Positions 1 to 64,000 of a DNA stretch of 64,000 nt are shown in pieces. Both the position numbers and the translations under genes were made by a program. This stretch comes from a virus, in IMG/VR virus record IMGVR_UViG_3300042879_006196, positions 219,393 through 283,392 of that record; one strand, written 5' to 3'. The notes beneath the pieces were generated by a model. That model was given only the letters and a program-made list of their open reading frames with translations, made no database searches and was not told the DNA's origin. How positions within the stretch are numbered: position 1 is the first letter of the stretch; each line of letters starts with the position of its first letter.

Positions 1-3000
1 CAAGAACTGTTACAATTACTTTTTATGAGCCTCTTACTTTAAGCAGAACTTCTACAACCACTGTAAGTTGTGCTTCTACCGAAAACATTGATATTACAGA
101 GGCTATCACTTCTATTGATGGATATAGTCTAGTAAATTCTGCTTTAGTTTTGCTTAAAAATCAAACAGATCCGAGCCAGAATGGAGTGTATATATGGTCA
201 TCAACTTCAGAGCTTCTTTATAAACAATCTAGTTTTAATACAAAAGTTTATGTTACCAATGGCACACAATCTCAAACAGAATGGATACAACTTGAATCTG
301 ATCCAGAAAATTTAAATGCAATTAATTATGCTTTATGGTTTGCAAATATTCTTTCTTTAGAAAGTAATGATCAGATTGTGTCAATTGCAAATGATAAATC
401 TGGCGGACCAAATAGTAATACAACAGAAACAAGATATTATCAATCCTTTTTTGTTGCAACAACTAAATATATCTATAGGGTATTGAATTACAATACTCCG
501 AACATTTATCCAACTATTTCACAAATCAACTGGGATTACGAAAATAATGGGCTTATTACCAATATTCAACATTACAGTGTCGAAGATCCAGAAAACGGTC
601 AACTTGTAGTGTTTACTGAAAATGGAATTTTTAAATCAAAATCAAGTGCTTTTGAATATGGACCATTGGACTCATCAGGCAATTTGGTTTTACCAAATAA
701 TTCTTACGAAAGATTTATTAACAATGTAACAGCACCCCAAGCAGATAATGCATCAGTGTACGATGCTTATACCTTGGAAGAGTATGTAGGTAAAATCACA
801 TCAGTAAGTATTGCCACTTCAATTGTCACCGTTCCTGATGGCACTTACACGAATCAGCGCGTTTATGCCAATAATACACAAGGCTCTGGGTTGACTGTAG
901 ATCTTACAATTAAATCAAATGTTATTACAAGTCTAGAGATCAATAGGGGTGGAGTAAATTATGGTGAAGATCTGCCTAATCCATATGTGGTAATTGGTGA
1001 ACAGAAGATTTTCTTACAAAATGCAGTGACACAAGGATACTTTACATGTAATTATGATTCTCAATATTTTGTTTACAGCAAATCTGATGGAATAAATCCT
1101 TCTTCTTTATTATATGAAGTTAACTACACAAATTTTTATGTGGAGCCTTGGAATAATTTTCCATTAGTTACAGCTAAAATTAACAATACACCTACAAATA
1201 ATACTTTCGGATATAATGCAGAAACTGGTGAGATTGTGTTTGTGGATTCGTTGCCTAAATCTTTGAAAGATTCTGTCACCGTTTCTTTGACAAATAAAGG
1301 ACAATACATTTCCAATACTGGTGATACTCCTCACGGTGAAGTATTTAACATAAGCATTGCTGACTCAGTGCCTTCTGCAAGTATATCATCCACTTACTAT
1401 TCTTCGTCTGGTTCTAATATTCTGCCTTTAAAAAACATCAACAATACTAGATGGAACTCGGAAATCACATCCCTAAAAGTTACAGGATTGAGACCTGCAA
1501 CTAATAGTTCAACTTTGCAATCTTACACTGAGATTTTACAAGTTAGTGTAGACACCACTGCTGGGCTCATTGTTTACATAAAGTCTAAACCGACAACACT
1601 GCCTCTCACTGTAAACTCAAATGTTTTTATTGTTAGACCTTATGATAATGTTCTTGGAATTGAAGATAAAATTTTTCTTTCAAAATCAAACCTCACATAT
1701 CACATGGATTCTGTTAGTCATGCAAATGTTTACACATTGTCTAATGCTCTCACAAATATTAATCCAGATTTGTATGATTATCCAATTGTGCCAAATGAAA
1801 CTTTATCAGGTGTAGATAGAGGGTTAAAAAATACTATTGCTCTGAAAAGTTTGTCAGAATTTGATCCAACAGCTACATTTGTTGGATATACATTTGGTGT
1901 TGACCCTAGCTCTTCAGATGTAGCAGCTTCTCCATCTACAATAAATTTAATCCTTAATTTTTCTTATGGAAATAACCCAACGTTTGCCACTAACAAAGGA
2001 ATTTGGCAATACTTTAGAGCCTCTAAATCTTGGGTTAAACTTGACTCTGTTGGAGATTCTAATGTAATTAATTTTGCTGATAAAACTCTTACAAATTCCT
2101 CGAATATAAGCTTTACATATGCAGGAACTGATCAAGGGCTTTTTTACCAACAAGACGGTGTATATACACTTGATCCTTTATTTACTGAACCAAATTTGAG
2201 TGTAAGCATGGGATCATGGTATACTTCAGCAAAGAACACAACTAAAAGATTTGAAGCTTATGGAAAAGACAATAGCATGTCTTTTGTTTTGAGAACCACA
2301 AAAACCCAAGAGCAAACAACTACCTTACAAAGTGATTATTTTGAAGGTCATACTATTTATGATCTTTATTACAATACTTTTTACAGATATGATGATAAGG
2401 GAAATAGAACTGAACATCCTGCAATTTATTTAGCAACGGATTACAGTGTTTGGGCTTTTACCACTGACGCCGCTCCAGGGTCACCTCCACCTTCAAGCAG
2501 AGGTGCAAATCACACTTTACTTGTAGGTCGCGAAATGTTCGGCAATAATATTCTTAGAAACATAAATAGATTGAATCCAAGTGCGCTTGGTATACCTGTT
2601 AAAGTTTACAAAATTTTAGAAGTTCCTTCAGGTGGGAGATCAACTTGGCTTGCTGTGGCAACATCAAATGGTGTGTATGTTGTTATAAACTGGAGACAAT
2701 GTGATGTTGGTGATCCAAACGGTTTAACTTTTTATCCGCAAAACAAATTCAGTTCAAATGAAACAGTTGGACACTCGTGTTTTGTTATAATTCCAAAATC
2801 TACTGATACTTCTAATTCCACATATTTTGTTGGCACTGAAGTGGGTGTTTTTAAATCTGTATCAAAATGCGGAGATTGGTCAAGAGTTTCAAAGTTTGAT
2901 AATCAGGATTTGTCAGTAAGCGATTTAAAATATTTCAACGATTCAAGCGGAAACGGTATACTTGTTGCTGCCACGAACTTAGGGCTTTGGGTTTCCAATG

Positions 3001-6000
3001 ATGATGGTGACACATGGTCAACAGTAGAAGATTATAATGATCCACAAGTGCAAATAGAAACAAGTGCGACATATGGCTCTCCTTTAAGCGATTTGCCAAT
3101 TCAAACATTTACGCCTGTTTCTGACGGCTATGTATCAAAGGCTTTTGCATACTTTAATCCAGGAGATTTAACTGGTATAACAACATTAAAAGCTTACATT
3201 TCTAACGGAACAGCTACAACACAATCTTCATCATCAATAGAATTGAATTCAAGCAGTTATCCAGGCATGTATGGATTTGCATTTTCAAATGTGTCATGTA
3301 TATCAACCATGTCTTATAGTCTAGGAATAGTAACAGATAATGCCACTTACGCTTCACAAGTAACATGGGGATTATCTAATTTGAATAATCCATACACACA
3401 AGGATCAGCATCTACATCTGGTGGCACATTATTAAATAAAGACTTTTTCTTTAGAATAAATTTAACTACCCCTGCTACACCCACTGAAGTAATAGAACCA
3501 GTGGGATTCTATAACACATCTTATTCAATAGGTTTTGCGTCAGGAACATATTTGGGGGCTTCAATTTCAAGTACAGGATATCTTTATTCAAATGTTGGTA
3601 TTTTGTGCAATGTTGTATTTGACACTTCTAAATCTTTTGAAATCAATGATACAGCTATTGTCACACAATCTGGAGTATCCACTTCTTATGTAAGAACTGC
3701 AGTAATTAATGCCTTAGTGCCAACTGGAATAAACTCTGACACTTTATATACACGCTTGTCGAATGGTTTTGGCACTAGCAAATTGCTTACAGCAATATAT
3801 GGATTTAACAATAAAATCAATGATTTATTGTTTTATTCAACAGCAAATGCTTCTTCATCTTCAAGTTGTTTAACTTCCTCATCAGTATCATTTGAAGGTT
3901 ACTCAAATAACTCAAGTTTGATTTCTGAATCTATTAGTTATGTTTCAAATACTGGAAGATTATCTAAATTGTATGATGCTATGCTTTTTAATGCTCGATT
4001 ACAATTCCCAGCTATTGTTTCTGGATTCTATAAAAATAATTTAAGCCAAATTGATACTAACTTTATAAATTTACAATCTGTAAAGGAGCAGTACAAGAGT
4101 GATTTTGATTTGTATTTAAGTTTAAATCTTAGTTTATTATCATTCACCACTTATAATGTTTACTATGGAGATAACACTAATAATTTTGTTTGGGTGGAAG
4201 ATAATTATAGTTACAGCATTGTGGTTCTTTCGGATGGCTCATGCACAACAAATTTCACTTTCGATTCGACGAATGGAACTTGCACAGTAACATCTTTGCT
4301 TACACCTTTATACTTGTTGCTAAGCAAAGACTGGGATTTTGATGTAAGTATTTCAGATTTGTCCGATGATATAAATATTTGGTCAAGCTCAACTAATGCT
4401 TTAGATTTAGTAACAAATCAATATGCACTCAGTTTTAAGCCTTTAATAATTGTAACCACTGATGGAAATGATGATTCTCAAGCTACTCCTGAATCTGTTA
4501 ATGCATCACTTAAAGTGGCTTATTCTGGAACAGGTACGCAAGTTTTAGTAATTGAGCCAACACAATCTGGAAATGAAAATTACCTCAGAAAGATGATAGA
4601 GCAGACAAACTCTAAAGTTTTTAAATATCTATCTTATCCTGAAGATGAATTAAAAAATGTTCTTTTTGAAGAAGACAGCCTAAATTTACTTTCATCTTAT
4701 TGGGAAAGAAAATATGATTTTGATGAACCTAAATTCATAAGTTATATTTACACATCATTTGTTGAGCCTGGTAATTCATCAGCAAATGTAATGTTCAGAT
4801 GGTCTGCAGATCGTGTAGAGTTTAGTAATTACATTAGCTTAATTAACAATTCAAGATATAATTTGAATCAAAAAGTTTTAGCAATAGAATATTTAATAGA
4901 TATGGTGGAAGATTATAGTTCTAACACCAGAATTCTTCCATATGTGAAACAACTTTATCATGTAAGTGTAATCCCTGCAACACAAACTTACCTTACATAT
5001 CCTCAAGATATATCTGGGCAACTTTTTGAAACATTAGCTCTTGGTTCTTTCACAAATAGTGCTTTAGTGGACATCACACCAATTGTAGGAAGAACAGAAT
5101 CTGCTGACACTTCTTATTACGAGCAAGTGCAGCTTAACAGAAACGGTGCATTACCAAACAGGCAAACTTCTTACAGAATTACTCCAGCATTTAGTGTTAC
5201 AGGTTTAAAACTAATTCCTGTGACCAATGAAGAGAATAATTCTAGCTACTATATAGTTGATAACAATTCCACGTTGTACACTTGGACAAATAATGATAAA
5301 TTCTATTTGTATTCTGACGGAAATCCTATAAGCCCCACTGCCTATTCTACAGTGCCAGAAAGTGGAATATTATTGATTACAAATATTTACACAATTGTGA
5401 ATGGAGTTTACTTATATGAATCATTTACTGCACAAATTGATTACGTTGAGTCAAGAGAGACAATTATTGGCGAGCCAACAATAACATACGATTACAAAAC
5501 ATACTATTTAAGCAATGGCAGAATTCCCACTGATGCAAAAGTGGTTGTTTTAGTAAACCAAGAGATTTATAAAGGTATTTACACAGTTAGTGCATATGAT
5601 GGAACTATTACTTTTGCAAGTATAAGAGAAACATCAGATTATGTGACAGTATTTATTCAATTTTCAAATCAATTTAGGGCTGGCTTACAGATTGAAAGTT
5701 ATTCAGCTGATAATTTAACTTTGCAAAGTTTCAATTTCACATACACAAGTGTGCCTAATCTCAATACATATTTAGACTCATTCTATTATGCAAAGCCTTT
5801 CCTTTCTGGATCACCTACATTGTCGCCATTGTCTCCGAACATAGATAGCACTTTGTCTCTTACTTACAGCTATCAAGACGAAAGTAATGCGCCAGAAAAT
5901 GGATCTACTATACAATGGTGGCGGCAAAGAACAGGCATTGAATATGTAACGTTCAATACTGCTGCAAACTTAAGTGTAACTGGAGCTTTAGTGGGCATAA

Positions 6001-6851
6001 ATACATTTACTGTTAAATCACTTTATAATCAATCTGAAAATCCATTTATTCTTTCTGTTACTACAAATTCGAATGGCATCACAACTAATGTAGTGAGGGT
6101 TGTTATTTCTGATAGAGGGTCAGGATTTATTGGCACTGGGACAAATCTGCAAGCTTCTGTATCAGTGCCTTTATCAACTAATCCAGTAACGTTTGCGACA
6201 ATCAATAATTTGGGCTTGGCAATAACAGCTTACACTTTGAAAGCACCTTATACACCTGGTTACGCAACCACTGATAACTTCGTGAGAATAAACCCAAATT
6301 CTCCAACAGGCTATGCATCCACAACTTTTGGATATTCATCATCTGTGGTCTTATATTCTTATCCGAACTACGATGGAAGATTGTTTGAGCAAACTAATGA
6401 TGTTGCTGGTCGTGTAATTTTTGATGGTAGAGATGTGGTTTATGCAACTGTAACACCAAGCAATGGAGTTTCAGAAGGTTCAACATATCAATCAAATCCA
6501 ATTACAATAAATCCATTTTACACACCTGTTCTTTCCAGCTTGACTATTGTTGGATCAATTTCTAGCTATAATGGAGTTAGTACTAACTTGAATGTTTTTG
6601 CAAATACTCCTCAAACTCCACTATATAATTTCAATTATGCAATAAGCCCATTCAATCAATACGTGGTAATTAATTGGTTTAAACTTGTTGAGACTGGAGT
6701 GAAAAATATATCTTCATCAACTACCCTTTCGAGTAATTTGATAAATGCTTCTGATCAAATATATTACACAGCATACCCTGCGGTAATTCAGTCCAACGGA
6801 ACTTATGGGTTCGGTAATACAGTTAATTCAGAGATTTACACAGTGATATAG
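1..6851 (+). CDS. Giant virion/tail structural protein, 5' end outside window
   Basis: The reading frame (codons from base 3) is open from the window edge, so the gene starts upstream; at least 2282 codons are visible. It opens with a module common in phage fibres, ending in LLKNQTDPSQNGVYIW (about 100-190). Around 2840-3030 two segments (GVFKSVSKCGDWSRV and GLWVSNDDGDTWSTV) resemble BNR/sortilin beta-propeller blades. Around 4440-4480 PLIIVTTDGNDD resembles the second half of a von Willebrand A domain, but I see no clear DxSxS metal site. The rest is Ser/Thr/Asn-rich beta-type sequence without signal peptide or membrane segment. The gene ends in TAG and is followed 32 bases later by the subtilisin gene. 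Virion location is inferred from composition and size. Confidence 0.75.
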   Translation, partial: RTVTITFYEPLTLSRTSTTTVSCASTENIDITEAITSIDGYSLVNSALVLLKNQTDPSQNGVYIWSSTSELLYKQSSFNTKVYVTNGTQSQTEWIQLESDPENLNAINYALWFANILSLESNDQIVSIANDKSGGPNSNTTETRYYQSFFVATTKYIYRVLNYNTPNIYPTISQINWDYENNGLITNIQHYSVEDPENGQLVVFTENGIFKSKSSAFEYGPLDSSGNLVLPNNSYERFINNVTAPQADNASVYDAYTLEEYVGKITSVSIATSIVTVPDGTYTNQRVYANNTQGSGLTVDLTIKSNVITSLEINRGGVNYGEDLPNPYVVIGEQKIFLQNAVTQGYFTCNYDSQYFVYSKSDGINPSSLLYEVNYTNFYVEPWNNFPLVTAKINNTPTNNTFGYNAETGEIVFVDSLPKSLKDSVTVSLTNKGQYISNTGDTPHGEVFNISIADSVPSASISSTYYSSSGSNILPLKNINNTRWNSEITSLKVTGLRPATNSSTLQSYTEILQVSVDTTAGLIVYIKSKPTTLPLTVNSNVFIVRPYDNVLGIEDKIFLSKSNLTYHMDSVSHANVYTLSNALTNINPDLYDYPIVPNETLSGVDRGLKNTIALKSLSEFDPTATFVGYTFGVDPSSSDVAASPSTINLILNFSYGNNPTFATNKGIWQYFRASKSWVKLDSVGDSNVINFADKTLTNSSNISFTYAGTDQGLFYQQDGVYTLDPLFTEPNLSVSMGSWYTSAKNTTKRFEAYGKDNSMSFVLRTTKTQEQTTTLQSDYFEGHTIYDLYYNTFYRYDDKGNRTEHPAIYLATDYSVWAFTTDAAPGSPPPSSRGANHTLLVGREMFGNNILRNINRLNPSALGIPVKVYKILEVPSGGRSTWLAVATSNGVYVVINWRQCDVGDPNGLTFYPQNKFSSNETVGHSCFVIIPKSTDTSNSTYFVGTEVGVFKSVSKCGDWSRVSKFDNQDLSVSDLKYFNDSSGNGILVAATNLGLWVSNDDGDTWSTVEDYNDPQVQIETSATYGSPLSDLPIQTFTPVSDGYVSKAFAYFNPGDLTGITTLKAYISNGTATTQSSSSIELNSSSYPGMYGFAFSNVSCISTMSYSLGIVTDNATYASQVTWGLSNLNNPYTQGSASTSGGTLLNKDFFFRINLTTPATPTEVIEPVGFYNTSYSIGFASGTYLGASISSTGYLYSNVGILCNVVFDTSKSFEINDTAIVTQSGVSTSYVRTAVINALVPTGINSDTLYTRLSNGFGTSKLLTAIYGFNNKINDLLFYSTANASSSSSCLTSSSVSFEGYSNNSSLISESISYVSNTGRLSKLYDAMLFNARLQFPAIVSGFYKNNLSQIDTNFINLQSVKEQYKSDFDLYLSLNLSLLSFTTYNVYYGDNTNNFVWVEDNYSYSIVVLSDGSCTTNFTFDSTNGTCTVTSLLTPLYLLLSKDWDFDVSISDLSDDINIWSSSTNALDLVTNQYALSFKPLIIVTTDGNDDSQATPESVNASLKVAYSGTGTQVLVIEPTQSGNENYLRKMIEQTNSKVFKYLSYPEDELKNVLFEEDSLNLLSSYWERKYDFDEPKFISYIYTSFVEPGNSSANVMFRWSADRVEFSNYISLINNSRYNLNQKVLAIEYLIDMVEDYSSNTRILPYVKQLYHVSVIPATQTYLTYPQDISGQLFETLALGSFTNSALVDITPIVGRTESADTSYYEQVQLNRNGALPNRQTSYRITPAFSVTGLKLIPVTNEENNSSYYIVDNNSTLYTWTNNDKFYLYSDGNPISPTAYSTVPESGILLITNIYTIVNGVYLYESFTAQIDYVESRETIIGEPTITYDYKTYYLSNGRIPTDAKVVVLVNQEIYKGIYTVSAYDGTITFASIRETSDYVTVFIQFSNQFRAGLQIESYSADNLTLQSFNFTYTSVPNLNTYLDSFYYAKPFLSGSPTLSPLSPNIDSTLSLTYSYQDESNAPENGSTIQWWRQRTGIEYVTFNTAANLSVTGALVGINTFTVKSLYNQSENPFILSVTTNSNGITTNVVRVVISDRGSGFIGTGTNLQASVSVPLSTNPVTFATINNLGLAITAYTLKAPYTPGYATTDNFVRINPNSPTGYASTTFGYSSSVVLYSYPNYDGRLFEQTNDVAGRVIFDGRDVVYATVTPSNGVSEGSTYQSNPITINPFYTPVLSSLTIVGSISSYNGVSTNLNVFANTPQTPLYNFNYAISPFNQYVVINWFKLVETGVKNISSSTTLSSNLINASDQIYYTAYPAVIQSNGTYGFGNTVNSEIYTVI

Positions 6852-6871
6852 GTTGTAAAGCTTTTTTTTCA

Positions 6872-6877
6872 TAAAAT
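6872..6877 (+). promoter_or_regulatory. -10-like TAAAAT, leaderless start of 6884
   Basis: A TAAAAT hexamer ends 6 bases before the ATG at 6884. A start 7 bases after the hexamer would fall on the A of the ATG. One mismatch to TATAAT; no -35 seen. Part of a series described in the findings. Confidence 0.4.
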
Positions 6878-6883
6878 TTAATT

Positions 6884-7810
6884 ATGTCTAATCCAATTAA
6901 ATTCATTCCAGATTTAAGAGATAAAATTTTAAATCAAGTTTCTATTCTGAATGAGCAACAGAATTGGGGGCTATCTTTTATTGAAGCTTCTTATGCTTGG
7001 CAACATTCAAAAGGAGAAGATGTAAAGGTGGCAATAATAGACACAGGATGGTTTCCTCACAAAGATTTACAAGTGAATTTTTTAGATGGGTATGATGCCA
7101 CTGGCAATAATGATTTTATGGATCATGGCTCATATCATGGCACACATGTGGCTGGAATAGTTGGTGCTAATTGTGGGCAAAATATTGGCGTAATGGGTGT
7201 TGCGCCAAGCTGTAAACTTATTCCCATAAAGGCACTTGATGATGATGGCACTGGTTCATTTGATTTCATTGCAAACGCTTTACAAATCGCACACGACTTA
7301 GATGTAGATATAATCAATATGTCTCTTGGAACAGAATCCGATTATGGTCAAAGCAAAGTACATTCATTGATAAAAGATATAACAGCAAAGGGCAAGATTG
7401 TGGTTTGTGCTAGTGGGAATGATGGAGAAGATGTAAACTTTCCAGCAAAATATGATGAATCAATTGCTGTGGCAGCTGTTGAAAATGATGGAAAATTGGC
7501 TCGTTTTTCTTCGAGAGGTCCTGAGCTTGATGTTGCGGCACCTGGTGTAAAAATTTATTCTACTTGGGGAAACAATCAATATGTGAATCTTGATGGCACA
7601 TCTATGGCTTGTCCAACTATTTCTGGAATAATTGCATTGATAATTTCTTGGTATAAAAAAAATCCAGACCCAAATTTTCAAATAAATTTCACGAACATGA
7701 TCAAACTTATGTATGATTTAGGTGGACCAGAAGGTGACCATATTGTACAACAAGGATCGTATAATATTGGAGTGCCTAAATTACAAAATTTTAATCCTTG
7801 GAAAAATTAA
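6884..7810 (+). CDS. Subtilisin-like serine protease (S8, intracellular type)
   Basis: This is a 308-residue S8 endopeptidase. The triad is visible: Asp53 in AIIDTG, His84 in HGTHVAG and Ser240 in DGTSMACP. The oxyanion Asn lies in CASGND. There is no signal peptide, and the N-terminal 40 residues containing KFIPDL resemble the short extension of intracellular subtilisins, where a LIPY segment blocks the active site until it is cleaved. It therefore probably acts in the cytoplasm or in the capsid. It sits between a giant structural gene and a trypsin-like protease, so processing of virion proteins is a reasonable guess. Degradation of host proteins is the alternative. Confidence 0.9.
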   Translation: MSNPIKFIPDLRDKILNQVSILNEQQNWGLSFIEASYAWQHSKGEDVKVAIIDTGWFPHKDLQVNFLDGYDATGNNDFMDHGSYHGTHVAGIVGANCGQNIGVMGVAPSCKLIPIKALDDDGTGSFDFIANALQIAHDLDVDIINMSLGTESDYGQSKVHSLIKDITAKGKIVVCASGNDGEDVNFPAKYDESIAVAAVENDGKLARFSSRGPELDVAAPGVKIYSTWGNNQYVNLDGTSMACPTISGIIALIISWYKKNPDPNFQINFTNMIKLMYDLGGPEGDHIVQQGSYNIGVPKLQNFNPWKN

Positions 7811-7812
7811 CA

Positions 7813-8433
7813 ATGTCAGAAAAAGTAACAGATAGAATACAAGAAGTGATTGCACAATCTGTGCCTGCCTCATGCACTATATTTGTAAAAACAAGAAAAC
7901 AATCTTGGTCAGGAAGCGGCTTTCACATAGGAAATGGCTATGTTGTTACTGCTTCACATGTTGCACCTGAAGAATTAATGTCCAGTGGAGACGTAAAAGT
8001 AACTTTTGATGGTTCATTATTATTGGATTGTTCAGTTTTCAAATCAGATCCTAATATAGACGCGGCTATTTTAAAAATTGAATCAGATTGGTCAAATATT
8101 CCTTCTGTAGTTTTAGCAAACTCAGACGCTGTTGAATTGGGTGAAACTGTTGCAGTTATAGGCGCGCCAGAAATGTTTCATGACACAGTAACGGTTGGAA
8201 GAGTAAGCAATACAGATCAATCACTAGGAGATGCCGCCCCATCTCCAGCTTGGAATAATATAATGTTTGTTGATGCAAAAATCATACAAGGAGTAAGCGG
8301 CGGAATGTGCGTTGGCACAGATGGTCTTGTAATTGGTTCAGTAATTGGAGTCACAGGGATGCTTGCAGAATATGGTGTAGGTGAGAATGTTATTTGTCCT
8401 TCCAATAAAATAATTAATCTTTTGAAAAGTTAA
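7813..8433 (+). CDS. Trypsin-like (S1/DegP-type) serine protease
   Basis: The 206-residue protein has a chymotrypsin-fold triad: His49 in TASHV, Asp83 in DPNIDAAIL and Ser162 in GVSGGM. The last replaces the common GNSGG. No signal peptide or PDZ domain is seen, so it is a minimal catalytic domain acting in the cytoplasm or virion. I chose the ATG at 7813, two bases after the stop of the subtilisin gene. A TTG at 7798 would extend it into that gene. The tight spacing indicates co-transcription with the subtilisin. The substrate is unknown. Confidence 0.85.
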   Translation: MSEKVTDRIQEVIAQSVPASCTIFVKTRKQSWSGSGFHIGNGYVVTASHVAPEELMSSGDVKVTFDGSLLLDCSVFKSDPNIDAAILKIESDWSNIPSVVLANSDAVELGETVAVIGAPEMFHDTVTVGRVSNTDQSLGDAAPSPAWNNIMFVDAKIIQGVSGGMCVGTDGLVIGSVIGVTGMLAEYGVGENVICPSNKIINLLKS

Positions 8434-8437
8434 TTAG

Positions 8438-8443
8438 TATAAT
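8438..8443 (+). promoter_or_regulatory. -10-like TATAAT, leaderless start of dnaJ
   Basis: Perfect TATAAT with 6 bases to the ATG at 8450, so the predicted start is the A of the ATG. No Shine-Dalgarno sequence lies between. Confidence 0.55.
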
Positions 8444-8449
8444 ATCTAT

Positions 8450-9406
8450 ATGGATTATTATTCAATACTTGAATTAGATAGAACGGCGTCTCCCGAAGAT
8501 ATCAAAAAATCTTACAGAAAACTAGCAAAACAATATCATCCAGATGTAAACCCCAACGATCCAATATCTGAGGAAAAATTTAAACAAGTAAGTGAAGCAT
8601 ATGAAGTTCTTTCAGATGAACAAAAAAAACACAACTATGATACTTATGGTAATGTAAATGGTGGGGGTTTTACTGATTTTGGTTTCAATATCAATTTTGA
8701 TCCTGGTTCAATATTTGAAGAATTTTTTGGACCCAGGAGGCAACCTGAAAGAAATACTGATCTGCAAATTGAATTGCAATTACAATTAAAGGATTTTGTT
8801 AAAGGCTGCGTTCATACTGTCAAAATCAATAAAAGAAAAAAATGCCTTGATTGTGACGGATTAGGGGGATTTGATTTCAATGCATGCCCTGACTGCAATG
8901 GCTCTGGCATGATTCAACATTCCAGTTTTAACCATATGTTTTTTGTTCAAACATCTCCTTGTGGCAGATGTAGTGCCAAGGGCAAAATTCCACAAAGACA
9001 ATGTGATAAATGTAACGTTACTGGATTCATTAATTACGTTTCAGAAATTAATATCAATATTCCTGAAAATTGTCCAATATTTGCTACTTTACAACTTCAA
9101 GGTCAAGGTAATCAAGAAAAAAATAATTTACCTCCTGGAAATTTGTTTGTAAGACTTGTTCCAGTCTCAAACGGCTTTGAAGTAGATCATGAGGGCAACG
9201 TTAAGTTGATCAAAGAAATTAATTTGCAAAATTGGGTAAATAACGAAGAAATTTCAATTGATAGATTTGGAATAGAAGCATTCAAATTTTCATTGTATAA
9301 TTTAAGTAGCTCTGATAGTCAAATCAAATTTGATGGGATGGGCGCAAAGAATGCAAATAACAGCCGCCAAGGTGACTTTATAGTAGCATTCAGAATAACT
9401 AAATAA
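8450..9406 (+). CDS. dnaJ: DnaJ/Hsp40 co-chaperone
   Basis: This is a 318-residue type-I J-protein. The N-terminal J-domain (1-67) has the HPD motif at 30-32, which stimulates DnaK ATPase. A short Gly/Phe-rich stretch follows. Four cysteine pairs (CLDC, CPDC, CGRC, CDKC; about residues 131-192) form the DnaJ zinc-finger region. The C-terminal substrate-binding domain is shorter than in the ~375-residue bacterial protein. The cognate DnaK is encoded 2.3 kb downstream on the same strand. It probably works with that DnaK in folding or disassembly during phage development. Confidence 0.93.
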
Positions 9407-9420
9407 GGAGAAATAAAAAT

Positions 9421-9618
9421 ATGGCAATGATTAAACAAGGAAAATCAGGAAAAATCAAACAAGTAATTGTTGACGATGTTGAGCATACACCTGCTCCAGA
9501 CTTACAGTGGTCTGATGTTGTTATCAAAGACGTTCTTGATGTTCCAACTAGAACAGAACACGTATTGGATGTTGACCTAGACGAAACTGACGGCGATGAA
9601 ATTGCAGTAAGAGTTTAA
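9421..9618 (+). CDS. Small acidic protein, unknown
   Basis: This 65-residue protein has a basic N-terminus and a very acidic C-terminus (DVDLDETDGDE). I do not recognise it. It has a strong Shine-Dalgarno sequence, AAGGAG at 9405-9410, and is followed at once by a strong terminator. Both suggest high expression, unlike most neighbours, which lack clear ribosome binding sites. It follows dnaJ by 14 bases and probably ends that transcript. A structural or nucleic-acid-mimic role is possible but not shown. Confidence 0.7.
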   Translation: MAMIKQGKSGKIKQVIVDDVEHTPAPDLQWSDVVIKDVLDVPTRTEHVLDVDLDETDGDEIAVRV

Positions 9619-9621
9619 ACT

Positions 9622-9649
9622 AAGATCCCAGCAATCTGGGATCTTTTTT
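9622..9649 (+). terminator. Rho-independent terminator
   Basis: A perfect 10-bp stem (AAGATCCCAG with CTGGGATCTT) with a CAAT loop runs into a T tract. It ends the dnaJ/acidic-protein transcript. Confidence 0.9.
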
Positions 9650-9671
9650 GTATTTATTTCGTAAATTATTT

Positions 9672-11315
9672 GTGCTGCAAATTAATTTAAATAATGATTA
9701 TGCCAGTGTTTCTGGAGAGTATGATAAAAAAACTATTGATCTCATCAATGAAACCTGCTCATATAAAGTGCCAGATGCCGAGTGGTCTGCTAAATTCCAA
9801 AATGGCACTTGGAATGGCAAAATTAGCTTGTTTAGTAGGCGAACCATGTCTTTTCCAGCTGGAATATTTAACATCGTTTTAAAAGCTTTGAAAGACAATA
9901 ATATTAAATTTGTCTTCAACGATTGTAGACCAAAACCTAAAATACAAAAGTTAGCACAAGTTGATTTAGGTGAACATTCTTTCAGAGATTATCAACAGGA
10001 AGCAATAAAAAAAATCAAAGAAAAAACTCGTGGCATTCTGGCTATGTGCACTGGTGCTGGAAAAACAAAATCTTCTTGTGGTATCATTTCAGAGCTATCG
10101 GTTTACCCAGTTATTTTTGTGGTGCCTTCTGTATCTTTGTTGAAACAAACAGTTTCAGAATTCAAAAGTTCTTTAAAGCCTTTGGATCCTAATTTCAAAA
10201 TTGGTGAGATAGGTGGAGGCAAATGCGACATAGCTCACCACGGTGTAAATGTCGCAACTTATCAAACTCTTTTAACTGCTTTTGATAAAAAATATTCAGA
10301 GCAGAGCAAAAAAGTTGTTGATGTAGTAATTGATAATACGACATTGCCAGGTCTTGAAAAACAATTGAAAATTCTCAAAGTAGATTTAGAAAACTCACCA
10401 GTGAAAAAAACTAAAAGTATTGAGAAAAAAATTAAAGATTTACAAAACAAAATTTCTGCAAAACTTAAGTTTTTTGATAATAAAAAACAATTAAGAGATC
10501 TTGTAGGAAATTGTCAACTTTTAATTATTGATGAAACACATATTGCCGCTTCTGTTATTGAATGTATATCCCTTAAAGCTTCTAATGCTTATTACAAATG
10601 TGGACTTTCAGGAACTCCAAGGCGGTTAGATAACCAAGACGTAAGAATGTTTGGTAGCACTGGTCCTATTATTCATAAAGTTACTTCTTCAGATTTAATA
10701 AAAAGGGGGTTTTTGACCAAACCTTACATTTACATTGTTGATTTAGATTTTATAGACAAATCTGCTCCCTCTCATCCTGAAACTTACAAGAAAGCCATAG
10801 TTAATAATGTTCAAAGAAATGAACTAATTCGAGATTTTGCTATAGAAATGAAAGCAGAAGGCAGACCAACTTTAATTTTAGTGGAAAGACTTGAGCATGG
10901 AAAAATTTTAGAAGAAATGATCGAAGATTGTGTCTTTGTTCCTGGCGGAGATGGCTCAGATGATAAAGAAATTCCTGATAAAGAACTAGATTATCGTCGC
11001 TATCAATTAAATAGACTTGAAAACAATGAGATTATAATGGCTGCCACTTCTTGGGCATACACTGGTATTGATGCCCCTAAGATAAGCTGTATTATTCTTG
11101 CATGTTCAATCTCTTCTCCTAACACAATTACTCAACAAATTGGAAGAGGATTAAGAAATGCTCCAGGCAAAAAAGATTGTGTCATCATTGACTTCAAACA
11201 TAAAGAAAAATCTTTAAGGCAACATCATTTTTCAAAAATGAAAGTTTATAATTCTGAAGAAGAATTTGTTGTAAAAATTTTGAAGTATAATAGTAACAAA
11301 GGAACTTATGTTTAA
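9672..11315 (+). CDS. SF2 DNA helicase, UvsW-like
   Basis: The protein has SF2 helicase motifs in order: Walker A CTGAGKT (about residue 126), Walker B DETH (287-290), motif III SGTPRR, and motifs V-VI ending in QQIGRGLRNAPG. The layout matches T4 UvsW, which unwinds branched DNA and helps the shift from origin to recombination-dependent replication. A charged, probably coiled-coil insertion of about 80 residues sits between Walker A and B. The start is uncertain. The frame is open from a TTG at 9648, but that lies in the terminator T tract, so I prefer the GTG at 9672 (547 residues). It overlaps the next gene by 8 bases. Confidence 0.87.
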   Translation: MLQINLNNDYASVSGEYDKKTIDLINETCSYKVPDAEWSAKFQNGTWNGKISLFSRRTMSFPAGIFNIVLKALKDNNIKFVFNDCRPKPKIQKLAQVDLGEHSFRDYQQEAIKKIKEKTRGILAMCTGAGKTKSSCGIISELSVYPVIFVVPSVSLLKQTVSEFKSSLKPLDPNFKIGEIGGGKCDIAHHGVNVATYQTLLTAFDKKYSEQSKKVVDVVIDNTTLPGLEKQLKILKVDLENSPVKKTKSIEKKIKDLQNKISAKLKFFDNKKQLRDLVGNCQLLIIDETHIAASVIECISLKASNAYYKCGLSGTPRRLDNQDVRMFGSTGPIIHKVTSSDLIKRGFLTKPYIYIVDLDFIDKSAPSHPETYKKAIVNNVQRNELIRDFAIEMKAEGRPTLILVERLEHGKILEEMIEDCVFVPGGDGSDDKEIPDKELDYRRYQLNRLENNEIIMAATSWAYTGIDAPKISCIILACSISSPNTITQQIGRGLRNAPGKKDCVIIDFKHKEKSLRQHHFSKMKVYNSEEEFVVKILKYNSNKGTYV

Positions 11316-11661
11316 ATCTGTAGTTTTTGGTATGCCTTCAAAATGCCCTAATCGGAATTGTCACGCAATTTTTTATAAAGACTGTCATAAAGGCTGGCTT
11401 CCAAAATCTGAGTTAGAGATTTTTGCTATCATGAGATGTTCAGCTTGTCGTGACACATTTGCTATTGCTCAAATGATTCACATGGTGCATGAATACAAAC
11501 AAAATCTTCCAGAAAGAGAAGTGGTTAAAAATCAAATTACAATATTTACCGAAAAAGATCAAGAAACTTTTAGAAAAGAATTATTTTCTGATGATAACCC
11601 TCTTTGGAATTTGTATGATGGTTATTTCCCAGGTGCTTTAGATTTACCTGAAGATGTATAA
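11308..11661 (+). CDS. Zinc-ribbon-like protein, unknown
   Basis: This 117-residue protein has Cys pairs that could bind zinc: CPNRNC near the start and CSAC near residue 48. The C-terminal half is acidic. It overlaps the helicase gene by 8 bases and lies 8 bases before dnaK, so it is part of the helicase transcript. A nucleic-acid-binding accessory role is possible. Function is unknown. Confidence 0.7.
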   Translation: MFKSVVFGMPSKCPNRNCHAIFYKDCHKGWLPKSELEIFAIMRCSACRDTFAIAQMIHMVHEYKQNLPEREVVKNQITIFTEKDQETFRKELFSDDNPLWNLYDGYFPGALDLPEDV

Positions 11662-11662
11662 T
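11657..11662 (+). promoter_or_regulatory. -10-like TATAAT before dnaK
   Basis: TATAAT overlaps the stop codon region of the preceding gene and is 7 bases before the ATG at 11670. The predicted leader is 0-1 nt. Confidence 0.5.
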
Positions 11663-11669
11663 AATAAAT

Positions 11670-13295
11670 ATGGGAATATTTATTGGCTGTGATTTAGGCA
11701 CAACAAATTCTGTTGTTTGCTTTAAAAATTCAAAAAATGAATTTGAATTTGTTAAAGATGAATCAGGAAACAAACTTATTCCATCTGTAGTTTGCTATGC
11801 TGATGAGCTATATGTTGGTAGAGAAGCGGTTGAAAATGAAGAAAATTTTCCTGAAAAAACTATAAGATCTTCTAAAAGATTTATTGGTAATAATAATTCT
11901 GATTATGACGCAACAGAAGTTGCCAAGCATATCTTAGAGTATTTAAAAAGCATAACAGAATCTCACTCAAAAGAAGCAATTGAAGGCTTAGTAATCACTG
12001 TGCCAGCTTATTTTAATCAAAATCAAAGATTAGAAACTAAAAAAGCTGCTGAACTAGCTGGTTTTAAAGTCTTAAGAATTATTAATGAGCCTACCGCTGC
12101 CGCCTTAGCATACGGGGAAGACACTAACTTAAATGAACTTGTTCTTGTGTACGATTTGGGAGGTGGCACTTTCGATGTAACACTGTTACAGTTATCTGAT
12201 GATAAAGTTTATCAGGTGTTAGCGACTTCAGGAAATACAAAACTTGGAGGAGATGATTTTGATAATTTGTTAGTAAATTACATTATTGGCGAGATACCAC
12301 ATCATTTCAATGAATTTAAAGATTTTCAAGTTAGGCTTAAAAAATTTGCCGAAGAAATAAAAATACAATTAAATTATAAATCTAAGGTGAGCAAAACTTT
12401 AAAATATTGTGGATTATTACATGGTAAACTTTATCATCACAAAGTAGAAATATTAAAAGAAGATTATGAAAAAATGATTCATCCTCTATTACTCAAAACA
12501 AAATCTCATGTTTTGACAGCTTTAAACGATGCAGACAAAAAAATATCTAATTTGTCTAAAATTATTTTAGTTGGTGGCTCAACAAAATCAAAAATTGTTA
12601 GAGAATTTGTTGAAAAAGAATTTAACACAAAAGTCTTTTATGAAATTGACCCAGATTTAACTGTGAGCGCTGGAGCTGCAAATTTAGCTCACTCTATCGC
12701 CGTTAAAAACGCTGACAGTGCCATTCTTGTAGATGTCACTCCACTATCACTTGGAATTGAAACTAAAGGGGGATTGTTGAATAAAATTATTCCTAGAAAT
12801 ACGAATGTACCAGTAAGTGCTGCGCAAGACTTTATAACAGCAGAAGATAACCAAGAATCTGTGAATATCAAAATTTATCAAGGTGAAAGACCTCTTGCCA
12901 AAGATAATGAGTTTCTTGGTGAGTTTGTGTTAAGTGGATTTGAAAAACGACCAAAAGGGCAAACAAAAATTGTTGTTAAGTTTGATATTGATGCATCGGG
13001 TTTAATTACTGTCACTGCTTTTGATAAAATTTCAGGCTTACAGTCTGAAGTCACGTTAAAATCCTTGACTTCAGAAAAAACAAATGAGTTGCTTGATAAT
13101 ATTGAAGCAAGCTTACATGATGACAAAAAAATACTAGAAAAAATTGAATTAGAAGAATTAAGACAAGAAGCAAAAACTCTTATGCTAACACAAAGTATAT
13201 TAAATAAAGATGAAGATTTAGAATCCACTTATGATGCTGTAAAAGATAATCTTGTTGCCCTAAAAGTTTTCATACAATCGTTAAACAATGCATAA
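11670..13295 (+). CDS. dnaK: DnaK/Hsp70 chaperone
   Basis: This 541-residue Hsp70 has the ATPase signatures: DLGTTNS at residues 8-14, DLGGGTFDVTLL at about 161-172 and LVGGSTK. The substrate-binding domain follows (DVTPLSLGIETKGG, then KIYQGER). The lid is short: bacterial DnaK is about 610-640 residues, so roughly 70-100 C-terminal residues are missing. No EEVD-type or other special tail is seen. It forms a likely pair with the phage DnaJ. No GrpE is seen in the window, so nucleotide exchange may rely on the host. It overlaps rnhB by 8 bases. Confidence 0.95.
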   Translation: MGIFIGCDLGTTNSVVCFKNSKNEFEFVKDESGNKLIPSVVCYADELYVGREAVENEENFPEKTIRSSKRFIGNNNSDYDATEVAKHILEYLKSITESHSKEAIEGLVITVPAYFNQNQRLETKKAAELAGFKVLRIINEPTAAALAYGEDTNLNELVLVYDLGGGTFDVTLLQLSDDKVYQVLATSGNTKLGGDDFDNLLVNYIIGEIPHHFNEFKDFQVRLKKFAEEIKIQLNYKSKVSKTLKYCGLLHGKLYHHKVEILKEDYEKMIHPLLLKTKSHVLTALNDADKKISNLSKIILVGGSTKSKIVREFVEKEFNTKVFYEIDPDLTVSAGAANLAHSIAVKNADSAILVDVTPLSLGIETKGGLLNKIIPRNTNVPVSAAQDFITAEDNQESVNIKIYQGERPLAKDNEFLGEFVLSGFEKRPKGQTKIVVKFDIDASGLITVTAFDKISGLQSEVTLKSLTSEKTNELLDNIEASLHDDKKILEKIELEELRQEAKTLMLTQSILNKDEDLESTYDAVKDNLVALKVFIQSLNNA

Positions 13296-13917
13296 AGAAT
13301 TCGATGATAATTTAAGAGCTAAATATGGTTTAAATTTAGTTGGTATTGATGAAGCTGGTCGAGGCGCTTGGGCAGGTCCCTTAGTTGCGGCTGCAGTTTG
13401 CCTACCTAATGATTTTGTCCTAGAAGGTCTTACTGATTCTAAAAAGTTGTCAGAAAAAAAACGCATTGAGTATTTTGAGATAATTAAAAATAATGCATTA
13501 GCTTATTCTATTCAAGAAATAAGCCCAGAACAAATTGACAAAAATGGTCTGACATGGGCAAACATACAAGCTATGGAATTGGCTGGGCAAACCGTCAAAA
13601 ATACTCTAACAAAGGTGGACATTTATGTTATTGACGAATCACCTTGTAAAAGTTTTAGCCCACTGGTAATGATGCCCAAAGCTGATAGCACATCTATGAG
13701 TGTTGCAGCTGCGTCTGTGTTAGCAAAAGTATACAGAGACGAAATGATGTATGCGTTTGCTAACCAATATCCTGAATATTGTTTTCAGCAAAACAAGGGT
13801 TATATTGACAAAAATCATGTTGATATTGTCAATAAATTTGGAGTGATTGCTGGCTTGTATAGAGAATCATATAAAGTAAAAGGGTTTAATAAACCCACTC
13901 AACTAAAACTCGTATAA
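13288..13917 (+). CDS. rnhB: Ribonuclease HII
   Basis: The 209-residue protein has the RNase HII signature DEAGRG at 21-26, which gives the first two acidic metal ligands. GAWAGPLVAAAV, LTDSKKLSEKKR and VIDESPCK follow, then a late Asp in VYRDEMM. It cleaves the RNA strand of RNA-DNA hybrids, for example primers or single ribonucleotides, during phage replication. It begins inside the end of dnaK (8-base overlap), so it is translated from the same transcript. Confidence 0.93.
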   Translation: MHKEFDDNLRAKYGLNLVGIDEAGRGAWAGPLVAAAVCLPNDFVLEGLTDSKKLSEKKRIEYFEIIKNNALAYSIQEISPEQIDKNGLTWANIQAMELAGQTVKNTLTKVDIYVIDESPCKSFSPLVMMPKADSTSMSVAAASVLAKVYRDEMMYAFANQYPEYCFQQNKGYIDKNHVDIVNKFGVIAGLYRESYKVKGFNKPTQLKLV

Positions 13918-13918
13918 A
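13913..13918 (+). promoter_or_regulatory. -10-like TATAAA before MerC-like gene
   Basis: TATAAA overlaps the end of rnhB and precedes the ATG at 13927 by 8 bases. The predicted leader is about 2 nt. Confidence 0.4.
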
Positions 13919-13926
13919 AAGTAAGT

Positions 13927-14328
13927 ATGAAGAACTTTTTTAAAAAAAATACTGATCAGATTGGCTCCACTCTTTCATTAGTTTGTTTGATTCATTGTTT
14001 ATTTTTGCCTATTTTAATTGCCACAGTGCCTTTTGTTTCTTTTATGTCTTTTATGCAATCTTTTTGGGCTGAAGCTTTGATGATTATTTTTGCCATACTA
14101 AATGCAATTTTAGCTGTTACATCAGGGTTTAAACAACACAAAAACTATATTGTGGTTTCTTTTTTTGTTTCTGGTGCATTGTTTCTTATTTTAAGTTTTA
14201 TAGTTCATAAGTATTTGCATTTTGCAGATTACTTTACACCGATTGGCGCTTTTATTTTAGGTGCTGGTCACTTCTTCAACAAACGGATGTGCAAAACATG
14301 TTCAACCTGTAATACTATCAATGAATAA
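13927..14328 (+). CDS. MerC-domain membrane protein
   Basis: The 133-residue protein has about four hydrophobic helices. Its N-terminus (DQIGSTLSLVCLIHCLFLP) matches the MerC pattern, in which a Cys and a His-Cys in the first helix bind mercury in authentic transporters. The cytoplasmic C-terminus has CKTCSTC, a further metal-binding-type cluster. MerC-domain proteins without mercury-resistance context are common in bacteria and their role is unclear. No other mer genes are present here. It overlaps the next gene by 8 bases. Confidence 0.75.
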   Translation: MKNFFKKNTDQIGSTLSLVCLIHCLFLPILIATVPFVSFMSFMQSFWAEALMIIFAILNAILAVTSGFKQHKNYIVVSFFVSGALFLILSFIVHKYLHFADYFTPIGAFILGAGHFFNKRMCKTCSTCNTINE

Positions 14329-14776
14329 AACCACAGAACTTTTTGAATTGCTGCCTTGCGAAATGAATCAGATTGTGTTAGAGAACCAAAATGATTACAT
14401 CGTAGGAATATTAGCCGAAGAAAAAGAAGTGGGAATAATTTTAAGTGGATATGATGGGAGCATTCTTACTTTTGTTGATAGTGGTTGTGCTGATCATGCT
14501 CATATCAATACTGTTCATCAGTTGTTAATTAAATTCAAACAAAGTTGCGGTTTCAAGTTGAGTAGGTCTATAATTGAAGCAAAATATGGCGACGTAATTT
14601 ATTGCAGACTTCATTGGAAGAATGAAAAAGGAGATATTTATAATGTATGCAGCATTGGAGATGCATTAATTCTACACAGTCTAACAGGATGTGATTTGTT
14701 TATTTCAAAAAATGTCTTTGATCAATTTGAGCCATTTGATTCTCAGGGATATTTTCATTCTTTTGAAGATTTTTAA
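14321..14776 (+). CDS. Hypothetical protein
   Basis: I do not recognise this 151-residue soluble protein. The ATG at 14321 overlaps the end of the MerC-like gene and is preferred to an in-frame start at 14261, which would overlap much more. The coupling suggests joint expression with the membrane protein. It ends in a 4-base convergent overlap with the minus-strand structural gene. Confidence 0.65.
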   Translation: MNKTTELFELLPCEMNQIVLENQNDYIVGILAEEKEVGIILSGYDGSILTFVDSGCADHAHINTVHQLLIKFKQSCGFKLSRSIIEAKYGDVIYCRLHWKNEKGDIYNVCSIGDALILHSLTGCDLFISKNVFDQFEPFDSQGYFHSFEDF

Positions 14777-15825
14777 ATTCCTACATAAGCATGAACTTCA
14801 AAGGTTACTTTCATATCACCCTCTGAAAAACTATTATTAGTCTGAGTTATTACAGCCTTATTGATTGCAAATGGTGCAGGAATTACTGTTTGTAACACTG
14901 AGTTTGCAGTGAAATAAATGTTAAAATTATCTTGGACATATCTCAGTACACCAGTGGGCTGCAAAGTAACATTTCCTCTTTGTATTAATTCGCTTGTGCT
15001 TGCTGTCGGGATGTCGTTATATTTCCAGTTTATTATGCTTCCTGTTTCATTGTCTATTGAAATAGACGCAGTTCCACTAGCTGTAATTTCAATTCCACCA
15101 ACAGATAAGAATGGAAATTGCCAACCTGAATAAGAAGCAATATCTGCATCACTTGTTGGATTCCAAATTCCTCCATGAAGCCCGTCGTAAGGCACTGAGT
15201 TAAAGGGCGGATAATAAGGGTAAACACCTAAGAAATTTTTTTGTGAAGTTTTTATATCTATTGTTATTGTGCATTTTTCAACAAAATATGCAAAACCGCC
15301 AAAATCAACACAAAAATCATAATTAGAAGCATCTCTAGAAGCATAATTCAAACCAGTTTCTTCAATGAAACTTTGAGCTGTTGCTCCGTAATTAATTTTG
15401 TAAACATTAGTTGCATTATTGGGGTCTCCATCTGACAACAGAGTAAAATCCACGCTTGAACCATCAACACCAATATTTATAACAATTTTAGATAGTAAAG
15501 GCAGAAAATTATTTGGTAAATTATTTGTATATTGAAAAGCAACTAAATCATTCAATAACTTTAATGCATCACTCATTGTTTGCCCTTGTTCTGGAACTAA
15601 AATAGGCGCGTTTAAAGTAATATTTTCTGTTACTTGTTTTATATCCAAAACTCTAGTTAAAGGCGTTCCTTGCATATAAAATTTAGCATTAGTAGGCATT
15701 GAATTATTATCGTTTAATGTTTTAATAATATATGGATACTTACCAGTATTATCTTGACCGCCATTAGGTGATGTCCTAACTGTGACAAACTTATATACAC
15801 CATAAAAGTTATTATTGAGCGGCAT
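14773..15825 (-). CDS. Probable virion protein, tail-tube-like paralogue A
   Basis: This 350-residue beta-rich protein has no signal peptide or membrane segment. The N-terminal part (YMQGTP, then I-x-N-I-TLNAPILV and a LLNDLVAFQ helix) parallels the adjacent gene (YMQGGP, then I-x-GNISFPLRI and a IIDLLNSGQ helix). The two are therefore probable paralogues. The C-terminal half contains an FPFLSVGGIEIT-type sandwich sequence. The pattern suggests a tail tube or tail-associated virion protein, but I recognise no named family. It is last in a minus-strand run that starts at PhoH. Confidence 0.55.
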   Translation of the reverse strand: MPLNNNFYGVYKFVTVRTSPNGGQDNTGKYPYIIKTLNDNNSMPTNAKFYMQGTPLTRVLDIKQVTENITLNAPILVPEQGQTMSDALKLLNDLVAFQYTNNLPNNFLPLLSKIVINIGVDGSSVDFTLLSDGDPNNATNVYKINYGATAQSFIEETGLNYASRDASNYDFCVDFGGFAYFVEKCTITIDIKTSQKNFLGVYPYYPPFNSVPYDGLHGGIWNPTSDADIASYSGWQFPFLSVGGIEITASGTASISIDNETGSIINWKYNDIPTASTSELIQRGNVTLQPTGVLRYVQDNFNIYFTANSVLQTVIPAPFAINKAVITQTNNSFSEGDMKVTFEVHAYVGI

Positions 15826-15831
15826 AATTAT

Positions 15832-15837
15832 AATTTA
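15832..15837 (-). promoter_or_regulatory. -10-like element before 15825 gene
   Basis: On the minus strand TTGTAAATTATAATT precedes the ATG. The hexamer TAAATT gives a start on the A of the ATG. An overlapping TATAAT is closer to the ATG. Confidence 0.35.
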
Positions 15838-15857
15838 CAATTAATTGTTGTAAAAGC

Positions 15858-16799
15858 CTATGTAATTGTAAATAGGAAGTTCTCATTCAATGGTGTGGAT
15901 GGAGACATTCTGAAGAATCCTTCGGTAGTTCTTTCAATGATATCTGGAGTTAAATTTTGCACAGAAATTTTTAACAATGAATCAGGAATTAAGAATGATA
16001 TTGGTCCTATTGTGCCAGTTAAATTGAATTCATTAAAAAAACCACCCAAAGAATATCCGAAAATATCAAATGCCGAAGTTATATGCTCTACGATTTTGAA
16101 AGATACTCCCACTGATTTTACGCCAGTAGAAAAAGGTCTGTCATACCTATCTGCTTGCGCACAGTACATCAAGAAAAATTTTTGATCTACTTCTTTTTCT
16201 ATAGTAAATGAGAACTCAATTAAGTTTTCAAGTTGCGAACCATTTCTTTCAAAAAAACAATCGTACCAATCTACATTTCTATATAAGTTTGTGTCATCAG
16301 CAGGTATTGTGAGCGGATTTAAATTTGCAACATCAGTTTGACCCTTGATGCTTATACTTACATTTACTGGTCCATTTTTTTTTGCTGTAATTGTTGTTTT
16401 TTCAACAACACATGTGTCAAAAACAAGTGAATTCGTACTATATACATAAGGATCACTTTCTGCTGTTAATGCGGCGTTATAAGGTAACAAAAAAGTGGTT
16501 AGTGTAACCAATGAATTATAATTTTGTCCAGAATTTAATAAGTCAATTATTCCAGACTGTAAAGCGTTAGACTCATTTATTCTCAAAGGAAAAGAAATGT
16601 TGCCATCAATAATTTTTTTACTTATACTAGCCACTGCTTTGCCAGGTCCACCTTGCATGTATGAGCTATCTAAGCTTATTTTCTGATTCATTTGAACAGA
16701 ATAATCTTGTGTTTTGATTGGGTAAGATCCATTTACAATTACAGGTGGTGATAAAACACCTGATAAAATAACTGATCTATCAAAATAGGTGGATGACAT
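15858..16799 (-). CDS. Probable virion protein, tail-tube-like paralogue B
   Basis: This 313-residue beta-rich protein resembles the adjacent 350-residue protein in its first half (see that entry). Segments such as GPVNVSISIKGQ and LENLIEFSFTIEKEVDQ look like the strand pairs of phage tail-tube or needle folds. Assignment to tail tube is inference from these patterns and from position among structural genes. Its start overlaps the previous gene's end by 20 bases. Confidence 0.55.
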   Translation of the reverse strand: MSSTYFDRSVILSGVLSPPVIVNGSYPIKTQDYSVQMNQKISLDSSYMQGGPGKAVASISKKIIDGNISFPLRINESNALQSGIIDLLNSGQNYNSLVTLTTFLLPYNAALTAESDPYVYSTNSLVFDTCVVEKTTITAKKNGPVNVSISIKGQTDVANLNPLTIPADDTNLYRNVDWYDCFFERNGSQLENLIEFSFTIEKEVDQKFFLMYCAQADRYDRPFSTGVKSVGVSFKIVEHITSAFDIFGYSLGGFFNEFNLTGTIGPISFLIPDSLLKISVQNLTPDIIERTTEGFFRMSPSTPLNENFLFTIT

Positions 16800-17346
16800 C
16801 GTTTATCAAATTCTGAATCTTATCAGCATACTTAAAATCACCATTATTATCAGCTATGTTAGCTATTCTTACCCAATTTTTAACATAAGCTGTGGCTGGT
16901 TTATTATTCATTTTTGCAAGCATAGCAAATCCACTTCTGATTGCTGTCTCTAATGATTGAGGATCAGTGATTTCTTCAATGCTTACACCTTCTGGTAATC
17001 TTTCCCATTTAGTTTTTCGGGTCCTGTTATACTCTTCTTGTTGCAAAGTGTCTTGTTCAGTTGGATCACTTGACTCTGGAGAATCTTTTCTTTTTCCTTT
17101 TTTCCCTTCGCTCAATTCATCTTCAGGACCACCATACATTACCCATAAATCGTGTGCTAATTCTTCGGGATTTGTTCCAAAGTTGTTTTGTAAAAATGTT
17201 TTAAAATCAACATCCGCAAGTATTTTCCCCAAAGAATCTAGTGGTGAGTAAATAATTTTAAATGAAGGCGCAGGAGGTGCTTCAGGAGCAGGGGCTCCAC
17301 CCATTGGCATTACACCAAGATCCTGAGATAATTTTATATTTTTCAT
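16780..17346 (-). CDS. Hypothetical protein with C-terminal helical motif
   Basis: The 188-residue protein has a Pro/Ala-rich N-terminal linker (APAPEAPPAPS) and a charged middle. The C-terminal helical hairpin, IANIADNNGDFKYADKIQ, resembles segments in two other proteins of this window (25819 and 53435). Function is unknown. It overlaps both neighbours by 4 and 20 bases, so it is in the same operon as the tail-type genes. Confidence 0.6.
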   Translation of the reverse strand: MKNIKLSQDLGVMPMGGAPAPEAPPAPSFKIIYSPLDSLGKILADVDFKTFLQNNFGTNPEELAHDLWVMYGGPEDELSEGKKGKRKDSPESSDPTEQDTLQQEEYNRTRKTKWERLPEGVSIEEITDPQSLETAIRSGFAMLAKMNNKPATAYVKNWVRIANIADNNGDFKYADKIQNLINDVIHLF

Positions 17347-17753
17347 TTCACATTAAAATCTGATCTGTGTTGTGGATTTCCTTCTGCTCTCATAACATCG
17401 GTGGGATGATAAAATGGATAGGTGTCAGAAAAAACATCTCCATCAAATTTTTTTTCTGTCATTTTGTTTAAAAAATCACCAATCTCATCTGTATTTCTAA
17501 TCTCAAAAGGCTTTTGTTCACCTTCGCTTTCTGAAAAATCTTGAAATATTTTTGGCAAAGTTGCTTGAGATTCTCTATACATTCCTTTACTTAAATCATT
17601 AATTTTTGATAAAACTAAAGAAGTAACATTTCCTGCAAGTCTAGTATTAGAAATTTCGTTTTTTACATCTGCAACAATCAAAGATTTTTCTCTGAGTGAG
17701 AGATTATTTAGTGTAACAGATTCAACAATATCTAAAATTTGGTTTTCATGCAT
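17343..17753 (-). CDS. Hypothetical protein
   Basis: This 136-residue, largely helical and charged protein has no recognised domain. Its 4-base overlap with the next gene indicates translational coupling within the minus-strand virion operon. A head-tail connector or assembly factor is possible only by context. Confidence 0.55.
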   Translation of the reverse strand: MHENQILDIVESVTLNNLSLREKSLIVADVKNEISNTRLAGNVTSLVLSKINDLSKGMYRESQATLPKIFQDFSESEGEQKPFEIRNTDEIGDFLNKMTEKKFDGDVFSDTYPFYHPTDVMRAEGNPQHRSDFNVK

Positions 17754-17777
17754 ATTTAATTTTTAGTAAAATTGCAT

Positions 17778-18941
17778 TTAATAACCTTCTTTTATTTGAT
17801 AACTTACATTAACATTATATAGGATTGAGTTAGGAAACCAATTAGACACACCAATACCTAAAATAAATGTATCAGATTTTTTAGATGAATCTGAGATTGT
17901 GTTTAATTGAAGAATTAAACTTGAATTATCATAATTATCTTTGAAGAGAGGTGTGTATTTAGTTGGGTCGTTTTGAATTGGGTTTGTAAACTTTGTCAAT
18001 TTTAACGCCTTTGTAAATGAATCACTTGTATACCCATATTCAAAAGGCACATAGTAAACGGCTGTGTTATACGTAAGTGAGTTTGAATTATCTAAATTTA
18101 TTTTTATATTAAACGTTTGTCCTGGAAAATTATTTACAATGTTTCCTCTTGATAATATTACGCTGTTTGTGATTGCTTGAATCACATACACCCCAGAATA
18201 TGTATCGTCGTAATTAACATTGTTTATTAATATTGTTTTGCCTTTTGATGGGATAATTCCATTAAAACTACTTATAGAAATATTTGTGCCATTGAATCCA
18301 GATGCATTGATAGTAAAATAATAATCAATATCATTAAAAAAAACATTGTTTGGTAATTCATACCATCTAAAATTATTTGGAATCGTCGCTCCTATTGATT
18401 GTGGCACTGCCAAAAAGTATTTTGAATGCGTGTTATCTTCAAAACTTACGTATACAAAATTTTGCACTCCAGATGATGGTAGTGTGTAATTTAAGCTAGT
18501 TCCAAAGTAACTTGTCGTTAGCCCAGTTGGAAATGTTGAAGTTTTTGTATAGATATTGCCAGGATCATTAAAATTTTTAATATATTTGTCTCCAGCAATA
18601 AACGTGTCAGCATATATAGTTTGACCAGCACCTAGCTCATAGCTTTTTATTTTACAAAGCTCAACAATTGTTGGTTTGCTCAAGTTTGCAGATAAACCCT
18701 TAAAATTATATTCATTCAGATCAAAATTTGAAAAAGAAAAATTATTGCTAGATGAGTTGCTTATTAAATTACCATATTTTTCAAAACTAACACCAATGGT
18801 TTTGGCTGTAAAATTTACAGTGGTAAAATACATTGGGTCAGAGGTGCTTATTCCTTCACGTTGCGTAGAATAAAAAATTAAATTATCATCTTGATAAGAT
18901 GAGTTTGTGTTTGCATTTTTAAGAAGAATTCCATACGACAT
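17778..18941 (-). CDS. Probable virion/tail protein
   Basis: The 387-residue, Asn/Ser/Thr/Tyr-rich beta-type protein has the composition of the fibre and tail proteins in this window. A segment (AGQTIYADTFIAGDKYIKNF) is reminiscent of the fibre module containing ADRVLVKNQ. It abuts the upstream 425-residue protein (adjacent stop and start), and the two probably act together. Exact role is unknown. Confidence 0.55.
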   Translation of the reverse strand: MSYGILLKNANTNSSYQDDNLIFYSTQREGISTSDPMYFTTVNFTAKTIGVSFEKYGNLISNSSSNNFSFSNFDLNEYNFKGLSANLSKPTIVELCKIKSYELGAGQTIYADTFIAGDKYIKNFNDPGNIYTKTSTFPTGLTTSYFGTSLNYTLPSSGVQNFVYVSFEDNTHSKYFLAVPQSIGATIPNNFRWYELPNNVFFNDIDYYFTINASGFNGTNISISSFNGIIPSKGKTILINNVNYDDTYSGVYVIQAITNSVILSRGNIVNNFPGQTFNIKINLDNSNSLTYNTAVYYVPFEYGYTSDSFTKALKLTKFTNPIQNDPTKYTPLFKDNYDNSSLILQLNTISDSSKKSDTFILGIGVSNWFPNSILYNVNVSYQIKEGY

Positions 18942-20219
18942 TTATTGTATCACCGCTTGATCTTGCACTGCAAGCATGTTAGTATTATATGAAAGACTCA
19001 AAGATAACCCCTCTACTACATTTTCAGTCCACGTAGGAGGTTTTATTGCCATACTGAAAATATCTGAATTTCTCAAATAATTATTGTTAACTAATCTGGT
19101 ATAAATGGTTACGCCAAGAACAGTATCTGAAGCCGCTCCTACTTGTCTAGCCCACAAAGATGGTGTATTTGTTACTGAGCTAATGTTCAACGTTAAAAAA
19201 TTAAAAAATACAGACGAATATAAATAATTTGATGACGTTACTGTTGCAGGGTTAACATACCAAATGACGTTTGATGATAAAGTTGTTAAATCATATCCCA
19301 CTTCAAAGAATTGATGTATAAAAACATAATCTGGATATATTGGCTGTATATAAACAAAGCCATTAACAATTTTAGTGATCAAATATAGTCCTGATGTTTT
19401 CCCCCCTAAAGATCCTGCGCCATCTGTTAAGACGTTTACTGCTACTACTTGATTTAGCTCTAAACTAACACTCGAAAATAAACTTGCATTTAATTTATTT
19501 TCAGAAAGTTCACTACTTAGTGTGATGCCATAATCTGCAGAGGTTAGTTTTAAATTTGCAGTTTGAGACACCCAAAAATATCCACTTGTGTTATACAATC
19601 CGTAAAATGAATCCCCGTATTGGTCACTGACTTTAACTCTTGTAAAAATATATGATTGGTTTTGAGTTAACAATGAATTTACGCTTGCTGTGTCGCTTGA
19701 ATCATCATATACTGTTAAATTTATACCAGTTATAGTTGTAACTCTGTATATTTTATTTTCTGAGTTAGTGGTTTGATTTTTTAGCAAAATTAAATCATTT
19801 AAATTTAATGTGTTTGACAATACAGAAGTATAACTGGCAATTTGATAATAGTTACTGCCTATTGCAGTAAGTGTTACGTTCGTACTTTTATCTGTAGCTG
19901 AAACCAAAGGAAAAAAACATACTGTTGGGCTATTATAATTTAAAAACCTATAATCAAAGCCTCTGTCAAACCCATTCAAAGAATAATATGTGGAATTTCT
20001 GATAGAAGAAACATTTTTGTCATCAAATGACATCGAAAGTTCTAATGCATTTTGATTAGTTATAGTGAACAGAAATTGTTTATTCTGAAGATTCATGTAT
20101 GTGTTATTATCGCCATTATCAGAAATAGATAATAGCGATAATTTCGGCTCAATGACCGCATTATTTGCCACTTGATATAATCTCACATCTTGTGGCAAAG
20201 GTATATCGTTGTAGTTCAT
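18942..20219 (-). CDS. Probable virion/tail protein with fibre module
   Basis: The 425-residue beta-rich protein contains LNDLILLKNQTTNSENKIYR. This is a form of the common fibre module in which VLVKNQT is followed by NGIY. The module also occurs in the giant first gene and in the 51086 gene. It starts inside the last codons of PhoH (4-base overlap). It is probably an external tail component, a role inferred from the module. Confidence 0.6.
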   Translation of the reverse strand: MNYNDIPLPQDVRLYQVANNAVIEPKLSLLSISDNGDNNTYMNLQNKQFLFTITNQNALELSMSFDDKNVSSIRNSTYYSLNGFDRGFDYRFLNYNSPTVCFFPLVSATDKSTNVTLTAIGSNYYQIASYTSVLSNTLNLNDLILLKNQTTNSENKIYRVTTITGINLTVYDDSSDTASVNSLLTQNQSYIFTRVKVSDQYGDSFYGLYNTSGYFWVSQTANLKLTSADYGITLSSELSENKLNASLFSSVSLELNQVVAVNVLTDGAGSLGGKTSGLYLITKIVNGFVYIQPIYPDYVFIHQFFEVGYDLTTLSSNVIWYVNPATVTSSNYLYSSVFFNFLTLNISSVTNTPSLWARQVGAASDTVLGVTIYTRLVNNNYLRNSDIFSMAIKPPTWTENVVEGLSLSLSYNTNMLAVQDQAVIQ

Positions 20220-21574
20220 TTTCTTAATTTAAAAATGCTTGAAGCTGCAGCTGACAAAATAGATCTTTCCACTTTGTTCATTGTAATTGCTGCGGCAACT
20301 TCATGAGTTTTACTACCATTGATTGCATGAGCTAATCCACAAGAATTTTTATCAAGATACGGATTTTCTATTTGTGACATATCTCCTAATAATATAACTT
20401 TAGAATTTTTCCCACATCTTTCAACAACCATTCTTGCTTCTTTAGGGCTTACATTTTCTGCTTCATCTAAGATGATAAAACTATTTGGAATAGATCTTCC
20501 TTGAATAAAAGCCATTGCCTCCACTTCTATGATTCCTTCTTCAACCATATCTTCAAAGCTATTTCCTCCAAATTTTCCATCATACCCTTTAAAAGCTGTT
20601 AACTGTACAATGTTGTCTTTGATTGGACCCAGCCAAGCACTTACTTTTTCTAATTTAGAACCTGGCAAAAATCCAATTTCTTTGCCACCTACGGCAACCA
20701 TTGGTTTCATAACAATTATTCTATCATATTGTCCAAGATTTACTTTTTCTAGCCCCACTGCAATAGCCATTAAAGTTTTTCCGCTACCTGCTGGTCCACT
20801 TAAGCACACAAGAGGTATATTATCATTTGCCAACGCCTCAAGAGCAAATCTTTGCTCCATGTTCTTTGCAGTAATTCCCATGTAAGATTCTTTTTTCTTT
20901 TTGTCATCCATGAACTTAATTTCTCTTTCGTAAAACCAAGCTAACACAGACTGATTTCCAAATCTAAAACAAATAAATTCATTAGGATTTAAATTTTCTA
21001 ATTGATCTTGGCAGACTAAATTTGAAATTTTGCATTCTTCTCTTTTTGACAAATATTCCCAATCTGACAATTCATTTATAGAAACAATTCTATAACCCTC
21101 AAAAAAGTTTTTCTCTGATAACAAATCACTTTTGTAATTTTCAGCAACGCAACCCCAAGATATCGCCCTTACTCTTAATCCAGTGTCTTTGGAAACCACT
21201 ACTACTTTTCTTTTTGGATTTGCGGCTTTTAATGAAATTGCCGAGTCAATAATTGCATTATCAGAGTTCACTCTAGTAATAGATGGTTTTTCATTTCTCA
21301 TTAAAGGTGCTTCATTGTTATAAATAAAAAGTTTGCCACCTTTTTCATTTATCACCACTCCTTTAGTCATTTGTTGAATATCATATTGATCTAAATTTCT
21401 AAAAACTTCTCTAGCCGCCCATCCTGCGGTTTCTTTTCTTGTTTTAATTTCATCTAAATCATCAATGCAAGCCAGAGGAATGTAAATATCATTTTCTTCA
21501 AATTTGTAAATACAATCTGGATCGTGCAATAATACGCATGTGTCAATTACGAAGATGTGTTTGGGTTTTGCCAT
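20216..21574 (-). CDS. phoH: PIN-PhoH protein (PhoH2-type)
   Basis: The 452-residue protein has an N-terminal PIN ribonuclease domain (about 1-130; Asp11 in VIDTC and further acids in DDLDEI and DNAIID). The C-terminal PhoH ATPase has Walker A GPAGSGKT near residue 260 and Walker B IILDEAE near 366. PIN-PhoH proteins act as RNA-dependent helicase-nucleases. PhoH is very common in large phages, but its phage role is unsettled. A weak Shine-Dalgarno sequence (AGAAGG) precedes the ATG. It is upstream of, and overlaps, the minus-strand virion genes. Confidence 0.92.
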   Translation of the reverse strand: MAKPKHIFVIDTCVLLHDPDCIYKFEENDIYIPLACIDDLDEIKTRKETAGWAAREVFRNLDQYDIQQMTKGVVINEKGGKLFIYNNEAPLMRNEKPSITRVNSDNAIIDSAISLKAANPKRKVVVVSKDTGLRVRAISWGCVAENYKSDLLSEKNFFEGYRIVSINELSDWEYLSKREECKISNLVCQDQLENLNPNEFICFRFGNQSVLAWFYEREIKFMDDKKKKESYMGITAKNMEQRFALEALANDNIPLVCLSGPAGSGKTLMAIAVGLEKVNLGQYDRIIVMKPMVAVGGKEIGFLPGSKLEKVSAWLGPIKDNIVQLTAFKGYDGKFGGNSFEDMVEEGIIEVEAMAFIQGRSIPNSFIILDEAENVSPKEARMVVERCGKNSKVILLGDMSQIENPYLDKNSCGLAHAINGSKTHEVAAAITMNKVERSILSAAASSIFKLRK

Positions 21575-21621
21575 ATTTTTTACCTTCTGTTATAATTTGA
21601 GAAATGAGTGCTAACCCTCCT

Positions 21622-22467
21622 TTAAAGTTTATCAAGGAAATCAGCTGCATTTTCATCGAATTTTGTTGAAAATAACTTTAAATTTTGCAAGTATTCCAAT
21701 ACTTTTCTGTCTTTATCGATAGCTTCATTAACTTTTTTTGTTTTTAAAACATTATTATTTTTTGAGACAAAAGTATCATTCAATATAGACTGTATATCAC
21801 TTTTGATGTTTTCTTTGTTCTCAAAGTACTTAGAAATGTCAGACGCTCTTGAAGATTCGATTAATATTTTATCATTAAATGTAAGCATAATTGAATTATC
21901 ATAAGCTACATTGGTGGTTGCCAAAGTCTTTGAAGGAACAAATAAACACACTAAAACAGAAAGTGAATCATCAGAGTACAGGTTGTGTGAAAGCTCTGCG
22001 AGTTCTTCTGACAAATTTATAACGTTCAAACATAATTCTAAGTTTGTGTCAAGTATTTTGAAGATCCATTCATAAACATCTTCTGAAGTTGTTGGTTTGT
22101 ATAAGGGCTTTAAGTTCAAATCCGTTTTCCAGTCAGAAATTAAATCAAAAAGTTGGTTTCCTAGTTTAGAAGCTAGAGAATTTTTATCAAACCAATTAAA
22201 ATTATTATCATTAATACCTAAAGAGACATTGGTTTCTTTTGAGTTATCTTCAATCAGTTTTTGTTTGCTTTTCATTAAAAACTTAAAGTCTTCATCTTTT
22301 CCGCCATAGTCTGGATGATATTTACGAGCTAATTTTCTGAAGTTTGCTTCCACCAACTTACACAATTCTTGTTTATTTACATTGTCATTTTTAATTGGAA
22401 TGTCATTTTTTTCTATCTCCAAAAAATCTAAATATAGTTGATTATCAATGTAAAATTTTTCAATCAT
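21622..22467 (-). CDS. J-domain protein (second J-protein)
   Basis: The 281-residue protein has a J-domain at about 28-70: FRKLARKYHPDYGGKDEDF includes the essential HPD. It lacks the zinc finger and the DnaJ C-terminal domains, so it is a type-III J-protein that would recruit an Hsp70 to one specific client. The remaining ~200 residues are helical and not recognised. It overlaps the next gene upstream by 8 bases. It could direct the phage or host DnaK to virion assembly; that is inference. Confidence 0.75.
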   Translation of the reverse strand: MIEKFYIDNQLYLDFLEIEKNDIPIKNDNVNKQELCKLVEANFRKLARKYHPDYGGKDEDFKFLMKSKQKLIEDNSKETNVSLGINDNNFNWFDKNSLASKLGNQLFDLISDWKTDLNLKPLYKPTTSEDVYEWIFKILDTNLELCLNVINLSEELAELSHNLYSDDSLSVLVCLFVPSKTLATTNVAYDNSIMLTFNDKILIESSRASDISKYFENKENIKSDIQSILNDTFVSKNNNVLKTKKVNEAIDKDRKVLEYLQNLKLFSTKFDENAADFLDKL

Positions 22468-23038
22468 CTATAAATTGTACAGTTAAGCTTGAAAAATCTA
22501 TAGTTAATTTAGTTTCATTCAAATCGAAGTAATTGAATTTATTTTTAATTAAGGTTTTTGACATTTTTTCAGCAAGATGAGGGTTTTTAAAATTCTTGAA
22601 AGATAATGATCTCAATTTTTTGTTGTCTAATTTATCTTCATTTTTTGTTAAAAGTAAATATTTAAAAAGATTGTTTTCAAAATCTCTAAAATCATTTTTA
22701 AATGAAATCATTTCATTCAAAGAGAATTGATCATACAAATTGAATATAAATTCTTCAATTTTAATTTTTTTCTTTAAACCCAAGCATTGAAGCTGTATTT
22801 TTGAAAAAAAATCAATAGGTTCGCCATAAATTTGATGAAGAATTTCATTTTCAATCAGAAAAACACGAACTGGTTTATTTTTGATAAATTCAACCACCAA
22901 TAAATCGCCCGATTTTACTTCATTTATAATCAAAGATAAAGGAGGTAAATTATTTGTAAATATAGTTTCTATCACTGTTGAAAAAGGATAGCTAATTTTC
23001 TTATAAGTTTTATTAATCAAACATTTGAATTCATGCAC
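22460..23038 (-). CDS. Hypothetical protein
   Basis: I do not recognise this 192-residue, Lys/Phe/Asn-rich protein. The first half looks beta-rich and the second helical. It overlaps its upstream neighbour by 8 bases and the J-domain gene by 8 bases, so four genes from 23997 to 22460 form one coupled unit. By context it could be a small baseplate or tail assembly protein. Confidence 0.6.
   Translation of the reverse strand: MHEFKCLINKTYKKISYPFSTVIETIFTNNLPPLSLIINEVKSGDLLVVEFIKNKPVRVFLIENEILHQIYGEPIDFFSKIQLQCLGLKKKIKIEEFIFNLYDQFSLNEMISFKNDFRDFENNLFKYLLLTKNEDKLDNKKLRSLSFKNFKNPHLAEKMSKTLIKNKFNYFDLNETKLTIDFSSLTVQFIDD
22474..22479 (-). promoter_or_regulatory. -10-like TACAAT before J-domain gene
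   Basis: On the minus strand TGTACAATTTATAG precedes the ATG. TACAAT predicts a start on the A of the ATG at 22467. It lies inside the 3' end of the upstream gene. Confidence 0.45.
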
Positions 23039-23567
23039 TGATAATATTATTCACTATGTTATCGTCATATTCATTCAAGTACGAACTAGATTTACTCCAT
23101 TTATACTTCCAAACTTGATTTAATTTATGACAAATTACTTTTGTTGTAATACATGACATATCATCTAAATGTGCAGCATTTGATTTCAAGAAATTTTTTC
23201 TTTCAATGCTCCTCAGATTTAAGTTGAAAAGTTTTTTGAACTTGTTTGGAAGATAATCAAAAAAGTCATCATTTTTATCAAAACACAATCTGCACAAATC
23301 AAACACAATCTCATATTCTATGTCTTCTAAAAAAGAATCTAAAAAATTTTCTTCAATTATTTCAAAGTATTTTTTATCCATTTCAACAAAATGAAATTCA
23401 TCCTTTGTTAAAAAATTTTTCACTTTAGACAATTTCAATCTAGTGTTTTTTTTAATAATAAATCTGGGTATACCAAAAAGATTTTTTTGTTTTGCTACAC
23501 ATGAAGCAATGAAATTTTCTGCTTCATGTTCATTCAATTCCTCTAAAATAACATTTAATTTATTCAA
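23031..23567 (-). CDS. Hypothetical protein
   Basis: The 178-residue, charged and probably helical protein begins LNVILEELNEHEAENFIASC. No domain is recognised. It overlaps the upstream 83-residue gene by 4 bases. The compact overlap pattern implies coupled translation. Confidence 0.6.
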   Translation of the reverse strand: MNKLNVILEELNEHEAENFIASCVAKQKNLFGIPRFIIKKNTRLKLSKVKNFLTKDEFHFVEMDKKYFEIIEENFLDSFLEDIEYEIVFDLCRLCFDKNDDFFDYLPNKFKKLFNLNLRSIERKNFLKSNAAHLDDMSCITTKVICHKLNQVWKYKWSKSSSYLNEYDDNIVNNIISA

Positions 23568-23815
23568 TTTATTTTTAATTCATCCACTGCTTGTTGAACG
23601 AATGGTGTTACCAAGCCATAATCGTCGTGAATTCGCACATGATTTAGCCTTCCGTGTTTTTCTTTTAAAATTTCTATCACTCTGTTGATAAAAAAAGTTA
23701 ACTGTCTTGCCGAAGGAAACTCTTCTTTTATTGAAAGGTATTTCCTTTGGATAAGTTTTGATGCTATATATCTTATCAACTTTTCTTCAAAATTCATTTT
23801 ACCATTCTTACCCAA
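23564..23815 (-). CDS. Small hypothetical protein
   Basis: The 83-residue basic protein is mostly helical. It is coupled to both neighbours by 4- and 22-base overlaps. No recognised motif. Confidence 0.55.
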   Translation of the reverse strand: MGKNGKMNFEEKLIRYIASKLIQRKYLSIKEEFPSARQLTFFINRVIEILKEKHGRLNHVRIHDDYGLVTPFVQQAVDELKIN

Positions 23816-23997
23816 GCTACATTTTGAGATGGGACATTTAATAAGGTGATTTTAAAATTCGCATCTTCAAAGATTGTGTGGTGATCTTTTGTGATCATTA
23901 AAAAACCTTTGATTGATGGCAGCATTTTGTTTGGATTGTAAATTTCAATAATCCATTCACCGTATCCTCTATTTAAAGGTATCATTTCGTTTCCCAC
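23794..23997 (-). CDS. Small hypothetical protein
   Basis: The 67-residue protein starts at GTG (23997), with a possible alternative ATG at 23985. It is the first gene of the minus-strand unit and diverges from clpX across 62 bases. No domain recognised. Confidence 0.5.
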   Translation of the reverse strand: MGNEMIPLNRGYGEWIIEIYNPNKMLPSIKGFLMITKDHHTIFEDANFKITLLNVPSQNVAWVRMVK

Positions 23998-24059
23998 AAA
24001 TTAATATTTAAGCTAATAAAAGTTTAATGCCTTGCGTATATTGAAATAAGAAACAAATT

Positions 24060-25499
24060 ATGAGAAAAAAAGACTCTAAAACTGAAAATTGTACTATTTG
24101 TGCAGCTCCTGTAGATCCATCCAACGCATTTGTGTTTTATTTTAACAATCAAGAACACTTTTTCTGTGAATCTCATGAAAGACCATTCAAAATGGGCATT
24201 GATATTGGTCAAATAGAAATGAACTCAAAGTTTATATCTTTTATCTCTGATTTACCAGACCCTACCCCTAAAAATGAATTAAAATCTGCATTAAGGCAAT
24301 TCATTCCTATGACAAAAATGCAAGATCCAGAATTCAAGGAAAAAGAAAATTTTATATTATCTACAAAAATTTCTAGCCCCAAACAACTGTTCGATGAAAT
24401 AGGTAAAACAGTAATTGGTCAAGATGAGGCTAGAAAAACTATTTCAGTTTCTGTAATCAACCATTTACAATTGCTAAACCAAGATGTGGAGCAAGTTACA
24501 CAATCTGACAAGCATCATGTTTTAATGCTTGGCAAGTCAGGTTCAGGTAAAACTTTAATTGCAAATACTGTTGCAAATCTTTTCAATTTACCATTTGCCG
24601 TAGGAGATGCTACAAATTACTCCCCTACTGGTTTTCAAGGATCTGATGCAGAGTCTATCATACATGATCTTTTGTTTAAAGCAGATATGAATTTTGATTT
24701 AGCCGAGAGAGGGATTGCATTTATTGATGAAATTGACAAAATTTGTAGTTCAAATAAATCTTCTGGAAGGTATGAATCTTTTATTGGATCAACACAATCC
24801 ACTCTATTGAAACTAGTAGAAGGCAAAACTATTAAAGTACCAAGCACAGTCTTGGGTGATGGACCTGGAGCGCCATATGACTGCAGCTCGGAAAGAGTGT
24901 TGTTCTTCTTAGGTGGCGCCTTTAATGGCTTATCAGAAATTCTTGCCAAAAAGATGGGAATGAAAGAAAGGTCTGTTGGATTTATCAAAACACATGATGA
25001 AAAAAGTAAAGATATTGATGAAGCAATGAAGTCATATGAAATTTTTTCACAAGCTTCGCGTGAGGATATGGTAGAGTCTTTAATTGAATTTGGAATGCTT
25101 TCCGAACTAGTAGGAAGAATTCCATCGATAGTTGCTCTTAAGCCCTTGAGCAAAGAAGATTTAACAAAAGTTTTAGTTGAGTCCACTGTATCTCCGTTAG
25201 AAAAACAAAAGTATATTTTTGAAAAATCTGGTTATAAATTGGAATTCACTGAAGAATTCATCAAAGCAACTGTAGAAAAATCTTACAAATCAGCTGTTGG
25301 CACCAGGGCTCTTGATTCATATGTCAAAAAAGCTGTTAGCGCCGCTAGTTTTGATTTATTGTCTTTGATTAATGTGTCTGGGTCAAAAGGCACAGTACTT
25401 ATCACAGATGAGTGTTTAACAAACCCTGCCGCTTATCAAACTAGTAAAATTCTTGTTGCCAGCAGTCCTGTGTCTTTTCAAAATTCATTAACCATCTAA
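24060..25499 (+). CDS. clpX: ClpX AAA+ unfoldase
   Basis: The 479-residue protein has an N-terminal zinc-binding segment (CTIC, then CESH). The AAA+ core has Walker A LGKSGSGKT (about 157-166), Walker B IAFIDEID (about 219-226), arginine finger/sensor region GRIPS and sensor-2 GTRALDS. The pore loop reads TGFQGSD where E. coli has GYVGED, so an aromatic is kept. The loop that docks ClpP (IGF in bacteria) aligns with SVGFIK, keeping hydrophobic-Gly-Phe. No ClpP is seen in the window, so it could dock host ClpP or act alone as an unfoldase. A weak TATATT lies 17 bases before the ATG. Confidence 0.93.
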   Translation: MRKKDSKTENCTICAAPVDPSNAFVFYFNNQEHFFCESHERPFKMGIDIGQIEMNSKFISFISDLPDPTPKNELKSALRQFIPMTKMQDPEFKEKENFILSTKISSPKQLFDEIGKTVIGQDEARKTISVSVINHLQLLNQDVEQVTQSDKHHVLMLGKSGSGKTLIANTVANLFNLPFAVGDATNYSPTGFQGSDAESIIHDLLFKADMNFDLAERGIAFIDEIDKICSSNKSSGRYESFIGSTQSTLLKLVEGKTIKVPSTVLGDGPGAPYDCSSERVLFFLGGAFNGLSEILAKKMGMKERSVGFIKTHDEKSKDIDEAMKSYEIFSQASREDMVESLIEFGMLSELVGRIPSIVALKPLSKEDLTKVLVESTVSPLEKQKYIFEKSGYKLEFTEEFIKATVEKSYKSAVGTRALDSYVKKAVSAASFDLLSLINVSGSKGTVLITDECLTNPAAYQTSKILVASSPVSFQNSLTI

Positions 25500-25520
25500 A
25501 AGGATGTTGAGTTTATTGAC

Positions 25521-25526
25521 TATAAT
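25521..25526 (+). promoter_or_regulatory. -10-like TATAAT before 25536
   Basis: Two overlapping TATAAT copies (25521-25526 and 25528-25533) precede the ATG at 25536. The first gives a leader of about 3 nt. Confidence 0.45.
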
Positions 25527-25535
25527 ATATAATTA

Positions 25536-25817
25536 ATGGGCGGTATTTTCAAAAAATCACAAACTGACAGTGGTCAACCTGAAACAATAAACATAGGAAC
25601 TGGTAATTTTCCATTACCGCCTATGACCAAAAAAGATATTTTGCTTTTCACAAGTAGAGCACCTGACATCGAGCAAATAGAGATATTTGCGCAAAGAATT
25701 AAAGAAAACAATCCAAATGCTAGTTCAGATCAGCTTGCTGCAATGCTTGAAGAAAAAATAAAACAAGTTTATGGAAAATTTATAGATGATTGGAGTAAAA
25801 AATTTAATTTAAAATAA
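25536..25817 (+). CDS. Small hypothetical protein
   Basis: The 93-residue protein has a Gly-rich N-terminus and a helical C-terminal half (about 45-93). No family is recognised. It lies one base before the next gene, so the two are coupled. Confidence 0.6.
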   Translation: MGGIFKKSQTDSGQPETINIGTGNFPLPPMTKKDILLFTSRAPDIEQIEIFAQRIKENNPNASSDQLAAMLEEKIKQVYGKFIDDWSKKFNLK

Positions 25818-25818
25818 A

Positions 25819-26370
25819 ATGATAAACCAAGCAAATAATTTTTTTTCAGAAATAGAGTATTATGAATCACGAGGCAATTATGTACTTGCTGACAAACTCA
25901 CAAAAAGTTTTTTAAAAATTGCTTATCAGGCTAATATTTCCGATATTGGAAAAGATTACTCCGAAGCTTTTGCAGATAAGTTTTCTTTAGATGTTATTTA
26001 TCATTATGCGAGCCTTATTCCAGAATGTTTAGAAGTATTAAAATCTGATCCAAATTTGCTTCCATTTTTAGCCAAAGATTACAAAGATTTAATTTACGAA
26101 AAAACACAATCTGGAAAAGATGTTGATTCTGCTGCTTATGAAGCTGCAGAAGAAATGGAAACATCTTATGAACAAAGAATGAACTTAGATCAATTTATTA
26201 AAGGAGATAAAGATTTAGCATATGATTGTATAGAAAAAATATCTAAAATCTTTGGGCAAGAATCTAAAGAGTCTAAAAATTTGGATCCAGCAAATCCAGC
26301 TAATTCAAAAAATTCAACAAAAGTTACAACTCCTCCTTCAAGAGCTGTGCCTCCGATACCAGCTAAGTAA
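25819..26370 (+). CDS. Hypothetical protein with N-terminal helical motif
   Basis: The 183-residue acidic, helical protein has a Pro/Ser/Thr-rich tail. The N-terminal segment ESRGNYVLADKLTKSFLKIA shares a spacing of small, acidic and AD residues with segments in the 16780 and 53435 proteins. Function is unknown. A recurring assembly or docking motif is possible. Confidence 0.6.
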   Translation: MINQANNFFSEIEYYESRGNYVLADKLTKSFLKIAYQANISDIGKDYSEAFADKFSLDVIYHYASLIPECLEVLKSDPNLLPFLAKDYKDLIYEKTQSGKDVDSAAYEAAEEMETSYEQRMNLDQFIKGDKDLAYDCIEKISKIFGQESKESKNLDPANPANSKNSTKVTTPPSRAVPPIPAK

Positions 26371-26377
26371 TTTTTTG

Positions 26378-26383
26378 TATAAT
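26378..26383 (+). promoter_or_regulatory. -10-like TATAAT before GTG 26391
   Basis: TTGTATAATTT, with TATAAT 7 bases before a GTG start. The predicted leader is about 1 nt. One AGATTGTGT copy (26386-26394) overlaps the start codon. Confidence 0.5.
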
Positions 26384-26390
26384 TTAGATT

Positions 26391-27107
26391 GTGTCATTAA
26401 AATGCCCATTTTATAATCAAGCTTGTATACTTAAGCCCCAAGCAAATCTTCCTGAGTTTAAAGCTGAGCATGACTGCAAATCCCATATACAAGCTTGTTC
26501 GTTTTTTATTAAAGAAAAAATCAAACAAATAAAAGTAGACACTAAAATTAAAATTATTATTAAACAAGTAAATAATGTTTATCTTGTGCAAGCTGATGGG
26601 TTAGTGTATCCAAACAATAATTTATTACATATTGATGATCCTCTTTTAAATAAGATGACCTTAAATCAAGCTCAGGCAAAATGCGATAATATTATCAAAA
26701 ATCCTGTTAAAATGGGATATCCTTATAGTTTCCCTGTTCCCTCTAATTGGAAAATCAAACAAAAACATTTTATTAATGCTGTCATAGCTGGCGCTTCTAG
26801 ACTTGTTAACGAAGCTGATGTTGCAAGTGCAATGAAGAAAACAATTTTATATGCAGATGAAATCGGCTTACAATCATTATTGTTTATGCCTTGTGATAAT
26901 GGCACTCACGATATTTCCTTGACAAGTTTGTCACAACTGTCCTCAATCTTCACAATTTGTCAAAAACATGATTTCAAAAATTTAAAAACTATTTTTATTT
27001 GCATGGCTGACGAGGAATCGGAGCAGGCTTTCATAGAATATTATAATAGGATCTTCGGGAGCAAAAATGAGCCAGGAAATGAAATCAACGTTGCAATCAA
27101 TTCTTAA
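26391..27107 (+). CDS. Cys-rich protein with degenerate macro-domain-like fold
   Basis: The 238-residue protein has an N-terminal Cys-rich stretch (CPFYNQAC, then CKSHIQAC). The rest reads like a diverged macro domain: DGLVYPNNNLL resembles the ADP-ribose-binding VNAAN strand-loop. AMKKTILYADEIGLQSLLFMP and the following Gly-Thr resemble the second ligand loop (SIAFP..GTG). Key Gly residues are only partly kept. Macro domains bind or remove ADP-ribose, which would fit counter-defence or RNA repair, but this assignment is by eye. The start is a GTG. Confidence 0.5.
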   Translation: MSLKCPFYNQACILKPQANLPEFKAEHDCKSHIQACSFFIKEKIKQIKVDTKIKIIIKQVNNVYLVQADGLVYPNNNLLHIDDPLLNKMTLNQAQAKCDNIIKNPVKMGYPYSFPVPSNWKIKQKHFINAVIAGASRLVNEADVASAMKKTILYADEIGLQSLLFMPCDNGTHDISLTSLSQLSSIFTICQKHDFKNLKTIFICMADEESEQAFIEYYNRIFGSKNEPGNEINVAINS

Positions 27108-27345
27108 CTCAATTGAAAAGCCTGCATTTTTAAAACATCACAATAAAATAGAATTAGTTAATGAATTATTTTTGAGCCAGGGTTATACCACTCAAAACTA
27201 TTTAGACAAAAGCAAAGAAGCTGGCTGCTATATAGAAGAAAAAGACATTAATAATGATATGAAAATATGTGAAATTAAAAATTGCGACTTACAACTCCTG
27301 AAACAATCTCAACAAAAACTTACAAAGGCAATGGCACTACTCTAA
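27067..27345 (+). CDS. Small hypothetical protein
   Basis: The 92-residue helical protein starts inside the previous gene (41-base overlap) and ends on the TAATG that starts the next one. No domain recognised. The overlap order marks a coupled unit of three genes. Confidence 0.5.
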   Translation: MSQEMKSTLQSILNSIEKPAFLKHHNKIELVNELFLSQGYTTQNYLDKSKEAGCYIEEKDINNDMKICEIKNCDLQLLKQSQQKLTKAMALL

Positions 27346-27926
27346 TGGAAGAAAGAAACTACGATTTTTCAACTTTATCAGAAAGAATTTCTGCACAAAC
27401 TCAAGCATACGTTGAGTTTTCTAATGCTCTCGTTAAAATTATTGAGCAAACTGCTGCCATTAGGGACACTAACAATCACTTACTAGATGATTACAAAAAT
27501 TTAAATGAAAAATTTCAAAAACTACTAGTTGATTTTAACACTTTTTCATTCCAAGCTAATTCAAGTTTTCAAGATCTTGACAGAGATTTAGTTGTCATTA
27601 AAACAAGTTTAGAAGATTATGAAAAACAATTGAAGGAACTCATTGAAGAAATGAATGAGCGCAACACCACTTTGTTTGATATGATTGAAGAACTTACAAA
27701 GCATTCAGAGCAAGTAAAAGAACACATAAGTTCTGATAACAATGGAGTAAAGAAAGCATTGGAAGATCTATCTGTGAGAGTGGAAAACCAGAATGTATTA
27801 ATTGCTGAATTTAAAAAATCAATTGATAAATTCAAAATGTTTTTCTGGACAGTGGGTGTTTTTCTTTCTATAATAGGCGCACTATCTCAGTTTGGAATTA
27901 TTTCCATTACTTGGTTTAAAAAATAA
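27345..27926 (+). CDS. Coiled-coil protein with C-terminal membrane anchor
   Basis: The 193-residue protein has a long coiled-coil region (about 10-160) rich in Glu, Lys, Leu and Asn. One hydrophobic C-terminal segment (FFWTVGVFLSIIGALSQFGI) is then capped by Lys-Lys. I chose the ATG at 27345, which overlaps the TAA of the previous gene (TAATG), over an in-frame start at 27282. The topology suggests a tail-anchored inner-membrane protein. A spanin- or lysis-related role is possible but not shown. Confidence 0.65.
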   Translation: MEERNYDFSTLSERISAQTQAYVEFSNALVKIIEQTAAIRDTNNHLLDDYKNLNEKFQKLLVDFNTFSFQANSSFQDLDRDLVVIKTSLEDYEKQLKELIEEMNERNTTLFDMIEELTKHSEQVKEHISSDNNGVKKALEDLSVRVENQNVLIAEFKKSIDKFKMFFWTVGVFLSIIGALSQFGIISITWFKK

Positions 27927-28172
27927 TCACCCTAGTTTTTTGAAAAATTCTTCAACATTTGCTTCTTTCAATGGTTGAATAAATTTTTTGAAATTTTCTT
28001 CACAAAGTGGGCAAAACCATTCTTTCACAAACAAGGGTCTGTGATTGTAGCAGAAATATTGTTTACAACCATCACATACACAATAAGTTCTTAATGGAAG
28101 CCCATTGTTGCATAATGCACAGGTTTTTTGACCATTATTGTAATCTCCATATTGTCTTTCTTGATCAAACAC
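27927..28172 (-). CDS. Zinc-finger (RING/ribbon-like) protein
   Basis: The 81-residue protein has paired metal-ligand motifs: CALC, CVCDGC, CYNH and CPLC. These are spaced like a cross-brace zinc finger. It starts with GTG (28172) and lies alone on the minus strand between plus-strand genes, ending next to the 27345 gene. Function is unknown; a protein or nucleic-acid adaptor is plausible. Confidence 0.6.
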   Translation of the reverse strand: MFDQERQYGDYNNGQKTCALCNNGLPLRTYCVCDGCKQYFCYNHRPLFVKEWFCPLCEENFKKFIQPLKEANVEEFFKKLG

Positions 28173-28214
28173 TTTAAATATTTCAACAAGTGGAATCCGC
28201 TTGCCTTCAAGAAT

Positions 28215-28220
28215 TATAAA
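28215..28220 (+). promoter_or_regulatory. -10-like TATAAA before 28226
   Basis: TATAAA 5 bases before the ATG at 28226. The predicted start is at the ATG, within one base. TATAAAT also resembles the T4 late promoter core. Confidence 0.4.
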
Positions 28221-28225
28221 TTATA

Positions 28226-29107
28226 ATGTCACTTATTTTCAGAGATCGTGTAAGACAAAAAGCAAACCCTTCAGGTACAGGATCTGTAACTTTAGGAGCT
28301 TCAGTAGCAACATATAAACAATTTGTTAATGCTGACCTAAATAATGATAGTTTCCCTTATGCAATTGTAAATACATCTCAATTTGAAGTGGGAATTGGCA
28401 ATTACATAACGCCTCTTGCTTCTGGAACTACTTATGGTGTATTAAATAGAAACTTAGTGTTATCTAATTCAAACAATGACACAAGCTTTATAGCCTTTAA
28501 TGGAAGCTCCGCTGATGTAATTATAACGAATGCTGCTGAGCTTTCCGTGTTAGTTTCCTCTCAGCCTGCCCCAGCTACATTTAAGCTCATAAAATGGACT
28601 GGGGCTCAATATGAGCTGATTGATCCAATTGAGAATTTTACATCTCTTGGCACATCAATTGATTCATCAGTGATGTTTTTTAATGCTACAAACACAAATT
28701 TTCAAGCTGATCCAAAATTTCAATACTATCAAGGGAATGTTCCTGAATTATATTTAGATGGAGTGTTTCAAGCTACTGCAAAAGCTTTCAAAATTCCGCA
28801 TCCGACAAAGCCAAAAGTTCATCTTCAACATGGTTGTTTAGAAGGACCTGAATATGGGATTTATCTTCGAGGCACAGCATCAATAAATTACAAAACTTCT
28901 ATAATTTTGCCCGATTATTTTACAGCACTAACACAATCTGACTCTTACACTGTTAGTGTATCAAGTAATTCCTTTATACCAGTGAAACACAAGAAAGAAA
29001 AAAATAAAGTGGTTTTTAGTTTATTATTTCCTACAATCAAGCCAATAGAAATAGATTTCTTAATCATAGATAAAAGAACAGACATTGATTTCAAATTGGA
29101 GGTTTAA
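28226..29107 (+). CDS. Tail-fibre-associated structural protein
   Basis: The 293-residue protein has a beta-rich N-terminal part. Its C-terminal part has HPTKPKVHLQHGCLEGPEYG, then IILPDYFTAL. This pattern (HP..P...L.H...E.P, then LPDYF..L) is found at the C-terminus of many phage and bacterial fibre-like proteins near intramolecular chaperone domains. It opens the fibre gene run on the plus strand and overlaps the next gene by one base. Confidence 0.7.
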   Translation: MSLIFRDRVRQKANPSGTGSVTLGASVATYKQFVNADLNNDSFPYAIVNTSQFEVGIGNYITPLASGTTYGVLNRNLVLSNSNNDTSFIAFNGSSADVIITNAAELSVLVSSQPAPATFKLIKWTGAQYELIDPIENFTSLGTSIDSSVMFFNATNTNFQADPKFQYYQGNVPELYLDGVFQATAKAFKIPHPTKPKVHLQHGCLEGPEYGIYLRGTASINYKTSIILPDYFTALTQSDSYTVSVSSNSFIPVKHKKEKNKVVFSLLFPTIKPIEIDFLIIDKRTDIDFKLEV

Positions 29108-29388
29108 TGTTTGGCGATTTAACTTTTGCAGGTGGCACATTTGCAGATATATTTGTAATATCTGGACAAATTGAATACTCTTATCGCAAAGGTCGCACTG
29201 CCGTTATTGCTGTTATTCCTGAAAATGGTAGCGTGGTCACAGGTGTTAGTGCTAAATTCATTCGCTCTAAAGTTGAGGCAATTTTACCTGAAGAAGGAAC
29301 AATAACAACTAATGTAATTGTGAGAAAATTAAGAACAAAAGTAGAAAAAACTAAAACTGTAAACACAAACCCTCAACCAGGTTTGTAG
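29107..29388 (+). CDS. Small fibre-locus protein
   Basis: The 93-residue, Val/Thr-rich and probably beta-stranded protein has two similar halves (VIPENGSVVTGVSAKFIRSK and ILPEEGTITTNVIVRKLRTK). This is an internal duplication of about 30 residues. A strong Shine-Dalgarno sequence, GGAGG at 29098-29102, is present. It lies between fibre genes and is probably a minor structural subunit. Confidence 0.6.
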   Translation: MFGDLTFAGGTFADIFVISGQIEYSYRKGRTAVIAVIPENGSVVTGVSAKFIRSKVEAILPEEGTITTNVIVRKLRTKVEKTKTVNTNPQPGL

Positions 29389-29411
29389 CTCCAAAACTTT
29401 AATATTATAAC

Positions 29412-29768
29412 GTGGCTAATTTATTTTATCGAAACACTAATGCTAAAATTTCTTTTGAAGTTCTTGATGCTAATAATAATTTAGTTGGCTTATCTACTTC
29501 AAGAGAGGTATATTGGTATATTTTAACACCTGACAATCAGATTGTGTCAAATGATACAGATATTACCAGTTCTACATTTGCTAATGGCACACCAGTTTAC
29601 TCTGCCACACCAGTAGTTCAAGAAGAAGAACCAGGCATTTATTACATTAATTATGTGTTGGCAAAGGTAGGTGAGTATAAATATAAATTTCAGGTGATTG
29701 ACAATCCTACATCAACAAATGTAGCTATTTCTGGAAATATAAAAGTAATAACTGACGGAATATTTTAA
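29412..29768 (+). CDS. Fibre-locus beta-sandwich protein
   Basis: The 118-residue protein starts at GTG and overlaps the giant fibre gene by one base (TAATG). Its sequence (EPGIYYINYVLAKVGEYKYKFQV) fits an Ig-like beta sandwich, as found in phage tail accessory proteins. It is probably a structural or adaptor subunit of the following fibre. Confidence 0.55.
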   Translation: MANLFYRNTNAKISFEVLDANNNLVGLSTSREVYWYILTPDNQIVSNDTDITSSTFANGTPVYSATPVVQEEEPGIYYINYVLAKVGEYKYKFQVIDNPTSTNVAISGNIKVITDGIF

Positions 29769-32700
29769 TGGCAAATACTAATAAAAATATATTGATTACT
29801 CCTGGTATTGGTGGAATTTTATCTTCCTCAATATCACAAATCGATTTTATTTGGTATGAGTCTGGGATAGGCACAAATATTTTTGCTCCGAATATCAATG
29901 ATCTACGTTCAACTATATACACTTGGGAACAAAATTCCGAGCCTGTGCTTTTGATTGGTGGTATAGGAACACTAAATAATCAACGAAAATTTGTTGGACC
30001 ATATCAAGATTTTGTTGGCAGTTTCACTGGTATATCAAGTTTTCCTAACATACAATTTTTTCCTTTGTCTGGAAAAATTGTAGGAAACACAATTTCAGTG
30101 AGTGGTGTATCCACTTTAGCTGGTATATATTTATCAGGTCCTTTATATGATATAAACAACAGAAGTGGATCGTTTGGACAAATATTGTCATCTACCGCAT
30201 CAGGTGTAGCCTGGACAAGCATTAGCTATACTGGAATTATTACTGCTATAGGTGGCATCACAAATAGATTAGCGAAATTTTTAGACGAAGATTCTTTAGG
30301 AAATAGTTCAATTATTGATAATGGTACACAAGTTATTTTTGGAGTGGGCGTATCAGTTTTAGGCTTCTCCACTTCTCTTGGGTTTTTTGGACCAGGTACT
30401 AATCTTACTAATCTGAATGCATCTAATCTTTTCTTTGGCACAGTGCCTAGTTCAGTGGTATCAGGTTCTTATTCAGGCATAACATCTGTCGGAAATCTTT
30501 CCAACTTGTTTGTTACTGGTCTCAGTACATCTCTAGCTTATTTTGGTTTTGGTTCAAATCTTACTAATCTAAATGCATCTAATTTATTCTCTGGAACAGT
30601 GCCTAGTTCAGTGGTATCAGGATCTTATTCAGGTATTACATCTGTTGGTAATTTGTCTAGTTTGTTTGTTACTGGATTAACAACATCCTTCAGCTATTTT
30701 GGTTTTGGTTCAAACCTTACTAATCTAAATGCATCTAATTTATTCTCTGGAACAGTGCCAAGCTCAGTGGTATCAGGATCTTATTCAGGTATTACATCTG
30801 TTGGTAATTTGTCTAGTTTGTTTGTGACTGGATTAACAACATCCTTCAGCTATTTTGGATTTGGTTCAAACCTTACTAATCTAAATGCATCTAATCTGTT
30901 TTCTGGTACAGTGCCTTCCGCTCGTATTTCAGGTTCTTACTCAGGTATTACATCTGTTGGTAATTTGTCTAGTTTGTTTGTTACTGGATTAACAACATCC
31001 TTCAGCTATTTTGGTTTTGGTTCAAACCTAACTAATCTAAATGCATCCAATCTGCTCTCTGGAACAGTGCCTAGTTCAGTGGTATCAGGTTCTTATTCAG
31101 GCATTACATCTGTTGGTAATTTGTCTAGTTTGTTTGTTACTGGATTAACAACATCCTTCAGCTATTTTGGTTTTGGTTCAAACCTTACTAATCTAAATGC
31201 ATCTAATTTATTCTCTGGAACAGTGCCAAGCTCAGTGGTATCAGGATCTTATTCAGGTATTACATCTGTTGGTAATTTGTCTAGTTTGTTTGTGACTGGA
31301 TTAACAACATCCTTCAGCTATTTTGGATTTGGTTCAAACCTTACTAATCTAAATGCATCTAATCTGTTTTCTGGTACAGTGCCTTCCGCTCGTATTTCAG
31401 GTTCTTACTCAGGTATTACATCTGTTGGTAATTTGTCTAGTTTGTTTGTTACTGGATTAACAACATCCTTCAGCTATTTTGGTTTTGGTTCAAACCTAAC
31501 TAATCTAAATGCATCCAATCTGCTCTCTGGAACAGTGCCTAGTTCAGTGGTATCAGGTTCTTATTCAGGCATTACATCTGTTGGTAATTTGTCTAGTTTG
31601 TTTGTTACTGGATTAACAACATCCTTCAGCTATTTTGGATTTGGTTCAAATCTTACTAATCTGAATGCATCTAATCTGTTCTCTGGAACAGTGCCTAGTT
31701 CAGTGGTATCAGGTTCTTATTCAGGCATTACATCTGTTGGCAATCTATCTAACTTATTTGTGACTGGATTAACAACATCCTTCAGCTATTTTGGATTTGG
31801 ATCAAACCTCACTAATCTGAATGCATCCAATCTATTCTCTGGTACGGTGCCTAGCTCAGTGGTATCAGGCTCTTACTCAGGCATAACATCTGTTGGAAAT
31901 TTGTCTAGTTTGTTTGTGACTGGATTAACAACATCCTTCAGCTATTTTGGTTTTGGTTCAAACCTAACTAATCTCAATGCATCTAATTTATTCTCTGGAA
32001 CAGTGCCTAGTTCAGTGGTATCAGGATCTTACTCAGGTATTACATCTGTTGGAAATTTGTCTAGTTTGTTTGTGACTGGATTAACAACACTTAATAATAT
32101 AGAAATTGATGGTTGGTTAAGAGATTCAAATAACTCAATTGGTTTAAGTGGTCAAATTTTATCTTCTACCTCAAATGGAATTGCGTGGACTTCCATAAGT
32201 GCCACTGGTATTATTACTTCGATAGGAGGATTAACTAATCGTGTTTCAAAATTTGTAGATGAAGATTCTTTAACTAATTCCAATATTACAGACAATGGCT
32301 CAGTGGTAGATGTCAATTCAGTTTTTTCAGTTAGTGGTATTTCTACTTTTGCTAAGGACATAATTGTAAATTTTGTAAATATTGGACTTGGCGAAAATCA
32401 AAATATTTCAAACACTGTTTTTGGAAATCAAGCACTTGTAAATAACACAGGTATCTTTAACGTAGCGATAGGAGCATCTGTTTTAAATGCTAATACCACA
32501 GGTTTTTCAAATGTTGGTCTTGGCTTTAGCGCATTAGCTTTTAACTTATCTGGTTTTGCTAACATTGGTATTGGTGCGAGAGCTTTATCTGGAAATGTAT
32601 CTGGAAACAACAATATTGCAATTGGGCAATTTTCTTTAAGGAGTAATTTAACTGGTGGACAAAACGTAGCAGTAGGAAGGCTTACTTTATTCCAAAACAT

Positions 32701-35700
32701 TTCTGGAAATAACAATTCTGCTTTTGGTGATTTAGCTTTAAGAAACTGGGACGTGTCATCAAATCAAACTGGTATAGGATATCAGGCTTTACAAGGAAAT
32801 TCTACTGTTACACTCAATACTGGCGTGTTCAATGTTGCTATTGGCAATATGGCTGGTATGGCTGTCAGTTCTGGATCTTATAATACTTTTGTGGGTTCAC
32901 AAAGTGGTGATCAAACAACTACAGGAAGTAACAATACTTTCTTGGGCGGTTTCACAAATGGATTAATTTCTGGTGATTATCAAATTGCTATTGGTCAGTC
33001 TGTTGTTGTTTCTGGCTCCAATCAAGGAGCATGGGGAGGCACAACAAACGTTACTCGGACAAATTTAGGAATTGGAACTTTTAATCCTCTTTCAAGACTT
33101 CATGTAGAAACTCTTGCTGCTGGCAACATGGGGCTTTATATTGCTGGATCTGCATCTCAAACCGCCGATTTAGTAGAAATAAATGCCACAACAAATGGTC
33201 AAAATTATTTTACAATTACTGGAATTGGCTCTGTTGGTATCTATACATCTTTGCCTTCACAGCAATTTCAAGTGAATGGCAATGCAAGGGTTACAGGTGG
33301 AATCTTTGACTCAAATAACTTTATAGGTTCAGCTAATCAATTATTGTCATCAACAGGCTCTGGAATTGCGTGGACATCTACAGCAGGAGCAGGAATTGTA
33401 ACTGGCGCTGGTGTAGCAACAAGAATTGCTTACTTTAGCGGTCCAAACACTTTAACAAGCAATTCTAATTTTATTATTGATTCCAACGGTAATTTTGGAA
33501 TTAGCACATCAGCTCCAAGAAACAGACTTGAAGTAAGTAGTTCAGCAAGATTCAGCGCAAGTGTTATTTTTTACGGTTCAACCGCAAATGAAGCTTTTGC
33601 ACTCACACAACTATTTGACACCACTTATTTTAACACTAACAACGTATTGAGATTCAGACAAGGAGGGTCCACTGCTGGAGCGATAGCATTCTCTTTTTAT
33701 GACTTTTTGCCTAACTTGTTTATGACGTTAGATGGTTCTAATGCACCAAGAGTTGGGATAGGTACGACTGGACCTTTGCAAACGTTGCATGTTGGTGGAA
33801 ATACATTAATATCAGGATTGACAACAGCGTTTAGCTATTTTGGATTTGGTTCAAATCTTACTAATCTGAATGCATCAAATCTATTCTCTGGTACAGTTCC
33901 TAGTTCAGTGGTATCAGGTTCTTACACAGGTATCACTTCTGTTGGCAATTTAACTAATTTAAATGTAATAGGCATTTCAACGGTTACTAATTTTAGAGTA
34001 TTAAATGGTTTATATGACTCAAATAATTTAGTTGGATTAGCAAATTCAGTTTTATCTTCAACAGGTTCTGGTGTGCTTTGGGTAGCCCCTGCGAGCGGAG
34101 GTCCAGGCGGTGGTACTATTAATGGCACGATAGAAGCAAATAGAATTGCTTTTGGGGCTGCGAGCAATACTATTACAGGCATTTCTACTTTTGTGTATAG
34201 TAACCAAGGCTTTATTGGCATAAACACTTCAAACCCAAACGCAAACTTAGATGTCCAAGGCACTTTCTTGGCAACAGGAATGTCCACTTTCTTAAATCTT
34301 AATGTTTTAGGTAGACTTTATGACAGAAGCGTTGGGAGTGGTAATACAGGTCAAATTTTAGTATCAACAAATTCTGGAGTAGCTTGGACAACAATTGATG
34401 CAATTTTTTATCAACTTGCAGATTCACAAATAGCATTTGGGCTAGGCAGTGATACCATTTATGGTGTTTCCACTTTTGTTTATAGTGGGGGTAACTTGGG
34501 TATTGGCACTTCTGCGCCACTGCAGACACTTCATGTTGTCGGCAATGCGTTAATATCAGGTCTCACAACATCTTTAGCTTACTTTGGCTTTGGTTCAAAC
34601 CTTACTAATCTAAATGCATCTAATCTGTTCTCTGGAACAGTGCCAAGTTCAGTGGTGTCAGGTTCTTATGCAGGTATTACATCTGTTGGCAATCTATCTA
34701 ACTTATTTGTAACTGGTATTGCTACTCTCGTTAATGCTGAAATAGATGGCTGGCTTAAAGACAGAAGTGGATCTATTGGCACTCTTGGTCAAGTGTTATC
34801 ATCCACTGGTTCAGGTGTTGCATGGTCATCTGTTTCATCTATTGGCATTATTACTGGTTCAGGAACCATAAATACTATTGCTAAATTTGGTGCATCTAGC
34901 TCTTTAATTAATTCAAATATCACTGATAATGGTATTGCTGTTACTGTAAACTCAAGAGTATTTGTCAACGGAATTGGGTCATTCTTGGGTGATATTTTTG
35001 TTAATCAAATGACTGTTGGTCTAGGAAGTCAACAATCTACTGGTAATGTAGCAATTGGTTTTCAGGCTTTTCAGACAGCTTCTCCTTCTGCTAGTGGCAA
35101 TGTTGCTGTTGGCGACAGGGCTATGCAAACTACTTCTAATGCAATTTTTGGAAATGTAGCTATTGGACAATTAGCTCTTGCGGTTAACCAAGCGAACAGA
35201 AACATTGCTATTGGCGCACAGGCTTTAAGCTCAAATACTTCTGGCACTGGAAATATAGCTATTGGTCATCAAGCTTTATCTTTAAGTACTGTTGATTTAG
35301 GAAATATTGCAATCGGCGATAGGGCAATGAGGTTCCTTACTGGAGGAAGTGGAGGAAATAACATTGCAATAGGTGGTGGTGCTAACTTAACTACAGCTGC
35401 TGAAACAACTTTTGTTGGAGCTACCGCTGGCAATAATTACACCACTCAAGGGCAACACGTTGCAGTTGGGGCGTATGCTTTAGTTGGTGTGTCTACAACT
35501 GCTGCAACTGGAACTCAAAATACAGCTATCGGATATTCAGTAATGACTGGAATTACAGGTGGCAGTGCAAACGTTGGATTAGGGCACTTTGCGTTAAATG
35601 CTCTTACTTCAGGTAATAGCAACACTGGATTGGGATATTTTGCATTGGTTTCAAATACCACAGGTAGCTTTAATGTGGCAGTGGGCAGAGAAGCGTTAAG

Positions 35701-38146
35701 ATATTACACAACTATAAGCAATCAAACAGCTGTTGGTTATCAAGCTTTGCGTGGTAATTCTGATACTACTTTGAATACTGGCACAAGCAATGTAGCTATT
35801 GGTTATCAGGCTGGTCTTGCTAATTCATCTGGATTTTTAAATACATACTTAGGACACCAAGCTGGTTTAGCCAATGCCAACGGAACTCACAATACTTTTA
35901 TAGGCGCAACTGTTGGATCGGCTTCTACATCTAATCACAACACGATTATTGGGGCGGCTTCATATCAGGCTAACAACTTGGGCGAAGCAAACATTGTTGT
36001 TGGTAGCCTTTCTGCACAACTAAACACTTCTGGCAGCTACAACACAGTTGTAGGATACAATGTGTTTAATAGTAACACTACTGGTGGTAACAATGCGGCG
36101 TTTGGCTTTAATGCATTAGCGTCTAATAATACTGGTGGTCAAAATATTGCGATTGGTAGATTTGCTTTAAGATACTATAATCAATCAAACCAGGTAGCAA
36201 TAGGTGACCAGGCATTACAAGGTAGTAGCACTGTATCCCTCAACACAGGAACACAAAATACTGCAATAGGATATCAAGCAGGTTTTGCAAATACTTCTGG
36301 CTCTAACAATGTTTTTGTGGGTTATCAGGCAGGCTTAGCAAATACTTCTGGCACAGATAATACTTTTGTTGGAAGTACGTCAGGAAGAGTAAATGATTCT
36401 GGGAGCAACAATACGGCAGTGGGTTCAGGATCTTTACCAAGTAACACTTCAGGAACTCTAAACTCTGCTTTTGGTGCTACAGCCCTTAACAGTAACTCTA
36501 CTGGTTCACAAAACTCTGCTTTTGGCTATGGAGCTTTAAATGCCACTATATCTGGTTCTAATAATTCCGCTTTTGGATTTAATGCTTTGCAAAATAATAT
36601 TTTAACAAGCGGTAATACTGGCATGGGTAGAGATGCATTAAGATATTACGCTAACTCAGACAATCAAACTGCTGTAGGTTTTGGAGCTTTGCGAGGAAAT
36701 GGTACTGTAGCCCTCAACACTGGAACCCAAAATACTGCTATGGGCTATCAGGCTGGTATAGCAAATACCTCTGGCTCTAACAACGTATTTGTCGGTTATC
36801 AGGCAGGCTTAGCAAATACTTCTGGGAGCAACAATACAGCCGTCGGCAATCAATCTTTAGCAAATAACTCAGTTGGTATTCAAAATGTAGCTGTTGGAAG
36901 TTTTGCATTATTCTATAATTTAAATGGTAATTATAACATTGCTATAGGGCAAGATACTTTAAGAAATTATGAAACACAAGGTTTGCAAATAGCTATTGGG
37001 TATAGAGCTTTAAGAGGAAGTGACACAAGATCTTCTAACACAGGGTTTTCTAACGTTGCTGTAGGAAGAGAAACTTTAAGCATAAATACGTCTGGCTCTA
37101 ACAACACTGCTCTTGGAACGTTAGCAGGTACTGTTAATAATAATGGTAATCAAAATACTTTTGTTGGAGCACAAAGTGGGGACGGAAATACTTCAGGGTC
37201 TTCAAACACATATCTCGGTTATCTCACAGATGGAGCCCCTTCAGGCAACTATCAAATTGCAGTGGGTGATAGTGTAACGCTTACTGCATCCAATCTTGGT
37301 GCATGGGGTGGTAATACTAACTCCACTCGCACTGACCTTGGTATTGGTACTTTTACGCCACTAGCTCGTTTACATGTTGAAACATTAGCCGCTGGAAACA
37401 TGGGCTTGTATATTGCAGGATCTGTATCACAAACTGGCGACTTAGTAGAGGTAAATGCCACGGCAAATGGTCAAAACTATTTCACGATTACTGGAATTGG
37501 CTCTGTTGGTATTTATACTTCATTACCTGCACAAGCCTTAGATGTAAGAGGCAATCAGATTGTGTCTGGTATATCAACAGCGTTTAGTTTCTTCGGTTTT
37601 GGTTCAAACCTTACTAATTTAAATGCATCTAGTCTGTTCTCAGGAACAGTGCCAAGTTCAGTGGTATCAGGATCTTACTCAGGAATAACATCTGTTGGAA
37701 CATTATCACAATTGAGTGTTTCAGGATTTTCTACTTTAAAGAATTTTGAATCTAGTGGTCAATTTAATTTTTATGGAACTTCAAACCTTGATAACCAAAG
37801 AGTGTTTACTGGAGCATCTTCTTCAATTAATCAAACTACATTTGTAGGCATGACTTCTATTGCAGTTCCTGTTGGTTATCAATTAACAATTGAAGGTAAA
37901 ATCAATGGATGGTTCAATGAAAGTTTCAATGAAAGCGGTAGATTCTTCGCTGTATTTAATAACTCAATTGGAATTGTTTCTATAATTGGTCAGCCAGACA
38001 TTACATCTAAATTTGTTGGATCAAGTGGTAATTTTGACATACAAGCCCAAGGACCCAATGTTGTTATTGTTACTAAATCTAACGCATCTTCCAATATGTG
38101 GCTATGGAAAACATCTTATGATTACTTACTTACACAAAATGTATAA
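29768..38146 (+). CDS. Giant tail fibre/adhesin with tandem and YadA-like repeats
   Basis: This 2792-residue protein is modular. The N-terminal ~200 residues are followed by 11 tandem copies of a 52-residue unit (about 30370-32090) with core YFGFGSNLTNLNASNLFSGT. Two long tracts of YadA-head-like repeats (GNVAIG, TSGSNNTFVG and similar; about 32390-33000 and 35030-37270) suggest a trimeric beta-roll adhesin shaft. Segments around GLYIAGSASQTGDLVEVNAT recur here and in the 40285 fibre. The likely role is a long receptor-binding fibre. The C-terminal ~150 residues (about 37690-38146) are non-repetitive. Confidence 0.88.
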   Translation: MANTNKNILITPGIGGILSSSISQIDFIWYESGIGTNIFAPNINDLRSTIYTWEQNSEPVLLIGGIGTLNNQRKFVGPYQDFVGSFTGISSFPNIQFFPLSGKIVGNTISVSGVSTLAGIYLSGPLYDINNRSGSFGQILSSTASGVAWTSISYTGIITAIGGITNRLAKFLDEDSLGNSSIIDNGTQVIFGVGVSVLGFSTSLGFFGPGTNLTNLNASNLFFGTVPSSVVSGSYSGITSVGNLSNLFVTGLSTSLAYFGFGSNLTNLNASNLFSGTVPSSVVSGSYSGITSVGNLSSLFVTGLTTSFSYFGFGSNLTNLNASNLFSGTVPSSVVSGSYSGITSVGNLSSLFVTGLTTSFSYFGFGSNLTNLNASNLFSGTVPSARISGSYSGITSVGNLSSLFVTGLTTSFSYFGFGSNLTNLNASNLLSGTVPSSVVSGSYSGITSVGNLSSLFVTGLTTSFSYFGFGSNLTNLNASNLFSGTVPSSVVSGSYSGITSVGNLSSLFVTGLTTSFSYFGFGSNLTNLNASNLFSGTVPSARISGSYSGITSVGNLSSLFVTGLTTSFSYFGFGSNLTNLNASNLLSGTVPSSVVSGSYSGITSVGNLSSLFVTGLTTSFSYFGFGSNLTNLNASNLFSGTVPSSVVSGSYSGITSVGNLSNLFVTGLTTSFSYFGFGSNLTNLNASNLFSGTVPSSVVSGSYSGITSVGNLSSLFVTGLTTSFSYFGFGSNLTNLNASNLFSGTVPSSVVSGSYSGITSVGNLSSLFVTGLTTLNNIEIDGWLRDSNNSIGLSGQILSSTSNGIAWTSISATGIITSIGGLTNRVSKFVDEDSLTNSNITDNGSVVDVNSVFSVSGISTFAKDIIVNFVNIGLGENQNISNTVFGNQALVNNTGIFNVAIGASVLNANTTGFSNVGLGFSALAFNLSGFANIGIGARALSGNVSGNNNIAIGQFSLRSNLTGGQNVAVGRLTLFQNISGNNNSAFGDLALRNWDVSSNQTGIGYQALQGNSTVTLNTGVFNVAIGNMAGMAVSSGSYNTFVGSQSGDQTTTGSNNTFLGGFTNGLISGDYQIAIGQSVVVSGSNQGAWGGTTNVTRTNLGIGTFNPLSRLHVETLAAGNMGLYIAGSASQTADLVEINATTNGQNYFTITGIGSVGIYTSLPSQQFQVNGNARVTGGIFDSNNFIGSANQLLSSTGSGIAWTSTAGAGIVTGAGVATRIAYFSGPNTLTSNSNFIIDSNGNFGISTSAPRNRLEVSSSARFSASVIFYGSTANEAFALTQLFDTTYFNTNNVLRFRQGGSTAGAIAFSFYDFLPNLFMTLDGSNAPRVGIGTTGPLQTLHVGGNTLISGLTTAFSYFGFGSNLTNLNASNLFSGTVPSSVVSGSYTGITSVGNLTNLNVIGISTVTNFRVLNGLYDSNNLVGLANSVLSSTGSGVLWVAPASGGPGGGTINGTIEANRIAFGAASNTITGISTFVYSNQGFIGINTSNPNANLDVQGTFLATGMSTFLNLNVLGRLYDRSVGSGNTGQILVSTNSGVAWTTIDAIFYQLADSQIAFGLGSDTIYGVSTFVYSGGNLGIGTSAPLQTLHVVGNALISGLTTSLAYFGFGSNLTNLNASNLFSGTVPSSVVSGSYAGITSVGNLSNLFVTGIATLVNAEIDGWLKDRSGSIGTLGQVLSSTGSGVAWSSVSSIGIITGSGTINTIAKFGASSSLINSNITDNGIAVTVNSRVFVNGIGSFLGDIFVNQMTVGLGSQQSTGNVAIGFQAFQTASPSASGNVAVGDRAMQTTSNAIFGNVAIGQLALAVNQANRNIAIGAQALSSNTSGTGNIAIGHQALSLSTVDLGNIAIGDRAMRFLTGGSGGNNIAIGGGANLTTAAETTFVGATAGNNYTTQGQHVAVGAYALVGVSTTAATGTQNTAIGYSVMTGITGGSANVGLGHFALNALTSGNSNTGLGYFALVSNTTGSFNVAVGREALRYYTTISNQTAVGYQALRGNSDTTLNTGTSNVAIGYQAGLANSSGFLNTYLGHQAGLANANGTHNTFIGATVGSASTSNHNTIIGAASYQANNLGEANIVVGSLSAQLNTSGSYNTVVGYNVFNSNTTGGNNAAFGFNALASNNTGGQNIAIGRFALRYYNQSNQVAIGDQALQGSSTVSLNTGTQNTAIGYQAGFANTSGSNNVFVGYQAGLANTSGTDNTFVGSTSGRVNDSGSNNTAVGSGSLPSNTSGTLNSAFGATALNSNSTGSQNSAFGYGALNATISGSNNSAFGFNALQNNILTSGNTGMGRDALRYYANSDNQTAVGFGALRGNGTVALNTGTQNTAMGYQAGIANTSGSNNVFVGYQAGLANTSGSNNTAVGNQSLANNSVGIQNVAVGSFALFYNLNGNYNIAIGQDTLRNYETQGLQIAIGYRALRGSDTRSSNTGFSNVAVGRETLSINTSGSNNTALGTLAGTVNNNGNQNTFVGAQSGDGNTSGSSNTYLGYLTDGAPSGNYQIAVGDSVTLTASNLGAWGGNTNSTRTDLGIGTFTPLARLHVETLAAGNMGLYIAGSVSQTGDLVEVNATANGQNYFTITGIGSVGIYTSLPAQALDVRGNQIVSGISTAFSFFGFGSNLTNLNASSLFSGTVPSSVVSGSYSGITSVGTLSQLSVSGFSTLKNFESSGQFNFYGTSNLDNQRVFTGASSSINQTTFVGMTSIAVPVGYQLTIEGKINGWFNESFNESGRFFAVFNNSIGIVSIIGQPDITSKFVGSSGNFDIQAQGPNVVIVTKSNASSNMWLWKTSYDYLLTQNV
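30370..32090 (+). repeat. 11 tandem 156-bp repeats within fibre gene
   Basis: Eleven consecutive 52-codon units. Unit types alternate in the residues after GTVP (SSVV or SARI) and before SGT (LF or LL). The three-unit block at about 30635-31102 is repeated without visible change at 31103-31570. The identity runs on to about 31638, so it looks like a recent 468-bp duplication. Isolated single units recur at about 33830, 34580 and 37600. Confidence 0.9.
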
Positions 38147-38176
38147 TTTATTTAAAAATATGGAGGCAAATATTTA

Positions 38177-38896
38177 ATGGCATACTTTCTTGGTCCTGTT
38201 TCAGTAACAAGCAACTTGTTATACTACTACGACGCCGCAAATCAATTTAGCTACCCCCAATCTGGTAGCACATGGAGAGATTTAAGTGGTTTATCTAATA
38301 ATGCCACTTTATCAGGAACAGGATTTTCTACAGATTTCCAAGGTGCAATTACAATGCCAGCTGGCTCTGAAACTATTGTACTTAATGACAATACTTCTAT
38401 ATCAGCTGCATTCCCCTCAAGTAGCTTTACAATAATAATAGCTGTCAGAGCAAAAGATCAAGCAAGCCCAAGAAGTGCTCTGCCTATGTGGATTCAAGCA
38501 TCAAACCCAGTTGCTGCGGCAATCAATAAAGGTTGGCAGGTTGGTGAGGGTGCAAGCTTAAGCGCAATAAATGTTGAAGTAAGTGATGGAGTAAATTATT
38601 CTACGATTGCTTTATCTCATGGTGTGGCACAGACAACTACATATCATAGAGCTTTTGTAGTTGATAGGACAAATGGATGTACAACAAACTATTTTGTTAA
38701 TGGCGTGTTGGTTGGAATTGCATCAACTTCAGCTGTAACGGGGACTATATATACTTCAGGTGGTTTTACATTTGGAAACACAGCTGGATGGAGATTTGTG
38801 GGAGACATTTATATGATACAAGTTTATAGCAGAGCTTTATCTACATCTGAAGTACAACAAAATTTTGCAGCTGTAAGGAGCAGGCTTGGTATATGA
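38177..38896 (+). CDS. LamG/concanavalin-A-like lectin-domain tail protein
   Basis: The 239-residue protein has the LamG-type opening YYYDAANQFSYPQSGSTW, then DLSGLSNNATL. It ends with SRALSTSEVQQNF, a typical end of phage LamG domains. These folds bind carbohydrates and are common in tail-fibre loci. It has a strong Shine-Dalgarno sequence (GGAGG, 38162-38166) and overlaps the next gene by 4 bases. It is probably a glycan-binding subunit of the adhesion apparatus. Confidence 0.8.
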   Translation: MAYFLGPVSVTSNLLYYYDAANQFSYPQSGSTWRDLSGLSNNATLSGTGFSTDFQGAITMPAGSETIVLNDNTSISAAFPSSSFTIIIAVRAKDQASPRSALPMWIQASNPVAAAINKGWQVGEGASLSAINVEVSDGVNYSTIALSHGVAQTTTYHRAFVVDRTNGCTTNYFVNGVLVGIASTSAVTGTIYTSGGFTFGNTAGWRFVGDIYMIQVYSRALSTSEVQQNFAAVRSRLGI

Positions 38897-40245
38897 GTGC
38901 TACTGGTGGACCTTCTATAAGCACAAGAAATCTTATCTTAAACTATGATCCAAGTAACTTTTTTTCATATAATGGTGTAGGTAACACTATTAACGACTTG
39001 TCTAGATCAAGTTTTTCTGGTGCATTGAATAATATTGTTTTCTCACAACAAAATCAAGGCATATTATCTTTTAATGGGTCTTCTTCTTTCATAACTGGAA
39101 ATACTGGATTTGGAACAATTTTAAATTCAGGTAATTACTCTGTGAATGCCTGGGTTTTTTTAAGCTCTTTAAGCACTGCTTCAATTTTCAATAACTTTTG
39201 CGTGGGTATAGGTTCCACCTTTCTTGTGCCTTCAGTTTCTCAAAATGCTGGGCAAGCAGGCTCAGTTGCAGGAACTCTTACGCCAGGTTCGATTATTGTG
39301 GGCATGTCTGGCATAATTTCCACTTTACCAAATGTTTCATTATCAACAGTTTTTGATAATAGAAATGGAAATATTTATTCTATTACTGGTGGATTAACAC
39401 AGCAAATTGTAGGTATTGATGCCATTAATAGGTTTTGTACTTTTTATCATTGGTATGGGGTTAATACATCTAGCGCCACAGGTTTGACTGTTAACTTTCA
39501 ATACACTGGTGGTACTCCAACAATAAATTATAATAACTTTGTGGAAGTAATAAATTGTGATACAAAACCTGGTTTTGTAGAAAGTAGTGTTTCTGTGAAT
39601 TATTTTGGGGCAGGTGCCACTAACACTCCGCTTTTTGCTTCAACTCGAATAAGGGATTTTGTTTACACTTCAAATTTTGGTAGATTTAACATCACTCCAA
39701 CTTCGGGAACTTTAAGTGGAAATTTGCAATTCACATCAGCGTTTGGAGGTAATGGTACTTATGGTTTATCTGCTAATTATGCGGTTCAAAACCCTATAGG
39801 ATTTAACAGTGTTTATTATGCTGGCGGCTTAGGTGCCACTGGTTTTATTGGCGCAACTATAATAAAATCTTTAAATCCATACCGAGATGGAACACAAAAC
39901 GCTGGAATGGTTATAAATAATGGTGTAATTGCTTCAAGAACTACTACGCAAATTTACAACACCACACAATCTGTTTCAGTATCTAGATGGAATAATGTTT
40001 GCATTGTTTATTCTGGAATAGGTGCATCCACATATTTAAATGGCAATCTTGTGTCTACTCAAGATGCAGCTAAATTAGTTGCTTCAGTAGGGGTTACTAG
40101 TTTTGTCATTGGTTCTAATGGTGTAACTACAAATTCTGAAGTATTAAATGGTAACATTGGATATATTGGAATTTACAACACAAACCTCACACAATCTGAA
40201 GTTACAAACAATTTTAATGCTTTAGTGAGCAGGTTCATAGCTTAG
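38893..40245 (+). CDS. Large LamG-like tail protein
   Basis: The 450-residue protein has a LamG-like start (LILNYDPSNFFSYNG, then INDLS and a FNGSSSFITG strand) and a matching end (YNTNLTQSEVTNNFNAL). The lectin domain appears split by a long insertion of about 200 residues (about 39200-39880). This is a paralogue of the preceding 239-residue protein with an added internal domain. It is probably surface-exposed and glycan-binding. Confidence 0.75.
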   Translation: MSATGGPSISTRNLILNYDPSNFFSYNGVGNTINDLSRSSFSGALNNIVFSQQNQGILSFNGSSSFITGNTGFGTILNSGNYSVNAWVFLSSLSTASIFNNFCVGIGSTFLVPSVSQNAGQAGSVAGTLTPGSIIVGMSGIISTLPNVSLSTVFDNRNGNIYSITGGLTQQIVGIDAINRFCTFYHWYGVNTSSATGLTVNFQYTGGTPTINYNNFVEVINCDTKPGFVESSVSVNYFGAGATNTPLFASTRIRDFVYTSNFGRFNITPTSGTLSGNLQFTSAFGGNGTYGLSANYAVQNPIGFNSVYYAGGLGATGFIGATIIKSLNPYRDGTQNAGMVINNGVIASRTTTQIYNTTQSVSVSRWNNVCIVYSGIGASTYLNGNLVSTQDAAKLVASVGVTSFVIGSNGVTTNSEVLNGNIGYIGIYNTNLTQSEVTNNFNALVSRFIA

Positions 40246-40284
40246 GTAAAAACCCAAAAAAATAAGAATATTAATTTGTAGTGT

Positions 40285-43200
40285 ATGAGAATTTATAACG
40301 ATTCAATAGAAAATGCAGTGGGGATAAGCTCATCTCAGTATGGGCTTTATGTTGGGTCTGGATATACATTTTTTACACCTCCTGTAAATGGTTTAATTAT
40401 TCAAGGCTCTGTAGGAATTGCAACTTCAAGTCCAACACAAGCACTACACGTTTCTGGGTCTGCAAGAATTACAGGTGCAATTTATGATTCAAATAACGCC
40501 ACAGGTTCTTTGAATCAAGTTTTAACATCTACTGGAGTTGGTATAACTTGGGCTACTGTAAGTTCAACAGGTGGGGTGTCTGGCTCTGGAACAACAAACA
40601 CTGTTGCTAAATTTAATTCTTCAAGCTCTTTATCTAACTCAAACATCACAGATAATGGAATTGCAGTAACAGTAAATTCTCGCATTTTTGTTAATGGTTT
40701 TGGTTCTTTTTTAGGTGATTTGTTCGTTAATCTCATAACTGTTGGGAGAGGTGGTGGATCAAATACGCTTAATACTGTTGTAGGTTTTCAAGCTGGTCTT
40801 GCAAATACGTCTGGTTCTAATAATACTTTTATTGGATATCAAGCTGGATTAGCTAATACTTCAGGATCAAACAACACTGCTCTTGGAGCTTCAGCCTTAT
40901 TCAGTAATAACACAGGTGCGTCTAATGTTGCTATAGGCTACAATGCTTTATATGCTACAACGTATGGTGCAAGAAATGTAACTGTAGGTTTTGAAGCTGG
41001 ATATCAAATTGTTAGTGCAAATGACAACACTTATATGGGTTACAGAGTTGGATATGCCAATACAAATGGTTCAGGAAATTCTGCATTTGGAATTAACGCC
41101 TTAAATTCAGCTACCACTCCTTTCTTCAACACAGCTATAGGTAGGCAGTCACTTTATTCTACTACAACTGGGGGCGACAATACAGCTGTTGGGAATAATG
41201 CTGGTTTTACTAATACAACTGGAACATATAATGTCTACATTGGGGCTGGAGCTGGACAATATCAAACACAATCTTTTCTCACAGCAATTGGTGGAGTGGC
41301 GCTTAGAGGAAATGTTGACACAACTTTAAATACTGGGACTTTAAATGTTGCTGTTGGGTACGCTGCTGGAACTGCAAATACTTCAGGTAGTAGCAACACT
41401 TTTATTGGTCACACTGCAGGGGCAAACAACAGTACAGGAAATACAAATACTTTTGTAGGAAACTATGCTGGTTCAGCTAACACATCGGGTTCAAATAATA
41501 ATTTTTTTGGTGCGAATACTGGAGCTAACAATTCCACAGGCACTGGAAACGTTGCTATGGGAATTTCTGCTTTCAATCAAAACAGGCATGGGATAAATAA
41601 TGTTGCTATTGGCAGACAAGCTTTCTATTATAATGTTTCAGGAAGTAGTAATGTTGCAGTGGGCAACAACGCTTTATTTTACTATGAATCTTCTTCAAGC
41701 AATACGGCTGTTGGAGACGCTGCGCTCTTAGGTAATTCTACCACTTCTTTAAACACTGCCTCAGGCAACGTGGCTTTGGGTGCTTCTGCAGGCATAGCTA
41801 ATTCTTCTGGATCATTTAACGTATATATTGGCAATTCTGCTGGAAGCACAGTAACTACAGGCAATAATAATGTTTTTGTTGGTAATCAGTCAAATGGAAT
41901 TGCGGCTGGCAGTAACCAAATAGCTATTGGTCAAGGCGTAATTATTACAGCATCTAACCAAGGAGCATGGGGTGGAAGCACTAATTCTACTCGAACTAAC
42001 CTTGGTATAGGTACTTTTTCACCTTTAGCGAGATTACACATTGAGACTTTAGCTGCAGCAAATATGGGTTTGTATATTGCTGGTTCTGCATCTCAGACTG
42101 GAGACTTGGTAGAAGTAAATGCCACTGCAAATGGTGCAAATTATTTCACAATAACAGGAATTGGCTCTGTGGGCATTTACACTGCTACCCCGACACAACA
42201 ATTACATGTTTCTGGTAATGTCAGAATAAATGGTGGAATCTTTGATTCTAACAACAACATAGGTTTAGCAAACTCTGTTTTAAGCTCTACAGGCACAGGT
42301 TTAGCTTGGATTGCTCAGTCTGCTGCAGCTGCAGGCAGTGGAACAATTGGCGGCTCAATATCTACGAACCAAATTGCTTTTGGCAACACTTTAAATGTAA
42401 TCACTGGTATTTCAACTTTTGTTTATTCAAATAATCGTGTTGGTATTGGCACTGCTGTTCCTTTGTCTATTCTTCACACACGATCTGGTTTTGCTAATTC
42501 TTCAGCATTGAGGGTAGATGGTATTTCTGGCAATCTTTTTGAAGTCACAGATATTCTAACAGGTAACTTGCAGTCTGTAAACAATATTTCTGGTTTACCT
42601 GTTTTTCAAGTTTTTGATGGTGTAAATAACCCATTGGTTGCAGTAAAAACTCCAGTGGGTCTCGCTTCTGAAGCATTCTCTGTTACATCACCTCTTAATT
42701 TTCCTTATTTCAGTGTGAGCGGTTTAGGAAGCGTGGGTATTGGAACTTCCACCCCTTCAAGAACTATGCATGTTCAAGGAAATATGCGTGTTACAGGCGT
42801 GTTTGCCGATACATTCAATGCTGCTGGTGCATCTAACAATTTATTACAATCTACAGGATCTGGAACTGCTTGGTCTTCCTTTGTTCAACTAGGTTTAGTT
42901 ACAGGTGCAAGTGCTGGTTCTAGAATTGCTTTTTATGCTACTCCAAACTCTTTGATTGGTGTATCTACCTTCGTTTACACAGGTATAGGCTCTGTTGGAA
43001 TAGGAACAGCTAACCCCACGCAACTATTACATGTCACTGGTATTGGTAGATTTGACCAAATTACATTGGGACCAACAGCCACTCCTGTTTCTGGATATCC
43101 ACTTTCTCTATTTGGTAATTTTTATTTAAGAGCAAATGATGTTATTTCATGGTCAGCTGGAAATGCAAGTATTGTATCAGCAAGTGGTGTTTTTGATTTA

Positions 43201-43989
43201 AGATTCAGAACATATAACGGCTCTACTGCTGAGTTTGAGCATATGAGAATTTTGTCTAATGGAAATGTTGGCATCGGAACTACTGGACCTTTAGCAAAAC
43301 TACATGTTCAAAGCTCTAATGTCGCTAATATACCATTAATTCTTTCAGGTTTTGGAATACAAACTGCTGATTATTTGAGAATTGAATCGCAAGTCAATGG
43401 AACAAGATTAATTACAATTGATTCAACAGGAGAATTAGGTATTGGAACATCCACTCCTACTCAAACTCTGCATGTGCAAGCAGGATCTAGGTTTAATGGA
43501 GCAATTTTTGACACTAATAATCTTTCTGGTGGTCCGATTGGTATTGTAAGCCAAGTATTGCAATCAACTGGAACAGGTGTGACGTGGGCTCCAGTAAAAA
43601 GATCATTAATCATACCATTGATGACAGCATTTACACCCACTGCTTCTGGAATTGATGCAGGTGTATTTATTGTACCACAAGATCCTATTAATGGTATTTC
43701 ATCTGTAAACTATAACTTACGAAGGGTTAATGTGCGAGTTGAAACTCCAGCAACAGGAATCACTACAATAAATGTATCTAAATCCACAAGTCCTGGCGTG
43801 TTCTCTGGTGCGAATATTTTATCTTCAGATATTCTTGTTACAGGTGCTTCTAATTATGAATTCGCATCTAGCTCCTTTACTGGATTTGGAGCAACAGCAA
43901 CAAGTAACGATAAATTTGCAGTGAACTTTATAGGGACAGCACCAACATTTGCTAACTTTACAGTGGAATTAATATTGAGAGAAGCATGA
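40285..43989 (+). CDS. Second large tail fibre with YadA-like repeats
   Basis: The 1234-residue fibre has a long tract of YadA-head-like repeats (about 40760-41900; GNVAIG, NTSGSNNTFIG). It shares modules with the 2792-residue fibre: SSLSNSNITDNGIAVTVNSR, the GLYIAGSASQTGDLVEVNAT block and several VGIGTSTPTQTLHV linkers. The C-terminal ~130 residues (from LIIPLMTAFTP) form a non-repetitive beta domain, likely the tip. The shared modules suggest recombination between the two fibres. It overlaps the next gene by 4 bases. Confidence 0.85.
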   Translation: MRIYNDSIENAVGISSSQYGLYVGSGYTFFTPPVNGLIIQGSVGIATSSPTQALHVSGSARITGAIYDSNNATGSLNQVLTSTGVGITWATVSSTGGVSGSGTTNTVAKFNSSSSLSNSNITDNGIAVTVNSRIFVNGFGSFLGDLFVNLITVGRGGGSNTLNTVVGFQAGLANTSGSNNTFIGYQAGLANTSGSNNTALGASALFSNNTGASNVAIGYNALYATTYGARNVTVGFEAGYQIVSANDNTYMGYRVGYANTNGSGNSAFGINALNSATTPFFNTAIGRQSLYSTTTGGDNTAVGNNAGFTNTTGTYNVYIGAGAGQYQTQSFLTAIGGVALRGNVDTTLNTGTLNVAVGYAAGTANTSGSSNTFIGHTAGANNSTGNTNTFVGNYAGSANTSGSNNNFFGANTGANNSTGTGNVAMGISAFNQNRHGINNVAIGRQAFYYNVSGSSNVAVGNNALFYYESSSSNTAVGDAALLGNSTTSLNTASGNVALGASAGIANSSGSFNVYIGNSAGSTVTTGNNNVFVGNQSNGIAAGSNQIAIGQGVIITASNQGAWGGSTNSTRTNLGIGTFSPLARLHIETLAAANMGLYIAGSASQTGDLVEVNATANGANYFTITGIGSVGIYTATPTQQLHVSGNVRINGGIFDSNNNIGLANSVLSSTGTGLAWIAQSAAAAGSGTIGGSISTNQIAFGNTLNVITGISTFVYSNNRVGIGTAVPLSILHTRSGFANSSALRVDGISGNLFEVTDILTGNLQSVNNISGLPVFQVFDGVNNPLVAVKTPVGLASEAFSVTSPLNFPYFSVSGLGSVGIGTSTPSRTMHVQGNMRVTGVFADTFNAAGASNNLLQSTGSGTAWSSFVQLGLVTGASAGSRIAFYATPNSLIGVSTFVYTGIGSVGIGTANPTQLLHVTGIGRFDQITLGPTATPVSGYPLSLFGNFYLRANDVISWSAGNASIVSASGVFDLRFRTYNGSTAEFEHMRILSNGNVGIGTTGPLAKLHVQSSNVANIPLILSGFGIQTADYLRIESQVNGTRLITIDSTGELGIGTSTPTQTLHVQAGSRFNGAIFDTNNLSGGPIGIVSQVLQSTGTGVTWAPVKRSLIIPLMTAFTPTASGIDAGVFIVPQDPINGISSVNYNLRRVNVRVETPATGITTINVSKSTSPGVFSGANILSSDILVTGASNYEFASSSFTGFGATATSNDKFAVNFIGTAPTFANFTVELILREA

Positions 43990-44480
43990 AATTAGAAAAA
44001 CAAAAAAGAAATGATTTTGATATTTGGTTGAATGAAAATGGTGCAATTTATTCAATTATTCCAGTACCTAAAAATCTATGTTATCATTTTTGCTTACCTG
44101 AAACATTTTATCAAACAATCTTACAATTGGGATCATGTGGAAACTCACTGAGATATTTAATTAAACAAAAATACCCCGACACAATTTTAACAGATGTGGA
44201 TGTAGAAGATTACTCAGAATATTCCGATAATTTTATCCAAGACGATGCATATTCATTTATAAAAACCACTGTAATTGAATATGATTATTCAATTGTTGAT
44301 TTAGCTACCACAGATGATGTTTGTGATTTTATTACTGAATTAGATTTTCAATTAAATTTGAAAAGAATCAGCAAGCAAGGAGTGATAAATTGTGGGAGTA
44401 ATTACAAAGATTTTTCTTTATTAAAATGTACAAAAAAAATAAAAGCAGAGGGTAATCACCTTTACTTTTGGGAGAGATAA
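43986..44480 (+). CDS. Possible SAM-dependent methyltransferase-fold protein
   Basis: The 164-residue protein reads like a compact class-I Rossmann methyltransferase. ILQLGSCGNSLRYL fits motif I (hhhxGxxG) and TILTDVDVEDY fits the acidic end of strand 2. DDAYSF and YDYSIVDLATTD fit motifs around strand 4. The pattern resembles spermidine synthase and related enzymes, but the match is weak and the substrate is unknown. It is coupled to the second fibre gene by a 4-base overlap and ends one base before the Hint-containing gene. Confidence 0.4.
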   Translation: MKLEKQKRNDFDIWLNENGAIYSIIPVPKNLCYHFCLPETFYQTILQLGSCGNSLRYLIKQKYPDTILTDVDVEDYSEYSDNFIQDDAYSFIKTTVIEYDYSIVDLATTDDVCDFITELDFQLNLKRISKQGVINCGSNYKDFSLLKCTKKIKAEGNHLYFWER

Positions 44481-45434
44481 ATGGCAACAGCAGGACCTAA
44501 TTATTCTGGAGCGGTGGCAAATGATGCTTCTATTGGCACAGTTGCATGGGTCAACCCTACAAATGCTCAAGGTAATCAAACAACAGTTTATGCTTATGTT
44601 GACCTTCTAAATGCGGGTGTTGTAGAGCTATCGATTAAATTAATTAAAGGTGGTGTTATATCTGGAACAGACAAATCTACTGGCGCAACAATACCTACAA
44701 CTCTCACCACGGTAAATTACGGAAGTGCTTCTGATTTATGGGGTCTGACATTCACTCCCACCGATATTAATTCATCAAATTTTGGCGTGGTATTTGCCTC
44801 ACAGGAACCCTTAGCACCAACAGAATCAAATTATCTTTCTGCAACTAATTTTGGATTTTCTATTCCTGCTGGTTCGACAATAAATGGAATATCATGTTCT
44901 ATAACGCAGTTAGCGGCAAATGCAGCTTCTTTTGCTGAAGGCACACAAATTCAAACACAATCTGGAATTAAAAACATAGAAGAAATAACAAAAGATGATT
45001 TAGTTTTAAGTTTTAATAAAAATACAAAAAAATGCTCTTACAAAAAAGTAAAAGACGTAGTTTGCACAACAGTGCATGAATATTTAATCATCAACGAAAA
45101 AATAATCACAACTTTTAATCACTTATTTTTTACTACAAGAGGCTGGGTTCAGGCGGCAGAACTAAAAAAAGATGATTACTTATGGAAACGAAAAAACAAT
45201 AAGTGGTGCAAAGAAAAAATTAAGAAAATACAAACTGAAAAGCAAACTATTAATGTTTATAATTTTGAAGTAGAAGAAAACAACACTTACTTTGCTAATG
45301 ATTTTGCTGTGCATAATGTGATTCTTGTGAACAGATATGTAAGAGTGTATAATTTTGGAATATCTGTAGACTATACAGCCTCAGGCGGAGGAGGAGTACA
45401 AAGAAGAAGAGTGATAGCTACTTCCCTTGATTAG
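44481..45434 (+). CDS. Structural protein interrupted by a Hint (intein-like) domain
   Basis: This 317-residue protein is a phage tail-type beta domain (GTVAWVNPTNAQ, SDLWGLTFTPTDINSSNFGV, NYLSATNFGFSIPAGSTING) split by a ~130-residue Hint domain (150-279). Block A is SFAEGTQIQT followed by IEEIT..D.V. Block B has Thr211-x-x-His214, and the terminal blocks are VYNFEVEENNTYFA then VHN, with His278-Asn279. The first residue is Ser150 rather than Cys, and the +1 residue is Val280, not Cys/Ser/Thr. No homing endonuclease is present. The +1 Val suggests cleavage or atypical splicing, as in bacterial intein-like domains. A Shine-Dalgarno sequence (GGAGAG, 44471-44476) precedes the ATG. Confidence 0.85.
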   Translation: MATAGPNYSGAVANDASIGTVAWVNPTNAQGNQTTVYAYVDLLNAGVVELSIKLIKGGVISGTDKSTGATIPTTLTTVNYGSASDLWGLTFTPTDINSSNFGVVFASQEPLAPTESNYLSATNFGFSIPAGSTINGISCSITQLAANAASFAEGTQIQTQSGIKNIEEITKDDLVLSFNKNTKKCSYKKVKDVVCTTVHEYLIINEKIITTFNHLFFTTRGWVQAAELKKDDYLWKRKNNKWCKEKIKKIQTEKQTINVYNFEVEENNTYFANDFAVHNVILVNRYVRVYNFGISVDYTASGGGGVQRRRVIATSLD

Positions 45435-45636
45435 AATTTTTAATTTTATTCTTAGATTGTGTTTTAATGTTTTTACCCATGTCTTCATTTGGAATTGTAT
45501 CAACTACTTCAATCCCTTCTATTTTGTCTAAAAAAGCCATAAGCTCTAAACATTCAGAACCAGATGTTCCCTTTGGTGTAACGAGAATTTTACCCTTTTC
45601 ATCAATCTCAATAACTAATTCCACTTTCTTGCTCAT
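45418..45636 (-). CDS. DUF2997-family protein
   Basis: The 72-residue protein starts MSKKVELVIEIDEKGKI and continues with GTSGSECLELMAFLD, the DUF2997 pattern. In bacteria DUF2997 proteins are usually encoded next to DUF1257 (Ycf35-like) proteins, as here, with a 4-base overlap. Function is unknown. The Lys/Asn-rich tail (about 53-72) may be phage-specific. Its end overlaps the Hint-containing gene by 17 bases. Confidence 0.75.
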   Translation of the reverse strand: MSKKVELVIEIDEKGKILVTPKGTSGSECLELMAFLDKIEGIEVVDTIPNEDMGKNIKTQSKNKIKNSNQGK

Positions 45637-46031
45637 ATGATTTTACCTGCTGTAATTGTAATTGATTTGTCTGTATTTTTTACTTCAGCGCTGACAGTAA
45701 ATTTATTCTTTTTTAATGCTGATTTGATTGCTGTCAAAGCGTAAGATTGTGTAACTTTATCTGCCACACCTTTGTGAGAATCATAATCAGAACAAATCAT
45801 AATATATTCTTTAGAACTATCATCAAAAGAAAATCCTAAATCATTTGAAGCTAAAGAAATTTGTTTTCGTGGAACAATGATTTCAGCTTTTTCTTCTCTT
45901 GTGTCGTTCATGTAACCTTGAAGATTATGTTTTTCTTTATAAACTACAGGTTCATAACCTAAACTCTTTAAGCTCTCAATGAGAGTGGAGTGATCTTTGA
46001 ATGAACATTTAATTGTTTTATATGCTGACAT
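45633..46031 (-). CDS. DUF1257 / Ycf35-like protein
   Basis: The 132-residue protein has the DUF1257 start (YKTIKCSFKDHSTLIESLKSLGYEP) and the later YDSHKGVADKVTQSYAL segment. DUF1257 includes plastid Ycf35; its molecular role is unsettled. It forms a pair with DUF2997 (overlap of 4 bases). In bacteria an AAA+ ATPase often accompanies them; none is adjacent here. It overlaps the upstream 110-residue gene by 14 bases. Confidence 0.75.
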   Translation of the reverse strand: MSAYKTIKCSFKDHSTLIESLKSLGYEPVVYKEKHNLQGYMNDTREEKAEIIVPRKQISLASNDLGFSFDDSSKEYIMICSDYDSHKGVADKVTQSYALTAIKSALKKNKFTVSAEVKNTDKSITITAGKII

Positions 46032-46350
46032 CTTTTACTTCCATATATTCATAACTAGGCAACAATTCTCTGAACAATCTAGAACAGACAGGACAAAGCC
46101 AACAATTAATTGCAACTTCACCTGGTACAGAAGAATGTTCTTTATATTTTTCATTGTAATTGATGAGATTTCCTGCTGGAATTGTATATCCAGATTGTGT
46201 TGAAGTAGGTGTTACCATGTAACATGCTTTACAACCTAAAACAACAGGATACTTATCTTCAACAATGAGAACGAAATTATCTGTAAGTACAAATTTTTGT
46301 TTTAAAGATTTTAATTCTTTAATTTTAAGTTCAAATAGATAATTTTCCAT
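46018..46350 (-). CDS. Zinc-ribbon-like hypothetical protein
   Basis: The 110-residue protein has CKAC near residue 36 and CWLCPVC near residue 83, which could bind one zinc. It is the first gene of a three-gene minus-strand unit with DUF1257 and DUF2997, and overlaps DUF1257 by 14 bases. Function is unknown; it may act with them. Confidence 0.6.
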   Translation of the reverse strand: MENYLFELKIKELKSLKQKFVLTDNFVLIVEDKYPVVLGCKACYMVTPTSTQSGYTIPAGNLINYNEKYKEHSSVPGEVAINCWLCPVCSRLFRELLPSYEYMEVKDVSI

Positions 46351-46498
46351 TGTGTTTTGAAAAGATTATTCTTTACGCTTTTTTCCCATTTCGAAACGTG
46401 AATAATCTTTCTTCTTAATTCTACTTCAATTTCATTTAAAAAGTTTCCTTAATTATAATTAATCTAGATTAATATATATGTATATATATTTTCCCTTC
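46351..46498. other. Intergenic region with inverted repeats
   Basis: This is the longest non-coding stretch (148 bases). It holds an 11-bp inverted repeat, AAAGATTATTC at 46361-46371 and GAATAATCTTT at 46400-46410. It also holds a 16-bp perfect palindrome, ATTAATCTAGATTAAT (46458-46473), followed by an alternating AT tract (to about 46490). It separates two minus-strand genes and could hold a terminator, regulatory sites or an AT-rich unwinding element. No gene is seen. Confidence 0.6.
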
Positions 46499-46813
46499 TT
46501 AGTAAAGGTCATTTTTTTCATACACATAGAGATTAATTTCTTCTGTTAAGATTGTGTGCGTGGGATTTTCTTCGGGAAACAATATTGGCGACACAAATGG
46601 TTTTTGTGTGACGATGTTTGAAAATTTTAACACACAATTCGTATCGTCTCCATTTTTGAATTTTTCATAAACATCCAAGAATTTTTTATCTATTCTTACC
46701 TTTGAGCCAAAAACAAAATGTTTTTTTGCCCCTCCATATAGCTCATTTAAAATGTCGCAACCTTCTTCTAGCGTTAAAATTTGTTTTAATTTCCATTTAT
46801 CAAAAACATTCAT
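46499..46813 (-). CDS. Hypothetical protein
   Basis: I do not recognise this 104-residue protein. It is divergent from groEL: the two start codons are 24 bases apart and share a central palindrome. That suggests co-timed expression with groEL, though nothing in the sequence indicates a GroES-like fold. Confidence 0.6.
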   Translation of the reverse strand: MNVFDKWKLKQILTLEEGCDILNELYGGAKKHFVFGSKVRIDKKFLDVYEKFKNGDDTNCVLKFSNIVTQKPFVSPILFPEENPTHTILTEEINLYVYEKNDLY

Positions 46814-46818
46814 AAAAA

Positions 46819-46832
46819 ATTTTGTACAAAAT
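46819..46832. promoter_or_regulatory. Palindromic bidirectional promoter, groEL/46813 gene
   Basis: The perfect 14-bp palindrome ATTTTGTACAAAAT lies centrally between divergent start codons. Eight bases separate the TTGTACAA core from each ATG. Each direction reads TACAAA as a -10-like element, giving a leader of about 1 nt. Confidence 0.5.
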
Positions 46833-46834
46833 AA

Positions 46835-48457
<1,623 letters not shown>

Positions 48458-48459
48458 CG

Positions 48460-48465
48460 TATATT
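48460..48465 (+). promoter_or_regulatory. -10-like TATATT before 48472
   Basis: TATATT with 6 bases to the ATG at 48472, so the predicted start is the A of the ATG. Confidence 0.4.
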
Positions 48466-48471
48466 AATGAT

Positions 48472-49008
48472 ATGAAAGTTAAAATGGGCAACAAAATATC
48501 TACTCTAAGCAAAGATGTAGTTGCATGTCACATGGCAAATTTCTTAAGCACAAGAGCGATTGTCTTGGGTAAAGAAAAAATATTTAAAGTTGCCTTCAAT
48601 AAATACAAACAGTTATGTTCATTATTTTTGAGAGAAAATAAAAAGTTTGTTTATGAATTTGGCGATGACAAATGGTTAGAAAAATTTATTGCTTTTCAAT
48701 CAAAACAGCATGAATTAGCTTTACAAGAAATTTATTTCAAGTTCAGTGATGGTTCAGAATGGACTATCTTTTTACATGATATAGCTAATTTGAAAATGCT
48801 TTATGAGCCAGAAGAAAAACATGATAAATTTAAGTTATTAGAAAAACCTGTTGAGTTAGCAGATTGGGCGCAAAACAAGCTTACATGGGAACAAGTAAAA
48901 GATTTTTCTGTTTTGAGAAAAATTTCTGGTAACGAATCATCGTATATACACGAGTGGGCAGATGTAAAAAAACAAGTTCTGCAATATAAGTATGAAGCTG
49001 AAGACTGA
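48472..49008 (+). CDS. Hypothetical protein
   Basis: This 178-residue, charged, mixed alpha/beta protein has no recognised family. It lies 14 bases after groEL and overlaps the DNA glycosylase gene by 17 bases, so it is probably co-expressed with the latter. Confidence 0.6.
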   Translation: MKVKMGNKISTLSKDVVACHMANFLSTRAIVLGKEKIFKVAFNKYKQLCSLFLRENKKFVYEFGDDKWLEKFIAFQSKQHELALQEIYFKFSDGSEWTIFLHDIANLKMLYEPEEKHDKFKLLEKPVELADWAQNKLTWEQVKDFSVLRKISGNESSYIHEWADVKKQVLQYKYEAED

Positions 49009-49570
49009 TCTTTTAAATCCAAAAAACTTCAATCGCACACAATCTGAGCTTGAAGAATTTCTTTTATTATGCATATTTGTTGCAGGCAAAAGTAGTAAAA
49101 CACAATACAAAAAATTAGAATTATTTTTAGACGAACTAGATACTACTAATGGAATTTTTGATGCTTTATCTAAACTTTCTATTGATGAAATCAAGCAAAA
49201 ATTAATTAAAGTAAAAGCTGGGCAATATAGCAGATTGTGTGGTTGTTTGTTTATTTTGTCTAGAAAAAATTTAGATCTTCAAACATGCACATGTGAAGAA
49301 TTAGAATCAATCCCAGGCATAGGAATGAAAACCTCAAGGTTTTTTATCACTTATTCAAGGTTAACAAATAGTTATGCTATTTTAGACACCCACATTCTGG
49401 CTTGGTTAAAAAACATTTACCCAGATGCTCCAAAAGCCACACCTTCAAATAAAAAAGAATATTTGAAGTATGAAAAATTTTTTCTTTCTGAGTGTTTAAA
49501 GAGAAATTTACCTCCGCATGAGTTAGATTTACAAATTTGGAAAGAAAGGCAAAAATCATGGAAAGTTTAG
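48992..49570 (+). CDS. HhH-GPD DNA glycosylase/AP lyase
   Basis: The 192-residue protein has the helix-hairpin-helix ESIPGIGMKTSRFF with Lys113, at the place of the endonuclease III catalytic Lys. LDTHI gives the catalytic Asp132. The Lys implies a bifunctional base-excision enzyme. No Fe-S cysteine cluster is present at the C-terminus. Similarity is best to short OGG-like or Nth-like enzymes; the lesion is unknown. It overlaps both neighbours (17 and 13 bases). It probably repairs phage DNA or acts on modified host DNA. Confidence 0.8.
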   Translation: MKLKTDLLNPKNFNRTQSELEEFLLLCIFVAGKSSKTQYKKLELFLDELDTTNGIFDALSKLSIDEIKQKLIKVKAGQYSRLCGCLFILSRKNLDLQTCTCEELESIPGIGMKTSRFFITYSRLTNSYAILDTHILAWLKNIYPDAPKATPSNKKEYLKYEKFFLSECLKRNLPPHELDLQIWKERQKSWKV

Positions 49571-49908
49571 GACAACATATTTTATTAGACCTTTATGGTT
49601 GCCAGAACACAAATCAGCCTTGGGTTGAATTAAGAGAAATGTTCATGAATGGGTTAACGAAAGGTAATTTCACGGTATTGAATGACCACCATCATCAATT
49701 TGAACCTCATGGCATCAGTGGGGTTTTCATTTTAGCAGAAAGCCATTTAAGTTTTCATATTTGGACTGAGCTTCAGTTTGTGTCTTTGGATATTTACTGG
49801 TGTGGCAATTCATGTGATGAACAAAAACTAGTCAATAGGATTAGTGAATTTTTTGAACCAGAGGCTATAGAATATAAATTTATTGAGCGCGGAATTTTTT
49901 CAGAATAG
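49558..49908 (+). CDS. speH: S-adenosylmethionine decarboxylase proenzyme
   Basis: The 116-residue protein is the short prokaryotic (class 1B, SpeH/SpeD) AdoMet decarboxylase. GISGVFILAESHLSFH places the self-cleavage Glu-Ser at 61-62, where Ser62 becomes the pyruvoyl group. His67 and Cys82 match the catalytic His and Cys. It makes decarboxylated AdoMet for spermidine synthesis. I chose the ATG at 49558, which overlaps the glycosylase end, over an in-frame start at 49537. Phage AdoMetDC may support polyamine supply for DNA packing. Confidence 0.93.
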   Translation: MESLGQHILLDLYGCQNTNQPWVELREMFMNGLTKGNFTVLNDHHHQFEPHGISGVFILAESHLSFHIWTELQFVSLDIYWCGNSCDEQKLVNRISEFFEPEAIEYKFIERGIFSE

Positions 49909-49939
49909 GTTTTTTTAATCTAATCTTGAAAAATAAAGT

Positions 49940-51025
49940 ATGATTCAACAAAATTTGAACGCCAAAATTATAAAACAGGTGTTTTACAATGCTTCATTGC
50001 AACCAGCACAAGCAAGCACCATTGTTTTAACAGTTGAAAACTGCCATGTAAACGCTTTTGTTGAAGAGATCAACATTACTTTTGTCTCTGCAGACACAAC
50101 CGCGAGTAGCATCACTTGCACATTGTTGGATAGAGGAAATGGTTACACTGGGCAAATTAATGGTTTTAACCCAATAACTTATACTCAAATAGGCTTGACA
50201 ACAGCAGGCACAAATCAAAATTTAATTATTAATCCCGCAAACACACAAGTTAATGTTATGGTTAATGAGTCTGTACAGGACTCTGAAGGAATTGGAAACA
50301 TTTATGTTCGTTTATCTAAACCTGCAGGTTTATTTAATGTAAGTTTTACTTTAGCTGTTACTTACAGACCTGAAATCACTTACAACATGAAACTGAACAA
50401 TAGAAATCAGATTTCATCAGATAGACCACAGAGAGTGCTTTCTCAAACAGGAATTTTAACTTATGGTGATTTATCTACTGTAATGGTAGAGCAAACAAAT
50501 TTCCAAGCAGATTATTTCAACCCAAGAAATAATGTTGATACCGCCACTTATGGCTTTGATGTCAATTCTACAAATCCAATTTTTTATTTTGGAACTCCAT
50601 TCAAAACAAAAAGATGGTTTTTAGGATTTTCAAGTGATTGTACCCCTAATATAGGCGTAGTTACATTTTCTTACTTTAACGGCGCTAATTTTGTTGCTCT
50701 AGCTTCGACTCAAGCGGCTATTGGATGTCAAGGTCCAGGAACATATAGATTTGCATATGATGGAGTTAATATATTTACACCTCCAGCAAACTGGTCAGCT
50801 GTTAAAATGGATAATGATCCAAGAACAAAATACAATAATGTTATAATTGGTCTAGGGACTTTAGCCACAAATTCTACAATTAATAATCCTAATATGTATT
50901 GGATTCAATGTCAAGTTGGGTTTGCCACAAATGATCCAGCAGTAAACCAAACAATAAAAATTTCTTCTATATGTCCTTTGATTGACCCAGACTTACCTTT
51001 AACAGTAAGAAGAAGGTTAATTTAG
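49940..51025 (+). CDS. Probable virion structural protein
   Basis: The 361-residue beta-rich protein has the Asn/Thr-rich composition of the structural proteins here. A segment (LLDRGNGYTGQINGFNP) also occurs in similar style in the giant first gene. It precedes the highly expressed 51086 gene and may form a virion pair with it. The ATG follows TTGAAAAATAAAGT, which partly resembles the groEL promoter. Confidence 0.6.
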   Translation: MIQQNLNAKIIKQVFYNASLQPAQASTIVLTVENCHVNAFVEEINITFVSADTTASSITCTLLDRGNGYTGQINGFNPITYTQIGLTTAGTNQNLIINPANTQVNVMVNESVQDSEGIGNIYVRLSKPAGLFNVSFTLAVTYRPEITYNMKLNNRNQISSDRPQRVLSQTGILTYGDLSTVMVEQTNFQADYFNPRNNVDTATYGFDVNSTNPIFYFGTPFKTKRWFLGFSSDCTPNIGVVTFSYFNGANFVALASTQAAIGCQGPGTYRFAYDGVNIFTPPANWSAVKMDNDPRTKYNNVIIGLGTLATNSTINNPNMYWIQCQVGFATNDPAVNQTIKISSICPLIDPDLPLTVRRRLI

Positions 51026-51044
51026 GAATGTTTTAGAAATATAT

Positions 51045-51070
51045 AAAGAGCCCAAAAAGGTGGGCTCTTT
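51045..51070 (+). terminator. Hairpin: terminator or 5' stabiliser
   Basis: A 9-bp stem (AAAGAGCCC with GGGCTCTTT) lies between two structural genes. The T tract is only three bases and runs into the Shine-Dalgarno sequence AAAGGAG (51071-51077). It could act as a weak terminator or as a processing/stabilising hairpin for the next gene. Confidence 0.65.
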
Positions 51071-51085
51071 AAAGGAGAAAAACTT

Positions 51086-52150
51086 ATGCCAAAATACCCA
51101 TCAGGATACTATGGAGTCTCTACAGGCTCAACATATAATAACGTTGTTACTCGAAGGCTTGCAATCAAAGACAGAGTTGCTTTTGCACAATCTTCTCGAT
51201 TCGGTGGTCAATGGATCGAACCAAAAGGCGCACCAGTGCCTTACAATGGCACTATCATTGACGCTGTTGGAGCTATTCAACAGCTCGTTAACGAACTTAA
51301 TTTGATTTCGCCAATTCTTCCAGATTTAGGCGAACCAGTCATTCTTAGCCAAGTTGGTTTGGCAACTAACATTCTTAGGAATAATGTTGGTGTTGCTGTT
51401 TCCTTCATTGGTGATATGCAAGGCACAATTGGTACTGCTTTGAACATTGATGGTGTTGGTATTGGCACAAACACACGTGTATTGTTCTACGGTCTTACTA
51501 CAGCAGCATTAAATGGTGTTTATAATGTAAACTACAATAACCCTAACGTGTTGGCAACTGGTATCACAACTCTTAACGTGCCACTTTACACATTCTCAAG
51601 AGCTCAAGATCTTAGATTTTGGTGGCAGTTCTGCAAACCAAAAGCTTTTGTCGTTGCTGGCGGAACAAACAACAGAGGTAGCGTATTCTCACTACAATCA
51701 GATGCTTGGGAATTAGGTAATGCTTTTGCTATTGCAACTGGTACAGCTGTTACACAGATTGCTGGTACATCAATTACATTCACTGCTACTAACTACAGTC
51801 CAAATTCGCCATCTGGTGTGAATGCTGCTATACTTGGTACAGTTGGTGCTGGTAATACTTCGGTTATTTCTCCAGCGTACAACCCATCTCTCAACCAAAA
51901 CACAGGTGAGTATGACTTCTTATCACAAGCTTCTATGGCTAAATTTATCCACTTGAAGAACAGAGCACGAAGACTTGCTTATCATGTATTCAAACTCAGA
52001 GAAAATTATACTCCATTTGTTTCTCAGTACCAAAACAATGTTATTACAGCAATTGGTGCAGGAAACACAGACAACAACATCGGATTCTCGATCGGAAACG
52101 ACTTGCCAGCACAAGGACGTTACCCTTCTGGATTCAACCGAGGCTTCTAA
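51086..52150 (+). CDS. Abundant virion protein with fibre-type module
   Basis: The 354-residue protein has a strong Shine-Dalgarno sequence (AAAGGAG) and is framed by an upstream hairpin and a strong downstream terminator, so it is likely made in bulk. The middle holds the common phage module: IDGVGIGTNTRVLFYGLT then NGVYNV, TFSRAQDL and VVAGGTNNRGSVFSL. This module is typical of tail-fibre and surface decoration proteins. The C-terminus is helical (MAKFIHLKNRARRLAYHVFK). A decoration or major tail protein is likely; capsid identity cannot be claimed. Confidence 0.7.
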   Translation: MPKYPSGYYGVSTGSTYNNVVTRRLAIKDRVAFAQSSRFGGQWIEPKGAPVPYNGTIIDAVGAIQQLVNELNLISPILPDLGEPVILSQVGLATNILRNNVGVAVSFIGDMQGTIGTALNIDGVGIGTNTRVLFYGLTTAALNGVYNVNYNNPNVLATGITTLNVPLYTFSRAQDLRFWWQFCKPKAFVVAGGTNNRGSVFSLQSDAWELGNAFAIATGTAVTQIAGTSITFTATNYSPNSPSGVNAAILGTVGAGNTSVISPAYNPSLNQNTGEYDFLSQASMAKFIHLKNRARRLAYHVFKLRENYTPFVSQYQNNVITAIGAGNTDNNIGFSIGNDLPAQGRYPSGFNRGF

Positions 52151-52167
52151 ACCACCTCATATCACAC

Positions 52168-52198
52168 AAAAAAGACCAGCTATGCTGGTCTTTTTTTT
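52168..52198 (+). terminator. Rho-independent terminator
   Basis: The stem GACCAGC with GCTGGTC (52174-52190, TAT loop) is flanked by A6 and followed by T8. It terminates the 51086 transcript and, because it has A and T tracts on both sides, could also act on the convergent minus-strand transcript. Confidence 0.95.
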
Positions 52199-52211
52199 AT
52201 ATTTTATTAAT

Positions 52212-53090
52212 TTATTTTACTTCAAAAGAACTAATATCAATTGGAGGAAGGACAAATTCTCCATACTCTTCTGTTATAGCTGCCACTACCCATGCATCCT
52301 CAGATTTTGAAAATCCACGCACATCCATTCCAGATTGTAAACAAATTCTTTGTGCTAAATAAATTGGTGCAGCATAATAATTTTCGGTTTGTGCAAAATA
52401 TACTAATCTGTCAAATAATTTATTTGTAGCTTTTTCATCTAAATAGTCATTTATTTCTTCATCAAAATCAGGCAAATCATCAATTGATTCAAATACTGCC
52501 CAGGCTTGCGGAAGTAAAAGTGCTTTTGAAAAATCCCGTTGTGCATCTTTTGCTAAAGCGTAAACAGAATTAGAAACAATTGCAATTCTTTCATCTTGCG
52601 AAATATAGTCTTTTACTTCTATTAAATTTGTTTCAGTGAGTTTTTTGTAATTTTCAAGCATCTCATTCAATTTTAAATTACAAAAACTAGTTTGTTTTTC
52701 TTCAGCTGCGCTTGAGAGTTCATAAAATGTATTCATTTCTTGATCAAGCGTGTCTAACCAATAATGACAATCTTCAACGCTTGTCACATAATATGATGAG
52801 TGCCATGTATTTGGACAAGTAACACCTAATAGATCATCTTCTGAAATCTCAATAGTGAAGAAGCCATATATAGGATTTTCTAAATTTACAAACAGTTTAC
52901 AAATCAAATCACCATTAGAGTCAGAAATATCAGTGGGCAAAATTTGAAAAGGCAGTGTTTTTGATGGATCAATAAATCCATATTCTAATATTTTCTTGGC
53001 TAAATCTTGTGCAACTAGCACTTTATTTAAATTATTTGAGATCCAACTTTCAATTACTTTTTGTAAAATTAATGTTTCTTTAGCTTCCAT
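52212..53090 (-). CDS. Hypothetical protein
   Basis: This 292-residue acidic protein has no recognised domain. I chose the ATG at 53090, just after a TTGTATAATT promoter-like element, over an in-frame start at 53117, which would overlap the clpS end. It lies directly downstream of clpS and may belong to the same group of regulatory genes. Confidence 0.65.
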   Translation of the reverse strand: MEAKETLILQKVIESWISNNLNKVLVAQDLAKKILEYGFIDPSKTLPFQILPTDISDSNGDLICKLFVNLENPIYGFFTIEISEDDLLGVTCPNTWHSSYYVTSVEDCHYWLDTLDQEMNTFYELSSAAEEKQTSFCNLKLNEMLENYKKLTETNLIEVKDYISQDERIAIVSNSVYALAKDAQRDFSKALLLPQAWAVFESIDDLPDFDEEINDYLDEKATNKLFDRLVYFAQTENYYAAPIYLAQRICLQSGMDVRGFSKSEDAWVVAAITEEYGEFVLPPIDISSFEVK

Positions 53091-53097
53091 CTTACTA

Positions 53098-53103
53098 ATT
53101 ATA
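53098..53103 (-). promoter_or_regulatory. -10-like TATAAT before 53090 gene
   Basis: On the minus strand TTGTATAATTAGTAAG precedes the ATG. TATAAT predicts a leader of about 1 nt. Confidence 0.55.
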
Positions 53104-53106
53104 CAA

Positions 53107-53406
53107 TTAATTTTCAATTATATAAGTTACATTGATTTTTGAGAGAGCATCACCTATCTTATGACAATGTGTTTTTGCACCTCTATAAACTACAGCACTG
53201 CCTTTTGTATGTATTTCAAAAGCTTTATCATATGCTTCTTGATCAGACATTGGAACTACATTTTTGAATACATAAAAAACTAATTGGAAGGGAGTGGTAT
53301 CATTATTATAAACAATAATTTGATAACCGTCATCTAATGAAAAAATATCATCAATTAATGATTTTGAAACTTGTATTTCTTCAGCAATATTAGAATTAAC
53401 ACTCAC
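53107..53406 (-). CDS. clpS: ClpS-like N-degron adaptor
   Basis: The 99-residue protein matches ClpS: YQIIVYNNDTTPFQLVFYVF (the family has the pattern hhhhNDD.TP...V), a middle helix, then EIHTKGSAVV. Asn35 and Asp36 and His66 sit at positions of the residues that hold the N-terminal amino acid of substrates in E. coli ClpS. ClpS normally delivers N-end-rule substrates to ClpA/ClpC. Neither partner is encoded here, so it would act on host ClpA/C or cooperate with the phage ClpX. The start is GTG, with a TAGAAT element giving a leaderless mRNA. Confidence 0.82.
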   Translation of the reverse strand: MSVNSNIAEEIQVSKSLIDDIFSLDDGYQIIVYNNDTTPFQLVFYVFKNVVPMSDQEAYDKAFEIHTKGSAVVYRGAKTHCHKIGDALSKINVTYIIEN

Positions 53407-53412
53407 AATATA

Positions 53413-53418
53413 ATTCTA
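53413..53418 (-). promoter_or_regulatory. -10-like TAGAAT before clpS
   Basis: TAGAAT (one mismatch to TATAAT), with the predicted start on the G of the GTG at 53406. Confidence 0.35.
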
Positions 53419-53434
53419 CGATTCAAAATTAATT

Positions 53435-54073
53435 TTATTCAGCTCTTCTGACCATTTCGCCAGCATTATCATTAATTTCTTCCGTTAATTCTTCTTCAAA
53501 ATCTTTATCTGTAAGAATTCCTTCAGTCTGTCCCATCATCAAATCATAATTTTCTAATTCTTTTTCATATTCTTCTCTATTTTTAAAATAATAAGATATT
53601 AGATTTTCTGGGTTCAAAGGCTCTTTTTTTTCTTTTTTAAAATCGTCTACAACATGATCAACTAAAAAATTTATAAAAGTTTCTCTCAAGTCAGTGAAGA
53701 ATTTTTCTTTGTCTTCATTATCTTCAGAATTTTCTTCATCTGATTCTTTGTTCATCCACAACACATACTCATGGAAGTCAGTGTCTTGTTTATCAATTTT
53801 TTTATCAGGGCAATTATCTTCAAGTTTCTGATTTATTTCTTCTAAATCAGATTGTGTAACATTATTTTTTTTGAATTTTTCAAAATACTCTTTAGTGTCA
53901 ACACCAGCTTTTTCAAGCATAAGAAGTTTGGTTGGGATTTCTGAGTCTATCGTGGAAGATTTCAATGCTTTTGATTTTGAAAATTCAATCAAATAATTAG
54001 CTATTGAATCTGCTTGATTAAATTTTTTCTCATCATCTAATTTATTAGCTAATTTAATTAATTCTGTTACCAC
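53435..54073 (-). CDS. Acidic helical hypothetical protein
   Basis: The 212-residue, very acidic protein begins with LIKLANKLDDEKKFNQADSI, the helical-hairpin motif also seen in the 16780 and 25819 proteins. The rest is Glu/Asp/Lys-rich and helical, with no enzyme motif. The start is GTG. It is divergent from the GDPD-like gene. Confidence 0.6.
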   Translation of the reverse strand: MVTELIKLANKLDDEKKFNQADSIANYLIEFSKSKALKSSTIDSEIPTKLLMLEKAGVDTKEYFEKFKKNNVTQSDLEEINQKLEDNCPDKKIDKQDTDFHEYVLWMNKESDEENSEDNEDKEKFFTDLRETFINFLVDHVVDDFKKEKKEPLNPENLISYYFKNREEYEKELENYDLMMGQTEGILTDKDFEEELTEEINDNAGEMVRRAE

Positions 54074-54095
54074 ATTTAATATTTCATTGCCACTG

Positions 54096-54101
54096 TATAA
54101 T
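54096..54101 (+). promoter_or_regulatory. -10-like TATAAT, leaderless start of 54108
   Basis: CTGTATAATATTCCT precedes the ATG at 54108. The predicted start is the A of the ATG. Confidence 0.55.
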
Positions 54102-54107
54102 ATTCCT

Positions 54108-54539
54108 ATGAAACTGATTTCGCATAGAGGTAACTTAATAGGAGCAAAGACATGTTTGGAAAATCACCCAGATTCCATAAAACATGCATTAGAAAAAGGA
54201 TTTGATTGTGAAATAGACGTATGGAAAAAACAAAACAAATTTTACTTAGGTCATGATTTTGCCCAATATCAAATTGATAGAGAATTCTTATTACAAGATA
54301 AACTATGGATACATTGTAAAAATTTACAAGCATTAGTGGATTTGAAATCTGAAGCGAATGTTTTTTTCCACAATATAGACAGTTATACGCTTACATCTAA
54401 AGGCTATGTGTGGGCGTATCCAGGCTCAGAAGTTATAGAAGATTGTGTAAGAGTGCAGTTTGGTGTAGAAGATATTCCAGAAAATATTTATGGTATATGC
54501 TCAGATTGTGTTGAAGAGTATGCAAAATTAATCAACTAA
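54108..54539 (+). CDS. GDPD-like (PLC-like phosphodiesterase fold) protein
   Basis: The 143-residue protein starts KLISHRGN and has ENHPDSIKHALEKGFDCEIDVW and FYLGHD. These match the HRG, ExD and GHD signatures of glycerophosphodiester phosphodiesterases. It is shorter than typical enzymes (~240 residues), so it is a minimal form. It lies next to the cupin and HAD-nucleotidyltransferase genes and may process a glycan or phospholipid intermediate. The ATG at 54108 is chosen over an in-frame start at 54087. Confidence 0.7.
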   Translation: MKLISHRGNLIGAKTCLENHPDSIKHALEKGFDCEIDVWKKQNKFYLGHDFAQYQIDREFLLQDKLWIHCKNLQALVDLKSEANVFFHNIDSYTLTSKGYVWAYPGSEVIEDCVRVQFGVEDIPENIYGICSDCVEEYAKLIN

Positions 54540-54851
54540 ATATTTATCGTTTTTAGATGAAGGTATTTTAACAACACAAGTGACACAATCTTCTAATGCT
54601 TCAAAATCAGTGGATTCACCTTTATTTATTTGAATAATGTCATTTGCTTGATAAATTGTGTCGTTCATTCTAGCTGAACCTGAAACAATTACTGTAATTT
54701 CATCTGATAGCAAATGATAATGCTTATGGTCATAATCACCTTTTGTGTATCTTTTAATGCACACTTCAAAATTTTGTGATTTTTCAATTGAAGGATTGAA
54801 GTCACCAACAAACCAACCACCAACAAAATCTTGCAAATTGTATTTTATCAT
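54528..54851 (-). CDS. Cupin-domain protein
   Basis: The 107-residue single cupin fold has motif 1 DHKHYHLLSDEITVIVSGSA with possible metal His/Glu ligands. Motif 2 (GESTDFEALEDC) lacks the usual His. Its position, overlapping the HAD-nucleotidyltransferase by 4 bases, suggests a sugar-nucleotide isomerase or regulator role. The substrate is unknown. It overlaps the convergent GDPD-like gene end by 12 bases. Confidence 0.7.
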   Translation of the reverse strand: MIKYNLQDFVGGWFVGDFNPSIEKSQNFEVCIKRYTKGDYDHKHYHLLSDEITVIVSGSARMNDTIYQANDIIQINKGESTDFEALEDCVTCVVKIPSSKNDKYLVD

Positions 54852-56212
54852 TTTTTTGTAGACAAGAAATAATTTAAATCTTCAGGAGTACCAATTCCCC
54901 ACATTTCATCAACATTAAAAATTCCAATCTTTTTATCTTCTGCAATTGCTTCATTAAAAACAGGACAAATGTAAAATTCATTGTTTACTCTAATATCTTT
55001 TTCAATCATTTTTTCTGCATACTTAACAAAATCAGATCCTTTTAACCACCAATAAATTCCTACTGTTGCAATATTGCTTATTGGTTTCTTTTCAGCCACT
55101 TCTGTGACAAAACCTTCATTATCTATTTTGACAAAACTCCATTTTGGATGAGTTGCTTCAAAAGTTAAAATTGAGCCATCGAAATTATTATTTATGTTGT
55201 TCTTCATGAACTCAAACGCATCCCATTCAATATATTGGTCAGAATTTGCCATTAGAATAGGATTATCGTTATCAATAAATTCTTTTGCAAGTAACACTGT
55301 ACATGCCGATCCTTCTGTTAAGCCGTCAGTGGTTATTACTTCACATCCAGGAGCAATTTGATTCAAAAATTCTTTTAAAGAGTACTTTGCTATGTGTTCT
55401 TTTCTCACGATAAAGATATATTTAGCTTCAATATTTAGTGTTTCTAAAACTAATTGTATCATTGGCTTCCCTTTTACTTCAATCAAAGGCTTAGGGAAGG
55501 TGTAGCCTGCCACTTCAAATCTTGATCCAGCTCCAGCCATAGGAATTACTACTGTAAGCTTAGAATTTTTATATTTTTGTTTTAATGATTTTATCACCAA
55601 GTTATCTAAATGATCCTTGATTTTTTCAAGCGTCACTTCTTTTGCATTTACCACTCTTAGCACTTCTGCATTTGTTGAAATGGCAGATTCATATCCAACC
55701 TTTGAATCTTCAATTATCAATGTGTTTGATGGATTACAATTGAGATCAATCATTGTTTTCAAATATATTTCAGCAGAAGGCTTAGGGTTATTTACATTTT
55801 CATTTGATAAAATTAAATCAAAATATTCCAAAATCTGCATTTTTTCAAGAATGCTTTCAACGGTGCGGTGAATTGCATTTGAGGCACATGCTATTTTGTA
55901 ACCTTCGTTTTTTAAAAATCTCAAAAGCTCAATCTTAGTTTCATCCACGCATATTTTTTCTCTGATAAAGTCAAATGTATAATCTTGTTTTTTATTCCAG
56001 ATATTTTGTTTTGTCGTAGATTCTAAGTTATCTCTTTCACCAAGAATTTTTAATTTTGTCTTAGTGCTTCTTCCATTGAAGTCCAAATCATGTTCTTTTT
56101 TAGTTATTGAAATATTTGTAAAGTCATAATAAGCTTGTGCAAAAGTTTCAAAATGCATATCAGGCGTATCTACTAAAACACCATCCAAATCAAAAATCAC
56201 AAGTTTTATCAT
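54848..56212 (-). CDS. HAD phosphatase-nucleotidyltransferase fusion
   Basis: The 454-residue fusion has an N-terminal HAD phosphatase (Asp8 and Asp10 in FDLDGVLVDT, then KPSAEIYL and IEDSKVGYESA). The C-terminal sugar-phosphate nucleotidyltransferase (from about 215) has VIPMAGAGSRF and TFPKPLIEVKGKPMI. Such a fusion can both dephosphorylate and activate a sugar. The start at 56212 (MIKLV) overlaps the gmd stop by 4 bases. An in-frame start at 56230 would add six residues. It is part of the sugar operon with gmd and fcl. The sugar is not known. Confidence 0.85.
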   Translation of the reverse strand: MIKLVIFDLDGVLVDTPDMHFETFAQAYYDFTNISITKKEHDLDFNGRSTKTKLKILGERDNLESTTKQNIWNKKQDYTFDFIREKICVDETKIELLRFLKNEGYKIACASNAIHRTVESILEKMQILEYFDLILSNENVNNPKPSAEIYLKTMIDLNCNPSNTLIIEDSKVGYESAISTNAEVLRVVNAKEVTLEKIKDHLDNLVIKSLKQKYKNSKLTVVIPMAGAGSRFEVAGYTFPKPLIEVKGKPMIQLVLETLNIEAKYIFIVRKEHIAKYSLKEFLNQIAPGCEVITTDGLTEGSACTVLLAKEFIDNDNPILMANSDQYIEWDAFEFMKNNINNNFDGSILTFEATHPKWSFVKIDNEGFVTEVAEKKPISNIATVGIYWWLKGSDFVKYAEKMIEKDIRVNNEFYICPVFNEAIAEDKKIGIFNVDEMWGIGTPEDLNYFLSTKK

Positions 56213-57174
56213 ATTGCATTTACTCTCCATTCAATCATTTCATCAATCATGCTTTCAAAACTGTATTCTGGTTGCCATCCTAATTCAGCTCTGATAGGGA
56301 AAGAATCACCTTTTAAGACATTTAATTCTTCTGGTCTTAAAAATCTTTCATCTTGAGTAACATAATCTAAATAATTCATGTCTAGTTTGTTAAAAACATA
56401 TTGTGTTAAATCTTTAACTGTTCTGCTTTCGCCAGTTGCAACAACGTAATCCTTAGGGGATGTATTCTGCATCATTAAATGCATAGCTTTTATATAATCT
56501 TTGGAATGTCCCCAGTCTCTAGCGGCGTCTAAATTACCTAACTTTAATTCTGATTTGATTCCTTTTTTAATTGTCACAGCCCCTTCCACAACTTTTGCTG
56601 TTACAAAATTAGTTGCTCTTTGTGGGCTTTCATGATTGAATAAAACGCCTGAAACTATAAACATATCATAAGAATGTTTGTAATTCATTGCCAGATTGTG
56701 TGCTACTAATTTTGAACAACCATATGGGCTAACTGGGTGCATTGGTGTGGTTATTCTTTGGAATCCATCTTCATCAATTGAATTACCGAACATTTCACTT
56801 GATGAAGCTTGATAAATTTTTATGTCTTTATCTATTACCCTCACTGCTTCTAAAATATTTAAAAAACCTTGAGCATTGACTTGGTTAGTGTATCCAGGCA
56901 TGTCAAAACTAATTCGTACATGCGATTGCGCTGCAAGGTTATAAATTTCATCTGGTCGGATTCTATTTATGAGGTTAAAAATACACATAGGGTCAGTTAA
57001 ATCACCATAATGCAATTTTAATTCTTCAAAATAACTATTCAATCTATAGCTTTGATTTTGTGGCACAGAATGTCTCCTTACAACTCCATGAACATCATAT
57101 CCAAGGTCTAAGAGATGTCGCGCTAAATACGAACCATCTTGTCCAGAAATTCCTGTGATTAAAGCTTTTTTCAT
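56209..57174 (-). CDS. gmd: GDP-mannose 4,6-dehydratase
   Basis: The 321-residue extended SDR has the NADP-binding GISGQDGSYLARHLL at the N-terminus. ASSSEMFG and YGCSK (Tyr-x3-Lys) form the active site. GVVRRHS and HYGDLTD are typical of Gmd. It converts GDP-mannose to GDP-4-keto-6-deoxymannose, the substrate of Fcl next door and a possible substrate of the dehydrase at 60939. It overlaps fcl by 4 bases. Confidence 0.95.
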   Translation of the reverse strand: MKKALITGISGQDGSYLARHLLDLGYDVHGVVRRHSVPQNQSYRLNSYFEELKLHYGDLTDPMCIFNLINRIRPDEIYNLAAQSHVRISFDMPGYTNQVNAQGFLNILEAVRVIDKDIKIYQASSSEMFGNSIDEDGFQRITTPMHPVSPYGCSKLVAHNLAMNYKHSYDMFIVSGVLFNHESPQRATNFVTAKVVEGAVTIKKGIKSELKLGNLDAARDWGHSKDYIKAMHLMMQNTSPKDYVVATGESRTVKDLTQYVFNKLDMNYLDYVTQDERFLRPEELNVLKGDSFPIRAELGWQPEYSFESMIDEMIEWRVNAI

Positions 57175-58073
57175 TTTCTTATTTGTTCATAATTTGTAAC
57201 AAACCATTCAATTGATTCATTTATTGCATCTTCAAATGGTGTAAAAGTCAAATCTGGGATTAATTCTTTTAACCTTGAAATGTCTGTTGGTTTCCTGAAT
57301 TGTCCATCGGGCTTAGATGAATCGTAAACAATGTTACCTTTAAACCCAAAAGCCTTTGCAATTGTATAAGCGCATTCCTCAATAGATATTTCATTTCCGT
57401 TAGAAACAATTACAGAATCATAATCATGATCAATATTAGTTAGTTGTTTTGTGATTCTTGCTAAATCCTTGGAATAAATAAATTCTCTCAAGGGTTTGCC
57501 AGATCCCCAAATGACAAATTCAGTATTATTCTGTTTAGCCAAAAAACATTTGTGAATCATTCCAGGTAAAACATGAGAATTTTGAAGATTATAATAATCA
57601 TTTAATCCAAAAACATTTGTTGGCACAATTGTGAAGTAATTATGTCCTAACTTTTTAGCCTCTATACAAAGATGTTGCATCATTCTTTTAGCATAAGCAT
57701 AAGAATCATTCGTGTAGTGAGGAGGACCCTCAAAAATATACTCTTCCTTTAATGGGTACTCTACTTTGTCTGGAAATACACAAGTAGAAGAAAAATTAAT
57801 AAGTTTTTTTACATTTGTCTTAAGAGCAGCCTCAAAAACAATGTTATTCAAGTTACTATTTAACAAATAAAAGTCAATTTTATTGTTGTAATTACTTACA
57901 ACTCCACCAACTTTAGCAGCTGTGTGTATTATTGTATCAATTTGATTTTCTGTTAAAAAATTTGAATAATCTTCTAAATTATTAATTCTTTTAGTGTAAT
58001 CAATAGTTGAAATTTCTGCTTTGATTGCTGATCCTACCAATCCTTTATGTCCAGTGAGATTTATTTTAGGCAT
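57171..58073 (-). CDS. fcl: GDP-L-fucose synthase
   Basis: The 300-residue SDR has GHKGLVGSAI and the active-site YAYAK. FSSTCVFPD and the later VIWGSGKPLREFIYS are typical of GDP-fucose synthase. It epimerises and reduces the Gmd product to GDP-L-fucose. It is first in the Gmd/HAD-NTase operon and has its own TATAAT just upstream. Confidence 0.94.
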   Translation of the reverse strand: MPKINLTGHKGLVGSAIKAEISTIDYTKRINNLEDYSNFLTENQIDTIIHTAAKVGGVVSNYNNKIDFYLLNSNLNNIVFEAALKTNVKKLINFSSTCVFPDKVEYPLKEEYIFEGPPHYTNDSYAYAKRMMQHLCIEAKKLGHNYFTIVPTNVFGLNDYYNLQNSHVLPGMIHKCFLAKQNNTEFVIWGSGKPLREFIYSKDLARITKQLTNIDHDYDSVIVSNGNEISIEECAYTIAKAFGFKGNIVYDSSKPDGQFRKPTDISRLKELIPDLTFTPFEDAINESIEWFVTNYEQIRK

Positions 58074-58080
58074 ATTAAAA

Positions 58081-58086
58081 ATTATA
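58081..58086 (-). promoter_or_regulatory. -10-like TATAAT before fcl
   Basis: On the minus strand TTGTATAATTTTTAAT precedes the ATG. The predicted leader is about 1 nt. It overlaps the stop of the methyltransferase gene. Confidence 0.55.
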
Positions 58087-58780
58087 CAATTTTTTTAACG
58101 TATGCAGTTGGACAAATGTAGTTTAGAGAAATAATTTCAATATTTTTGTCTTTGAAGAATCTGTCTACCCCTTCAGATTCAGACCATTTAGCGTAGCCAT
58201 ATTCATCAAAAATAACTAAGCCGCCAACTGAAACTCTATCCCATAGTGCGCACAATGTATCATAAGTTGGCTCACCTAGATCTAAATCTAAATATAAAAG
58301 AGAAATTTTAAAACCTGGGTTTTCCTCTACATATTTTAAAGCAGTTTTAGATATGTCTCCTTGAATTAATTCAAATTCATGTGGCAAAAAGCCATTTGAT
58401 AAAATATTTGCCTCTAAATAGTTTTTGTAATTTTGCTCGTGTTTAAAGTTGCGCCCATTGAAAAGCTCGGACATTGCTTCTTTATCTACACTTTTTAAAC
58501 TATTTATTAATTCTTCAGAATTGAACATGTCAAAACCAATAACTTTTTTACTGGTGTTCGGACATAAATATCTTTTTAATTTCAGAAAACTATATATACC
58601 AGATCCTTTGAAAACACCACATTCTACAATATCACCTGGGATATTTTTAACACTTTCGAACAATAAAGTACGTGCTAAAAGTTTACCAAATACTTTGACA
58701 TCATCACTCATTATAAAGCTATTAAATCCATCATAAAGTGATTGTTCTGAAACAATAATTTCTATATTTTCTCTTTTCAT
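58082..58780 (-). CDS. TylF/MycF-like O-methyltransferase
   Basis: The 232-residue protein resembles macrocin-type O-methyltransferases. GDIVECGVFKGSG is the AdoMet-binding motif, LLYLDLDLGEPTYD carries the metal-binding Asp, and VIFDEYG is the next acidic motif. These Mg-dependent enzymes methylate sugar hydroxyls. It probably modifies a deoxysugar of the glycan made by this cassette. It starts one base after the preceding glycosyltransferase-type gene. Confidence 0.85.
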   Translation of the reverse strand: MKRENIEIIVSEQSLYDGFNSFIMSDDVKVFGKLLARTLLFESVKNIPGDIVECGVFKGSGIYSFLKLKRYLCPNTSKKVIGFDMFNSEELINSLKSVDKEAMSELFNGRNFKHEQNYKNYLEANILSNGFLPHEFELIQGDISKTALKYVEENPGFKISLLYLDLDLGEPTYDTLCALWDRVSVGGLVIFDEYGYAKWSESEGVDRFFKDKNIEIISLNYICPTAYVKKIV

Positions 58781-58781
58781 C

Positions 58782-59570
58782 TTATCCTTGATCCCTATCG
58801 GTGTGAAAATACATTAAAGGTTTATTATTTGCAAAACACGATAAATTTCTTGCGCCAAATCTGATCCAATCAATGGAAATGTTTTTAAATATATTTCTTT
58901 CACTTTCTTTCATGTCTTCAGGGTATTCAAGCCTATATTGAATATCGCTTATTTTATACAAATTTTTAGAAATTAACCATGCTTGATAGCTTAATTGGTC
59001 GAACACCTCCCAATCACACTTAAAGAAAAAACCTTCATCATATTTTATGTCTTTAAAATATGATCCCAAATGCTGATCTACAAACCAAGGTATTGTATTC
59101 CAAACAGAATACATTTTTTTGAATTTTTTCAGCTCTTCATTTTCTTTAAAAAACTTTGAACTTTGGTGTTGAATATTTATCAAGAAATCCACATCTGTAG
59201 GATAGCAATATAAAACTTTGTCATTATAGAATCTCATGAATGATTCCTCAAACCCCGTATTTATAAATAAACTTTCAGAATCTACACACGCATATCCATA
59301 GTATTTTTGCATTTTATAAACTTCATGTAACCCATACATTTTTTTATATGTTACAGGGCTTCTGCTTGAATTTACATTTGGGCAAATTATAATTTGATGT
59401 GGGTTTACTATTTCCTGGTAAAAATTTAATTTATTTTGCTCTTCTTCACTTACAACTATATATAAATCAATATCTGGCTTAATCAAATTGTAGCTCTCAC
59501 ATAGTTTTTTTAACCATTCAATTTTTGGAAAATGTATTGGAACAATAATTGCAAGGTTATTTCCATTCAT
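58782..59570 (-). CDS. Probable glycosyltransferase
   Basis: The 262-residue protein has a Rossmann-like N-terminus (LAIIVPIHFPKIEWLKKL, then DLYIVVS) and a central ACVDSES that could serve as a DxD-type metal site. Later Trp/Tyr-rich segments fit GT-A-like enzymes of sugar cassettes. The start at 59570 follows the shared palindrome; a TTG at 59585 would fall inside it. Family is uncertain. Confidence 0.6.
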   Translation of the reverse strand: MNGNNLAIIVPIHFPKIEWLKKLCESYNLIKPDIDLYIVVSEEEQNKLNFYQEIVNPHQIIICPNVNSSRSPVTYKKMYGLHEVYKMQKYYGYACVDSESLFINTGFEESFMRFYNDKVLYCYPTDVDFLINIQHQSSKFFKENEELKKFKKMYSVWNTIPWFVDQHLGSYFKDIKYDEGFFFKCDWEVFDQLSYQAWLISKNLYKISDIQYRLEYPEDMKESERNIFKNISIDWIRFGARNLSCFANNKPLMYFHTDRDQG

Positions 59571-59575
59571 TTCTA

Positions 59576-59587
59576 AATTGTACAATT
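59576..59587. promoter_or_regulatory. Palindromic bidirectional promoter
   Basis: Perfect 12-bp palindrome AATTGTACAATT. Exactly 5 bases separate it from the ATG on each side (59593 plus, 59570 minus). TACAAT in each direction predicts a start on the A of each ATG. Confidence 0.6.
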
Positions 59588-59592
59588 AATGA

Positions 59593-60279
59593 ATGGAATT
59601 TACTTTTGGGATTTGTGCCTCTCGCTCAAATAAAGACTTACATCAAACTTTAGCCAGAAGCATTCATCTTTTAAATATACCTAATTATGAAATACTTTTT
59701 ATCGGTGACATAGAAGATGTAGACAGTAAATCAAAAGTAATTTATTTTGATGAAACACAAAAAGAAGGATGGATTACAAAGAAAAAAAATATACTATGCC
59801 AAAATGCAAATTTTGAAAATATTGTGCTTTTACACGATTATATAGAATTTGAAGCAAATTGGTATAAAGGTTTTTTAAATTTTGGCAATGATTTTGATAT
59901 TGCAATGAATGTAATTTTGAATAGTAACAATACTAGATTCAGAGATTGGTGTCTGAATCCATTTGATATTATACCTCCTAAAGGACCTGTTGTAACAAGA
60001 GAATTCTTTTTACCATACAATATCACGCATTTAACAAATTTGATGTATATATCTGGAACTTACTGGGTTGCTAAGACTAAATTTATGTTGGATAATCCTT
60101 TGGATGAAAATTTGATATGGGGACAAAGTGAAGATTTAAAATGGTCTGAGCAGGTAAGATCAAAAACACAATTTAAAATGAACACTAATTCAATAGTCAG
60201 ATGTATGAAGTTAAAATATTGTGATTTTACTGAAATATCTCCTGAAAATCTTATGAAGATAGAAGCTCTTTCATCTTAG
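59593..60279 (+). CDS. Glycosyltransferase (GT2-like)
   Basis: The 228-residue protein has a GT-A fold pattern: FTFGICASRSN, YEILFIGD, a KKKNIL segment and LLHDYIEF (where GT2 enzymes have DxD). YISGTYWVAK and LIWGQSEDLKWSEQ follow, the latter a probable catalytic ED motif. It probably transfers a sugar onto the phage-directed glycan. Its end overlaps the convergent RmlD-like gene by 29 bases. Confidence 0.78.
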   Translation: MEFTFGICASRSNKDLHQTLARSIHLLNIPNYEILFIGDIEDVDSKSKVIYFDETQKEGWITKKKNILCQNANFENIVLLHDYIEFEANWYKGFLNFGNDFDIAMNVILNSNNTRFRDWCLNPFDIIPPKGPVVTREFFLPYNITHLTNLMYISGTYWVAKTKFMLDNPLDENLIWGQSEDLKWSEQVRSKTQFKMNTNSIVRCMKLKYCDFTEISPENLMKIEALSS

Positions 60280-60949
60280 TTAAATCCATAGATGTGTCTT
60301 TTGGCACGTTATTAGGCGAACACACTTTCTTAACATTTTTATTTGATTGCACAGCTAATTCATAAATTGATTTTTTTTCAGTTCCTATATTAAATAAACC
60401 TTGAGCATTTTTTTCTATCATTTTTATTATTATATCTGCAATTACATTAGTATAATCAAAATTGCCAATTCTGTCCACAAAAGCTTCATTATAGGGAAAA
60501 GGGAAATTTTTGTGTGTGCATCTTAGTATTAAATAATTATCACAAACTAATTCAATTACACAATCTGCAAGAAGTTTTGTCACGGAATACCAATTTTCAC
60601 TAGGAATTGGAGGCTGTAATTCCGACGGCTCAACTATTGAATTGTTCGCATAAACAAAATCGCTACTTATATGAACTAATTTTATATTATTATCTTTGCA
60701 AAACAAACACAAATCATACACTGCTTTATAATTTACGTTCCAATGTTCTTCCTTCGATTCAGAGTAAGTGTTGGTATTAGCAATACAATTAACAATTGTA
60801 TCATAGTTCAACATAGTTTTTTTAAAATTTTCAAAATTACAAATATCAAATTTATGATCTTTTCTAGACAAGTAGTTCCAATTTGTTTGTTTAGTTATTT
60901 CAGTGCCTAATAAACCTTGACCCAAAACTAATATTTTTTTACTGTGCAT
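60251..60949 (-). CDS. RmlD-like NAD(P)-dependent sugar reductase
   Basis: The 232-residue SDR has GQGLLGTEI at the N-terminus, HISSDFVYA and YSVTK (Tyr-x3-Lys). This is the layout of dTDP-4-dehydrorhamnose reductases, but it is shorter than the usual ~290. It probably reduces a 4-keto deoxysugar made by the dehydrase upstream. It overlaps that gene by 11 bases. Confidence 0.82.
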   Translation of the reverse strand: MHSKKILVLGQGLLGTEITKQTNWNYLSRKDHKFDICNFENFKKTMLNYDTIVNCIANTNTYSESKEEHWNVNYKAVYDLCLFCKDNNIKLVHISSDFVYANNSIVEPSELQPPIPSENWYSVTKLLADCVIELVCDNYLILRCTHKNFPFPYNEAFVDRIGNFDYTNVIADIIIKMIEKNAQGLFNIGTEKKSIYELAVQSNKNVKKVCSPNNVPKDTSMDLTKMKELLSS

Positions 60950-62234
60950 TTGAAAAACCTTTAACTACTTTTTCTATGTAATTGAAAACAGAATCACTAT
61001 AATGCGGCGCAGCTCCAACAAAAAAAACTTTATCTAACACTTGATTCGCTTCTGGATATTTATTGAAATCATCTAGGAAACTATATCCAGGATGTAACAG
61101 AATATTTCCAGCAAAATAATTTCTTGTTTGTATTTTGTTTTTTTCTAAATAAGAAACAAGTGATTGTTTAATATCAAAGTTTTCACAAATAAATGGAGTG
61201 CCAAACCAACAAGGGTCAGATTTTTCTAAAGTTTTTACCCCTCTTATTCCTTTAATATTATCAATAAAAATCTTTTCAATTGTTTGTTTTGATTTTTTTC
61301 TTCTTAAATCAATTTCATCAAATTTCTTTAATTGCTCTAAACCTATTGCGCCTTGTAAATCTAATGGTTTCAAATTATATCCCATGTTTGCAAAAACGTA
61401 TTTGTGATCAATTATCCCATGATAATTAGGTAACCAATTATCAAATCTTCTCTGACATGTACCACAAGCAGATAAATTTGCAGAACCAACACAATAACAA
61501 TCTCGACCCCACCATGATAAACTTACAAACAGAGATTTTAATTCGTTGTCGTTGCTACAAACCATGCCACCTTCACCAGTAGATATGTGATGCGCAGGGT
61601 AGAAAGAGTTTGAAAAAGCAGAGTAGTAATCTGATATATTTTTTCCATCATATTTGCTACCCAAACTGTCACAATTGTCTCCAATTAAAATGAGATTGTG
61701 TTTGTTTGCTATTTCCTGTAATTTATCCATATCAGGCGGATTACCAAGAACAGGTGAAACAAAAATACCTTTTGTTCTAGACGTAATTTTGTTTTCAATT
61801 TGTGAAATATCAAAGTTGAGTGTGTCCCACTCAATATCCACAAAAACTGGTTTAAGTCTATTTTGATATATCACTGAAATTGTAGTGGCAAATCCCACTG
61901 GCGACACAATGATTTCATCTTCATCACGCCAATCGTATCTTTTCTTTAAAGCTGCAATCAATACTAAATTAGCTGAACTACCAGAATTGACCATATGTGA
62001 ATGCTTCACTCCAAATTTTTTACTGAATTCATATTCAAATTTGTGTACTTTTTCACCAGCAGTAATCCATTTACCATTCAAAAAAGAATTTATTGCTGCT
62101 TCAATTTCTTTGTTGTCCCAATATGGTCCAGAGTAATAAATAGATGTTTTTCCTTCTTCAAAAACATCTGAATTGTATATATATGGTGCAACGTGATTGC
62201 CCACCAAATTTTGTATGTTTTGTAATTCAACCAC
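60939..62234 (-). CDS. RfbH/E1-type deoxysugar 3-dehydrase (PLP, Fe-S)
   Basis: This 431-residue member of the DegT/StrS fold has His in place of the PLP-binding Lys (SFYPAHHISTGEGG). That marks 3-dehydrases (E1/RfbH, ColD) rather than aminotransferases. The cysteines are spaced C-x57-C-x-C-x8-C: DNCDSLG, WGRDCYC, then SACGTC. This is close to the C-x57-C-x-C-x7-C that binds [2Fe-2S] in E1. It likely removes O-3 of a 4-keto-6-deoxysugar nucleotide, giving a 3,6-dideoxysugar. The GTG at 62234 follows the promoter palindrome; a TTG at 62267 is less likely. Confidence 0.88.
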   Translation of the reverse strand: MVELQNIQNLVGNHVAPYIYNSDVFEEGKTSIYYSGPYWDNKEIEAAINSFLNGKWITAGEKVHKFEYEFSKKFGVKHSHMVNSGSSANLVLIAALKKRYDWRDEDEIIVSPVGFATTISVIYQNRLKPVFVDIEWDTLNFDISQIENKITSRTKGIFVSPVLGNPPDMDKLQEIANKHNLILIGDNCDSLGSKYDGKNISDYYSAFSNSFYPAHHISTGEGGMVCSNDNELKSLFVSLSWWGRDCYCVGSANLSACGTCQRRFDNWLPNYHGIIDHKYVFANMGYNLKPLDLQGAIGLEQLKKFDEIDLRRKKSKQTIEKIFIDNIKGIRGVKTLEKSDPCWFGTPFICENFDIKQSLVSYLEKNKIQTRNYFAGNILLHPGYSFLDDFNKYPEANQVLDKVFFVGAAPHYSDSVFNYIEKVVKGFSNAQ

Positions 62235-62239
62235 TTTAT

Positions 62240-62251
62240 AATTGTACAATT
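62240..62251. promoter_or_regulatory. Palindromic bidirectional promoter
   Basis: Perfect palindrome AATTGTACAATT with 5 bases to the ATG at 62257 (plus) and 5 bases to the GTG at 62234 (minus). It is the same geometry as at 59576. Confidence 0.6.
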
Positions 62252-62256
62252 TGATT

Positions 62257-62922
62257 ATGCAAGACAAGTTTAATATTTATTTTCATATTGCAGTGGCACA
62301 AAATTGGAAGCAAAGTTTTGACAGAGTGAACGGTCATTTAGTTGATTCTGGAATACTTGAAGACTGTAATGCTATTGTGTATTCAATTAATGGCAATATT
62401 AAAGAAGTGGCAGATTATGTAAAGGGTAAAATTGCAAATAACGTTTTGTTTTATGCAAAAAACACCTATCATGAAGAATTTGAATTTCCAACTATAAACC
62501 TTTTAAAATCAGATTGTGAACATGATAATATAAAAGCTCTATACGTTATGTCAAAAAGTGCAACCACTCCATTTACACAACAACAAAAAGATCATATTGA
62601 TGTAATGTCGTATTTTAACATTACACAATATAAAAAATGTTTAGAGCTTTTAAATAGTTATGATGCAGTGGGGGTAGATTATCATGACCATCCATATAAA
62701 CACTTTAGTGGGAACTTTTTTTGGACAAAATCCTCACATGCTAAAAAACTACAATATTTGTATTGGGAGCCTTGGCGTGAAAATGCTCCTTTGGGAGAAG
62801 AAAGACACGCCGCTGAAGCATGGGTTTGCAAACCAGATGGAAAATATTATTCTTTACACAATACTGGTATTCCAGTATTTGAAAGACATATTCATGAATA
62901 TCCATCATCCAAATATAGATAA
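62257..62922 (+). CDS. Probable glycosyltransferase-like protein
   Basis: The 221-residue protein begins FNIYFHIAVAQNWKQSF and has GVDYHDHPYKHFSGNFFWTK, a pattern known in sugar-cassette proteins where GNFFW(T/A)KS follows a DxxH motif. LGEERHAAEAWV could provide the catalytic acids. I chose the ATG at 62257 after the palindrome over an in-frame TTG at 62242. Its end overlaps the convergent fucosyltransferase gene by 18 bases. Confidence 0.65.
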   Translation: MQDKFNIYFHIAVAQNWKQSFDRVNGHLVDSGILEDCNAIVYSINGNIKEVADYVKGKIANNVLFYAKNTYHEEFEFPTINLLKSDCEHDNIKALYVMSKSATTPFTQQQKDHIDVMSYFNITQYKKCLELLNSYDAVGVDYHDHPYKHFSGNFFWTKSSHAKKLQYLYWEPWRENAPLGEERHAAEAWVCKPDGKYYSLHNTGIPVFERHIHEYPSSKYR

Positions 62923-63717
62923 TATTCTTGTTTCAGGAAGCCAATACTCTTTGCTTATTTCAAAGTTTTCTTTAATTGCATTTTGATCAATTTCAAACTT
63001 TTCATAATTATCAAGCACGTGCACTAATTCATCATAGTCATCCACTTCTATGATTCCTTTGGTGTTGAAATAATTTGAGATATTTTTGCATCCCCAATAA
63101 ATTGGAATTGTTCCTGTCGCAAAACAATCTACTATCTTTTCTGTGAAATATGAATTGTTGCTAACATTTTCAATACAAACATGGAATTGAAAATCTTTCA
63201 TAGCATCAAGCTTGTAATCTAAAGGTCTAAATTGCGGTCCAAAATTAGTAATGGCTTTGTGAGTTGAAATTCTATGTCTAAGCACTTGCCCTGCCGTGAA
63301 TACCTTTGTAGATGTAACCATAGAAACAGAGTTTTTATTCTTTTCATAAACATTACAATCTTGCTCTCTAACCCAACATCCACCAACTGGGAAGTTGATT
63401 ACATTAGGTAAATGTAATAGTCTGTCATCGTGTGTTAAAATTGTTTTAAAATCGGTGTAGTTTTGAAGTAAATCTTCAACTATGCTATCACCAACCATAA
63501 AAGGGCTTTCTAGCACCCATAAAATTTTATTCGGTGCAGAAATATTTTTGGACATTTCATAACATGATTCCGTGAAAAAGATTGGTCTTTCGTCAATGAT
63601 TATTTCTTTTCTTTTCCAATCAAATGGAATAGAAATATCATTGTAAGGACTCCCTGCTGAAATAGCATGAGAAAATTGAGTGTCAAATATTTGAAAAGAA
63701 TTTTTTACTGATGTCAT
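62905..63717 (-). CDS. GT10-like fucosyltransferase
   Basis: The 270-residue protein carries the signature VCIENVSNNSYFTEKIVDC, then FATGTIPIYWGC. This matches the FTEKI motif and donor-binding region of GT10 alpha-1,3/1,4-fucosyltransferases. With Gmd and Fcl in the same cassette, GDP-L-fucose is the probable donor. It overlaps the upstream partial gene by 35 bases. The acceptor is unknown. Confidence 0.8.
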   Translation of the reverse strand: MTSVKNSFQIFDTQFSHAISAGSPYNDISIPFDWKRKEIIIDERPIFFTESCYEMSKNISAPNKILWVLESPFMVGDSIVEDLLQNYTDFKTILTHDDRLLHLPNVINFPVGGCWVREQDCNVYEKNKNSVSMVTSTKVFTAGQVLRHRISTHKAITNFGPQFRPLDYKLDAMKDFQFHVCIENVSNNSYFTEKIVDCFATGTIPIYWGCKNISNYFNTKGIIEVDDYDELVHVLDNYEKFEIDQNAIKENFEISKEYWLPETRILSIFG

Positions 63718-64000
63718 TATATATTATTCCTATTGTGTTATAGCTTGGATGAACTGCCACTGAGTTCAAATTAAAAACGAAATTTTTATTTTTATCCGAA
63801 ACATATTGATTCAAGCCCACTTCATCGAATCCATCCATCACGTATTTTTCAGACATCATGCCTTGATAAGCTTCTTTATAAAAACTTGTAGGCATCATAT
63901 ATGCACTATTACAAAAATAAGCTGGATTTGATTGAAGAAGATTGTCTTTAATTTTTGGATTTTTCCATGCACTGTTACTTAAAACATAATCCACTAAAAG
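63683..64000 (-). CDS. Partial protein of sugar cassette, 5' end outside window
   Basis: The last ~105 codons of a gene; the frame is open to the window edge. No clear motif is visible in the fragment, which has Tyr/Asn-rich segments (YVLSNSAWKNPKIKDNLL, DGFDEVGLNQYVSD). Position suggests another glycosyltransferase. Confidence 0.5.
   Translation of the reverse strand, partial: LLVDYVLSNSAWKNPKIKDNLLQSNPAYFCNSAYMMPTSFYKEAYQGMMSEKYVMDGFDEVGLNQYVSDKNKNFVFNLNSVAVHPSYNTIGIIYNDISKKFFSNI

Follow-up and report, generated by a model that had tools for sequence, protein, structure and literature searches.

A BIL-like Hint domain in a hairpin of a virion-type beta-sandwich protein from a giant bacteriophage, a candidate self-processing device

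The window analysed here, a 64,000-nucleotide stretch of viral DNA, encodes a 317-residue protein in which residues 150–279 form a complete Hint domain, the match being far beyond chance. The gene belongs to a giant bacteriophage (347-kb record), and homology and neighbouring genes suggest that its product is a virion or tail structural protein. I lean towards the view that the domain is a mini-domain resembling A-type bacterial intein-like (BIL) domains, through which a virion-type protein would process itself by asparagine cyclisation.

An initial annotation had proposed an intein-like Hint domain at this place, to be checked by an HMM search. This search matched residues 150–279 to the Pfam PT-HINT model with an E-value of 2.2e-15 (57.6 bits, cut-off 27.7) and to the Intein_splicing profile with an E-value of 2.2e-9, while intein_Cterm TIGR01443 scored above its own cut-off. 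The best sequence match in the PDB is 2LWY, a BIL domain of C. thermocellum (phmmer, E 8e-13). AlphaFold, run on the full-length protein (mean pLDDT 89, pTM 0.72), predicts a complete Hint domain with high confidence, and Foldseek lists BIL domains first (6Y75/6TMM, 2LWY), then inteins and Hedgehog. Both the fold and blocks A, B, F and G are those of the Hint superfamily. The key residues are as previously read: Ser150 comes first, block B is T211-x-x-H214, the domain ends in H278-N279 and Val280 follows at +1; the F-block His position is occupied by Asn268. The first full-length model had a poor host domain because its alignment lacked the last strand, a fault that was fixed by adding two homologues described below, L190 and L213, to the alignment used for the good model.

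Table 1. Features of the Hint-containing gene and of the genes upstream (window coordinates).
Feature	Coordinates	Strand	Basis or remark
Gene for a 317-aa phage beta-sandwich protein with inserted Hint	44481..45434	+	same architecture in L190 and L213
Host segment A, residues 1–44, GPNYSGAV..AWVNPTNAQ	44481..44612	+	alignment with Hint-free homologues, including L010, L012 and L316
Host segment C, residues 45–108, KLIKGG..SDLWGLTFTPTDINSSNFGV	44613..44804	+	
Host segment B, residues 111–149, NYLSATNFGFSIPAGSTINGI.., ending in strand 133–146 right before the Hint	44811..44927	+	
Hint (BIL-like) domain, residues 150–279	44928..45317	+	profile, sequence and fold matches
Hint residue 1, Ser150 (TCT)	44928..44930	+	Cys in nearly all relatives, Ser in L190 too
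Block B, T211-F-N-H214	45111..45122	+	
Block G, His278-Asn279, end of the Hint	45312..45317	+	
Residue +1, Val280 (GTG), not a nucleophile	45318..45320	+	Leu in L190, Phe in L213
Host segment D, residues 280–317 and stop, with the long sandwich strand 285–299	45318..45434	+	
164-aa gene upstream	43986..44480	+	stop codon abuts the start codon (ATG) of the Hint gene
1234-aa fibre/spike-like virion structural gene, upstream	40285..43989	+	phrog_6002, E 1e-53; phrog_4636 tail spike, E 5e-27

The reading frame of the gene is uninterrupted by frameshift or stop (ORF inspection), and nucleotides 44928–45317 encode exactly residues 150–279. The parts of the protein that flank the Hint make up one beta-sandwich domain, which is common in phages and is also found N-terminally in two podovirus proteins that carry the annotation tail tubular protein A. 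Used as queries, two different segments of this domain fetched 65 and 80 viral loci, in partly overlapping sets. Most members have their segments in the order A-B-C-D, while the window protein has the order A-C-B-[Hint]-D. A rearrangement tied to the Hint is ruled out: the A-C-B-D order is natural, since it is found without a Hint in L010, L012, L053, L057, L071, L159, L167, L179 and L316, as well as in all three proteins that carry one.

Removing residues 150–279 raised the score against a profile of five Hint-free A-C-B-D members from 126.6 to 135.6 bits and brought the last strand into the match. Alignment and model locate the Hint in the hairpin that joins the last two long strands of the sandwich, a site that is empty in Hint-free relatives; the loop has 16–19 residues in these relatives, versus 21–23 in the three carriers once joined (alignment count). 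The insertion site is a variable loop, as is known for BIL domains, which occupy variable regions of non-conserved proteins (PMC7765530). The flanks had been taken for consecutive strands, and this reading is correct, since the model places strands 133–146 and 285–299 on either side of the Hint. The further suggestion that the domain might attach the virion protein to a partner found nothing in its favour; the two flanks run side by side within a single domain, a geometry that argues for excision or in-place nicking instead.

Two other viral proteins have a Hint in the same loop: L190 (IMGVR_UViG_3300036766_000088), of 315 residues, with 41% identity to the window protein across 290 aligned positions, and L213 (IMGVR_UViG_3300008255_000462), the gene of which runs off the contig end, with 36% identity over 309. 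No Hint was found in any other fetched host-domain locus. A head-decoration-like gene lies upstream of L190; upstream of L213, at a distance of a few genes, one matches a major head protein (E 3.7e-44), and neighbouring genes suggest that a structural module surrounds all three carriers. No close relatives were found in viral contigs when the whole window protein, the Hint alone, a downstream structural gene and the phage GroEL were searched for; within the 347-kb record, two family searches revealed no second Hint, and no paralogue of the host domain was found. An artefact of assembly or annotation might be feared from one metagenome-derived contig that lacks a close relative. It is highly improbable, however: L190 and L213, which share the architecture at 36–41% identity over about 300 residues, refute it in practice, and the continuous open frame and the occurrence of the A-C-B-D order in Hint-free homologues also speak against it.

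A survey of 72 different viral Hints found Cys or Ser at +1 in 48 of the 48 that have a long insert (these Hints span 160–490 residues in the sample) and in 3 of the 24 mini-Hints. On the tree of viral Hints, the window Hint falls in a mini-Hint group (support 97/92) whose members all lack a +1 nucleophile; with 2LWY as best PDB match, this bears out the initial annotation of a BIL-like domain without such a residue. Class 1 inteins have Cys, Ser or Thr at +1, where the three carriers have Val, Leu and Phe; class 3 inteins have a Cys at F:4 in place of the residue 1 nucleophile, where the window Hint has Asn261; and mobile inteins contain a homing endonuclease insert, of which this 130-residue domain is devoid. 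With A-type BILs it shares sequence and tree kinship, the C-terminal His-Asn, a non-nucleophilic +1 residue and a variable host site. What it lacks is the thioester-forming Cys1, which the survey found in 80 of 82 bacterial Hints and in 71 of 72 viral ones and which is replaced here by Ser150, and because of this Ser it is classed as BIL-like rather than as a typical A-type BIL.

In A-type BILs, residue 1 forms a thioester, the C-terminal cut is made by Asn cyclisation and ligation can follow when the amine thus released attacks the thioester; splicing is possible without a +1 nucleophile, but cleavage dominates (PMC4031507). A disguised intein might nevertheless splice cleanly and leave a Hint-free mature sandwich, the Hint being a selfish passenger that moves from phage to phage through homologous recombination in the flanking domain. 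Such a passenger would fit the finding that the joined flanks rebuild the host domain, the holding together of its ends by neighbouring strands, which favours ligation, and the use of one site in unrelated host lineages. It would also fit the G+C content, which in the window (0.27 vs 0.40) and in L213 (0.23 vs 0.37) is lower in the Hint than in the N-terminal part of the host domain, the difference being smaller in L190 (0.39 vs 0.43). I nevertheless regard clean splicing as unlikely, given that none of the three carriers has Cys, Ser or Thr at +1, that there is no homing endonuclease, that the site is a non-conserved loop and that the BILs studied yield mostly cleavage.

The three carrier Hints are only 24–36% identical to one another in pairwise comparison, and T211, H214, H278 and N279 are invariant among them. 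Residues 1 and +1 are Ser and Val in the window, Ser and Leu in L190, and Cys and Phe in L213. The Hint tree pairs the window with L190 (95/76), inside a 98/91 group that includes the viral mini-Hints L074, L075, L077 and L078, a pairing that joins two long branches. Ser1 is encoded by TCT in the window and by TCA in L190; this sharing of Ser1 by way of another codon, together with the pairing on the tree, means that Ser1 is no private defect of the window contig. The L213 Hint is placed away from the pair, although a single clade of the three is still not rejected (AU p 0.35). By contrast, such a clade is rejected on the host tree (AU p 0.014), where L190 groups with the Hint-free L179 (99/96) and L213 with the Hint-free L159 (95/94). 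Since the carriers are scattered on the host tree, either Hints entered the loop on more than one occasion or there were several losses, the detail of Hint history being unsure because of the long branches; repeated loss of a dispensable insert would fit the rejection as well.

Hints are present in 0 of 63 members of the usual A-B-C-D order (pattern count) and in 3 of about 13 of the A-C-B-D kind, a contrast that was spotted post hoc among loci that are not independent. The second denominator derives from 12 A-C-B-D members in the pattern count, from which L048 was set aside as what I read as a tandem-domain artefact and to which L316 and the window, both outside the count, were added. This sporadic occurrence would suit an inert or relic Hint, kept by the loop as an additional surface domain or as a decaying insert and reacting at no useful rate. 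So would Ser instead of Cys at residue 1, Asn where the F block has its His, the lack of a +1 nucleophile and the long branch in the Hint trees. On the other hand, three divergent copies have each retained Thr, His, His and Asn, which argues against pure decay, Ser1 is found again in L190, and the open frame encodes a confidently predicted, complete fold. On balance, an inert domain seems rather unlikely. Because two unrelated phages have a Hint in the same loop, the window Hint is probably a working maturation device.

If the domain is active as an A-type BIL-like device, the precursor would fold first, and Asn279, helped by His278, would cyclise, thereby cutting the chain before Val280. Ser150, helped by T211 and H214, would undergo an N-to-O acyl shift to give an ester, which would then be hydrolysed or attacked by the freed amine of Val280. 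The two termini of the Hint are fixed at the tip of a single hairpin, so the new N-terminus at Val280 would stay near Ser150 after the cyclisation of Asn279. This would yield a Hint-free sandwich that either has a nick in the hairpin, with the sheet keeping its parts together, or has been resealed through nucleophile-free ligation. That the reaction occurs, its order, its outcome in cleavage or ligation and the presence of the protein in the virion are inferences. An oxygen ester, as formed by Ser1, is a poorer target for amine attack than the thioester of the studied BILs, and a bulky +1 residue (Val, Leu or Phe) is expected to slow Asn cyclisation; together they argue for a slow reaction and for cleavage rather than ligation. 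This oxo-ester chemistry and the bulky +1 residue, along with Asn268 at the F-block His position and the small number of known carriers (three), count against self-processing.

Mini-Hints were also seen in other phage tail proteins. Homologues of lambda gpI at L105:1229-2554 and L083:3620-4954 (phrog_32, E 3e-24 and 3e-25, respectively), and also in L085, L086, L087 and L091, contain a BIL-like mini-Hint followed by Gly at +1 (residues 126–255 in L105). It lies in the Gly-rich linker that leads from a ubiquitin-like domain to the C-terminal domain, a linker in which cleavage by the gpK JAB peptidase has been predicted (Iyer et al. 2006, PMC1779556). The gene that follows the gpI homologue, read as gpJ-like by its GEGPIEG motif, carries another Hint. 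Mini-Hints followed by Arg or Gly at +1 occur in gpJ-like tail tip proteins encoded at L105:2558-5992, by the second ORF of L083, at L081:2377-5616 and in L082, those of L081 and L082 having two Hints in tandem in Gly-rich surroundings. Viral proteins of 720–770 residues in L074, L075, L142 and L145 apparently contain three Hint modules in a row. No account of a Hint or BIL domain in phage structural proteins, gpI and gpJ included, was found in the open-access literature searched, outside which most subscription journals lie.

A small, single-domain, well-predicted host, a Hint confined to one hairpin, Hint-free relatives and three copies at the same site together make it possible to test cleanly if BIL-type domains serve in protein maturation. 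If the domain is active, phages would have at their disposal a protease-free way of processing virion parts, and protein chemists would gain a natural ligase with Ser1 and no +1 nucleophile. As a tentative generalisation, which I hold with some doubt, phages may repeatedly use BIL-type Hints as protease-free maturation scissors or ligases, lodged in virion and tail-assembly proteins at loops and linkers (in the gpI linker, gpJ and collagen-like proteins as well as in the sandwich hairpin), Ser1 and a hydrophobic +1 residue supporting an oxo-ester, nucleophile-free route in the sandwich family.

Elsewhere in the window, a chaperone set is recognisable by sequence, with GroEL-, DnaJ-, DnaK- and ClpX-like genes at 46838-48457, 8450-9406, 11670-13295 and 24060-25499, respectively; the GroEL of the 347-kb phage record shows no more than about 46% identity to its counterparts in known phages. 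The product of 49537-49908 resembles, by its ESHLSFH motif, S-adenosylmethionine decarboxylase (SpeD), a self-processing enzyme, and 54848-63717 reads as a putative nucleotide-sugar/glycan cluster, with epimerase/dehydratase-, aminotransferase- and glycosyltransferase-like genes.

Among known systems, the canonical class 1 phage inteins (TerL, RNR; phiCbK, PMC3556154) share the Hint fold and blocks A, B, F and G, but as described they occupy conserved enzyme sites, whereas the window Hint lies in a non-conserved loop. The polymorphic-toxin PT-HINT is the best Pfam model; the window Hint is not beside a toxin module, its host being a phage structural domain. The top fold match is BIL2 of the Tetrahymena BUBL locus (6Y75, 6TMM; E 9e-12, TM 0.80), which has a eukaryotic locus as its host instead of a phage structural gene. 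A Hint that also ends in His-Asn is found in gp108 of the cultured jumbo phage Dickeya phage AD1, annotated as a virion structural, collagen-like protein; unlike the window Hint it is C-terminal and has Cys1 and Thr at +1, and the kinship is distant. In gp108 (L343:5053-6492), collagen-like repeats are followed by the Hint near the C-terminus and a 10-residue tail. Compared with 2LWY, an A-type BIL, the window Hint has Ser1 in place of Cys1, is borne by a phage and sits in a beta-hairpin of a virion-type sandwich. The two nevertheless have in common a length of about 130 residues without endonuclease, the His-Asn end, TxxH in block B, VYNF in block F, a non-nucleophilic +1 residue and a variable insertion site, and they superpose with a TM-score of 0.85.

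Follow-up and report, generated by a model that had tools for sequence, protein, structure and literature searches.

Putative palindromic bidirectional promoters with leaderless starts between divergent genes of a jumbo phage

Short palindromes centred between divergent start codons in a 347-kb phage contig are most probably bidirectional promoters, each made of two fully nested -10 elements of a class with the consensus [TC]GTANAAW and each producing two leaderless mRNAs, a reading to which we assign a probability of about 0.86. It draws on features that are plainly visible in the genome, namely the grammar of the element, its spacing, its symmetry, the absence of Shine-Dalgarno and -35 sequences, and its recurrence.

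Placement and symmetry of the palindromes

The window, i.e. the whole 64,000-nucleotide stretch under analysis, corresponds to 219393-283392 in a virus record of 347,392 bases, whose genes mark it as a jumbo phage, among them those for the large terminase, portal, DnaE-type DNA polymerase, GroEL, DnaK and very long structural proteins. The whole contig (G000) was read, and genes were called with a simple codon-model caller. Relatives were found through their terminase (68-76% identity), and the promoter pattern led to a further, more distant one, the 316-kb phage G005. Three palindromes lie in the window exactly where a preliminary description had placed them [Table 1]; the equal spacing to both start codons that it reported holds at all three, and the intergenic regions, said to span 22-24 bases, measure 22, 22 and 24 nt at the pairs at 59576, 62240 and 46819, respectively. 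Its wording of two ATG codons is right for the 46819 pair; the left gene of the 62240 pair starts with GTG. At pair 1, 6 nt separate the end of TGTACAAT from the start codon on either strand, and the start codons are 23 bp apart, the distance that also separates those of pair 2. At pair 3, TGTACAAA on either strand ends 7 nt before ATG and the start codons are 25 bp apart.

Table 1. Putative bidirectional promoters, their flanking genes and one-directional members of the promoter class in the window (window coordinates)
Feature	Position	Strand	Description
Pair 1, putative palindromic bidirectional promoter	59576..59587		AATTGTACAATT; between ATG(-) 59570 and ATG(+) 59593, 5 nt each side
Pair 1, left gene	58782..59570	-	262 aa, without Pfam match; within glycan/sugar gene cluster
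Pair 1, right gene	59593..60279	+	228 aa; 48% paralogue of contig 291846-292556
Pair 2, putative palindromic bidirectional promoter	62240..62251		AATTGTACAATT; between GTG(-) 62234 and ATG(+) 62257, 5 nt each side
Pair 2, left gene	60939..62234	-	DegT/DnrJ/EryC1 sugar aminotransferase, 431 aa, GTG start
Pair 2, right gene	62257..62922	+	221 aa, without Pfam match
Pair 3, putative palindromic bidirectional promoter	46819..46832		ATTTTGTACAAAAT; between ATG(-) 46813 and GroEL ATG(+) 46838, 5 nt each side
Pair 3, left gene	46499..46813	-	104 aa, without Pfam match
Pair 3, right gene	46838..48457	+	GroEL-type chaperonin, 539 aa
One-directional class member	22474..22481	-	TGTACAAT; 6 nt before ATG of 22467-21622
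One-directional, non-palindromic	53098..53105	-	TGTATAAT; 7 nt before ATG of 53090-52212
One-directional, non-palindromic	54094..54101	+	TGTATAAT; 6 nt before ATG of 54108-54539
One-directional, non-palindromic	58081..58088	-	TGTATAAT; 7 nt before ATG of 58073-57171

Foremost among the evidence is the placement of the octamer TTGTACAA, which occurs seven times in the 347-kb contig: six copies are centred between divergent start codons (contig coordinates 266214, 278970 and 281634 for the window cases; 289795, 292564 and 310662 beyond the window), and the remaining one is intragenic. Centring is exact at five sites (distances 7/7 or 8/8) and off by one base at 292564 (7 and 8); the distance between start codons is 23 bp at four sites, and 24 and 25 bp at the remaining two. 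When all 256 octamer palindromes of the contig served as a control set (1571 sites; ORFs of at least 50 codons), symmetric placement between divergent ORFs was found for 6/7 copies of TTGTACAA versus 0/1564 sites of the other palindromes (hypergeometric P = 3e-16), and the whole-genome search for the palindrome and its spacing symmetry that had been proposed from the window thus gives a stronger result than had been noted there. The bare octamer is without enrichment in the window (4 found versus 3.0 expected), so the non-random aspect is its placement.

The symmetry extends one base pair further outward at all six sites, as well as at a site in G005 described below, and is lost at the coding site. 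The opposed -10 elements overlap, with TGTACAAW on both strands and TGTACA in common at five loci, and TGTACAAC at the sixth. GTAC is rare genome-wide (428 seen versus 687 expected in G000) and is depleted also in the relative G003 and in G005; the palindromes therefore persist against the trend. This depletion might mean that a restriction or modification site is being avoided.

A one-directional promoter class and its nesting

The palindrome appears to be the overlapping special case of a one-directional motif. The class sequence [TC]GTANAAW ends 6-7 nt upstream of the start codon in 35 genes of this contig and 40 genes of four related phage contigs. TGTANAAT precedes 16-17 gene starts at a distance of 6 nt and 6 gene starts at 7 nt, the expected number being about 0.1 per position. 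Searched as a raw pattern without gene calls, TGTANAATN6ATG (TGTANAAT-N6-ATG) is found 18 times in G000, other spacings giving mostly 0-4 matches and a spacing of 7 giving 8; the same peak at distance 6 recurs in G003 (12), G005 (10) and G001 (5). A -10-type motif at a fixed 6-7 nt from an ORF is thus seen in G000, G001, G003 and G005, with two cases in G002.

Over the five phages, a Shine-Dalgarno sequence precedes none of the 75 class genes versus 230 of the 820 remaining genes, and the 75 aligned class promoters carry no information from -50 to about -19, i.e. no -35 conservation, which suggests that a -35 element is dispensable in this class. Their common content is a G at -13 followed by TANAAW at -12 to -7. 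The search pattern imposes this in part, but a peak of G at -13 is also present over all gene starts when these are left unselected. The base at -10 is C in 9/9 scored nested promoters versus 3/26 others. Larger divergent gaps hold two separate promoters (148430/148484 and 287234/287275) or partly overlapping ones (295270/295298). The motif, taken together with the lack of Shine-Dalgarno and -35 sequences, would be the signature of a -10-only, leaderless promoter, and the overlapping -10-like elements with leaderless starts postulated in the preliminary description gain support from the non-palindromic motifs placed in the same way, and equally devoid of both signals, before many single genes. 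Its notion of a 12-bp promoter unit fares less uniformly: one short sequence does appear to serve both directions, but the conserved content amounts to 8-10 bp, (W)TTGTACAA(W), rather than 12. In G003 (IMGVR_UViG_3300042691_050360), a 37-bp near-perfect palindrome, CCAATCATGAATTAATGTACAATTAATTCATGATTGG, spans a class promoter and the following gene's start codon at about 77110-77146; no divergent gene was called to its left.

The standard -10 element of sigma-70-type promoters occupies -12 to -7. In the mechanism that we propose, the class promoter would lie at -14 to -7 from the start codon, and the start codon would be +1 or fall within 1-2 bases of it, yielding a leaderless mRNA. Two such promoters in opposite orientation, with start codons 23-25 bp apart, would have the central TGTACA in common. 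Nesting at 23 bp would pair the TA at -12/-11 with itself, the G at -13 with the C at -10, the T at -14 with the A at -9 and the T at -15 with the A at -8. A G at -13 in one promoter thereby requires a C at -10 in the other, which yields ATTGTACAAT, and pairing the nested elements position by position predicts exactly TTGTACAA together with the C at -10. RNA polymerase would load either way, one direction at a time, to produce two leaderless mRNAs from a gap of 22-24 nt. Since the opposed promoters are near-identical, similar strength would be expected of the two directions; since two RNA polymerases cannot co-occupy the site, the pair should be transcribed alternately, and equally unless something intervenes. 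Initiation by RNA polymerase at the palindromes, the identity of +1 with the start codon and the mutual exclusion of the two directions are what we infer from this geometry.

Two observations count against this explanation. The -7 base pair is included in the symmetry at all six sites and at that of G005, even where the base there is not T (A/A at GroEL, C/C at 289795), slightly beyond what the promoter grammar needs. The classical extended -10 element is defined by TG at -15/-14, and a G at -13, directly adjoining the hexamer, differs from it. We would offer only tentatively, and at clearly worse than even odds, the broader proposal that this jumbo-phage lineage recognizes promoters consisting of a -10 element alone, with an obligatory G at -13, possibly by means of a sigma factor of its own, and has repeatedly evolved orientation-neutral palindromes from which, within about 22 bp, two leaderless mRNAs arise that are balanced and mutually exclusive, a near-minimal divergent transcription unit.

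Symmetry of this kind is also what a dimeric regulator of the phage would favor if it bound TTGTACAA and controlled both divergent genes, the promoters merely overlapping its operator. The dyad is perfect, the palindrome extends over at least 10 bp at the six sites and at that of G005, also where the -7 base is not T, and divergent glycan genes are plausible co-regulated targets. An operator, however, has no need to be locked at 6-7 nt from both start codons; the core kept over the six sites barely exceeds what the promoter grammar needs; non-palindromic versions stand at equal distance before many single genes; and one-directional promoter sites carrying TTGTACAA number zero in the contig, the seven copies being six divergent and one coding. 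We consider an operator unlikely.

Still less probable is that each site has a single real promoter direction and owes the other to incidental complementarity, in the manner of antisense starts at symmetric -10 elements. Many E. coli promoters do transcribe divergently owing to the symmetry of their -10 element (PMC12825309), and non-coding antisense products are frequent (PMC10268837). Yet an ORF starts at the class distance on both sides of 6/7 sites, as it does for no other palindrome, and the separate divergent promoters at the two larger gaps indicate that two promoters are built where the gap allows. Chance, finally, would make the palindromes functionless products of AT-rich gaps between divergent genes, a view with which the unraised octamer count in the window agrees. 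It is refuted by the all-palindrome control, many of whose sites are more AT-rich and none of which is symmetric, and its probability is negligible.

Flanking genes, relatives and candidate sigma factors

The genes next to the putative nested promoters of the window are given in Table 1. The paralogue of the pair 1 right gene (contig 278985) at contig 291846-292556 adjoins another palindromic pair; the two may reflect a duplication, and the six cases may then not all be independent. At contig 289795, the symmetric arrangement became apparent only once the start of the left gene had been moved to the codon that symmetry predicts, and this minus-strand start restores the N-terminal MTQTYFLDIDGV (DIDG motif) that the gene caller had cut. 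By our own reading, the N-terminus of this minus-strand gene (contig 289086-289787) carries a HAD-like DIDG motif and its C-terminal half is cupin-like. Start codons in genomes of this kind, such as the one at contig 289787, can thus be corrected by the start-distance rule.

Our search found no relatives of GroEL or of the products of 62257-62919, 59593-60276 and 58782-59570. The DegT-type aminotransferase (60939-62234) shares 72-77% identity with proteins on at least 80 other viral contigs and is apparently common phage cargo in unrelated contexts; its relatives were set aside as a test of conservation, being a cargo gene in other contexts and devoid of the class motif upstream. G005 has one palindrome of the same kind, between an unrelated divergent gene pair whose products we read as sugar-kinase-like and glycosyltransferase-like proteins. 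The arrangement thus seems to arise repeatedly within this promoter system and not to descend with a single gene pair. A scan of the collection for CAT-N6-ATTGTACAAT-N6-ATG returned 36 stretches, nearly all intracoding and many representing one conserved protein segment; the real divergent gaps among them number just two, that of G005 and one on a short contig of 44% GC. A wider pattern, of which at least 87 sites were checked, gave the same two gaps and a possible third (L298; short ORFs of 62 and 65 codons), the remaining sites among the matches listed being coding or without ORFs.

The class could be read by the host primary sigma factor or by a phage-encoded one. No phage-encoded multisubunit RNA polymerase was detected by a search for beta-prime (PF04997), which could miss a very divergent one. 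Sigma-like proteins number at least two in this phage: one encoded close to the replication genes (contig 120036) and an ECF-like one (contig 320400-320987). The former has counterparts in G001, G003 and G005, and a class promoter precedes it in G001 and G003. The ECF gene lies behind an early-type promoter with a leader, which makes it possible that an early sigma factor turns on the [TC]GTANAAW class. A NusG-like protein adjoins the ECF-like sigma factor and another sigma-like ORF at contig 319808-320987. Outside the window, about 39 near-identical copies of TTTTCCAGGTTTAACA...TATAATAGATATG (contig 3475-67203, and also 335726) each precede a gene, in most cases a small one, and place TATAAT invariably 4 nt upstream of its start codon; these repeats are probably a large array of early, leaderless promoters. 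As to the host, the best matches of DnaK are to Armatimonadota at about 60%, too weak to name one. In the class of these best matches, TGTANAATN6ATG outnumbers the same motif at 9-nt spacing by 152 to 92, a modest excess that is only suggestive as a pointer to the host.

Comparison with known systems

Symmetric -10 bidirectional promoters are widespread in bacteria, where they fall, with small variation, into spacing classes of 23, 18 and 10 bp and where two RNA polymerases cannot occupy the site together (PMC12825309). The phage elements resemble the bacterial and archaeal bidirectional promoters described by Warman, Grainger and colleagues (PMC12825309, PMC10268837) in that opposed -10 elements overlap in one short sequence and in the mutual exclusion to be expected here. 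If transcripts start at the codons, the four sites with start codons 23 bp apart would match the 23-bp class (PMC12825309). Unlike those promoters, the phage element consists of the -10 alone and always has a G at -13, from which TGTACA results; its starts would coincide with the start codons, rendering both mRNAs leaderless; and an almost identical palindrome is repeated at six loci within a single phage.

Leaderless expression from a -10 element adjoining the ORF has been established experimentally in Deinococcus (PMC12340547). The phage class shares with the leaderless genes of Deinococcus-Thermus (TANNNT) a -10 element at a fixed short distance from the start codon, the lack of a Shine-Dalgarno sequence and a -35 element that is not needed, and differs from them in its motif, [TC]GTANAAW with a strict G at -13, and in its nesting in opposite pairs; divergent or bidirectional cases are not mentioned in the text of that study (PMC12340547). 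The Thermus phage phiYS40, whose terminase is a distant (24%) relative of the one found here, makes leaderless middle and late mRNAs (Sevostyanova 2007, as cited in PMC3594737) and so offers, as far as that secondary account goes, a likeness in being a large lytic phage with leaderless mRNAs, here predicted; we found no report of symmetric shared promoters in the portion of the phiYS40 literature consulted. In the open-licence literature, no earlier description of a promoter that is both palindromic and bidirectional and leaderless was found.

The palindromes would bring together the symmetric -10 bidirectional promoter and the leaderless -10-adjacent promoter, each a known phenomenon, in an arrangement in which about 10 bp and two start codons carry everything. 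With only the -10 present, they offer a clean natural test of the minimal sequence that directs initiation, of whether the output of a palindromic promoter is equal or exclusive, and of how leaderless divergent genes are balanced. What appears to be new is the combination in its minimal form, both halves being already known elsewhere.
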